A stretch of 38,026 nucleotides of DNA from an uncultured Blautia sp. (GTDB lineage Bacteria; Bacillota; Clostridia; Lachnospirales; Lachnospiraceae). Under the pieces are notes generated by a model. The model was not told the origin of the DNA and did not search any database. It saw only the letters and a program-made list of their open reading frames with translations. The translations under genes were made by a program, and so were the position numbers. The stretch lies in assembly GCF_937880195.1 (NCBI RefSeq), contig NZ_CALFLA010000095.1, positions 1 through 38,026 of the forward strand, given 5' to 3'. Within the stretch, counting starts at the first letter, position 1; each line of letters starts with the position of its first letter. This document shows, piece by piece, positions 1 through 38,026 of this stretch.

Positions 1-587
1 AACAGGCGGGATATACCATTCAGAAAAAGGTTTTAAATGCGTGGGATTTTGGTGTACCGCAGAAAAGAGAGAGACTAATCACTGTTGGAATTAGAAATGA
101 TTTAGTAGGAAAAGTTTCATTCTCATTTCCTAAAGAACATGATTATAAGCCTGTTTTAAGAGATGTTTTATTGGATTGCCCAGAAGGACCAGGAGTGCCA
201 TACGGGGAAAATAAAAGGAAAATATTTGAATTAGTTCCACCTGGAGGATATTGGAGAGACATCGATCCAGAGATTGCAAAAGCATATATGAAAAGTTGCT
301 GGGATATGGAAGGTGGAAGAACGGGAATTCTTAGGAGAATGAGCCTGGATGAACCGTCATTAACGGTATTGACTTCACCGTCTCAGAAGCAAACAGAAAG
401 ATGTCATCCATTGGAAGCAAGACCGTTTACGGTACGTGAGAATGCAAGATGTCAAACATTTCCAGATGAATGGCAATTTTGTGGAAGTGTTCAATCTCAG
501 TATAAACAGGTTGGAAATGCTGTTCCTGTCAACTTAGCATATGAAATTGGGTTGGAGATACATAAATCATTAGAGGGGGTAAAATAA
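1..587 (+). CDS. DNA (cytosine-5-)-methyltransferase, 3' part
   Basis: The reading frame is open from base 3 at the window edge to the TAA at 585-587, giving 194 visible residues; the 5' part, with the catalytic PC motif, lies outside. The visible part contains C5-methyltransferase motif VIII (FGVPQKRERL, near base 48-77), motif IX (RPFTVRENARCQTFPDEW) and motif X (QVGNAVPVNLAYEIG). It transfers a methyl group from SAM to C5 of cytosine in the recognition site and so protects self DNA. The target-recognition region between motifs VIII and IX is present but its specificity cannot be read directly. The stop codon directly abuts the ATG of the restriction enzyme gene, so the two form a type II restriction-modification operon. 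If the partner is Eco47II-like, the expected site is GGNCC; that is inference. Codon use is AT-rich, as in the two genes downstream. Confidence 0.93.
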   Translation, partial: QAGYTIQKKVLNAWDFGVPQKRERLITVGIRNDLVGKVSFSFPKEHDYKPVLRDVLLDCPEGPGVPYGENKRKIFELVPPGGYWRDIDPEIAKAYMKSCWDMEGGRTGILRRMSLDEPSLTVLTSPSQKQTERCHPLEARPFTVRENARCQTFPDEWQFCGSVQSQYKQVGNAVPVNLAYEIGLEIHKSLEGVK

Positions 588-1484
588 ATGGCGTGGAATT
601 TAGATTTTATATCAGAAGAGGATTTTAAGAAGCATGTGCGTGCAACGATTATGAAATATGGAGAAAAACTGGAATCGTATGATTTGAAGCGGTTCAATAG
701 TAACCTGATTGATCCGATCAAGCTGATTTTTGATAAATCGGTGTATCGTACAAGCTGGGAAGAAATTGTAAATAATGAAATTTTCCGGCAGAGAGATAAG
801 TCTAATAATAATGATATAGGATATTTTCATCAGAATATTTTTTCTTATTTCAAAGGCTGCGAAGTCCCGCAGGCAGGCTGGGATGTTATTTACAGAAATC
901 CAGATGGAATACAAATGCCAGATGGAGATATTGTACATACAATGTATGTGGAAATGAAGAACAAACACAATACTATGAATTCTGCATCTTCTGCAAAAAC
1001 ATATATAAAAATGCAAGGACAGATTCTGGAAGATGATGATTGTGCGTGTCTGTTGGTTGAAGCAATTGCAAAGAAATCACAGAATATAAAATGGTCAACA
1101 AAAGTTGATGGAAAAAATGTACAGCATAGATTGATTCGCCGTGTGAGCATGGATCAGTTTTATGCAATTCTCACTGGTGAAGAAGATGCATTTTACAAGA
1201 TGTGTATGGCATTACCGGAGGTAATCAATTCTGTTGTAAATGAAGAAGGTGGTGTTGAAGTACCACACGATACAGTTATTGATGAATTGAGAAAAGTGGC
1301 ATCATTGTATGGGGATGAAAATGGCGAGCTGTCTATGGCAATGGCTGTATATATGCTTGGATTCAATACGTATATGGGATTTGGTGATAAAATCCGTGGA
1401 AAATTGGGAGAAGATAAAGACGGAATGCTTAAGAGGATTTATGAGTATGTGAAGAAATTACAGAAATACATGTTCAAGGAGTAG
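588..1484 (+). CDS. Type II restriction endonuclease, Eco47II family
   Basis: This 298-residue protein starts with the ATG immediately after the methyltransferase stop, preceded by AGAGGGGG. The sequence resembles the Eco47II/Sau96I restriction endonuclease family: an N-terminal block ending in DPIKLIFDKSVY, then NNNDIGYFHQNIF, then a candidate PD-(D/E)XK nuclease core. That core has GWDVIY with Asp99, followed about 20 residues later by YVEMKNKHN with Glu122 and Lys124. It would cut unmethylated DNA at the site protected by the upstream enzyme; known family members cut GGNCC. The methyltransferase-first order fits safe establishment in a new host. The recognition site is inferred from the family, not seen. 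The base composition is AT-rich compared with the chromosome after 5205, consistent with transfer. Confidence 0.85.
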   Translation: MAWNLDFISEEDFKKHVRATIMKYGEKLESYDLKRFNSNLIDPIKLIFDKSVYRTSWEEIVNNEIFRQRDKSNNNDIGYFHQNIFSYFKGCEVPQAGWDVIYRNPDGIQMPDGDIVHTMYVEMKNKHNTMNSASSAKTYIKMQGQILEDDDCACLLVEAIAKKSQNIKWSTKVDGKNVQHRLIRRVSMDQFYAILTGEEDAFYKMCMALPEVINSVVNEEGGVEVPHDTVIDELRKVASLYGDENGELSMAMAVYMLGFNTYMGFGDKIRGKLGEDKDGMLKRIYEYVKKLQKYMFKE

Positions 1485-1524
1485 AATGTAATATAAAAAT
1501 CATTTCTACAAAAGAGGTATTTAG

Positions 1525-4500
1525 ATGAGTGATAAGACTGTTTATTCTTATATAAATGATATTGCACAGCGATTAAAAGAACCAAGAAAATATGGGGATG
1601 TTTCGCTAATGATTGGAGCTGGATTTTCAAAAAATGCACAGAGTAAAGGAAGGGCAAGTATACAACCACCAAATTGGAGCGAACTTGCTGAAAAAATGTA
1701 TGAGGAACTATATCCGGAACCATTAGAAGAACAAGAAAAAGAGGAATGGAATAGACAAAGGATTATAAAAACATCTGGGAAAAACGTCACAAAGCTGGCA
1801 GATGAATATATTGCTAATTTTGATAGAAATAAAATAAACAATTTGATAGAACAGTCCATTGCAGACGAAATGTTTGTTCCGGGAGAATTACATAAAAGAC
1901 TTTTAAAATTACATTGGTCAGATATTTTTACAACAAATTATGATACTCTTTTGGAGCAGACGGTAGATATGATTTATCGTGAGAATAACTATGAAATCAT
2001 ATATTCTCAAAATGATTTGCCAGGGAGTATAAAGCCACGGATAATCAAGTTGCACGGTAGTATTCCACAAGTAAAACCATATATAATAAGCGATGAAGAT
2101 TATAGAACATACCCAGATAAATATTCAGCATTAGTTAATACTGTACAGCAAGCGATGCTTGAAACTAGATTATGCTTACTTGGATTTTCCGGGGATGACC
2201 CCAATTTTCAAAGCTGGCTTGGTTGGTTACGAGACAATATGGGTGAATACTGTCCAATGATTTATTTGATTGGTTTATATGAAAAACTCAGTGCACCAGA
2301 GAGAAAACTGTTGGAAAATAAGGGGATTACTATAGTAGATATTTCTGGATTAGTATCTCGACAGGAAGAAAATCGACACTATCAGGCAATTTCAGAATTT
2401 GTTGGTTTATTAGAAAAAAATCAGAGTGAAAAAGATATTTATTTGGAAAGGCCATACCAGAATGTTGATATATTTTGGCAACCTAAGGAAGCGGAAAAAG
2501 AAGAATACTTTGAAAAGTTGAAAAACTATTCACATAAAGTTGAAAAGTTGATAGAGCCGTACATTTTACTCCCGGAAGAAAAAAGGGTTAAATATGCAAA
2601 TTATTTCTTAGAACATTTTAGTGTAGTGCTGAAATTGGTTCATAATCAGGAAAAAGTACCAGAGAAGCTAATTTCAACTATTATTAAAATACTAAGAAAA
2701 TGTTTGGTTGTTTTAGAAGATAAAAATGCTGAATACTTAGAAAAAGTAACAGAAAAGTTAATTGAGAAAAATTCACAAATAGAAACGTTATGTGAGATAT
2801 TATTGTATTTGGCAGAAATGTATAGAATCGATGGTAAAAAAGAGTTATATGATGCTTGCATGGAAAGATGTGAGGTATATTGTAATAAAATCCCATATTA
2901 TAAAAATGAATACCTTATTGAAAAAATGAAAAATCACATTTCATTGTTTGGTTACGAGGAAGCGAAACAGCTGATTGAAGAGATAGAAACACCATCATTT
3001 GAGTATAAAGTAAAAAAAGCAGCGTTGTATAAACAATTGTCAAAGAATGATATTGCAGACAAGATATTAAGCGAGTGTTCAGCGGAATTGGCGCAGATGA
3101 AGTTATCAGATGAAATATATGCTTCATATTTGGGATATCTAAATTTATGTTATAGAATTGGAAATTGGGAAATAAAGGAGGAATACGCTGACAATAAGTA
3201 TTATGATAATTCATATAACACAAGACGTATTATTGTTGAACAAAGGGAAAAGCTGGAGCAAGTTTTCTTTGAAAAAGATAGAAAAAAAGAAGAAAGAATA
3301 GTGCCGTTTAGTCTTAATTCCAATAAGAGTGTTACAGTAGTTTATTCAGGAGAAGATACTTGTTACAAAAATTCGTTTGTTTTTATTCTTGGAATAGATA
3401 GATTGTGCTTGCCGATATTTTCGGATCAAGCAAGATTGCTTCCACGTGTATATGATGAGATAATGAATTCGAGTAAATATGCTTATTGGAAAATGTCATT
3501 AGCTGTTAGGACAAATCAAGAAAAAGTTATCAATCAAATTTTCACACGGAAAACCCTTTTAAATATAGATGATTTAGAAAAACAATCTCTTTTTGAAAAA
3601 TTGATTGAAATTGTAAAGATGTATGCTGTAGAAGATAGTTATGATAGAAAAAAATATTTTGTATCAGTGAAGAACATCTTAAGCATATTATCGCGGTTGG
3701 CAGTATTTATAGAAGATGCAAATATAATTGCATTTTTGGAAATATTATGCAGATTTAGTCAAAAGGAAGATCCTTTTATGGTTAGAGATATAAAAAAGAT
3801 TCTGCAGATAATTTCAACCAGATTTAATGGAAATATTGCAAATACTTGTCAGAATATTATTTTTTCTGAGTTTGATGCACAATATCATTTGGCTAGTTAT
3901 TTTAATGATGTATCATTTGAAATATATGAAGAAGATGTGGAAATATTTTATGAAAAAGCACTTCGTGCGAGTCTAAGTGAAAATATATGTGAAAGAGATA
4001 ATGGATTATCTTGCTTATTAGTATTGTGGAATAATAAACCATTAGAAAAATATCGAGACGATATTATAACAGCCTTTTGGAAGAATGATAAAGATACCCT
4101 GCCGACAACAGAATTATACTATCCATTTATTTGGGAGGGATTACCGTATCCAGAATCAGTTGATTTTTCAAAATTATATTATACGTATTTGATGAATACA
4201 GAATATGTGAAAAGTGTAACACCAACAGGGCGTGTGGGAAATAATTCATATGGAAGTGTCCGAGATTATTTTAGCTTTTTTTATTCGACATCGAAAATTT
4301 CCCTGAGAAAATGTAGTGAGGTGATTTTAAATAAAGAACTTGCAAGCACCATTTTGACTCGCTCATATGATTTCATAATCCATGAAAAAAGCTTATTAAA
4401 AGATAATTTTATGGGAGAAAAAGATGAATGTGAAAATAAGTTTCTAGTAATTGAGGAACTTGTTGCACTTATCTATTGTGAAGCTATACAAAATCAATTG

Positions 4501-5076
4501 ATTACAGAGGTGTACCCACTGATTGAAAAAATTAAGACAGCATTATCGGATTGCCGAATTAGTACCATTGCAATCGATATACTAGAAATGACTGAGAAAA
4601 ATGAACTTGAAGAATGTGTTGATATGTTTGAAAATATTATATTGACGAAAAATAAAAAACTTTATTCAAGTGTATTTACAGGAATACAATGTTTGGTATT
4701 TTTAAAAGAAAATTGCATTCAAAATGTATCGTTTGAAAAATTTTTTAGCTCAATAAAATATTTAGATATAGAGTATTCAAAAACATTGTGGATTCATTTG
4801 ACACCATTGCTCAGGCAACCTTTTTTTGCTAAGGAAGAAACTCAGAGATATATTACAGTATCTATCAGTAAGTGTATAGACATATATGAAGATTTAGCAA
4901 GTCAAGGTGAACGGTATTATTTGGATGGCTTATACAATTGTGTGGAGGCATTACATCAGTATTATAAAAGTGTTAAGACAACTGGAACAGAAGAAACAGA
5001 CGAATTAAAACAATGTGTTGATAAGGTCAAGAAAATAAAAAATTATGAGATAGCAAATATTTGGTCTTACGAATAG
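1525..5076 (+). CDS. Large SIR2-domain protein, probable anti-phage NADase
   Basis: This 1183-residue protein starts with the ATG after AGAGGT, 40 bases behind the restriction gene. Residues about 25-290 form a SIR2-type NAD-binding/NADase domain: GAGFS at 31-35, FTTNYDTLL with Asn138 and Asp140, KLHGS with the expected catalytic His177, and LLGFSGDDPNF at 218-228. The remaining 900 or so residues are rich in Lys, Glu, Ile and Leu and look like long alpha-helical repeats of TPR/HEAT character. I see no Walker A motif, so it is not a STAND (Avs-type) ATPase. The layout matches defence-associated sirtuins (DSR1/DSR2 type), in which the C-terminal part senses a phage protein and the SIR2 domain then depletes NAD+. 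The location behind a restriction-modification pair at the end of an integrated element supports a defence role. Which DSR subgroup it belongs to is uncertain. Confidence 0.8.
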   Translation: MSDKTVYSYINDIAQRLKEPRKYGDVSLMIGAGFSKNAQSKGRASIQPPNWSELAEKMYEELYPEPLEEQEKEEWNRQRIIKTSGKNVTKLADEYIANFDRNKINNLIEQSIADEMFVPGELHKRLLKLHWSDIFTTNYDTLLEQTVDMIYRENNYEIIYSQNDLPGSIKPRIIKLHGSIPQVKPYIISDEDYRTYPDKYSALVNTVQQAMLETRLCLLGFSGDDPNFQSWLGWLRDNMGEYCPMIYLIGLYEKLSAPERKLLENKGITIVDISGLVSRQEENRHYQAISEFVGLLEKNQSEKDIYLERPYQNVDIFWQPKEAEKEEYFEKLKNYSHKVEKLIEPYILLPEEKRVKYANYFLEHFSVVLKLVHNQEKVPEKLISTIIKILRKCLVVLEDKNAEYLEKVTEKLIEKNSQIETLCEILLYLAEMYRIDGKKELYDACMERCEVYCNKIPYYKNEYLIEKMKNHISLFGYEEAKQLIEEIETPSFEYKVKKAALYKQLSKNDIADKILSECSAELAQMKLSDEIYASYLGYLNLCYRIGNWEIKEEYADNKYYDNSYNTRRIIVEQREKLEQVFFEKDRKKEERIVPFSLNSNKSVTVVYSGEDTCYKNSFVFILGIDRLCLPIFSDQARLLPRVYDEIMNSSKYAYWKMSLAVRTNQEKVINQIFTRKTLLNIDDLEKQSLFEKLIEIVKMYAVEDSYDRKKYFVSVKNILSILSRLAVFIEDANIIAFLEILCRFSQKEDPFMVRDIKKILQIISTRFNGNIANTCQNIIFSEFDAQYHLASYFNDVSFEIYEEDVEIFYEKALRASLSENICERDNGLSCLLVLWNNKPLEKYRDDIITAFWKNDKDTLPTTELYYPFIWEGLPYPESVDFSKLYYTYLMNTEYVKSVTPTGRVGNNSYGSVRDYFSFFYSTSKISLRKCSEVILNKELASTILTRSYDFIIHEKSLLKDNFMGEKDECENKFLVIEELVALIYCEAIQNQLITEVYPLIEKIKTALSDCRISTIAIDILEMTEKNELEECVDMFENIILTKNKKLYSSVFTGIQCLVFLKENCIQNVSFEKFFSSIKYLDIEYSKTLWIHLTPLLRQPFFAKEETQRYITVSISKCIDIYEDLASQGERYYLDGLYNCVEALHQYYKSVKTTGTEETDELKQCVDKVKKIKNYEIANIWSYE

Positions 5077-5116
5077 CATGATATGATAACACTATGATAA
5101 CAAAATCCCCAAAAAC

Positions 5117-5195
5117 CACACGGACAAAACGGAAAATCCGGATTTTCCCACACGAATCAAACGAAAAATCACTATTTGCACACCGTAACACACCG
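5117..5195 (+). repeat. Short CACACG-type direct repeats at the element end
   Basis: Four near-identical heptamers lie between the SIR2 gene and the tuf remnant: CACACGG at 5117, CACACGA at 5149, and CACACCG at 5179 and 5189. Repeats of this kind next to an attachment core are typical of accessory binding sites for a tyrosine recombinase or its directionality factor. That role is inferred from position only. Confidence 0.4.
5131..5148. repeat. Perfect 18-bp palindrome
   Basis: GGAAAATCCGGATTTTCC is identical to its own reverse complement. It lies 55 bases after the SIR2 stop and about 57 bases before the tuf remnant, with no T-tract behind it, so it is not an ordinary terminator. It could be a binding site for a dimeric protein at the end of the element, or a compact transcription-blocking stem. 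Confidence 0.75.
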
Positions 5196-5204
5196 GTCTG
5201 ATAT

Positions 5205-5258
5205 CGTGAAGGTGGACGTACTGTAGGATCAGGCCGTGTTGCTTCTATCATCGAGTAA
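5205..5258 (+). pseudogene. tuf: 3' end of tuf (EF-Tu) left at an integration junction
   Basis: Read in frame from 5205, the sequence gives REGGRTVGSGRVASIIE and a TAA stop at 5256-5258. This is the universal C-terminus of elongation factor Tu. The preceding codons are TGA TAT, whereas an intact gene would read Phe-Ala-Ile-Arg here, so the match ends exactly at 5205. Everything before is AT-rich foreign-looking DNA; everything after is host-like and includes a terminator. The simplest reading is an attachment site (attR): an element integrated into the 3' end of tuf, carried a copy of those codons to restore the gene at its other end, and left this fragment. The exact core lies somewhere within 5205-5258. 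The piece is too short to encode anything. Confidence 0.88.
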
Positions 5259-5326
5259 TCACTGATTAATAGATAAATTATATAGAGTGTTATCGTAAGA
5301 TAACTTTGTGTCCAAGCGTAAGATTA

Positions 5327-5356
5327 CCCCGGAACCTTTTGGTTTCCGGGGTTTTT
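5327..5356 (+). terminator. Rho-independent terminator, originally of tuf
   Basis: Stem CCCCGGAACC (5327-5336), loop TTTT, arm GGTTTCCGGGG with one bulged T (5341-5351), then five Ts. It stands 68 bases behind the tuf stop and is most simply the original tuf terminator. It now ends transcription coming out of the element. A second inverted repeat, GTTATC-GTAA-GATAAC, lies at 5289-5304 in the same spacer. Confidence 0.88.
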
Positions 5357-5390
5357 CTGTTGCATGGAAAAAATTTTCCCTCTGATTCCA

Positions 5391-5417
5391 GAACCTAATC
5401 CCCCCTTCCTGCATCTA
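5391..5417 (+). promoter_or_regulatory. Candidate ECF-type promoter of the first sigma operon
   Basis: GAACC (5391-5395) and CATCTA (5412-5417) are separated by 16 bases, resembling the GAAC-N16-CGTC pattern of ECF sigma promoters. A similar GCGTCTAAT lies upstream of the second sigma gene (near 7174-7182) but without a clear GAAC element. Autoregulation is plausible, but this is a weak visual match. The rest of 5357-5485 shows nothing else. Confidence 0.35.
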
Positions 5418-5485
5418 ATTAGTGTAAAATATAAGAGAGACAAACGCGCGTAACCCTCCGGCCGAGCAGAAGGAGACAACCAACT

Positions 5486-6007
5486 ATGACAAAAGATGTA
5501 TTTATCAGAGAGATACGGAAATCAGAAGCCATGCTGTACCATGTGGCAAAGTCGATTCTGAAAAATGATTCAGACTGCGGGGATGCAGTACAGGAAACGC
5601 TTCTGAAAGCCTATGAAAAATTGCATACTTTGAAACAGGATCAGTTTTTTCGTACCTGGATCACAAGAATACTGATCAATGAATGTAATGGAATTCTCAG
5701 AAAGAAAAAGCATATGATTTCTTATGAGGAATATATGCAGGAAACCAGGGTCTTTGAAGAGAAAAAATATACGCATTTATATATGGCGATTTTGGAACTG
5801 CCGGAAGAACTGAGGATTTTGGTAACGCTGTATTATATAGAAGGTTTTTCTCAAAAAGAGATTGCAGAAATCTTAGGTATGCAGGAAGGAACCATCAAAA
5901 GTCGGCTGTCACGGGCAAGAAGACTTCTAAGGGAGATCCTTACAGAAGCAGATGCTTGCTCACGTTCCAAGGAAACAAAAGGCGGAACAAGGCTGCAGTT
6001 ACGGTAA
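5486..6007 (+). CDS. ECF-family RNA polymerase sigma factor (first copy)
   Basis: This 173-residue sigma factor starts with ATG after AGAAGGAGA. Region 2 includes NDSDCGDAVQETLLKAYEKL and FRTWITRILINECNGILRKKK, typical of sigma region 2 binding the core polymerase and the -10 element. Region 4 includes LPEELRILVTLYYIEGFSQKEIAEIL followed by EGTIKSRLSRARRLLRE, the helix-turn-helix that reads the -35 element. The length is normal for a minimal ECF factor. The next gene encodes a membrane-anchored anti-sigma factor 14 bases downstream, so it should be held inactive at the membrane until a cell-envelope signal arrives. It is paralogous to the sigma factor at 7234. The signal is unknown. Confidence is high for the family and low for a specific regulon. 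Confidence 0.93.
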   Translation: MTKDVFIREIRKSEAMLYHVAKSILKNDSDCGDAVQETLLKAYEKLHTLKQDQFFRTWITRILINECNGILRKKKHMISYEEYMQETRVFEEKKYTHLYMAILELPEELRILVTLYYIEGFSQKEIAEILGMQEGTIKSRLSRARRLLREILTEADACSRSKETKGGTRLQLR

Positions 6008-6021
6008 AAGGAGGAAGAATC

Positions 6022-7128
6022 ATGCAGGAGAATAACTGGAAAAAAGCGGCGCCGGAAGTGCCGGAAGACTTTCATATGAAATTTGAAGAAACATTAAAGC
6101 AGATTGAGGATCAGAAAATTATTTCCTATAAGAAAAGAAGCAAAAAAAGAATGATCCAAATACTGGCTGCAGCAGCCATAGCATGCAGCCTTACAGTTAC
6201 TACCATTGTGGCAGGAGGTCTTTTTCAGTGGAATGATGTATTAAAGAAAAGGCTGAACCCGTCAAAGGAACAGCAGGAATCTCTGGCAGATCAGGGCTAT
6301 ATTAAAGGAATCGGCCAGTCCCAGACACAGAATGGAGTGACTATCACGCTTGTAAATACAGTTCAGGATCAGAATCTTCTGTATGCACTATTTAAAATAG
6401 AAACAGACGACAGTATTTCTATGGATGATACCACATCCTTTGAGGATGGTCTGAATATTAAAATTGACGGAACCTCCACATATGACATGGATGAACTGGG
6501 AAGCTATGGGGCAGGGGCCGGACTGGCGTATCCTGAGGGAATATCGGATATCTCCCCACACTTGCAGTATTATGAAGTTTCTCTGTCATATAATGGCGAT
6601 TATGACCTCAGTGGTAAAACTGTTCAGATGGAGCTGAAGAACCTGACCCAGGGAGGGGATAAAACAGAGGATGGAGAAGTAGTGGCGGAAGGTGTCTGGA
6701 AATTTGAATGGACGCTGGATGAGATCCGATCCATGACGAAGCTGGATGTAAACCGGAAGTGTGATTTTGGAGGATATGAGATCACAGTAGATGCCATGGA
6801 GCTTTCTCCTTTGAAATATACTCTTTATATGGATTATGAGGAGGCCATGAAGGTGTATGGGGATGAAAGAAACCGGTTTGAATATAATGGTGATGATCCC
6901 GGCATGGATCTTACAGGAAGAACACATATAGACCAGGTTCGCTATGAAGACGGTACGGTTGTAAAAATGGATTATGAATCCGGCGGCGGCATTGGCGGCG
7001 GCGAAGAAAAATGGGATGAGGAAAAAGGGATTGTAAAAATTTCTGGAGGATTTGCGCAGGTGATCGATGTAGACAAACTGGAGGCAGTACATTTTGGAAA
7101 CGTAGATTCCTGGCTTACAGTAAGATAG
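6022..7128 (+). CDS. Membrane-bound anti-sigma factor, DUF4179 type
   Basis: The protein has 368 residues. I choose the ATG at 6022 because AAAGGAGGAAG sits just before it; an in-frame ATG at 5956 lies inside the sigma gene with no ribosome site. Residues 1-43 are a cytoplasmic, charged segment expected to bind the sigma factor. Residues 45-66 form a transmembrane helix (IQILAAAAIACSLTVTTIVA). The rest is an extracytoplasmic beta-rich region of the DUF4179 kind found in clostridial anti-sigma proteins (GVTITLVNTVQDQNLLYALF). It contains a glycine-rich stretch, ESGGGIGGGEEKW, near residue 325. It probably senses an envelope signal and releases the sigma factor. There is no zinc-binding HxxxCxxC motif in the N-terminus, so it is not a ZAS-type anti-sigma. 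Confidence 0.8.
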   Translation: MQENNWKKAAPEVPEDFHMKFEETLKQIEDQKIISYKKRSKKRMIQILAAAAIACSLTVTTIVAGGLFQWNDVLKKRLNPSKEQQESLADQGYIKGIGQSQTQNGVTITLVNTVQDQNLLYALFKIETDDSISMDDTTSFEDGLNIKIDGTSTYDMDELGSYGAGAGLAYPEGISDISPHLQYYEVSLSYNGDYDLSGKTVQMELKNLTQGGDKTEDGEVVAEGVWKFEWTLDEIRSMTKLDVNRKCDFGGYEITVDAMELSPLKYTLYMDYEEAMKVYGDERNRFEYNGDDPGMDLTGRTHIDQVRYEDGTVVKMDYESGGGIGGGEEKWDEEKGIVKISGGFAQVIDVDKLEAVHFGNVDSWLTVR

Positions 7129-7203
7129 AAACAGAAAAAGGTACTTTCATTTGCAAATCAGGGGATATTTCTGAATCAGCAGCGTCTAATATACAGAAAC
7201 ACA

Positions 7204-7217
7204 TTACCGGCCGGTAA
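7204..7217. repeat. Perfect 14-bp palindrome upstream of second sigma gene
   Basis: TTACCGGCCGGTAA equals its reverse complement and runs into the purine-rich ribosome binding site AAGGAAAGGAG of the TTG-started sigma gene. It could be an operator or affect translation initiation. The first sigma gene has a related but imperfect CTCCGGCCGAG at the same relative place. Confidence 0.6.
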
Positions 7218-7233
7218 GGAAAGGAGCAGAGAA

Positions 7234-7719
7234 TTGACAAAAGAAAATCTTGGCAGGCTGATTCTGGAATCAGAACGCCAAATGTACCTGACTGCAAAAA
7301 CAATTCTGCACAACGATCAGGACTGTGGAGATGCGATTCAGGAAGCTATTGTAAAGGCGTTTCAGAAAATAGATACGTTAAGACAGGAGAAGTATGCAAA
7401 AACCTGGCTGATGCGGATACTGATCAACGAGTGTTACAGCCTGCTCCGCCGGGAAAGCCGATATGTTTCCATGGAGGAAATAAAGGAATTTTCATCTGGG
7501 GAAGCAGAGGAGAAAAGGGATTACAGTGATCTCTATTCAGCTGTGAACTCTCTAAAGGAGGAACTTCGGATTCCGGTGATCCTGTATTATGGAGAGGATT
7601 TCAGTATCAGGGAAATCGCACAGATTCTGGAAATTACAGAAGAGGCGGTACAGAAACGGCTTTTTCGGGCGCGGATGCAGCTAAGGGACAGACTTACGCA
7701 AATGGAGGTACCCATATGA
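7234..7719 (+). CDS. ECF-family RNA polymerase sigma factor (second copy)
   Basis: This 161-residue factor uses a TTG start at 7234, placed 7 bases after AAGGAAAGGAG; no ATG fits as well. Region 2 (NDQDCGDAIQEAIVKAFQKI, KTWLMRILINECYSLLRRE) and region 4 (LKEELRIPVILYYGEDFSIREIAQIL, EEAVQKRLFRARMQLRD) align closely with the sigma factor at 5486, so the two pairs arose by duplication. Its stop overlaps the ATG of the next gene (ATGA), indicating translational coupling with its anti-sigma partner. A non-ATG start plus the upstream palindrome may keep synthesis low. The regulon and inducing signal are not visible. Confidence 0.92.
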   Translation: MTKENLGRLILESERQMYLTAKTILHNDQDCGDAIQEAIVKAFQKIDTLRQEKYAKTWLMRILINECYSLLRRESRYVSMEEIKEFSSGEAEEKRDYSDLYSAVNSLKEELRIPVILYYGEDFSIREIAQILEITEEAVQKRLFRARMQLRDRLTQMEVPI

Positions 7720-9191
7720 GACTGGAAGAGATCAAAAAAGAGCTGCCTGAGACTCCTGATTTTATCCAAAGGATGATCGTGGAGGAGGTAGAAAACCAAC
7801 TGGGGAAAAAAGGCACGGCAGTCAGCATAAGAACTCCCCGAAAAAAAAGAAAATGGAGCCCTGCTCGTGTGGCTGCTGTGGCAGCTCTGTGCGCTCTTGG
7901 ATTTTCCACAGTGGCTTACGCAGGATATCAGTTATACACCATGTATGTGGAAAAACAGGGGAAATATGGAATTTCTGCGGGGATAACTATGGAAAAAGCC
8001 TCCGCTTCCCTTATAGTTCCAGATGAAATCCCACAGGTGAAGATCCAGGCCGGGTATATTCCAGAAGGAATGGAATGGGTAGATGACGCTTCTGGAAAAA
8101 CAAGGCTTTTTTACTCAGAAACACCGGATCAGGGAGGAATTTCCATAGGAACGGTACTTCTGGACAGTGATGACACGGATCAGATTCTTAGGGAAACAGG
8201 AGTAATAGAAAGTGAGAAAAGAACTTTTGGCAGCAGAGAGGGAATTTACCTGAGATTTCAGGATCTGGAGCAGGATAAAACTTTTAACCAGGTGATCTAT
8301 CTTCTGTGCCCGGAGGAATACCAGGTAGTCATAATGAATATCGGGGATGATGTGACAAAAGAAGATGCGATAAAATTCGCAGAAAACCTTTCCTTGGTGA
8401 AAACAGGTGAAATGGAGAAAACAGAAAACCTGTATTCCTGGAGTGAATACGTTTCACCGGAAACGGAAGAGGCGGAGCCTTTGGAGACTTCCATAGCAGA
8501 GAACGAGCTTTCTGTAGTAAAACCGGGGGAATGGCTGGAACAGAGAGTAACAGGTGAAACAGAAAACGGAGAATATCTGGAACTGGATGAGATTCAGATG
8601 AGGGTAGATTCCGTACAGGTTTCTGACAATCTCAGTCTTCTGAATGGCTCAGTGCTTCCGGACGGATGGAAGGAAGCACTGGGAAGCGATGGAAAACTTG
8701 CAGAAAATAACCTGTCTTATATAAAAAGAGGAGATGGCGTGGAAACTCTGGATCAGGTGGTAAAAACGGAAACTATAGATCAGAAGCTGCTCTATGTGAC
8801 TGTAACTTACAAAAATCCTACAGAAACACCAATTTATCATATGCTGTATCATGGAAGTCTGATGCTGATAGATAAAAAGGACGGAATGTATTCGGTCAGA
8901 GATGTTGAAGCTGAAAATTTCCAGAAAGACGGCGTGGAATACGATTTTGTAACAGGAGACGGCGTGGCCTCCAGCACAGATATGACCTACTACAGTATTC
9001 ATGACGACTACGGAAACGGCGGAAATTATATCCCTGTTCTGAATCCGGGAGAAGAGCTGCAGGTGGATATGGCATGGATCATAAACGAACCGGATCTTTC
9101 AAAGGCGTTTCTGAATCTTTCCGGCGAAGGCGCTTGCTGGGAATTTACAGAGACGGTCAGGGAAACAGGGCTGGTGGATACCCGACAATAG
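7716..9191 (+). CDS. Membrane-bound anti-sigma factor with large sensor region
   Basis: The 491-residue protein starts at the ATG overlapping the sigma stop by four bases. Residues 1-50 are cytoplasmic and basic near the membrane (PRKKRKW), and residues 51-72 form one transmembrane helix. The outside part has two modules. The first, about 105-230, begins VKIQAGYIPEGMEW and resembles the DUF4367 type common in Firmicutes anti-sigma proteins. The second, about 270-480, is beta-rich and resembles DUF4352/Ig-like domains (LLYVTVTYKNPTETPIYHM). It is longer than its neighbour at 6022 and differs in sequence outside the membrane, so the two pairs probably read different signals. It presumably sequesters the sigma factor of 7234. 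The domain names are by resemblance. Confidence 0.75.
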   Translation: MRLEEIKKELPETPDFIQRMIVEEVENQLGKKGTAVSIRTPRKKRKWSPARVAAVAALCALGFSTVAYAGYQLYTMYVEKQGKYGISAGITMEKASASLIVPDEIPQVKIQAGYIPEGMEWVDDASGKTRLFYSETPDQGGISIGTVLLDSDDTDQILRETGVIESEKRTFGSREGIYLRFQDLEQDKTFNQVIYLLCPEEYQVVIMNIGDDVTKEDAIKFAENLSLVKTGEMEKTENLYSWSEYVSPETEEAEPLETSIAENELSVVKPGEWLEQRVTGETENGEYLELDEIQMRVDSVQVSDNLSLLNGSVLPDGWKEALGSDGKLAENNLSYIKRGDGVETLDQVVKTETIDQKLLYVTVTYKNPTETPIYHMLYHGSLMLIDKKDGMYSVRDVEAENFQKDGVEYDFVTGDGVASSTDMTYYSIHDDYGNGGNYIPVLNPGEELQVDMAWIINEPDLSKAFLNLSGEGACWEFTETVRETGLVDTRQ

Positions 9192-9227
9192 AAAAATACG
9201 ATTTTGGAGAGTTTTTCCGAGAAAAGC

Positions 9228-9258
9228 TTGACTTTATACTTACTACAACCCTTATAAT
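9228..9258 (+). promoter_or_regulatory. Promoter with 19-bp spacer, MerR type
   Basis: TTGACT (9228-9233) and TATAAT (9253-9258) are both near-consensus but separated by 19 bases instead of 17. Such over-long spacers are the hallmark of promoters that MerR-family activators twist into shape. It is 81 bases before the MerR gene at 9340, so autoregulation is likely. Confidence 0.75.
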
Positions 9259-9339
9259 GAAGCCATAAAATCACAGTGATTGAAAAATGGCGCTATCAGA
9301 AACACAAAGATCAGGCGAAAAAGGAGTGGAGTAAGTATT

Positions 9340-10245
9340 ATGAATATTAAGGAAGCGGAAAATCTCAGCGGTATTTCCGGTCAGAATATCCGCTATTATG
9401 AAAAACAGGGACTGATCAGTCCAAAAAGGAATCGGATCAATTCCTACAGGGAATATGGAGAAGAGGATATCCGGATATTAAAGACCATTCGTATGCTGAG
9501 GATGCTGGATATGCCTATTGAGCAGATACGACTGATTCTTAAGGGAGATTTGTCTATGGGAGATGCCTTAGATATGCAGAAAGTGAGGCTGGAAGTACAG
9601 GCAAAGAAACTGCAGTCCGCCATTAGTTTTTGTGAGCAGATGGGTAAAGAGAAAAGAACCCTGAAGGAACTGGATATAGACAGCTGCCTGGAACAAATGG
9701 AAAAGAATACTGCCAGAGACGGATATTTTACCCGTTGGGTGGAGGATTACAAAAAGATTGCACGGGAAGAGGCGCAGAGGGTCTTTACCTTTATACCGGA
9801 TGATGCGGTGACAAATCCCCGGGAGTTTACAAATGCGCTTCTGGCATATGCAAAAGAAAAGAATCTGAATCTGGTGATTACAAAAGAAGGAATGTATCCG
9901 GAATTTGAGATTGACGGAGTGGAGTACAGGGCAGAACGAAATTATGGACGGGCCTATCGGGTACCGGTAGCCGTGATCCATTGTGAAATGATCCATCCGG
10001 AATTGTATGAAACAGAGATGGAGCCGAAACGCCGCCGTTGGGTAAAGATTTTGTATCATTCTCTTCCTGCACTGGGATTCATTTTTCTGATTTTTCTTAT
10101 GATGGGCGGTACAGGAGGACTTTCTCTTTCAGAGTTTTTTACCACAAAAGAAGGCGTGATCCTTTTGATCCTGATCGTTATTCTGGGAATCTCAGAATTC
10201 ATGCATTTTTATCTTCTTTACCGAAATATGGACGGACCGAGATAA
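9340..10245 (+). CDS. MerR-family regulator with C-terminal membrane anchor
   Basis: The 301-residue protein starts at the ATG at 9340 behind AAAAAGGAGTGGAG; an earlier in-frame ATG at 9280 has no ribosome site. Residues 1-70 are a MerR winged helix (MNIKEAENLSGISGQNIRYY, EKQGLISPKRNRINSYREY), followed by a coiled dimerisation helix to about 120. The middle (about 130-230) is a ligand- or partner-binding region that I do not recognise. The end has two hydrophobic helices, about 237-256 and 272-294. Most MerR proteins are soluble and end after the coiled coil, so membrane attachment suggests it senses membrane or envelope state. This would match the two sigma/anti-sigma pairs just before it. 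The promoter upstream has the long MerR-type spacer. Confidence 0.88.
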   Translation: MNIKEAENLSGISGQNIRYYEKQGLISPKRNRINSYREYGEEDIRILKTIRMLRMLDMPIEQIRLILKGDLSMGDALDMQKVRLEVQAKKLQSAISFCEQMGKEKRTLKELDIDSCLEQMEKNTARDGYFTRWVEDYKKIAREEAQRVFTFIPDDAVTNPREFTNALLAYAKEKNLNLVITKEGMYPEFEIDGVEYRAERNYGRAYRVPVAVIHCEMIHPELYETEMEPKRRRWVKILYHSLPALGFIFLIFLMMGGTGGLSLSEFFTTKEGVILLILIVILGISEFMHFYLLYRNMDGPR

Positions 10246-10327
10246 CGTGGATGTATCGTAAAATTTGAGGAAGGACAGAGTCCTGTGTAAAAGGGCAGTA
10301 TCAGAAACAGAAGACATGAGAATGTCA

Positions 10328-10362
10328 AAAGGCTGTTGGTAAACGGATTACCGACAGCCTTT
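10328..10362. terminator. Convergent hairpin between MerR and XRE genes
   Basis: AAAGGCTGTTGGTAA (10328-10342) pairs with TTACCGACAGCCTTT (10348-10362) around a 5-base loop with one mismatch. It separates two converging genes and includes the last codons and stop of the minus-strand XRE gene. The T-tracts are short on both sides, so termination may be moderate. Confidence 0.7.
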
Positions 10363-11073
10363 GTTGTCTACAAGGAGCATATTTAATTTTTTCCAACGGC
10401 GAAGTTCTTTAGCGGTGAAAAATAAATGCTGCTTCAGTTCTTCTGTAGGCTCCTGAGGGGTCAGAGTTACCAGACATCTAAAAGCGCAGGGCATATAATC
10501 GGAGCTGGAAATGCCGCAGAGAAGTCCCTCTGTAAAATCACGAAGCTCCAGAGGATTGAAAATATAAAGCAGGTCTTCTTCCAGACTGTTGTACTGGTTT
10601 ACGAAGGAAAAACGGATCAGCATATCACTGTAGACCACTTTGCCTGTATAGTAGATTTCACTGCTCCGTCCGGTAGGAGTTACGGCGCTGATGGACAGAG
10701 AGGCTTCATACTGACTGCCGTCCTCGCTTTGATGAATATGTATCACTCCGTCTTTCAGGCGCTTATACCTTCCATCGTAAAAATAGAAATAGAGCTTACG
10801 GGCCTGATAAAAAGGGCTTTTTATTTTATGTTCAGAGATGGGGGCTGTGAAAGGCCGTTCCGGCTGGTAATCCATAATCTGTGTTACATCAACGTGAAGG
10901 GCGGCTGCAATGTCGTAGAGGGTTTCTACATCCACAGTAATCTCCCCGGTTTCATATTTGCTGAGAGTTGCGCGGCTTTTATGAATAAGGTCTGCCAGCT
11001 GCTGAAGCGTCATCCCCTGATTTTTTCTGTGATTGCGGATACGTCCGCCAATATGTTTACTGATCTGGCTCAA
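10348..11073 (-). CDS. XRE-family transcriptional regulator
   Basis: The 241-residue protein starts at TTG (11071-11073), with AAGGTG placed 8 bases upstream. Residues about 8-63 form a classical helix-turn-helix (IRNHRKNQGMTLQQLADLIH, KSRATLSKYETGEITVDVET). The C-terminal 170 residues form an unrecognised domain with KSPFYQARKLYFYFYDGRYK and a beta-rich core that could bind a small ligand. It is divergent from the sodium symporter at 11377 and is its likely regulator. Its own promoter carries two copies of a 20-bp direct repeat, one over the -10 region, which fits autorepression. Confidence 0.88.
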   Translation of the reverse strand: MSQISKHIGGRIRNHRKNQGMTLQQLADLIHKSRATLSKYETGEITVDVETLYDIAAALHVDVTQIMDYQPERPFTAPISEHKIKSPFYQARKLYFYFYDGRYKRLKDGVIHIHQSEDGSQYEASLSISAVTPTGRSSEIYYTGKVVYSDMLIRFSFVNQYNSLEEDLLYIFNPLELRDFTEGLLCGISSSDYMPCAFRCLVTLTPQEPTEELKQHLFFTAKELRRWKKLNMLLVDNKGCR

Positions 11074-11156
11074 TTTGATTCACCTTGTTTCGTAAGAATA
11101 TACACTGTCTGCGTTTTAACAGTTAAAAAATCTATAATATGCAGAAATGCATCTAA

Positions 11157-11186
11157 ATTCTATCATAAAGAAACTTTTTACGTCAA
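11157..11186 (-). promoter_or_regulatory. Promoter of the XRE gene
   Basis: On the minus strand, TTGACG (plus coordinates 11181-11186) and TAGAAT (11157-11162) are 18 bases apart. They lie 84 bases upstream of the TTG start. The -10 and part of the spacer are covered by one copy of the direct repeat. Confidence 0.65.
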
Positions 11187-11207
11187 GATTCTATTATAAA
11201 GAAACTT
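11157..11207. repeat. Direct-repeat operator in the divergent intergenic region
   Basis: ATTCTATCATAAAGAAACTT (11157-11176) recurs with one difference as ATTCTATTATAAAGAAACTT (11188-11207). Copies start 31 bases apart, about three helical turns, so two proteins would bind the same face of the DNA. One copy covers the -10 of the XRE promoter and the other lies just behind its -35 and close to the symporter promoter. These are likely sites for the XRE protein. Confidence 0.7.
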
Positions 11208-11215
11208 ATGGAAAT

Positions 11216-11244
11216 TTGCCCATTTTACTGTAATTGCCTATAAT
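11216..11244 (+). promoter_or_regulatory. Promoter of the sodium symporter gene
   Basis: TTGCCC (11216-11221), a 17-base spacer, and TATAAT (11239-11244). It is 9 bases away from the second operator repeat, so the XRE protein could affect it. The 130-base leader that follows contains only short inverted repeats and no recognised riboswitch. Confidence 0.65.
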
Positions 11245-11376
11245 GGGCTGGTGCGGCAGATCTTAATAGTCTGTAGAAAGTGGTAAGCATATCTTTCTGT
11301 ACAGGAATTACAGATCGCTGTCTCTGATTCCTCAGAATAGAGAAATCAAGTATTACAGTAAAGTGAGGACATATTT

Positions 11377-12768
11377 ATGGAAAAGAAAGCAGGAAGCTTC
11401 AGCGGATCCCTGGGATTTGTGCTGGCGGCAGCGGGAAGCGCTGTAGGAGTTGGCAACATATGGCGTTTTCCTTATCTGGCAGCTCAGGATGGAGGCGGAC
11501 TTTTTATTCTTGTATATCTGGTTCTGGTACTGACATTTGGCTTTACGCTTCTTACAACGGACATTGCTATTGGACGAAGAACAAAAAAGAATGCGTTGTA
11601 TGCTTTTGGTGCGATTTCTCCAAAGTGGAATTTTCTCGGAAAACTGACATTTCTTGTTCCGGCTCTGATCATGACATACTATTCTGTGATTGGCGGATGG
11701 GTTACCAAATATGCGGTGACATATCTGAGCGGAAAGAGCAGTGCAGCAGCTGAAGACTCATATTTTACTGACTTTATTACAGCTCCTGTCGCTCCTATTG
11801 TATTTATGCTTGTTTTTCTTGCAATTACAGCATTTGTAGTATATGCCGGTGTGGATAAAGGAATTGAGCGTTTCTCAAGACTGGTAATGCCCGGGCTTCT
11901 TATTATGATTATCTGTATTGCAGTTTTTTCGCTGACACTGAAGCATACAGATGAAAGCGGAAACGTACGCACAGGAATTCAGGGTCTGGCGGTTTATCTT
12001 ATTCCCAATTTTGAAGGTCTTACTTTCTCAAAGTTTCTGAAGATTCTTCTGGATGCAATGAGCCAGCTGTTTTTCTCATTAAGTGTGTCCATGGGAATTA
12101 TGATCACCTATGGTTCTTATGTAAAAAAAGATGTGGATCTGAACAAATCTATCCGTCAGATAGAATTTTTTGATACGGGTGTAGCTCTGCTGGCAGGTAT
12201 GATGATCATTCCGGCAGTATATGTATTTTCCGGTACAGAAGGCATGGCTTCCGGCCCAAGTCTGATGTTTGTATCTCTCCCTAAGGTATTCCATGCAATG
12301 GGAAAGGCAGGGATTATCGTAGGACTTGCATTTTTTATCATGGTTGCTTTTGCAGCTCTGACCTCCTGCGTATCAATCATGGAAACACTGGTGGCAAGCT
12401 GCATGACACTGTTCAAAACAACAAGGAAAAAAATGAGTCTGATCATCGGAGTGATTTCTGCAGCAGCAGCCATAGTGATATGCCTTGGCTACAATGTATT
12501 TTACTTTGAACTTGCACTTCCAAACGGACAGACGGCACAGCTTCTGGATGTTATGGACTATATCAGCAATTCCTTCCTGATGCCTTTGATTTCTTTTCTT
12601 ACCTGTATTTTTGTGGGATGGGTTATCAAGCCAAAATGGATACAGGAAGAAATGGAATCCAGCGGTCACGTATTTCAGCGTAAAAAAATGTATTCCTTTA
12701 TGATCCGCTATGTGGCGCCTGTGATCATGGCAGTACTTTTCCTGCAGTCCACAGGACTTCTGAAATAA
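11377..12768 (+). CDS. NSS-family sodium-dependent transporter
   Basis: This 463-residue membrane protein belongs to the neurotransmitter:sodium symporter family (LeuT/MhsT fold). The N-terminus has the family signature GFVLAAAGSAVGVGNIWRFP with the unwound TM1 glycines, followed by hydrophobic helices; TM6 lies near MSQLFFSLSVSMGIMITYGS. Bacterial members have 11 or 12 helices and usually import an amino acid with sodium; the length fits the shorter bacterial 11-helix type (TnaT/MhsT-like). The substrate cannot be read. It starts with ATG after GTGAGGAC, has its own promoter, and ends at a strong terminator. The divergent XRE regulator probably controls it. Confidence 0.92.
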   Translation: MEKKAGSFSGSLGFVLAAAGSAVGVGNIWRFPYLAAQDGGGLFILVYLVLVLTFGFTLLTTDIAIGRRTKKNALYAFGAISPKWNFLGKLTFLVPALIMTYYSVIGGWVTKYAVTYLSGKSSAAAEDSYFTDFITAPVAPIVFMLVFLAITAFVVYAGVDKGIERFSRLVMPGLLIMIICIAVFSLTLKHTDESGNVRTGIQGLAVYLIPNFEGLTFSKFLKILLDAMSQLFFSLSVSMGIMITYGSYVKKDVDLNKSIRQIEFFDTGVALLAGMMIIPAVYVFSGTEGMASGPSLMFVSLPKVFHAMGKAGIIVGLAFFIMVAFAALTSCVSIMETLVASCMTLFKTTRKKMSLIIGVISAAAAIVICLGYNVFYFELALPNGQTAQLLDVMDYISNSFLMPLISFLTCIFVGWVIKPKWIQEEMESSGHVFQRKKMYSFMIRYVAPVIMAVLFLQSTGLLK

Positions 12769-12785
12769 AAGCACAGCAAAATAAG

Positions 12786-12846
12786 ATAAGAGCATGATTT
12801 TCTGATCCGGAGATGCCGGAAAAAAGAATCATGCTCTTATTTTTTA
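12786..12846. terminator. Strong bidirectional terminator
   Basis: ATAAGAGCATGATT (12786-12799) pairs perfectly with AATCATGCTCTTAT (12827-12840), followed by a T-run. A further small stem (TCCGG/CCGGA) lies in the loop. It ends the symporter transcript on plus and lies directly behind the TetR remnant on minus. Confidence 0.92.
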
Positions 12847-13143
12847 TAATGCGTTTAAAAAATTCAGTGATCCAACAGGATTTTCTGTACCTTTTTCAAG
12901 AAGTGCGATCAGTCCCCTGATGGTTTCTCCAATTTCTTCAGGAGTGGAGAGAACCAGGGTATTGTCCAGCTTGATAGAAAGTACGATCAATACAATCTCT
13001 GCCAGGGCAGCAGGATAGTCAAAGTGAATCTCACCGTTATCAATGCCCTGCTGGATGATCTGGGTCAGAGTGGGTTTCAGCTCACTGATCAGATGTTTGA
13101 GATATTGATGGTGGAGAAATGGCAGAAACCATACGTGAGATCG
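12844..13143 (-). pseudogene. TetR-family regulator, 5'-truncated remnant
   Basis: The minus strand is open from an in-frame TGA at 13144-13146 to the TAA at 12844-12846, 99 codons, with no credible start codon. The translated C-terminal region (FLHHQYLKHLISELKP, then TQIIQQGIDNGEIHFDYP, then LIVLSIKLDNTL) looks like the ligand-binding domain of a TetR repressor. The DNA-binding N-terminus is missing: at about 13100-13120 the sequence runs directly into the start of the acyl-CoA ligase on the other strand. A deletion removing the front of tetR and the divergent promoter region is the simplest cause. An intact TetR could have controlled the ligase or the ABC exporters downstream. The family call rests on the C-terminal half only, the least conserved part. 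Confidence 0.65.
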
Positions 13144-14628
13144 TCATTCAGGCGGCAGAGGAATTTGGAGACGGAGATGCAGTTCGTTATAAAACCGGAA
13201 AAAAAAGAAATTGCATCAAAATCTTATGCAGAATTGAAAAGAGACAGTGAACGCTTTTCCTGTGTGCTGGAAAAGCTGGGAGAACAGGGAAATCATGTGG
13301 CGATCACAGGAATGACTTCCTACACCTGGCTGACAGCTTATCTGGGAACAGTCAACAGCGCAAGTGTGGCAGTTCCTCTGGACGTATCCCTTCCTGCGGA
13401 GGAAATGTGTGAACTGATCCATCGGGCAGACGCAATGGTTTTTGTTGTAGATGAAATCCGCAGGGATGTTGCTGCCATAGTAAAGGAACGCTGTCCAAAG
13501 CTGAAATATCTGATCTCCATGCAGAAAGAAGAGTCGGATGAAGAGGCGCTTTCTTTCTGGAAACTGGTGGAAGAAGCAGAGGATATCTGTAAGATCATTC
13601 CTTCTCCGGAGGATCTGTGCACCATCATGTTTACTTCCGGAACAACAGGAAAAAGCAAGGGGGTTATGCTTACCCACAGGAATCTGGCAGAAAATGCAAC
13701 CTGCCTTGATATGAAACTTCCGAAACGCACGGTGGTTTTGTCTGTGCTTCCGGTTCATCATGCCTACTGTCTGACTATGGATATTCTTAAAGGAATGACA
13801 CTGGGAGCGATTATCTGTATCAATGATTCTCTCCTTCGTGTGGCCAAAAATATCAAGCTGTTCCAGCCAAATATGATATTGATGGTACCGCTGATGATCG
13901 AGACAATGGCCAAAAAACTGGAAGATGCAGCAGGACTTCCACCGGAAATCGTAAAAAAGGAAGTGTTTGGAGAGAATTTCCATACCATCTGCAGCGGCGG
14001 TGCATATCTGAATCCTTCTTATATTGATCTGTTCCAGCGTTATGGGATCACAATCCTTCAGGGCTATGGAATGACAGAATGCGCTCCGGTCATCAGTACA
14101 ACCGTTCCGTGGAATATCCGCAAAGAATCTGTAGGGCAGCTGATTCCCAACTGTGAGGCAAAGACAGTAGATAAGGAACTGTGGGTACGGGGAAGCAGTG
14201 TTATGAAGGGATACTATAAGATGCCGGAAGAGACTGCCGAAGCGCTTACTGAGGATGGATGGCTCCGCACCGGGGACCTGGGTTATGTGGACGAAGAGGG
14301 ATTTGTATATCTGACCGGAAGAAAGAAAAACCTGATTATTACAAAAAATGGTGAAAATGTTTCTCCGGAAGAACTGGAAAACAAGATCGGTGAACATCGT
14401 CTGGTGCAGGAAATTCTGGTAAGGGAAAGTAATGGCGTCATTGAGGCGGAGATCTTCCCGGATTATGAGTACGCAAAGAAAAAAGAAATTACAGAGATCC
14501 AGGCTGTGCTGCAGGAAGTGGTGGATGATTATAACAAGACTGCACCTGCTCATAAGAGAGTTTACAGCCTTAAAGTCAGAGAGACAGAATTTGAAAAAAC
14601 ATCTTCCAAAAAAATAAAAAGATATTAA
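13119..14628 (+). pseudogene. AMP-forming acyl-CoA ligase with frameshift
   Basis: The natural start is ATG 13119 (MAETIREIVIQAAEEFG...VRYKTGK). This frame leaves the rest of the enzyme at the A8 run 13199-13206; one A fewer would join it smoothly to KEIASKSYAELKRD. The remainder is open to 14628 and carries all adenylate-forming signatures: MFTSGTTGKSKGVMLTHRN (A3), GYGMTECAPV (A5), DGWLRTGDLGYVDEEG (A7), GRKKNLIITKNGENVSPEEL (A8) and a C-terminal KTSSKKIKRY with the catalytic lysine (A10). The family activates fatty or other carboxylic acids with ATP and CoA. No proper promoter is seen and GGTGGAG is only 2 bases from the ATG. Alternative: an assembly error in the homopolymer, or translation from 13024 giving a 534-residue protein with a foreign N-terminus. 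Confidence 0.75.
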
Positions 14629-14634
14629 GGAATA

Positions 14635-14667
14635 AATCTCCGGAACAGATTGTTTCCGGGGATTTTT
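14635..14667 (+). terminator. Terminator after the acyl-CoA ligase
   Basis: AATCTCCGGAAC (14635-14646) pairs with GTTTCCGGGGATT (14652-14664), followed by a T-run to 14667. It isolates the ligase from the ABC exporter operon. Confidence 0.85.
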
Positions 14668-14673
14668 GTCTTC

Positions 14674-14702
14674 TTGATTTTTCTCTTCTGATACCATACA
14701 AT
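14674..14702 (+). promoter_or_regulatory. Promoter of the ABC exporter operon
   Basis: TTGATT (14674-14679), a 17-base spacer and TACAAT (14697-14702), 45 bases before the first exporter ATG. No clear operator palindrome is seen. Confidence 0.65.
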
Positions 14703-14747
14703 AAGATTGAAAGACATATTTTGTGAAAGAAAATTGGAGCAGAAAAG

Positions 14748-16556
14748 ATGAAAAAACACAGACGATTACAGCTGATCTCCCGTTTTTTTGTGGGAGCCAG
14801 AGGCGCTTTTGCGGCAGCAGTAGCTGCCGCTTTTCTTACTACTGCGCTTAATTCTCTGACGCCGCAGATTTTTCGATTTACCATTGATTCGGTACTGGAC
14901 GGTAATGAATATCCCTATCTTTCCAGCCATTTGTGGATCATGGGATTGATACTTGCAGGAGTGGCTCTGCTCTCAGGAGCAACTATGTTTGTCAGCAGGT
15001 ATTGTACTGCAAAGGCGGGAGAAAATTTTGCAAAAAATATGAGAGACACTTTGTTTGCTCATGTGCAGAAGCTTCCTATGAGCTGGCATGACAAGCACCA
15101 GACAGGAGATATCATCCAGCGCTGTACCTCCGATGTGGAGGTGATCCGAAATTTTGTAGTAACACAGCTTTTGGAAGTATTCCGAACGATTTTTCTGGTG
15201 GCTGCTTCTTTTGGAATGATGGTGGCAATGAATGTGAAGCTGTCTATGATCGTACTTGCCTTTGTGCCCTTGGTAGTGATTTACTCCGCAGTTTTTTACA
15301 GGCTTATTGCCAGACGGTTTACAGATGCAGATGAAGCAGAGGGAGAGTTGTCCACAGTGGTACAGGAAAACGCTACAGGTGTTCGCGTGGTGCGAGCCTT
15401 TGGCCGGGAAAAATATGAGATGGACCGTTTTCTTGAAAAAAATAATGCTTTTGCAAAGCTGTGGATACGTCTTGGAACGCTGTCCGGCCTTTACTGGGGA
15501 GTGGGAGATCTGATCACAGGCCTTCAGGTAGTTACCATTATTGTACTGGGAGCTGTAGAGGCTGTTCAGGGAAATATTTCTGTAGGAGAATTTATTGCTT
15601 TTGCTTCCTATAATACAACGCTGGTATGGCCTGTCCGGGGACTGGGGCGTATTCTGTCTGATATGAGTAAGGCAGGGGTATCCTTTGACCGAGTGGATTA
15701 CATACTGGGAAGTGAAGAAGAGGCATATGAAAAAACATCAGAAATAAATAAAGCCTCCCAAGAGAAAAGAACTGCTTCTATGCAGAAATGGGATATAGAA
15801 TTTCAAAACGTGAGCTTTCAGTATGAGGATGGAAAACAGGTATTGTCGGACGTATCCTTTACTGTTCCTGAGGGAACTGTGTTTGGCATTCTTGGCGGTA
15901 CAGGAAGCGGCAAATCCACCATCGTACAGCTTCTGACCCGCCTTTATGAGCTGGACGGACAAAATGGAAAAATAACCGTAGGAGGAAAACCTATAAAAGA
16001 GATTCCTCTTGAGGAGCTTCGAAAGAACATAGGCATGGTGCTGCAGGAACCTTTTCTTTATTCCAGGACCATAAGAGAGAATATTTCGGCTTCAAGGCCG
16101 GAGGCTTCTATGGAGGAGATCCGGGAGGCTGCCAGGATCGCATGTGTGGATGAAGCGATTATGAGCTTTCCAGATGGCTATGAAACCCTTGTGGGAGAAA
16201 GAGGAGTAACGCTTTCTGGAGGGCAGAGGCAGAGAGTGGCTATTGCCAGAATGCTTCTTCAAAAAGCGCCCATTATGATCTTTGACGATTCTCTCTCTGC
16301 TGTGGACTCTGAGACTGACCAGAAGATCCGTAAGGCTTTAAAGGAACACATGAAGGGAAGTACCGTGATTTTGATCTCTCACAGGATCACCACACTTATG
16401 GGAGCGTCTCAGATTCTGGTACTGAACCAGGGAAAAATCGAGGAAATGGGAACCCATCAGGAGTTGATAGAAAAGAACGGTATTTACCGTCAGATTTATG
16501 AAATACAGATGAGCCACGACGATAGAAAAGAGGTGACGGATAATGGCGGCGTATGA
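14748..16556 (+). CDS. ABC exporter, heterodimer subunit 1 (degenerate Walker B)
   Basis: The 602-residue protein has an N-terminal six-helix ABC exporter membrane domain (about 15-320) and a C-terminal ATPase domain (about 350-590). Walker A is GGTGSGKST at 383-391, the signature is a canonical LSGGQ at 489-493, and Walker B is IMIFDD, with Asp514 where the catalytic Glu normally stands. Asp here is typical of the non-hydrolysing subunit in heterodimeric exporters such as BmrC of BmrCD or LmrC. The partner follows with a 14-base overlap and has the complementary defect, so the two form one transporter with a single competent ATP site. Probable role: export of drugs, lipids or peptides. The start ATG is preceded by TTGGAGCAG. 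Confidence 0.92.
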   Translation: MKKHRRLQLISRFFVGARGAFAAAVAAAFLTTALNSLTPQIFRFTIDSVLDGNEYPYLSSHLWIMGLILAGVALLSGATMFVSRYCTAKAGENFAKNMRDTLFAHVQKLPMSWHDKHQTGDIIQRCTSDVEVIRNFVVTQLLEVFRTIFLVAASFGMMVAMNVKLSMIVLAFVPLVVIYSAVFYRLIARRFTDADEAEGELSTVVQENATGVRVVRAFGREKYEMDRFLEKNNAFAKLWIRLGTLSGLYWGVGDLITGLQVVTIIVLGAVEAVQGNISVGEFIAFASYNTTLVWPVRGLGRILSDMSKAGVSFDRVDYILGSEEEAYEKTSEINKASQEKRTASMQKWDIEFQNVSFQYEDGKQVLSDVSFTVPEGTVFGILGGTGSGKSTIVQLLTRLYELDGQNGKITVGGKPIKEIPLEELRKNIGMVLQEPFLYSRTIRENISASRPEASMEEIREAARIACVDEAIMSFPDGYETLVGERGVTLSGGQRQRVAIARMLLQKAPIMIFDDSLSAVDSETDQKIRKALKEHMKGSTVILISHRITTLMGASQILVLNQGKIEEMGTHQELIEKNGIYRQIYEIQMSHDDRKEVTDNGGV

Positions 16557-18375
16557 AGAACAGGAATATACAAAACCCTTTCAGTTTAAAGTATGGGCAA
16601 AAATGCTTCCGTTTTTTAAGCCTTATAAGAAATACTTTTTTATTACTTTCACTTTAAATATCCTGCTGGCAGGAGTGGACGTGCTGGTCCCTTTGTTTCA
16701 AAGCTATGCCATTGATCATTTTATTGTTCCTGATACACTAAAAGGGATCCAGACTTTTGCTTTTGTATATGTGGCAGTGATCGTAGCCCAGACAGTCAGC
16801 GTTTATCTGTCTGTACATGCGGCAACGACAATAGAAATGAATATTGGAAAAGATCTGAAGTGGGCGCAGTTTAAGCATTTACAGACCCTTTCTTTTTCTT
16901 ATTATAATACTACGCCTGTAGGCTATATCCATGCCCGGGTAATGAGCGATACGCTGAGGATCGCAGGAATGATCGCTTGGGGTCTGGTGGATATGTTCTG
17001 GGCTCTGATCTATGTGGCAGGCGTGTTTGTGATCATGTTTATGCTGAACGCCCAGCTGGCGCTTCTGCTTCTTCTTATTGTTCCCTGCATTGCGGTGCTG
17101 ACTGTGTTTTTCCAGAACAAGATCCTTCACTGGAACAGAAAAGTGCGTAAGATCAATTCTCAGATCACCAATGCGTATAATGAAGGGATCACAGGTGTAA
17201 AAACATCCAAAAGTATGGTGATTGAAAAAGACAATGAAAAGGCGTTCTATAAGATCACTGAGAATATGCGTCATGCAGGCTGCAGGGCGGCGAAGCTGAA
17301 TGCTATTTTTATTCCTACGATTCTGTTTTTCAGCTCTGTGGCGTCTGCCCTTGTTCTGTACAGAGGAGGGTATATGGTGCAGGAGAATCTCCTTCAGCTT
17401 GGAACCTTGTCTGTATTTATTTCTTATGCTGTAGTTATTTTTGAACCGATCCAGCAGCTTGCAAGACTTCTTGCAGATCTGATCTCCTGCCAGGCAAATA
17501 TTGAAAGGGTCATGGATCTTTTAGGTCAGGAGCCAAACGTAACAGACAGTGAGGCAGTAAAAGAAAAGTACGGAGACAACTTTCACCCCAAAAAGGAAAA
17601 CTGGGAAAAGATTAAAGGGGATATTGTTTTTGAGGACGTTTCTTTTATGTACCCTGACGGAAAGGAGTATGTGCTGGAGCATTTTAACCTTCATGTTCCT
17701 GCAGGCACAAACGTTGCCATTGTAGGAGAAACAGGGGCAGGAAAGTCAACTCTGGTAAATCTGGCAGGCAGATTTTTTGAGCCTACCAGCGGAAGAATCC
17801 TGATCGACGGCGTGGACTATAGGGAAAGATCCCAGCTATGGCTTCACAGCCAGATTGGATATGTACTTCAAAATCCTCATCTTTTCAGCGGAACAGTAAG
17901 AGAAAATATCCGGTACGGCCGTCTTGACGCTACAGACGAGGAGATTGTTCAGGCGGCAAAAAGCGTATCTGCAGACATAGTGGCAGAAAAGCTGGAAAAA
18001 GGATATGACAGTGATGTAGGTGAAAGCGGTGGCAGGCTTTCTACAGGAGAGAAGCAGCTGATCTCTTTTGCCAGGGCAATCCTGGCAGATCCGGCTATTT
18101 TTGTACTGGATGAGGCAACCTCTTCCATTGATACAGGAACCGAGCAGCTGATCCAGAAAGCCACCAAAAAACTTCTGAAAGGCCACACTTCTTTCGTGAT
18201 CGCCCACCGCCTTTCTACTATCAGAAGTGCAGATCTGATCCTGGTAGTGAAAGATGGAAAAATCATTGAGCAGGGGACTCATAAGGAATTGCTTGCCGAA
18301 AAAGGCTATTATCATGATCTGTATTACATGCAGTTTGAGGAAGAATCTGCTATGAAGGTATTTTCAGAGCAGTAA
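16543..18375 (+). CDS. ABC exporter, heterodimer subunit 2 (degenerate signature)
   Basis: The 610-residue protein has a membrane domain (about 20-330) and an ATPase domain (about 365-600). Walker A is GETGAGKST at 395-403 and Walker B is FVLDEATSS with a normal catalytic Glu524. The signature is LSTGE at 499-503 instead of LSGGQ. With subunit 1 this gives one canonical site (this Walker A/B plus partner LSGGQ) and one degenerate site (partner Walker A/B plus LSTGE), the asymmetric arrangement known from BmrCD, LmrCD and TM287/288. It starts at ATG 16543, inside the end of the previous gene, so translation is coupled. The substrate is unknown. Confidence 0.92.
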   Translation: MAAYEEQEYTKPFQFKVWAKMLPFFKPYKKYFFITFTLNILLAGVDVLVPLFQSYAIDHFIVPDTLKGIQTFAFVYVAVIVAQTVSVYLSVHAATTIEMNIGKDLKWAQFKHLQTLSFSYYNTTPVGYIHARVMSDTLRIAGMIAWGLVDMFWALIYVAGVFVIMFMLNAQLALLLLLIVPCIAVLTVFFQNKILHWNRKVRKINSQITNAYNEGITGVKTSKSMVIEKDNEKAFYKITENMRHAGCRAAKLNAIFIPTILFFSSVASALVLYRGGYMVQENLLQLGTLSVFISYAVVIFEPIQQLARLLADLISCQANIERVMDLLGQEPNVTDSEAVKEKYGDNFHPKKENWEKIKGDIVFEDVSFMYPDGKEYVLEHFNLHVPAGTNVAIVGETGAGKSTLVNLAGRFFEPTSGRILIDGVDYRERSQLWLHSQIGYVLQNPHLFSGTVRENIRYGRLDATDEEIVQAAKSVSADIVAEKLEKGYDSDVGESGGRLSTGEKQLISFARAILADPAIFVLDEATSSIDTGTEQLIQKATKKLLKGHTSFVIAHRLSTIRSADLILVVKDGKIIEQGTHKELLAEKGYYHDLYYMQFEEESAMKVFSEQ

Positions 18376-18402
18376 AATAAAGATGATCGGGAGGTGGACA
18401 AT

Positions 18403-18663
18403 ATGTTTACAATCTTAAATTCCGAAAGTCTGTGGATTGGAACAGACATGAAGCGGTTTAATCAGCTTCGGGATATTCTGGAGCGCGAAGGCATCCCATA
18501 TCGACACAAAGTAAAGAACCGGATGGGACAATGGAGCGGAAGCGGAACTATGAGAGGAAGAATGGGAAGCCTAGGAACGCCTGCAGGCAGTACATATGAA
18601 TATGAAATTATGGTATATAAAAAAGACTGGGAAAAAGCAAAACAAGTTACAGGAATAGGATGA
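18403..18663 (+). CDS. Small conserved protein, DUF2007-like
   Basis: The product has 86 residues. The start at ATG 18403 fits CGGGAGG 8 bases upstream better than the GTG at 18394. It begins MFTILNSESLWIGTDMKRFN and continues with QLRDILEREGIPYRHKVKN, a pattern like small ferredoxin-fold signal-transducing proteins of the DUF2007 type. It ends with a YEIMVYKKDWEKA strand-helix unit. The middle is Gly/Met/Arg-rich (GQWSGSGTMRGRMGSLG) and probably disordered. It is 27 bases behind the exporter pair and before the terminator, so it is co-transcribed with them. I cannot name a function. Confidence 0.7.
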   Translation: MFTILNSESLWIGTDMKRFNQLRDILEREGIPYRHKVKNRMGQWSGSGTMRGRMGSLGTPAGSTYEYEIMVYKKDWEKAKQVTGIG

Positions 18664-18682
18664 ACTGGTAGGTTTGCATTGA

Positions 18683-18738
18683 TACCCCGGGTGCTATTAT
18701 TTGTAGTTTTACAAATTCGGCATCCGGGGATTTCTTTT
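18683..18738 (+). terminator. Composite terminator of the exporter operon
   Basis: Outer stem CCCCGGGTGC (18685-18694) pairs with GCATCCGGGG (18720-18729), and an inner perfect stem ATTTGTA-GTTT-TACAAAT lies in the loop. It is followed by ATTTCTTTT. Confidence 0.88.
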
Positions 18739-18750
18739 ATAAAACAGAAT

Positions 18751-18806
18751 TTTTACAAAGATTTTACCCAACCAGGATTTTGGTTTTAACTTAGTCTCCC
18801 TATAAT
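18751..18806 (+). promoter_or_regulatory. Pho box and pst operon promoter
   Basis: TTTTACA (18751), TTTTACC (18762) and TTTTAAC (18784) lie at 11- and 22-base intervals, the helical phasing of PhoB/PhoP direct repeats. A perfect TATAAT (18801-18806) follows 10 bases after the last repeat, and there is no good -35, as expected for a promoter that needs the response regulator. Phosphate starvation should therefore switch on the operon. Confidence 0.75.
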
Positions 18807-18863
18807 GACACTTGTCAATGAGGAAAACAAATAAAGAATTTTATAAAAAAGAGGAGACTTATC

Positions 18864-19724
18864 ATGAAGAAAAAAATCGTAGGAATCTTAGCAGCGGCAG
18901 TAATCGGAACAACAGCATTTGCAACAGTTGCAAGTGCAGCAAGCGGAACAATCAACGTAATCTCCCGTGAGGACGGTTCTGGTACAAGAGGCGCTTTTAT
19001 TGAGCTGTTCGGCATTCAGGAAGAGAAAGACGGAGAAAAAGTTGATATGACAACAGAGGATGCAAGTATTACAAACAGCACTTCTGTAATGATGACAACA
19101 GTTGCTGGTGATGAGAATGCTATCGGTTACATTTCTCTCGGCTCTTTAAACGATACTGTAAAAGCAGTTAAGATTGACGGAGCAGAAGCTACTGCAGAAA
19201 ACGTTGCAGACAAGAGCTACAAAGTATCCCGTCCTTTTAACATTGTAACAGGTGAGAAGGCAAGCGAAGCAGCACAGGATTTCGTAAGCTATATCATGAG
19301 CGCAGACGGACAGCAGATCATTGAGGACAACGGTTACATCAAAGCAGACGCAGAAGCAGGCGCTTATGAGGCAACTGAGGCAGAGGGCAAGGTTGTTGTA
19401 GCTGGTTCCTCTTCCGTATCTCCTGTAATGGAAAAATTGAAAGAGGCTTATGAGGCAGTAAACAAGAACGTAACTGTTGAAGTACAGCAGAGTGATTCCA
19501 CAACAGGCGTAACTTCTGCAGCAGAAGGAATCTGCGATATTGGAATGGCTTCCCGTGAACTGAAAGATGAAGAAAAAGAGCTTGGCCTTACAGCTACAGT
19601 AATCGCACAGGACGGAATTGCAGTAGTTGTTAATACATCCAACGAGACTGAGGATCTTACAAGCGATCAGGTAAAAGCAATCTTTACTGGTGAAACAACT
19701 GAGTGGGAAGATCTTGCGAAATAA
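18864..19724 (+). CDS. pstS: Phosphate-binding protein PstS, circularly permuted
   Basis: The 286-residue protein starts at ATG after AGAGGAGAC. Residues 1-27 are a signal peptide ending ASA, cleaved by signal peptidase I; there is no lipobox cysteine. The mature part has PstS motifs in the wrong order. Residues 33-47 (ISREDGSGTRGAFIE) and the GYISLGSLNDTVKAVKI and FVSYIMSADGQQIIEDNGY segments belong to the second half of a normal PstS. Residues 177-286 begin VVVAGSSSVSPVMEKL and contain IGMASRELKDEE and VKAIFTGETTEWEDL, normally the first half. All phosphate-site segments (AGSSSVSP, SREDGSGTRG) are kept, so binding should be intact. It is the first gene of the pst operon behind a Pho box. 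It delivers phosphate to PstCA. Confidence 0.93.
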   Translation: MKKKIVGILAAAVIGTTAFATVASAASGTINVISREDGSGTRGAFIELFGIQEEKDGEKVDMTTEDASITNSTSVMMTTVAGDENAIGYISLGSLNDTVKAVKIDGAEATAENVADKSYKVSRPFNIVTGEKASEAAQDFVSYIMSADGQQIIEDNGYIKADAEAGAYEATEAEGKVVVAGSSSVSPVMEKLKEAYEAVNKNVTVEVQQSDSTTGVTSAAEGICDIGMASRELKDEEKELGLTATVIAQDGIAVVVNTSNETEDLTSDQVKAIFTGETTEWEDLAK

Positions 19725-19754
19725 GATCAGCACAACATGAAAGAACGTAAAGGG

Positions 19755-19780
19755 GCCCGGCTTACCGGGCTTCTGTTCTG
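19755..19780 (+). terminator. Attenuating hairpin between pstS and pstC
   Basis: GCCCGG-CTTA-CCGGGC (19755-19770) is followed by a mixed TTCTGTTCTG. A stable but imperfect terminator here would let much more binding protein than permease be made, a common arrangement in pst operons. Confidence 0.65.
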
Positions 19781-19812
19781 TAATCATGAAGTCAGAGAGG
19801 TAGATATCTTTT

Positions 19813-20700
19813 ATGAGTACGAAAACAACTTCTAAAGCTTCCGCAAATAAGATCAAAGAGCAGGGAATGAAAGCGGTGTTTATGGTGGCTGCCTGCGTTT
19901 CAGTCCTTGCAGTGTTTCTGATCTGCCTGTTTCTTTTTGCCAGCGGAATACCTGCTATCGGAGAGATCGGCCCTTTGAAATTCCTTTTTGGAACTTCCTG
20001 GAAACCATCTAATAATCTGTATGGAATCTTTCCAATGATCGTAGCCAGCATTTATGTAACAGGAGGCGCTATCCTGGTAGGCGTGCCCATTGCGCTTTTT
20101 ACGTCTGTGTTTATGGCTCGCTACTGCCCGAAAAAAATTTACAAACCGCTGAAATCAGGTATTGAGCTGATGGCAGGCGTTCCTTCTATTGTATACGGAT
20201 TTTTTGGTCTTGTGGTAATGGTTCCGCTGATCCGAAATACATTTGGAGGGACAGGAACAAGCTGGCTGGCAGCGTCCCTTCTTCTGGGCATCATGATCCT
20301 GCCTACGATCATCGGACCTACAGAATCTGCTCTTCGAAGCGTTCCTGAAAGCTATTATGAAGGCTCTCTGGCGCTGGGAGCAACAAAGGAACGCAGTATT
20401 TTCCGCGTTATGATCCCTGCAGCAAAATCAGGAATCCTTGCAGCAGTTGTTCTTGGAATCGGACGTGCAATCGGAGAGACCATGGCCGTTATCATGGTAG
20501 CAGGAAACCAGGCAAGAATGCCGGAGGGAATTTTGAAGGGTCTTCGTACCATGACTGCAAATATTGTTACAGAAATGGGATATGCAACAGGACTTCACAG
20601 AGAAGCCCTGATCGCAACAGGAGTAGTACTTTTTGTATTTATCCTGATCATTAATCTCAGTCTTTCATTACTGAACAGGAGGGCGGAAAATGCTAACTAA
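19813..20700 (+). CDS. pstC: Phosphate ABC transporter permease PstC
   Basis: The 295-residue inner-membrane permease starts at ATG 19813 after AGAGAGGT. The N-terminal helix is near 20-45. Further helices follow, and the permease loop that docks onto the ATPase is SALRSVPESYYEGSLALGAT followed by KERSIFRVMIPAAKSG; IGRAIGETMAVIMVAGN is the conserved PstC/PstA stretch. It forms a heterodimer with PstA and carries phosphate delivered by PstS through the membrane. Its end overlaps the start of pstA by 11 bases. Confidence 0.96.
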   Translation: MSTKTTSKASANKIKEQGMKAVFMVAACVSVLAVFLICLFLFASGIPAIGEIGPLKFLFGTSWKPSNNLYGIFPMIVASIYVTGGAILVGVPIALFTSVFMARYCPKKIYKPLKSGIELMAGVPSIVYGFFGLVVMVPLIRNTFGGTGTSWLAASLLLGIMILPTIIGPTESALRSVPESYYEGSLALGATKERSIFRVMIPAAKSGILAAVVLGIGRAIGETMAVIMVAGNQARMPEGILKGLRTMTANIVTEMGYATGLHREALIATGVVLFVFILIINLSLSLLNRRAENAN

Positions 20701-21592
20701 TACAGCTGTTGCTGACATGGAAACAGAGACAAAAAAGAGGAACTCTTCTTCTGTAGAAGATCAGATCCGTTCCTATTTCCGGCATCCCGGATCAGGGATA
20801 CTGGCGCTTCTTACCGGACTTGCCGCTTTCCTTACCTTTGCAGTGCTTCTCTTTCTGGTTGGATATATTCTGGTAAAAGGGATTCCATATCTGACTCCTT
20901 CTTTGTTCAGTCTGGAATATAATTCAGAGAACGTATCTCTGATGCCGTCTCTTGTCAACACCTTTATTATGACTGCGATTACTCTTTGCATCGCAGCGCC
21001 TATTGGAATTTTTGCAGCTGTATATCTTGTAGAGTATGCAAAAAAAGGAAACAAGTTGGTTAAGATCATCCGTATTACAGCAGAGACACTTTCCGGTATT
21101 CCTTCTATCGTATTCGGCCTTTTTGGTATGCTGTTTTTTGTAACAGCCCTTGGATGGGGAATGTCTCTTATGGCAGGTATCTTCACACTGGTGATCATGG
21201 TTCTGCCTTTGATCATGCGAACCTCTGAGGAGGCTTTAAAGGCAGTGCCGGATTCTTACCGGGAAGCAAGCTTCGGCCTTGGAGCCGGCAAGCTCCGTAC
21301 GATCTTTACGATTGTACTTCCTTCTGCAGTACCGGGAATCCTTGCAGGTATCATTCTTGCCATCGGACGTATTATTGGCGAGACTGCGGCTCTTCTCTAC
21401 ACTTCCGGTACGGTAGCCCAGATTCCTAACCTTATGGGTTCTGGACGTACACTGGCTCTTCATATGTATGTACTTTCCAGCGAGGGACTGCATATGAACC
21501 AGGCTTCTGCTACTGCAGTTGTGATCCTGGTATTTGTTTTGATCATTAACTGGCTTTCTGGAAAGGCTGCCAGACGAATTGCGAAAGGATAA
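20690..21592 (+). CDS. pstA: Phosphate ABC transporter permease PstA
   Basis: The 300-residue permease starts at ATG 20690 after AGGAGGG and overlaps the pstC stop. It has a hydrophilic N-terminus of about 35 residues, then six predicted helices, with the ATPase-docking loop EEALKAVPDSYREASFGLGA and the signature IGRIIGETAALLYTSGT. It pairs with PstC; PstB follows 6 bases later. The family, length and context are all standard. Confidence 0.96.
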   Translation: MLTNTAVADMETETKKRNSSSVEDQIRSYFRHPGSGILALLTGLAAFLTFAVLLFLVGYILVKGIPYLTPSLFSLEYNSENVSLMPSLVNTFIMTAITLCIAAPIGIFAAVYLVEYAKKGNKLVKIIRITAETLSGIPSIVFGLFGMLFFVTALGWGMSLMAGIFTLVIMVLPLIMRTSEEALKAVPDSYREASFGLGAGKLRTIFTIVLPSAVPGILAGIILAIGRIIGETAALLYTSGTVAQIPNLMGSGRTLALHMYVLSSEGLHMNQASATAVVILVFVLIINWLSGKAARRIAKG

Positions 21593-21598
21593 TGACAG

Positions 21599-22357
21599 AT
21601 GAGTAATCATACGAAACTTTCTATTGAAAATATGAATCTTCACTATGGAAATTTCCATGCGCTGAAAGATATTAATATGCACATTCCAGAAAAGGAGATC
21701 ACTGCCTTTATTGGCCCAAGCGGCTGCGGAAAATCTACACTTTTGAAATCTCTGAACAGAATGAACGACCTTGTGGAGGGATGCGTGATCACCGGAAAGG
21801 TGGAGCTTGACGGAGAAGATATTTACGGAGATATGGACGTGAACCTTTTGAGAAAAAGAGTGGGAATGGTATTTCAGAAGCCAAACCCTTTTCCAATGAG
21901 TATTTACGACAATATTGCCTATGGCCCAAGAACTCATGGAATCCGATCTAAGGCAAAACTGGATGATATCGTAGAAAAATCTCTCCGTGACGCGGCGATC
22001 TGGGATGAGGTAAAAGACCGTCTGAAAAAAAGCGCTCTTGGTATGTCCGGCGGACAGCAGCAGAGACTTTGCATTGCGAGAGCTTTGGCAGTACAGCCGG
22101 AGGTGCTTCTGATGGATGAACCGACTTCAGCCCTTGACCCTATTTCCACTTCCAAGATCGAGGAACTGGCAATGGAGTTAAAAAAAGACTATACCATTGT
22201 TATGGTCACGCACAATATGCAGCAGGCAACAAGAATTTCTGATAAAACAGCTTTCTTCCTCTTGGGAGAAGTGATAGAATTTAGTGACACAGACACCTTA
22301 TTCTCCATGCCTGCAGATAAAAGGACAGAGGATTACATTACAGGGAGGTTTGGATGA
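21599..22357 (+). CDS. pstB: Phosphate import ATPase PstB
   Basis: The 252-residue ABC ATPase starts at ATG 21599, 8 bases behind AAAGGAT. Walker A is GPSGCGKST, the Q-loop region is [17 protein letters not shown] (typical of PstB), the signature is MSGGQQQRL, Walker B is [13 protein letters not shown], and the switch His is in VTHNMQQA. It powers phosphate uptake through PstCA. Its stop overlaps the region just before phoU. Confidence 0.98.
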
Positions 22358-22358
22358 T

Positions 22359-23024
22359 ATGGCCACACGTTTTGAAAGACAGCTTGAAGAGCTTCATGTA
22401 CAGATCATAACCATGGGAAGCCTCTGCGAAAAGGCGATTGCTTTTTCTTCAAAAGCCATTCAGGGTGTAGACTGTTCCAAAGAAGTTTTTGATACAGACA
22501 AAGAAATCGACGCCAAGGAACGTGAGATCGAAAATATCTGTATGCGCCTTCTTCTTCATCAGCAGCCGGTAGCAAGAGATTTAAGAGAGATTTCCGCTGC
22601 TTTAAAAATGATCTCTGATATGGAGAGAATCGGCGATCAGGCTGCAGACATTGCAGATCTTTCCCGTTTTATTGACAGAAACAGCGTAGAAATTCCAAAA
22701 GAGATCGAAAGAATGGCAGATCAGACTGTACATATGGTGACAGAAAGTATTGATTCCTTTGTTAAAGCAGATCTGGATCTGTGCCGAAAGGTTATTGATG
22801 ACGACGATATTGTGGATGCAGGCTTTGAACAGGTAAAGACAGAGCTGGCGGACATGATCTGCCAGAAAACCATAGATGCAAAGGCTGCGCTTGATCTTCT
22901 GATGACTGCCAAATATATAGAACGTATTGGAGATCATGCTGTGAACATTGCAGAATGGGTGGAATATTCTATTACAGGAATCCACAGAAACAATGAACAT
23001 CAGACCGGAGGAATCATAAGTTGA
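22359..23024 (+). CDS. phoU: Phosphate-signalling protein PhoU
   Basis: The 221-residue protein starts at ATG 22359, right after the pstB stop and behind GGGAGG; a longer in-frame start at 22284 lies within pstB. It consists of two copies of the PhoU three-helix unit with the metal-binding E/DxxxD motifs: DKEIDAKEREIENICMRLL and LKMISDMERIGDQAADI in the first, DDDIVDAGFEQVKTELADMI and AKYIERIGDHAVNIAEW in the second. PhoU couples PstSCAB activity to the PhoR kinase, silencing it when phosphate is plentiful. The kinase gene overlaps its stop by four bases. Confidence 0.97.
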   Translation: MATRFERQLEELHVQIITMGSLCEKAIAFSSKAIQGVDCSKEVFDTDKEIDAKEREIENICMRLLLHQQPVARDLREISAALKMISDMERIGDQAADIADLSRFIDRNSVEIPKEIERMADQTVHMVTESIDSFVKADLDLCRKVIDDDDIVDAGFEQVKTELADMICQKTIDAKAALDLLMTAKYIERIGDHAVNIAEWVEYSITGIHRNNEHQTGGIIS

Positions 23025-24691
23025 CAAAAAAGATTTTTAAATCAACGGTACTTGTATCTGCATCTGTGCTGATTTTGGGAATTGCCTTTGTTATGGGGAT
23101 TCTTTACCAGTATTTTGGAAAGCAGCTGAACAGTGAATTGGAAAAAGAGGCTCAGTATCTTTCCTACGGAATAGAAGCGCAAGGACAGGAATTTCTGGAA
23201 CAGATCAAAAATACAGATTCCAGAATTACTTATATGGATGAAACAGGAACTGTGCTTTTTGACAATGAAGCAGATCCGTCAGAAATGGAAAATCATGAAA
23301 ACCGTGAGGAAGTCCAGGAAGCACTTTCAAAAGGAAGAGGAAGCGCTGTGCGTATGTCAGATACTCTTTCCCAAAATACTGTTTATTATGCGCTTCGCCT
23401 TTCTGACAATTCAGTGATCCGCGTGTCCAGTACCCAGTATTCTGTATTTGCTCTGATATTGCAGTTAGTACAGCCCACGCTTTGCATTATTTTTGTCATG
23501 CTGATCCTTGCAGGAATTTTTGCATCCAGAATTGCAGGAAAAATTGTGGAGCCCATCAATGAGCTGAATCTGGAAAAACCAGAGGAAAATGAAGCCTATG
23601 AAGAGGTGGCGCCTCTTCTGAGTAAGATCAACCGTCAGAATCGTCAGATCAGAACCCAGCTTGAAGAGGCTAGAAGAAGCCAGGAGGAGTTTTCTATTAT
23701 TACAGAAAATATGCAGGAAGGACTGCTGGTAATTGATCCTTATACCATGATTCTTTCTGGCAACTCCAGCGCATGGAAGATCTTTCAGGTCAGCCAGTCC
23801 CTTGTAGGACAAAGCGTTTACTCTCTTGACCGGGATGAGGAATTTCGCAAAGTGATCGAGGAGGTTCTGGCAGGAAAGCATGGAAACACTTTACTTCGTC
23901 TGGATCAGGAATTTGTCCAGCTGATCGCTAACCCGGTAGAAAGAGAGGGCAAAACGGTAGGCGCTGTTCTTCTTTTGATGAATGAGACGGAAAAAGTCCA
24001 GAGAGAAAATTTGAGAAGGGAATTTTCTGCCAATGTTTCTCATGAGCTGAAAACACCCCTGACTTCAATTTCTGGTTTTGCAGAGATCATTCAGGATGGA
24101 TTTGTGAAAGAAGAGGATATAAAGAAGTTTGCAGGAAGAATCTACCGGGAAGCCCAGAGACTGATCCGGCTAGTAGAAGACACCATAAAGATTTCTCAGC
24201 TTGACGAGGGAGAAAACCCCTACGAATGGGAAAATACAGATCTTTATCTGATTGCAAAGAACGTATGTAGCAATCTGAAAGAAATCGCTGAAAAAAAGGA
24301 TGTGCATTTGTACATTGACGGAGAAAGGATGGTCTGCCGTACCGTTCGTCCGATTCTGGAGGAGGTTCTTTATAACCTTTGTGATAATGGAATCAAGTAT
24401 AATAAACAAAACGGAACTGTTACTATATCTCTCATAGATCTTGGCGACGATATACAGATCGCAGTGGAGGACAATGGAATTGGAATCCCAAGAGAAGACA
24501 GAAACCGTGTATTTGAACGTTTTTATCGAGTGGATAAAAGCCATTCCAAAGAGATCGGCGGTACAGGCCTGGGACTTTCTATTGTGAAACATGGAGTGGG
24601 ATTCCTTGGAGGAACACTGGGAATGATCAGTGAAGAAAACAAAGGAACAAGGATTACCATAACTCTTCCGAAAAATGGAAAAGAAATATAA
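23021..24691 (+). CDS. phoR: Sensor histidine kinase PhoR
   Basis: The 556-residue kinase uses a TTG start (23021) overlapping the phoU TGA, with GGAGGA 8 bases upstream. It has a transmembrane helix at about 8-28, a short extracytoplasmic domain to about 140, a second helix at about 143-168, and a PAS-like domain at about 225-330 (IITENMQEGLLVIDPY). The HisKA domain has the phosphorylated His341 in NVSHELKTPLTSISGF, and the ATPase domain has the N box (LCDNGIKYN), G1 (VEDNGIGIP) and G2 (GGTGLGLSIVKH). The architecture and operon position identify PhoR. There is no response regulator gene next to it in the window; PhoP must be encoded elsewhere. A terminator follows directly. Confidence 0.93.
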   Translation: MTKKIFKSTVLVSASVLILGIAFVMGILYQYFGKQLNSELEKEAQYLSYGIEAQGQEFLEQIKNTDSRITYMDETGTVLFDNEADPSEMENHENREEVQEALSKGRGSAVRMSDTLSQNTVYYALRLSDNSVIRVSSTQYSVFALILQLVQPTLCIIFVMLILAGIFASRIAGKIVEPINELNLEKPEENEAYEEVAPLLSKINRQNRQIRTQLEEARRSQEEFSIITENMQEGLLVIDPYTMILSGNSSAWKIFQVSQSLVGQSVYSLDRDEEFRKVIEEVLAGKHGNTLLRLDQEFVQLIANPVEREGKTVGAVLLLMNETEKVQRENLRREFSANVSHELKTPLTSISGFAEIIQDGFVKEEDIKKFAGRIYREAQRLIRLVEDTIKISQLDEGENPYEWENTDLYLIAKNVCSNLKEIAEKKDVHLYIDGERMVCRTVRPILEEVLYNLCDNGIKYNKQNGTVTISLIDLGDDIQIAVEDNGIGIPREDRNRVFERFYRVDKSHSKEIGGTGLGLSIVKHGVGFLGGTLGMISEENKGTRITITLPKNGKEI

Positions 24692-24703
24692 AAATCATGG
24701 CAT

Positions 24704-24773
24704 AAAAAATGTTGTAAGACCAGAGCCCTGGATGTGAGATCAACATCAGGGAGCTGGCTTACAACATTTTTTT
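24704..24773. terminator. Terminator of the pst-pho operon
   Basis: A long stem with AAAAAATGTTGTAAG (24704-24718) pairing with CTTACAACATTTTTTT (24758-24773), plus inner CCAG/CTGG and CCCTG/CAGGG stems. A-run and T-run on both sides allow it to work in both directions, also for the minus-strand gene at 24791. Confidence 0.93.
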
Positions 24774-24790
24774 GAATCAGTCAGGTGTAC

Positions 24791-24982
24791 CTAATAACAA
24801 TAAGCTCCTTCATATCTGGAACAGGATTCTTTTTTGCGGGACTGGTCTTTGCAGGTACTGCACCGATCGCAAAATTCCTGTTCATAGCAGGTGGCGCACA
24901 CACAGTTTCCGCAGGCGCTGCGGTCGTATTCCGGTGTGCAGGTATAAGGAACTTTTTCTTTGCTGTTATGATTTTCGTTCAT
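24791..24982 (-). CDS. Cysteine-rich miniprotein, function unknown
   Basis: The product has 63 residues with ten cysteines, mostly paired: ACGNCVCATCYEQEFCDRC, STC, ESC and a C-terminal YCY. The spacing suggests one or two zinc-ribbon-like or other metal sites. The ATG lies 10 bases after AAAGGAGGGTG, a strong ribosome site, and the gene is 19 bases behind yitT and ends at a terminator, which argues that it is real. There is no signal peptide or membrane helix. It is the third gene of an operon with a methyltransferase and a YitT membrane protein. I do not recognise a named family. Confidence 0.78.
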   Translation of the reverse strand: MNENHNSKEKVPYTCTPEYDRSACGNCVCATCYEQEFCDRCSTCKDQSRKKESCSRYEGAYCY

Positions 24983-25001
24983 AAAGCGTCACCCTCCTTT
25001 A

Positions 25002-25883
25002 TTAATAATCGGTTTTATAATAAAATCTTCCGTTAATAAAGTCAGTTTTGATAATATTTACAAAAGCCTGGGGATCTACCTCGATTACTTTTTTTACAAG
25101 GATCTTTGCCTCTTCACGGGAGACAACAGAATAGATCATAGCCGTGTTGTCGCCGCTGTAGCATCCGGTTCCGTCAATTCTTGTGGCTGAATGATGAGAA
25201 AGTTTGGAGATTTCTTCATAAACCTCGTCGGGATGTCGGGTAATAATAAATAATGTGTGCTTTTTGTACCTCTGGTGGAGCATTTGGACTACCTGGGTAG
25301 AGGTGAACTGAAAAATAATGGAATAAAGAGCTTTATCCCAGCCAAATAAAAGTCCGGCTGCAATAAGGATCACAGCGTTTCCGCATAAAATGTAATTCCA
25401 TATATCCTGTCCGTTTTTTTCTGAAAAATAAATGGCAATAAAGTCTGTGCCGCCGCTGCTGGTATTTCCGATCAGACAAAGGCTTATTACAAAGCCGTTG
25501 ATCAGTCCGCCGAAAATACTGATCAGAAGAGGATCATAAGTAATTGGCTGGACTGGTATCAGGTCGGTCAGGATACTGGAAAGCACAATGACTACGCAGG
25601 AACTTAAAGTGAATTTGGCGCCGATATATTTCAGACCGATAAAAACAGGAACGGCATTTAAGGCTATATTGATCAGAGTGTAGGGAACTTCCATGTTCAT
25701 AAATTCCTGGAAAATTCCCTGAATCAACAGAGTAAGCCCATTAAAACCGCCGGGATAAAGCCCTCCGGCTTTTACAAAGGTTTTGATGTTTACAGCAAAG
25801 ATCACGGCTGCGATCACAGCGCAGCCGTATCGCTTTAGTTCGATTTTGGCGTCCATTCCTTTAAACTGTGATGCAATGTTCAT
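25002..25883 (-). CDS. YitT-family membrane protein
   Basis: The 293-residue protein starts at ATG after AAGGAGGGA. The N-terminal 210 residues hold about five or six membrane helices of the YitT/DUF161 type (AVNIKTFVKAGGLYPGGFNG, NTSSGGTDFIAIYFSEKNG). The C-terminal 80 residues form the soluble DUF2179 domain (HTLFIITRHPDEVYEEI, IDGTGCYSGDNTAMIYSVV, DPQAFVNIIKTDFINGRFYY). The biochemical function of the family is unknown. It is 36 bases behind the methyltransferase gene in the same operon. Confidence 0.93.
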   Translation of the reverse strand: MNIASQFKGMDAKIELKRYGCAVIAAVIFAVNIKTFVKAGGLYPGGFNGLTLLIQGIFQEFMNMEVPYTLINIALNAVPVFIGLKYIGAKFTLSSCVVIVLSSILTDLIPVQPITYDPLLISIFGGLINGFVISLCLIGNTSSGGTDFIAIYFSEKNGQDIWNYILCGNAVILIAAGLLFGWDKALYSIIFQFTSTQVVQMLHQRYKKHTLFIITRHPDEVYEEISKLSHHSATRIDGTGCYSGDNTAMIYSVVSREEAKILVKKVIEVDPQAFVNIIKTDFINGRFYYKTDY

Positions 25884-25919
25884 AAGAAATCCCTCCTTAT
25901 AACATATCTTTCCGCTGCT

Positions 25920-26780
25920 CTATCTGGCTTCCCACCGTCCAGAAGCGCCACAGGGAAGAACAAGGCCGCTGGAGGTGACGGGAAGTCCGATTTCCTGAGA
26001 ATCTACGATTCCGTCATAGGATTTCAGCTCTGTTGCCAGCATGTAGGTAAGAACTGCAGGAGCAAGCCCGGTGGTATAGGAGTTGATCAGGAAAAAGAGG
26101 GGCTGGGGACTGAGAAGTTTGGTGCAGAGCTTCACCAGCGGATGAATTGCATCCTCGATCTTCCAGATCTCGCCTTTAGGACCTCTTCCGTAGGAAGGCG
26201 GATCCATGATAATAGCGTCATAGTGGTTGCCTCTTCGGATTTCCCTTTCTACAAATTTTACACAGTCATCTACAAGCCAGCGGATAGGAGCCTCTGCCAG
26301 TCCTGAGGCAGCAGCGTTTTCTTTTGCCCATGTTACCATACCCTTGGAGGCGTCTACGTGGGTTACGCTGGCGCCTGCGGCTGCTGCGGCCAGAGTTGCC
26401 CCTCCTGTGTAGGCAAAGAGATTCAGAACCTTCACAGGACGTCCGGCATTTCGGATCTTATCTCCAAACCAGTCCCAGTTGACAGCCTGCTCAGGAAAAA
26501 GTCCTGTATGTTTGAAGCTGAAAGGCTTCAGGTGGAAGGTAAGATGTTTATAATGAAGATCCCACTGCTGGGGAAGATCAAAAAATTCCCATTCGCCGCC
26601 GCCTTTTTTGCTTCTGTGGTAGTGTGCGTTCATGTTTTTCCAGCCCCGGCTTGTCTTAGGAGTATCCCAGATAACCTGCGGGTCCGGGCGGACCAGGGTA
26701 TATTTTCCCCATCGTTCCAGCTTCTCGCCGCAGGAGGCGTCAATTACTTCATATTCTTTCCATTGATCTGCAATCCACAT
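25920..26780 (-). CDS. Class I SAM-dependent methyltransferase, RlmI-like
   Basis: The 286-residue protein starts at ATG after GAGAGGATATAATTT. An N-terminal beta domain (about 1-85) precedes a Rossmann methyltransferase core: motif I VLNLFAYTGGATLAAAAAGA, acidic motif II VTHVDASKGMVTWAKENA, motif III RWLVDDCVKFV, and motif IV IIMDPPSYGRGPKGE. The DPPSYGR motif is typical of the RlmI/RlmK type that methylates rRNA bases. It lacks the PUA domain at the N-terminus of E. coli RlmI, so the exact target (probably 23S rRNA) is uncertain. It is the first gene of a three-gene minus-strand operon. Confidence 0.88.
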   Translation of the reverse strand: MWIADQWKEYEVIDASCGEKLERWGKYTLVRPDPQVIWDTPKTSRGWKNMNAHYHRSKKGGGEWEFFDLPQQWDLHYKHLTFHLKPFSFKHTGLFPEQAVNWDWFGDKIRNAGRPVKVLNLFAYTGGATLAAAAAGASVTHVDASKGMVTWAKENAAASGLAEAPIRWLVDDCVKFVEREIRRGNHYDAIIMDPPSYGRGPKGEIWKIEDAIHPLVKLCTKLLSPQPLFFLINSYTTGLAPAVLTYMLATELKSYDGIVDSQEIGLPVTSSGLVLPCGASGRWEAR

Positions 26781-26808
26781 AAATTATATCCTCTCATTAG
26801 TCATTATC

Positions 26809-26833
26809 CGGCAGCAGTATATGACAGCTGCCG
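26809..26833 (-). promoter_or_regulatory. Hairpin in the leader of the methyltransferase operon
   Basis: CGGCAGC (26809-26815) and GCTGCCG (26827-26833) form a perfect 7-bp stem with an 11-base loop. It sits between promoter and ribosome binding site. On plus it is followed by TTTTATAT, so it may instead stop antisense transcription. Confidence 0.5.
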
Positions 26834-26845
26834 TTTTATATCATC

Positions 26846-26874
26846 AGTATAGGATAATGGGAGAAAATCTGCAA
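26846..26874 (-). promoter_or_regulatory. Promoter of the methyltransferase-yitT operon
   Basis: On the minus strand, TTGCAG (plus 26869-26874), a 17-base spacer, and TATACT (26846-26851), 65 bases before the ATG. Confidence 0.65.
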
Positions 26875-26940
26875 GTGAAAATGACGGGAAAAGGGTTCTG
26901 AGGTACAGTGATTTTTTCATAAATACAGTAATTACAGGTC

Positions 26941-26970
26941 TTGACAAGCAGGACTTTAGCATACTAAAAT
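26941..26970 (+). promoter_or_regulatory. Promoter of the aminotransferase gene
   Basis: Consensus TTGACA (26941-26946), an 18-base spacer and TAAAAT (26965-26970), 71 bases before the ATG. The remaining intergenic bases 26875-26940 show nothing recognisable. Confidence 0.65.
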
Positions 26971-27041
26971 AGACGAGATAGTAAAATTCAGCGATTTAAA
27001 ATAAAAAAGCCCCAGAAAGAAGCGGGACGAGGAGGAGAAAG

Positions 27042-28325
27042 ATGGAGAAATACAGTGAAATGAGCAGAGAGCAGCTCCTTGCTCTGAAAGAAGAACTGGA
27101 ACAGCAGTATGCAGAAATCAAGGCACAGGGACTTGCCCTGGATATGTCCCGTGGTAAACCGGGGGCAGAGCAGCTTGATCTTTCCATGGGAATGATGCAG
27201 GTGCTGGCAAACAGAGAAGAGCTGAAATGTGAGACTGGCGTAGACTGCCGTAACTATGGAGTGATCGACGGAATCCCTGAGGCGAAGCGTCTTCTGGGTC
27301 AGATTTCCGAGGTAGACCCGGAACACATTATTATTTATGGAAACTCCAGCCTGAACGTTATGTTTGATTCCATTGCCCGCTCTATGACACACGGCGTTAT
27401 GGGAAATACTCCATGGTGTAAGCTTGACAAGGTAAAATTTCTTTGTCCGGTACCGGGATATGACCGTCATTTTAAGATCACAGAATTTTTTGGCATTGAA
27501 ATGATCAACGTCCCCATGTCACCGGAAGGCCCGGATATGGACATGGTAGAAAAACTGGTAAGCGAAGATGCTTCCATTAAGGGTATCTGGTGTGTTCCCA
27601 AGTATTCTAACCCGCAGGGCTACACTTACTCTGCAAAAACAGTACAGAGATTTGCAAACCTGAAGCCGGCAGCACCGGATTTCCGTATCTACTGGGACAA
27701 TGCGTACAGCGTTCACCATCTGTATGACGAAAATCAGGATTTCCTTCTTGAGATTCTTACAGAGTGCGCAAAGGCAGGCAATCCTGATATCGTATATAAA
27801 TTTACATCAACTTCCAAGATCAGCTTCCCGGGCTCCGGTATCGCAGCAGTTGCCGCATCCAAGGCAAACCTTGATGATTTCCGCAAATACATGCAGATCC
27901 AGACCATCGGTCATGATAAGCTGAACCAGCTCCGCCATGTGAAATTCTTTAAGAACCTTGAAGGCGTTCACGCGCATATGAGAAAACATGCGGACATTAT
28001 CCGTCCTAAGTTTGAAATGGTAATTGAAATCCTTCAGAACGAGCTGGGAGGACTGGGAATCGGAGAATGGACAACTCCACGGGGAGGATATTTTATTTCC
28101 TTTGACGCTATGGAAGGCTGCGCAAAAAATATTGTGGCAAAGGCAAAAGAGGCTGGCGTTGTTATGACAGGAGCAGGAGCTACCTACCCATATGGAAAAG
28201 ATCCAAAAGACTCCAACATCCGTATCGCTCCTACTTTCCCGTCTATTGACGAACTGGAAAAGGCGGCAAGGGTATTTGTAGTATGCGTGAAGCTGGCAAG
28301 CGTAGAGAAGCTTCTGGAAGCATAA
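27042..28325 (+). CDS. PLP-dependent aminotransferase, aspartate type (subgroup 1c)
   Basis: The 427-residue fold-type I aminotransferase starts at ATG behind GAGGAGGAGAAAG. The sequence has the N-terminal SRGKPGAEQLDLSMGM block, NYGVIDGIPEAK, YGNSSLNVMFDS for PLP phosphate binding, PKYSNPQGYTYS, IYWDNAYSVHHL, and the PLP-binding Lys259 in TSTSKISFPGSG. These features are those of the PF12897 group, whose characterised members are aspartate aminotransferases (type 1c). It would convert aspartate and 2-oxoglutarate to oxaloacetate and glutamate; the substrate is inferred from the family. It has its own promoter and the next gene follows 34 bases later. Confidence 0.9.
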   Translation: MEKYSEMSREQLLALKEELEQQYAEIKAQGLALDMSRGKPGAEQLDLSMGMMQVLANREELKCETGVDCRNYGVIDGIPEAKRLLGQISEVDPEHIIIYGNSSLNVMFDSIARSMTHGVMGNTPWCKLDKVKFLCPVPGYDRHFKITEFFGIEMINVPMSPEGPDMDMVEKLVSEDASIKGIWCVPKYSNPQGYTYSAKTVQRFANLKPAAPDFRIYWDNAYSVHHLYDENQDFLLEILTECAKAGNPDIVYKFTSTSKISFPGSGIAAVAASKANLDDFRKYMQIQTIGHDKLNQLRHVKFFKNLEGVHAHMRKHADIIRPKFEMVIEILQNELGGLGIGEWTTPRGGYFISFDAMEGCAKNIVAKAKEAGVVMTGAGATYPYGKDPKDSNIRIAPTFPSIDELEKAARVFVVCVKLASVEKLLEA

Positions 28326-28359
28326 AGACAGATCAGGAATCTCAGAAGCAGGAGGGCTC

Positions 28360-29850
28360 ATGAAAGAAAAAAATAAAAATCAGGAGTCTCTTTCAGAGGT
28401 TCAGACAGAAGAAAAACAAAAAATGGGAACAGGAAGAAAGATACTGATAGGATTAACTGCAGTTTTGTTTATCCTTACTGCAGCTGCCTATGGTTACGGA
28501 GTGTTTTATTTTACCGGACACTTTCTTCCTGGATCCTTTGTGAATGGATTTAACTGCTCTTATATGGATCAGGAAGAAGCAGAAACTCTTCTGAAAAAAA
28601 AGACAGAAGCCTATGTTCTTGCCATCCAGACAAGAGGAAACGGTCAGGAAAGTATTTCTGCCAAAGAGATAAATCTGGCATATCAGTCTGACGGAAGCAT
28701 CAAAAAGCTGATGCATGACCAGAAGAGATTTTTGTGGTTTTTGTCCTTTGGACAGCAGAGCATCATGGAGGTTCCGTCCTCTGTAAGCTATGACGAGGGG
28801 CTTTTTGAGCAGAGATTTGGCGCGCTGGAATGTTTGAAGGATCAGGAGGAACCGGCGGACGCTTATATAGAGGACACAGGAAGCGGATTTTCCATTGTTC
28901 CTGAAATAGAAGGAAACAAGGTCAATGAAGACAAATTCCGGGAAACGCTGATCACTGCCCTGACTACAGGTGATCCAAATGTAAATCTGGAAGAGGATGG
29001 CTGCTATGTCAACCCGGAAGTATACAGGGACAATGAAAGACTTATGGCAGACTGCCGACAGATGGATGAGCTGACAGACGTAGTGATCACATATGATTTT
29101 GGCGACAGAAAAGAAATGGCTGACCGAAACGTGATCCGTACCTGGCTTTCCAGAAACGAAGATCAGGATCTTGTTCTTGACAGTCAAAAGATTGCACAGT
29201 ACATAAAGACACTGGCAGAGAAATATGATACAATAGGAACACAGCGCAGCTTTGTTACCTATAACAGCCGTGAGATCACTGTTTCCGGCGGAGATTACGG
29301 ATGGCAGATCGACCAGGAAAAAGAGACCCAGGCTCTTTATCAGGCAGTAACAGATAAAAAGACCCAGGTCCGGGAGCCGGAATATCAGAAAAAGGCTATG
29401 AGCCGTAATACCAATGATATTGGTTATACCTATGTGGAGATAAACCTTGCAGCCCAAAGGCTGGTGGTGTATCAGGAGGGAATGCCTGTTGCAGATACGG
29501 GAATCTATGCTCCGGGCGGAACAGAGCCGGGAGTTTATACAGTGGGAGAAATGCAGTCTCCCGGAGAGACAGAAGCAGGAACTGTCAACTACTGGATCCC
29601 TTATAGCCAGGGGCTGGGAATCGTAGACAACCCTTCTCTTACCCAGGAAGCAGCAGGAACTTATTCAGGAGAAATACTGGACAGCGCGATCCTTGCGGAT
29701 TTTGGTTCAGGAGAAACCTCTGATACAGGAGAAACAGCAGATCTTTGGGGCGGGATCGAAAACACCTATATACAGATCCCGGAAGATATGGCAGGGCAGG
29801 TTTACCAGAATATAAAACCGGGTATGCCCATAGTGATCTATAATGAATAA
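28360..29850 (+). CDS. L,D-transpeptidase-like protein lacking catalytic residues
   Basis: The 496-residue protein starts at ATG behind GCAGGAGGGC. It has a cytoplasmic tail of 27 residues and a membrane helix at about 28-50, then an extracellular region with a peptidoglycan-binding-like (PG_binding_4) module around 176-290 (FSIVPEIEGNKVNEDKF). The C-terminus, from about 360, follows the YkuD L,D-transpeptidase fold: YVEINLAAQRLVVYQEG, PGGTEPGVYTVGEM, VNYWIPYSQGLGIVDN and VYQNIKPGMPIVIY. The active-site SHGC segment reads ENTY (467-470), so the catalytic Cys is Tyr470 and the His is Asn468; the upstream His of the GIHD segment is Val422. It therefore cannot be a normal transpeptidase. It is probably a cell-wall scaffold or regulator. 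Its neighbours ddl and murF support a wall role. Confidence 0.82.
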   Translation: MKEKNKNQESLSEVQTEEKQKMGTGRKILIGLTAVLFILTAAAYGYGVFYFTGHFLPGSFVNGFNCSYMDQEEAETLLKKKTEAYVLAIQTRGNGQESISAKEINLAYQSDGSIKKLMHDQKRFLWFLSFGQQSIMEVPSSVSYDEGLFEQRFGALECLKDQEEPADAYIEDTGSGFSIVPEIEGNKVNEDKFRETLITALTTGDPNVNLEEDGCYVNPEVYRDNERLMADCRQMDELTDVVITYDFGDRKEMADRNVIRTWLSRNEDQDLVLDSQKIAQYIKTLAEKYDTIGTQRSFVTYNSREITVSGGDYGWQIDQEKETQALYQAVTDKKTQVREPEYQKKAMSRNTNDIGYTYVEINLAAQRLVVYQEGMPVADTGIYAPGGTEPGVYTVGEMQSPGETEAGTVNYWIPYSQGLGIVDNPSLTQEAAGTYSGEILDSAILADFGSGETSDTGETADLWGGIENTYIQIPEDMAGQVYQNIKPGMPIVIYNE

Positions 29851-29851
29851 C

Positions 29852-29895
29852 AAATGCTGCAGAGATTCCAACAGGGATTTTTGCAGCAATTTTTG
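29852..29895 (+). terminator. Terminator-like hairpin before ddl
   Basis: AAATGCTGCA (29853-29862) pairs with TGCAGCAATTT (29882-29892) with a bulge, ending in a T5. It lies only 25 bases before the ddl ATG, so it may attenuate rather than end transcription. Confidence 0.5.
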
Positions 29896-29916
29896 CATTG
29901 AAGAGGGAGAAATATT

Positions 29917-30951
29917 ATGAGGATTGTAGTTTTAGCAGGAGGAACCAGCACAGAGAGAGACGTTTCCATTGTTTCAGGAACAGGGATCTGTAACGGACTG
30001 CGGGCAAAAGGCCATGAGGCGGTTCTGGTTGACGTATTTTGCGGAATCGAGAATGTGAACTGGGAAGAGCCGTTTCCTGGAGAATATGATGTAGAGGCAG
30101 CAAGCGCTTACATAAAGAGCTTTAACAAGAATATCGAAGAGCTCAAGAAGGAGCGGAAGGACTTTTTCGGACCAAATGTGATCCGTCTCTGTAAAATGGC
30201 AGATTTTGTTTTTCTGGGACTTCACGGAGCCAACGGTGAAGACGGACGTATTCAGGCGGCCTTTGATCTTATGGGGATCAAATACACGGGAACAGGATAT
30301 TTAAGCAGCGCAATGGCTATGGATAAGGGAATTACCAAATGGATGTTCCAGATGCACGGCGTACCGGTTCCCGGCGGCGTTACCATGAAAAAGAATAATC
30401 GTAAAGAAGACCTTGCAGAGCTGGGGCTTGCTTTTCCAGTGGTTGTAAAAACATGCTGCGGCGGTTCCAGCATCGGAGTGTATATTGTGCAGGATCAGGA
30501 AGAATATCAGAAAGCTCTGGAGGATGCTTTTTCTTATGAAGAGGAAGTTGTTGTGGAGGAATTTATCCAGGGAACAGAATATACAGTGGCAGTTGTAGAC
30601 GGACAGGCGTATCCTGTAGTTCAGATCGTTCCCTGCCAGGGCTTTTATGACTACGAAAACAAATATAAACCAGGCGCTGTAAAAGAAACCTGTCCGGCTC
30701 CGATTTCAGAAGAGCTGACCAAAAGACTGCAGCACTATGCAGTAAAGGGCTACAAGGCTCTTTCCCTGGAAAGTTACGCAAGACTTGATTTTATTGTAAC
30801 AGAGGACGAGAAGATCTACTGTCTGGAGGCAAACACTCTTCCGGGAATGACCCCTACCAGTCTGATTCCTCAGGAAGCGGCAGTTCTGGGAATGGATTAT
30901 CCCACCCTCTGCGAGAAGCTGATCCATGTTTCCATGAAAAAATATCAGTAA
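29917..30951 (+). CDS. ddl: D-alanine--D-alanine ligase
   Basis: The 344-residue ATP-grasp enzyme starts at ATG after GAGGGAGA. It has the N-terminal LAGGTSTERDVSIVSGTG loop, LGLHGANGEDGRIQAAFDLM, KTCCGGSSIGVY for ATP binding, EEFIQGTEYTVAVVDG, and the C-terminal metal site ARLDFIV...YCLEANTLPGMTPTSL. The omega-loop stretch FYDYENKYKPG keeps the tyrosine region of D-Ala-D-Ala ligases and lacks the VanA-type loop, so it should make D-Ala-D-Ala rather than D-Ala-D-Lac. It is followed 30 bases later by murF, which uses its product. Confidence 0.95.
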   Translation: MRIVVLAGGTSTERDVSIVSGTGICNGLRAKGHEAVLVDVFCGIENVNWEEPFPGEYDVEAASAYIKSFNKNIEELKKERKDFFGPNVIRLCKMADFVFLGLHGANGEDGRIQAAFDLMGIKYTGTGYLSSAMAMDKGITKWMFQMHGVPVPGGVTMKKNNRKEDLAELGLAFPVVVKTCCGGSSIGVYIVQDQEEYQKALEDAFSYEEEVVVEEFIQGTEYTVAVVDGQAYPVVQIVPCQGFYDYENKYKPGAVKETCPAPISEELTKRLQHYAVKGYKALSLESYARLDFIVTEDEKIYCLEANTLPGMTPTSLIPQEAAVLGMDYPTLCEKLIHVSMKKYQ

Positions 30952-30981
30952 AATCCAGATAAAAGAAAGCAGGAACATAAA

Positions 30982-32352
30982 ATGAAAAATCTTACATTGA
31001 GAAATATTGCCAGAGTATGCAGAGGCATTTATCACGGTGAGGAAAAGGCTCTGGATCAGGAAGTTTCCTCTATTACCACAGACAGCCGCAAGGTGGAGGC
31101 AGGAAGCCTTTTTGTACCAATCGTAGGAGAAAGAGTAGACGCCCATAAATTCATTCCTGACGTAATGGAAAAAGGATGTCTTGTCACACTTTCCGAGAGA
31201 GAGCTTCCGGGAGCAGAATATTCTTATATCCAGGTAGAATCTTCTCTTCAGGCAGTTAAGGATATTGCGGAGTTTTATCTGGAACAGCTTCAGATCCCTG
31301 TGGTAGGAATTACTGGAAGTGTAGGAAAAACAAGTACAAAAGAGGTAATAGCATCTGTCTTAAAAGAAAAATACCGAACGCTGAAAACCCAGGGAAACTT
31401 TAACAATGAACTGGGTCTGCCTCTGACTGTTTTCCGTCTCCGGGACGAGGACGAGATCGCAGTTCTGGAAATGGGTATCAGTGATTTTGGAGAAATGACA
31501 AGACTTGCAAGAATCGCTAAGCCAGATACTTGTGTGATCACAAATATCGGAACCTGTCATCTGGAAAACCTGGGAGACAGGGACGGCGTTCTTAAGGCAA
31601 AAACAGAGATCTTCAGTTCCTTAAAAGAAAAGGGACATATTATCCTTAACGGAGATGACGATAAGCTTTGCACAGTTGAGGAATATAAGGGGATCCGTCC
31701 GGTATTTTTTGGATTGGATAAAAACAGGGACGTTTATGCAGATGAAATAGAAAGTAAGGGTCTGAAAGGCGTTGCCTGCAGAATCCATATGGGAGAGGAG
31801 AGCTTCCGAGTCCTTGTTCCCATGCCGGGAATCCATATGGTATACAACGCTTTGGCAGCAGCAGCCGTGGGACGTATCTACGGGCTGACAAAAGAGGAGA
31901 TCAAAAAAGGGATTGAAAGCCTGGAGGCTATCAGCGGAAGGTTTAAGATGATCGAGACAGACAGCCTTTTGATCGTGGATGACTGTTATAATGCCAATCC
32001 CATGTCCATGAAGGCTTCTCTTAACGTACTTCATGACGGGGCAGGCAGAAGAGTGGCGATCCTTGGAGATATGGGAGAACTGGGCGCTGATGAGATCCGC
32101 CTTCATGAGGAGGTTGGCGCTCATGCCGCATCCTGCGGTATTGACTGCTGTATTTGTGTGGGAGAGCTTTCTGCGTACATGGCGCAGGCGGCAAAAAAAA
32201 CAGCGCCGGATTTTGAAGTGATCCATATGAACACCAGAGAAGAGCTTCTTACCCACTTGAGCGAATTTGTACAAAAAGGCGATACGGTTCTGGTCAAAGC
32301 CTCTCACTTTATGAAGTTTGAAGAAGTAGTCAAAGCCTTGGAGGAGCTGTAA
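30982..32352 (+). CDS. murF: UDP-MurNAc-tripeptide--D-Ala-D-Ala ligase MurF
   Basis: The 456-residue Mur ligase starts at ATG after AAAGAAAGCAGGAAC. Domain 1 has ITTDSRKVEAGSLFVPIVGE, the central ATPase domain has VVGITGSVGKTSTKEVIASV with Lys116 in the P-loop, NFNNELGLPLTVF (the MurF signature) and VLEMGISDFGEM, and domain 3 carries DDCYNANPMSMKASL. It adds D-Ala-D-Ala to UDP-MurNAc-tripeptide in the last cytoplasmic step of the peptidoglycan monomer. The pairing with ddl is standard. Confidence 0.97.
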   Translation: MKNLTLRNIARVCRGIYHGEEKALDQEVSSITTDSRKVEAGSLFVPIVGERVDAHKFIPDVMEKGCLVTLSERELPGAEYSYIQVESSLQAVKDIAEFYLEQLQIPVVGITGSVGKTSTKEVIASVLKEKYRTLKTQGNFNNELGLPLTVFRLRDEDEIAVLEMGISDFGEMTRLARIAKPDTCVITNIGTCHLENLGDRDGVLKAKTEIFSSLKEKGHIILNGDDDKLCTVEEYKGIRPVFFGLDKNRDVYADEIESKGLKGVACRIHMGEESFRVLVPMPGIHMVYNALAAAAVGRIYGLTKEEIKKGIESLEAISGRFKMIETDSLLIVDDCYNANPMSMKASLNVLHDGAGRRVAILGDMGELGADEIRLHEEVGAHAASCGIDCCICVGELSAYMAQAAKKTAPDFEVIHMNTREELLTHLSEFVQKGDTVLVKASHFMKFEEVVKALEEL

Positions 32353-32457
32353 ACAGCGCGGTTTCTGGGAGAATTTGACGAACGATTTTTGTTTCCCTGA
32401 CGGGCTTTCAGGTGTAGAATGAGATTGACAGTAAAACTGAAGTCCAAGGAGGGGATC

Positions 32458-33081
32458 ATGCTGGAACGAATTATGGAACTGCAGCTATTTCTCTATGCCA
32501 TGGCTGCGCTGGGCGCAGCAGGGGCAGTAGGAATGCTTGCCGTACATCTTACTTACCGAAGAGCCATACGAAAAACAAAAGCAGTAATGAACCTGAAGGA
32601 GAAATGGCTGAACCTCTGGAGGACCAGAGACAGGCTTCTTGCGAGGATGAACCTTCTGGTATGGGGACCGTCCCTTTTGTCAGCTGTGTGCCTGGGACTT
32701 GCTCTGGTCTTTGTGTCCAGAATGAGTACAGGAGAGGGACTTCCCATGTCATATGTTTACGTGGGGACTATTGTTCCCATTGCTCTTCTTGTTTTGCGGC
32801 ATGCCCTTGATTTTAGCTACAGAGAAGAACTGGTGATGAACTCTCTGGCAGATTATATTCTCCAGGCGCGCAGCAGTATGAGAGAGGATCCTCCTGCTCC
32901 CCGTAAGGCTTATGGGGTTACAGAAAAAGCCGACCCGGCGTTTCAGGAGGAAATGGTAGAGAAAATCACAGCCAGCATACGGCAGACAGCAGCCACAGGA
33001 AGCCATTTCAGCAAAATGCTCAGCCCGGAAGAGGAAGAGATCATGCGTGAGATCATCCGGGAATTTATGAATGAACCATAA
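32458..33081 (+). CDS. Membrane protein of unknown function, three helices
   Basis: The product has 207 residues. I choose ATG 32458 because CCAAGGAGGGGATC stands directly before it; an in-frame ATG at 32419 lacks a ribosome site. Predicted helices are at about 9-31, 66-88 and 97-115, with a basic loop RRAIRKTKAVMNLKEKWLNL between the first two. The C-terminal 90 residues are cytoplasmic or extracellular and charged, ending SPEEEEIMREIIREFMNEP. No catalytic motif is visible and I do not recognise the family. It lies between murF and a dehydrogenase, 19 bases before the latter. Confidence 0.72.
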   Translation: MLERIMELQLFLYAMAALGAAGAVGMLAVHLTYRRAIRKTKAVMNLKEKWLNLWRTRDRLLARMNLLVWGPSLLSAVCLGLALVFVSRMSTGEGLPMSYVYVGTIVPIALLVLRHALDFSYREELVMNSLADYILQARSSMREDPPAPRKAYGVTEKADPAFQEEMVEKITASIRQTAATGSHFSKMLSPEEEEIMREIIREFMNEP

Positions 33082-33099
33082 AGATAAAAGGAGAAATCC

Positions 33100-34074
33100 A
33101 TGAATACAGAAATGAAAATTGTTCTTCTTGAAGCAAAAAACTTGGGTGAGGACATGGTCTTCACCCCTTTTTATCCTCTTGGACAGGTGGAAATTTATCC
33201 TTCTACCACTTTGGAGCAAATCCCGGAGAGGGTAAAGGACGCAGATATTGTAGTGGCCAATAAGCTTCCTATGTGTGAGGAAACTTTGAAAGGAGCTAAG
33301 CATCTGAAGCTGGTATGTCTTACGGCTACAGGCATTAATAATCTGGACGGAGAATACCTGCAAAAACGTGGGATCCAGGCCTGCAATGTGGCTGGTTATT
33401 CTACAGATGCAGTTGCGCAGCATACCTTTGCCATGCTTTTCTATGTGTGGGAAAAACTGCGTTTTTATGATGAATATGTAAAATCAGGAGAATATACAAA
33501 AAACGGTACTTTTTCCTTTTTTCAGGAGAGTTTTCTGGAGCTTAGCGGCAAAACCTGGGGAATCATTGGTATGGGAGCCATTGGACGAAAAGTGGCTTCT
33601 ATTGCAGAAGCCTTTGGGTGCAGAGTGATCTGCTACTCTGCTTCAGGGTCAGAGTATTCCCTTTCCGAACATGAAAAACAGGTGGATTTTGACACGCTTC
33701 TTCAGGAGTCAGATATTATATCTATTCACGCGCCTTTGAATCACAAGACGGAAAATCTTATGGATCTGGACGCCTTTCGTAAAATGAAAGAGACGGCAGT
33801 TCTGGTAAATGTGGCAAGAGGCCCTATTGTAAATCAGGAGGCTCTTTATACGGCTTTGACAGAGAATATGATCGCAGGAGCCTGCCTGGACGTTCTGAAA
33901 GAAGAACCTATGGCAGCAGATAATCCACTGATCAGGATTCAGGACAGCCGGAAACTTCTGATCACACCTCATATGGCCTGGGCGCCTGTGGAGACAAGAT
34001 TTCGGTGCAGGGATGAAGTAGTAAAGAACATAGAGGCTTTTTTGGCCGGAAAGGAAAGAAACAGAGTATATTAA
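33100..34074 (+). CDS. D-2-hydroxyacid dehydrogenase (NAD-dependent)
   Basis: The 324-residue protein starts at ATG after AAAAGGAGA. It has the two-domain D-2-hydroxyacid dehydrogenase layout: catalytic-domain start and end, with the NAD domain GIIGMGAIGRKVASIAEAFG (GxGxxG at 157-162) between them. The catalytic triad is Arg240 in NVARGPIVN, Glu269 in LKEEPM and His291 in TPHMAW. It reduces a 2-oxoacid such as hydroxypyruvate or pyruvate; the closest types are glycerate or lactate dehydrogenases, but the substrate is not fixed by sequence. It is 1 base before the acyltransferase gene, so the two are co-translated. Confidence 0.9.
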   Translation: MNTEMKIVLLEAKNLGEDMVFTPFYPLGQVEIYPSTTLEQIPERVKDADIVVANKLPMCEETLKGAKHLKLVCLTATGINNLDGEYLQKRGIQACNVAGYSTDAVAQHTFAMLFYVWEKLRFYDEYVKSGEYTKNGTFSFFQESFLELSGKTWGIIGMGAIGRKVASIAEAFGCRVICYSASGSEYSLSEHEKQVDFDTLLQESDIISIHAPLNHKTENLMDLDAFRKMKETAVLVNVARGPIVNQEALYTALTENMIAGACLDVLKEEPMAADNPLIRIQDSRKLLITPHMAWAPVETRFRCRDEVVKNIEAFLAGKERNRVY

Positions 34075-34075
34075 T

Positions 34076-35146
34076 ATGGAGAAAAAGCGAATTGTATGGA
34101 TCGAGCTTCTGCGTATTGCCGCCTGCATCGGCGTAATCGGCCTTCATGCAGGATCGCAGCATTTTCGGGACATTCCAGTAGATACCTTTGCCTGGAAGAC
34201 GTCAAACTTTTTCCATGGTATCACCCGGTTTGCCGTAGACTGTTTTATTATGATCAGCGGCAGTCTGTATCTTAGCAAAAAAAGAACATGGAATCTAAAA
34301 AAACTGTGGCTGGGAAATATTCTTCCTGTTTTTACAGCATATATTTTCTGGCAGTTTTTTTATGGATTTTACAGGATCATAGTTGCGGGAAATATTCCTT
34401 TTGGAAGTATGGAATTTATAAAAAAAATGATGGTTTATATAAGCCACCCTTATTTCCATCTGTGGTATCTTCCCATGCTGATGGGACTTCTGATCATCAC
34501 GCCTCTGATATGGGAGATCGTAAACAGTCCCCGGGGAAAACAGTGGTCGGAATATATCATTATCCTGTTTCTGGTATTTCAGATTTTTACTTATACGGCA
34601 GGAAAGTTCCAGCTTCCCTGGAAAGAGCATGTACAGGCTCTTATGAATACCATTCACCCGGAGATGGTAACCGGCTATATCGGCTTTTTGGTGCTGGGTC
34701 ATTATCTTTATGAGTATGGACTTCCGAAAAAGCTGGAGCGTTTGACATATATTCTGGGCGTGGTCCTTATTTTTACAGGCATGTATTTATGCCAGGCGGA
34801 ATCGCTGAGAACAGGAAATGAGGTTCAGGCTTTTTATGAAAATTATACACTGGCAGGCTTTTTCTGGAGTTCGGCAGTATTTCTGTTTTTCAGAAATAAG
34901 GTTTCCAGAATACGATGGAATGAAAAACAGGAAAAAAGGATCTGCGCCCTGGGAGGCTGCACTTTTGGGATTTATCTGATCCATGTCCTGGTAAGAGACG
35001 TTCTTTATCGAAAAGGAATAGACAGTATGATGATGGACAATACCGTTATCGCCATTCTTCTGGTGATGGCGCTGATCTTTTTCATCAGCTGGGCGCTGGT
35101 CTTTGTTCTGAGAAAAATTCCTTTTGTAAAAAAATGGCTTATGTGA
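34076..35146 (+). CDS. Acyltransferase-3 family membrane protein
   Basis: The 356-residue integral membrane protein starts at ATG one base after the previous stop. It carries family-3 acyltransferase marks: VWIELLRIAACIGVIGLHAG near the N-terminus with His24, the FHGITRFAVDCFIMISGSLY segment, HLWYLPMLMGLLIITPLIW, and CTFGIYLIHVLVRDVLYRKG near the end, within about ten helices. Such proteins move acetyl or other acyl groups across the membrane onto sugars or wall polymers. The target here is unknown; the nearby wall genes make a surface glycan plausible. Confidence 0.88.
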   Translation: MEKKRIVWIELLRIAACIGVIGLHAGSQHFRDIPVDTFAWKTSNFFHGITRFAVDCFIMISGSLYLSKKRTWNLKKLWLGNILPVFTAYIFWQFFYGFYRIIVAGNIPFGSMEFIKKMMVYISHPYFHLWYLPMLMGLLIITPLIWEIVNSPRGKQWSEYIIILFLVFQIFTYTAGKFQLPWKEHVQALMNTIHPEMVTGYIGFLVLGHYLYEYGLPKKLERLTYILGVVLIFTGMYLCQAESLRTGNEVQAFYENYTLAGFFWSSAVFLFFRNKVSRIRWNEKQEKRICALGGCTFGIYLIHVLVRDVLYRKGIDSMMMDNTVIAILLVMALIFFISWALVFVLRKIPFVKKWLM

Positions 35147-35154
35147 AATAAATT

Positions 35155-35421
35155 TCAGTCTTCTTCGATTACCTGAATTTCCAGGTAATCGAAGTCAATC
35201 TGTTCAATAAAACTGTCCTGCGAGAACCGGGTTTTGGAATGGCGTTTAAAATCTGCAACAGAGTTGTCCAGCCAGATTGGATTCTCCAGGTCAAATTCAT
35301 AACATATTTCTTCTAATCCCCTGAATACTTTGTGGGTTCTTGTGTCTTGTGAATCGTCTTCAATAACAGTATCCTTGATCAGGTGATTGTTTTTCCACAA
35401 TTTTCCCCATAAACGAAACAT
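35155..35421 (-). CDS. Small hypothetical protein
   Basis: The product has 88 residues. The ATG at 35419-35421 follows ACGGAGGAGAATT, a strong ribosome site on the minus strand. It is acidic and soluble (VIEDDSQDTRTHKVFRGLEE, ENPIWLDNSVADFKRH). No known motif is seen. It is convergent with the acyltransferase, 8 bases away, and divergent from the hydratase gene. The last codons form a perfect hairpin. A coding role is likely given the ribosome site, but I cannot give a function. Confidence 0.65.
   Translation of the reverse strand: MFRLWGKLWKNNHLIKDTVIEDDSQDTRTHKVFRGLEEICYEFDLENPIWLDNSVADFKRHSKTRFSQDSFIEQIDFDYLEIQVIEED
35163..35194. repeat. Perfect 13-bp inverted repeat in coding sequence
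   Basis: CTTCGATTACCTG (35163-35175) and CAGGTAATCGAAG (35182-35194) form a flawless stem with a 6-base loop inside the last codons of the minus-strand gene. Without a T-run it is at best a weak terminator between two converging genes; it may protect the mRNA 3' end. Confidence 0.7.
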
Positions 35422-35525
35422 AATTCTCCTCCGTTAAAATAAAATTACTACGACCAGTATACAGATTCTTTTAACAGAAGTAAAGATAATCCTGGGCTTT
35501 ACAACGCTGTTTCACAGAAAGTCCA

Positions 35526-35554
35526 TTGATTATTTTTGAAAAATATTCTATAAT
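35526..35554 (+). promoter_or_regulatory. Promoter of the YbhJ-like hydratase
   Basis: TTGATT (35526-35531), a 17-base AT-rich spacer, and a perfect TATAAT (35549-35554). A leader of about 100 bases follows, with a loose GCTGTC/GACAGC pairing (near 35568 and 35633) but no recognised riboswitch. Confidence 0.75.
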
Positions 35555-35658
35555 AATACAAAAATTTGCTGTCCGAATATGATAAAAGCGAACCAATAGG
35601 ACGTAAGCGGAAGCCCAACAGCCTGCGCATCCGACAGCCTGGAAATGGAGGAAAACAC

Positions 35659-37917
35659 ATGAAATTATACGATGGAGGCATTTATCTGGTAAACGGCCGT
35701 GAAATTGTGGAAGAGGCAAAGGCTTCTCTCCCGGTATCTAAAGAAGCGGCATCCCAAAATACCATAGCATATGGAATTTTGGAAGCTCACAACACTTCTG
35801 GAAATATGGAAAAGCTTCAGATTAAATTTGACAAACTGACTTCTCATGATATTACTTTTGTAGGGATCATCCAGACAGCAAGAGCCTCCGGCCTGGAGAA
35901 ATTCCCTGTTCCTTATGTACTGACAAACTGCCACAACTCTCTTTGTGCAGTAGGCGGAACCATTAATGAAGACGATCATATGTTTGGTCTTACCTGCGCC
36001 AAGAAGTACGGCGGCGTATATGTTCCGCCTCATCAGGCAGTAATCCATCAGTATGCCCGCGAGATGCTTGCAGGCGGCGGCAAAATGATCCTTGGTTCAG
36101 ACAGCCATACACGTTATGGAGCTCTTGGAACCATGGCTATGGGAGAAGGCGGCGGAGAACTTGTAAAGCAGCTTCTTTCCCAGACCTATGATATCAATAT
36201 GCCGGGTGTAGTTGCCGTTTATCTTAAAGGCCAGCCACGTCCGGGAGTAGGCCCTCAGGACGTTGCTCTGGCAATCATCGGTAAGGTTTTTGCCAACGGC
36301 TATGTGAAGAATAAGGTTATGGAGTTCGTAGGACCTGGAGTAGCAGGATTAAGCGCTGACTTCCGTATCGGCGTAGACGTTATGACAACAGAAACCACCT
36401 GCCTTTCTTCTATCTGGCAGACAGATGAGACTATCGAAGAATTTTATGAGATCCATGGCAGAAAAGAAGACTACAAGAAACTTCAGCCGGGAGATGTGGC
36501 TTACTATGACGGCTGTGTAGAGGTGGATCTTGGCAAGATCAAACCTATGATCGCTATGCCCTTCCATCCCAGCAATACATATACCATTGATGAGTTGAAT
36601 GCCAACCTTTATGATATTTTAAATGATGTTGAGAAAAAGGCTCAGGTAAGCCTGGACGGTAAAGTGCCCTTTACTCTGAAAGATAAGGTAGTTGACGGTA
36701 AACTTTATGTGGATCAGGGAATCATTGCCGGATGTGCAGGCGGCGGATTTGAGAATATCTGCGCAGCAGCTGATATCCTCCGCGGTACCAGTATTGGTTC
36801 CGACGCTTTTACCTTAAGCGTCTATCCGGCAAGTACGCCTATCTATATGGAGCTTGCCAAAAACGGTGTGCTGGCTGATCTTATGGCAACAGGCGCAGTT
36901 GTAAAAACTGCATTCTGCGGTCCTTGCTTCGGCGCAGGAGATACTCCGGCCAATAATGCTTTCAGCATCCGTCATACAACAAGAAACTTCCCTAACCGTG
37001 AAGGCTCTAAGATCCAGAATGGCCAGATTTCCTCTGTTGCTCTTATGGATGCAAGATCTATTGCAGCAACTGCGGCAAATAAAGGCTTCCTGACTTCTGC
37101 AGAAACCTTTGAGGGTTCCTATACAGGCCAGAAGTATTTCTTTGACAAAACAATTTATGAGAATCGTATTTTTGACAGTAAGGGAGTGGCAGATCCAGAC
37201 GTTGAGATCCAGTTTGGTCCAAATATCAAGGACTGGCCAGAAATGCCGGAGCTGGCAGACAATCTGATCCTTAAAGTTGTTTCCGAGATCCATGATCCGG
37301 TTACTACAACAGACGAGCTGATTCCTTCTGGAGAGACTTCCTCCTATCGTTCTAATCCTCTGGGACTTGCGGAGTTTACCCTTTCCAGAAAAGACCCTGC
37401 ATATGTAGGCCGTGCAAAAGAGATCCAGCTTGCCCAGAAAGCGATCCAGGAAGGAAAGTGTCCGCTGGATGCGGTTACGGAGCTTCGCCCGGTAATGGAA
37501 ACTGTTCAGAAACAGTTCCCTGAGATCGGTAAGGGCAATCTTGGAATTGGAAGCACGATCTTTGCGGTAAAGCCCGGAGATGGTTCTGCCCGTGAGCAGG
37601 CGGCTTCCTGCCAGAAGGTACTTGGCGGCTGGGCAAATATTGCCAACGAGTACGCTACCAAACGTTATCGTTCCAATCTGATCAACTGGGGCATGCTTCC
37701 ATTTTTAATCCAGGAAGGAGAGCTTCCTTTTACAAACGGCGATTATCTGCTTTTCCCGGACGTTCGCAGGGCTGTGGCAGAGAAGACAGATGTGATCACT
37801 GGTTATGTGGTGAAACCGGAGGGTCTGAAGGAGTTCAAGGTTACTCTGGGTGAGATGACAGATGATGAGAGAGAAATCATTCTTAAAGGCTGCCTGATCA
37901 ATTATAACAGAAAATAG
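35659..37917 (+). CDS. Aconitase-superfamily hydratase, YbhJ-like
   Basis: The product has 752 residues. The ATG at 35659 follows GGAAATGGAGGAAAAC; an in-frame ATG at 35566 has no ribosome site. The length and sequence agree with the aconitase-superfamily protein YbhJ of E. coli (about 753 residues). Three cysteines sit as in aconitase for a 4Fe-4S cluster: Cys359 ([10 protein letters not shown]) and Cys420/Cys423 ([11 protein letters not shown]). Other marks are [20 protein letters not shown] and the substrate-binding [14 protein letters not shown]. The enzyme probably dehydrates and hydrates a carboxylic acid, but the substrate of this group is not established to my knowledge. It is a single-gene unit with its own promoter and terminator. 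Confidence 0.9.
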
Positions 37918-37928
37918 TGAAGATATAG

Positions 37929-37976
37929 AAATGCGCGCCGGGAAGCAGATATTGCTTTTTGGCGCGCATTTCTTAT
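37929..37976 (+). terminator. Terminator of the hydratase gene
   Basis: AAATGCGCGCC (37929-37939) pairs perfectly with GGCGCGCATTT (37961-37971), with an inner AAGCA/TGCTT stem in the loop, followed by CTTATT. Confidence 0.9.
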
Positions 37977-37985
37977 TGTATGGCA

Positions 37986-38015
37986 ATAAAATAAACCACC
38001 TGCTCTGCGGGTGGT
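37986..38015 (-). terminator. Terminator for a minus-strand gene beyond the window
   Basis: On the minus strand, ACCACC (plus 38010-38015) and GGTGGT (37995-38000) form a stem followed by TTATTTTATT. It suggests a converging gene to the right of the window. Confidence 0.6.
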
Positions 38016-38026
38016 GGGAATAGCTT

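Follow-up and report, generated by a model that had tools for sequence, protein, structure and literature searches.

An integrative element end at the 3' end of tuf in an uncultured Blautia, and related tuf-associated elements in the Lachnospiraceae

Here we report that an isolated copy of the last codons of tuf, the EF-Tu gene, at positions 5205-5258 of the window (the whole 38,026-nucleotide stretch of uncultured Blautia DNA that was analysed) constitutes an integrative element's right attachment site, in support of what a sequence-only reading of the same DNA had proposed for tuf. We consider it very probable that the window holds the right end of a member of a Lachnospiraceae family of elements that integrate at the 3' end of tuf by the route set out below. 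All window features described here lie on the forward strand (+).

The orphan tail consists of 17 in-frame codons of the EF-Tu C-terminus and the stop codon (5205-5258, from CGT to TAA, encoding REGGRTVGSGRVASIIE and stop), and forms the left part of the att repeat. It begins sharply, at a codon edge, at position 5205, and the window's list of open reading frames contains no tuf body 5' of that point. The tail is followed by a hairpin in the tuf 3' UTR (5289-5304, from folding) and by the tuf terminator, a hairpin with a T-run (5327-5356), with which the att repeat common to hosts and elements ends; the folding of 5256-5362 gives z = -4.0 against 200 shuffles. When the 3' UTR (5259-5326) is compared with that of the relatives, whole blocks of the hairpin differ between copies and the pairing seems, by eye, to be kept; in the window and the relatives alike, the conserved stretch TGTCCAA.CGTAAGA comes after it.

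On the other side of the tail lies the cargo of the element: a C5 cytosine DNA methyltransferase cut by the window edge (3-587; Pfam DNA_methylase, 1.6e-33), an Eco47II-type restriction endonuclease (588-1484; Pfam RE_Eco47II, 1.4e-93) and a DSR2-type SIR2 anti-phage protein of 1183 aa (1525-5076). The adjoining cytosine methylase and Eco47II endonuclease identify a type II restriction-modification system of the Eco47II type, and their counterparts in the tuf elements of G027 and G035 are 98-99% identical for the methyltransferase and 98% for the endonuclease. The DSR2 assignment comes from a PADLOC Dsr2 match (6.2e-135) across residues 3-1130 of 1183, together with a Pfam SIR2_2 domain. GC content per kilobase is 29-37% in 1-5000, 39% in 5001-6000 and 41-47% from 6001 to 32000. 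The sequence-only reading had described this arrangement correctly: the last codons of tuf stand alone, the match ends abruptly at 5205 (the DNA to its left being a recurring 121-bp element end and not tuf), AT-rich DNA with restriction-modification and SIR2 genes (3-5076) precedes the tail, and a terminator follows it.

To the right of the terminator is the host side, with two ECF sigma/anti-sigma pairs and then a MerR regulator. The first sigma gene (5486-6007) is 81% identical to genes beside orphan tails in L001 and L002, and the second (7234-7719) is 69% identical to the gene directly after an intact tuf in G043, where counterparts of the second anti-sigma factor (7716-9191; 52% identical) and of the MerR-type regulator (9340-10245; 72%) come next. 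The G043 locus is uninterrupted, running from tuf through the terminator, sigma and anti-sigma to MerR, and its intact tuf matches the tail and terminator of the window at 90-94%. An uninterrupted order of tuf, terminator and sigma gene had been expected in relatives; G043 provides it with respect to the second sigma gene, but the first sigma/anti-sigma pair of the window is missing there. Relatives of the first anti-sigma gene at 90-95% occur only in G001 and G002, with matches at 43-60% in nine other genomes. Since the two closest relatives, G001 and G002, are both occupied as well, the search yielded no empty site that has the window's first downstream gene beside it.

These two genomes were reached by way of the sigma gene; one is a Lachnospiraceae MAG (L001, G001), the other a Blautia MAG (L002, G002), and in both L001 and L002 the corresponding position is taken by an orphan tuf tail, shortened in L001 to the last codons. 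At that L001 junction (9300-9643), the tuf tail is abutted at its tenth codon by a sequence also present near right ends in G026 and G045, which we take to resemble the end of an insertion sequence; the arm pair described below and the element end are missing there. G002 combines the same 121-bp element end with other cargo (a methylase, a GmrSD/NsnA-like protein and a HEPN protein), and in G001 a complete fusA-tuf stands before genes for a repressor, a tyrosine integrase, an AAA_25 protein, a MobV relaxase and a transporter, after which the tuf tail appears a second time. The earlier suggestion that a complete tuf and an integrase should lie upstream of the repeated last codons is thus borne out in relatives, with a tyrosine integrase.

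Orphan tails are common in the nearest, Blautia-like genus, that of G002. A query with tail and terminator matched 43 of its 64 genomes; the regions of 33 of these 43 were read (G044 through a 3-kb locus only), and full-length orphan tails were found in 17 of the 64. The tuf tail of G039 is partial, and G035, G045 and G046 have three tails each, with two elements in a row between them. The typical unit in relatives starts with tuf, continues with integrase, Rep and MobV, and closes with the orphan tail. Could the arrangement be an assembly artefact, with contigs misjoined inside the repeated tail? The contigs of G001 do break at tail repeats; yet G002 and the IMG/VR contig L163 join the same right end to tail, UTR and terminator, and long contigs of G046, G063, G011 and G016 carry tuf, element and orphan tail in one unbroken piece, so that we find such a misjoin hardly credible.

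Site-specific integration is further indicated by the ends of the elements. Elements and hosts share a repeat of ~145-157 bp, from CGTGAAGG through the 17 codons, the 3' UTR and the terminator; its starting point does not vary among the full-length orphan copies, and the 17 codons and stop are kept in 31 of 32 orphan copies. Relatives have these direct repeats as attL and attR at one site, as an integrative and mobilizable element (IME) should, and the window has the right copy only. Direct repeats at both ends had therefore been rightly predicted, although at ~145-157 bases they go beyond the 20-54 that were anticipated.

The DNA to the left of the repeat is conserved too. The window's right end (5084-5204) is 78-92% identical across 120-122 bp to those of G002, G027, L003, L129, L125, G035 and G040, and 84% identical across 98 bp to that of G046; only 23 bp are shared with G026 and G045. 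A right end of the window's type, followed by a tuf tail, is also found in L163, where phage tail, amidase and two serine recombinase-like genes (recognised by eye, 624-11522) lie to its left, perhaps as a prophage inside a tuf element. At 5082-5102 the window carries TATGATAACA twice, 11 bases apart, and the repeat-pair comparison revealed a short word repeated in this way, at -120 to -131 from the tail, in 30 of the 32 orphan tails, all except L121 and L124. Among random 58-nt windows drawn from this DNA, 1.9% contain such a pair, and it occurs in 0-4 of the 32 at each of the other spacings from 7 to 20, which were added as a control after spacing 11 had been sought first; the 32 right ends are related to one another, with about six words in all. 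The comparison of the tail sequences themselves covers full tails away from contig ends, leaving aside partial ones (G039, L001) and those near an end, including the G001 orphan (L009:18026), which also has a repeat pair.

Each word goes with one integrase: GGTGCC with IntG001a, TGATAAC with IntG001b and TGATAC(T) with IntL003. On the integrase side, a left-end pair of the matching word follows the stop codon at a distance of 175-206 bases; this holds for six of six elements of each integrase kind. Since all three integrases have an arm-binding domain, we infer that the repeat pairs are candidate integrase arm sites. L003 (MT839393.1, filed as Bacteriophage sp.) has at 76-354 a TGATAAC right end, a tuf tail and an IntL003 left end, and looks like the junction between two different tuf elements; the attP of a circular element was discarded as an explanation of this record, the repeat pairs of its two ends being of different integrase types.

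The repeat, the pairs at a fixed distance and the integrase loci of relatives uphold the earlier proposal that the 3' end of tuf contains a site-specific attachment site. That the tail is left over from a tuf duplication, or from an inversion or deletion without site-specific integration, is by comparison a very remote prospect: one orphan tail alone would look the same, and other work describes inversions between copies of the EF-Tu gene (in the accessible part of PMC3072379), but full-length orphan copies agree on where the repeat begins, the pairs keep a fixed distance, and integrase genes lie between the tuf ends.

The window's pair is of the TGATAAC type, the kind found at both ends of IntG001b elements, and would point to an integrase of the IntG001b type, whether present in cis or since lost, because L129, L125 and G035 combine IntG001b with TGATAAC right ends; we infer the integrase here because the left part of the element lies outside the window. 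It is quite possible, if short of probable, that the element is by now a decayed and immobile remnant which has lost its integrase, left end and relaxase and kept defence cargo between two tuf ends. Elements of this appearance exist: no integrase is present among the listed open reading frames of G040 (methyltransferases, AlwI, GmrSD) or of the second G027 element (Vsr, methylase, Eco47II, nuclease), the three reference integrases were not found in the second G046 element, and the left repeat pair after the tail was not seen in G040 or G046. Against this, G035 has the same methylase-Eco47II pair in an element with IntG001b, VapE and MobV, and the window's right-end type accompanies IntG001b in L129 and L125.

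The link between these integrases and tuf was also examined across the family. The integrase query matched 134 of 397 family genomes at 1e-60, and among the matches listed there are 30 loci; in 23 of them the integrase is 52% or more identical to IntL003 (a count that excludes one further 55% match, G091:C70). Three of the 23 end at a contig edge, and the 20 that can be placed are all at tuf: 19 share their stretch with tuf, at ~1 to 10.3 kb (tuf in some of these being truncated where the stretch ends), and one adjoins an orphan tail. The weakest case is L092/L113, where 10.3 kb and a further integrase separate the integrase from tuf and a tail is absent. At the seven loci with at most 50% identity to IntL003, no tail was present in the stretches read, which for six of them extend ~1.5 kb or less per side. 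In an unrooted tree of 38 integrases, a branch with support of 99/88 has on one side the 20 tuf loci with the three reference and three edge integrases; on its opposite side are the seven loci at or below 50% and two integrases that stand reversed just after tuf, in G057 and L113. Domain searches identify Phage_integrase, SAM-like and arm-binding domains in the integrases of relatives, which thus have the integrase of their own that is expected of an IME. A search of a phylum sample with IntG001a at 1e-110 gave 0 of 398 genomes; this sample had no positive control and shows little.

The two reversed integrases (L075 of G057, 4853-5884, and L113, 5341-6372) are 41-42% identical to IntL003 and lie directly after the tuf stop codon. 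In L076 (G039), a very distant integrase (23%; 18411-19856) adjoins a tuf-end copy of 31 bases and the terminator that belongs to it. On account of these integrases, from another clade and from further still, it appears that the tuf end was adopted on more than one occasion, one integrase clade being the main user.

What integration does to the host gene can be seen in G182, whose tuf ends ..VATIIE and whose orphan tail encodes ..VATLID, with nine bases differing. Since each of the six remaining genomes in its genus (G853-G858) has a tuf ending -LID, -LLD or -VLD (G857 has an additional copy ending -VIE), the orphan tail is most likely the displaced native ending of the host, the new ending having come from the element, and integration in G182 apparently swaps the ending of EF-Tu. 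Judging from the LID codons, the crossover falls to the left of repeat base 42 and, since the first difference is at base 6, could even coincide with the repeat's left edge, although the element letters between are uncertain. G064 and G182, different hosts, have an identical repeat and element start. Among IntG001b elements, the exact tail is common to five of six (L111 has a different one) and the terminator hairpin to all six, as is the UTR with few changes. UTR, and sometimes terminator, differ among near-identical IntG001a elements (G018, L126, G001/G005, G003) and among IntL003 elements. These differences, together with the L111 tail, suggest that other crossovers or homologous recombination occur as well, and recombination between repeats may explain the UTR mosaics.

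We propose the following route. The integrase would recombine the element's copy of the repeat with that of the host, with a crossover near the left edge, so that the host tuf would gain the codons, UTR and terminator of the element and stay complete. The native ending would be pushed to the far end of the element, which in the window would be the orphan tail at 5205, with the restriction-modification system and DSR2 as the cargo carried in. Because the restored tuf would again be a target, further elements could insert in front and strings would form. Transfer between cells would be expected to use a MobV relaxase and a helper conjugative system.

A MobV relaxase occurs in many elements of relatives (Mob_Pre, 9.1e-14 and 1.9e-16), and for this reason the tuf element looks like an IME. 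It is in our judgement very unlikely that we are dealing with a phage or a phage satellite and not with an element mobilised by conjugation, although MT839393.1, one of the matches, is filed as phage, a 29-base piece of the tail is present in two IMG/VR contigs, in one of them beside phage tail genes, and VapE-like genes occur in tuf elements. A scan of 2.9 million viral contigs with the three integrases returned none, none and two records, MT839393.1 fits a two-element junction, the elements carry a MobV relaxase (Mob_Pre), and no capsid or other structural, packaging or hijacking genes were recognised by eye in the listed open reading frames of the elements. No circular form of an element was found in the viral collection, and a search of plasmid records gave no match.

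Defence genes were located in the elements of the window, G002, G027, G035, G040, G003 and G223 (G003 and G223 by Pfam only), and include Eco47II, AlwI, EcoO109I and NgoBV restriction genes, Vsr, GmrSD, DSR2, NucC-like and ATPase genes. The HMM scan of cargo was limited to elements picked by eye as defence-like and so yields no defence rate. Many other tuf elements carry regulators, transporters or enzymes (by eye), and the term defence element consequently applies to the window's case and not to the whole family. The idea that tuf is an under-described hotspot for defence islands stands in that the target is missing from the open-access literature searched, but not in its emphasis, defence being one kind of cargo.

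It is already well established that elements occupy the 3' ends of housekeeping genes, leaving the product intact and accreting in tandem, according to the accessible parts of PMC4701971 and PMC5704250, and tuf is apparently a new target. Among the matches listed in the open-access literature, a scope outside which most subscription papers and supplements fall, tuf was not found as an integration target. The word tuf is absent from the available portions of eight papers on elements, recombinases and islands (PMC6907783, PMC5704250, PMC12904643, PMC11706625, PMC10121019, PMC4701971, PMC12884075 and PMC8138268). In PMC3072379, PMC12382657 and PMC9366087, as far as their available text goes, EF-Tu appears as a recombining repeat or as an entry in a list of virulence factors and not as an integration site.

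These findings provide a precise address, with a target, candidate arm sites and integrases, at which gut Lachnospiraceae gather anti-phage and other genes, and this address can be used to list cargo and to search for site-specific integration tools in bacteria that are hard to handle. That the ending of an essential and universal gene is replaced by mobile DNA is also relevant to the use of tuf as a marker gene. A bolder proposal, which we put forward as a long shot, is that the tuf end serves as a landing strip throughout the Lachnospiraceae, where one dedicated integrase clade and two unlike integrases beside tuf would build strings, so that every insertion would overwrite the final codons as well as the UTR and terminator of a gene whose product is among the most abundant proteins in the cell; the swap itself could then be selective, through EF-Tu expression or agents that act on EF-Tu, beyond simple repair of the target.

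SCC in staphylococci sits at rlmH, at the end of a conserved gene, and forms composite strings and recombinase-less remnants with restriction cargo, using serine recombinases (ccr). The tuf elements resemble it in being at the end of a conserved gene, in their strings, in stretches without an integrase and in their restriction cargo, and differ from it in their tyrosine integrases with an arm-binding domain.

In the E. coli defence-island hotspots, as in the tuf elements, fixed chromosomal sites gather mobile elements with anti-phage cargo; the terms 'tuf', 'EF-Tu' and 'elongation factor' are absent from the text of that study as available to us (PMC10121019), which sets the tuf site apart. 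SGI1 at thdF, in the accessible part of PMC5704250, is an IME at a 3' end and is capable of tandem arrays, but differs from the tuf elements in host and target, and the strings at tuf are made of unlike elements. Tandem accretion is described for IMEs in the same accessible text, and streptococcal ICEs and IMEs integrate by a tyrosine integrase at the 3' ends of rplL, rpsI, rpmG, lysS and guaA with the product little or not changed, according to the part of PMC4701971 at hand. Judged against what is available of these two papers (PMC4701971, PMC5704250), the tuf elements share with the streptococcal ones the tyrosine integrase, the 3' end of a conserved gene and accretion, and depart from them in targeting tuf, in their Lachnospiraceae hosts and in a repeat that takes in the terminator.
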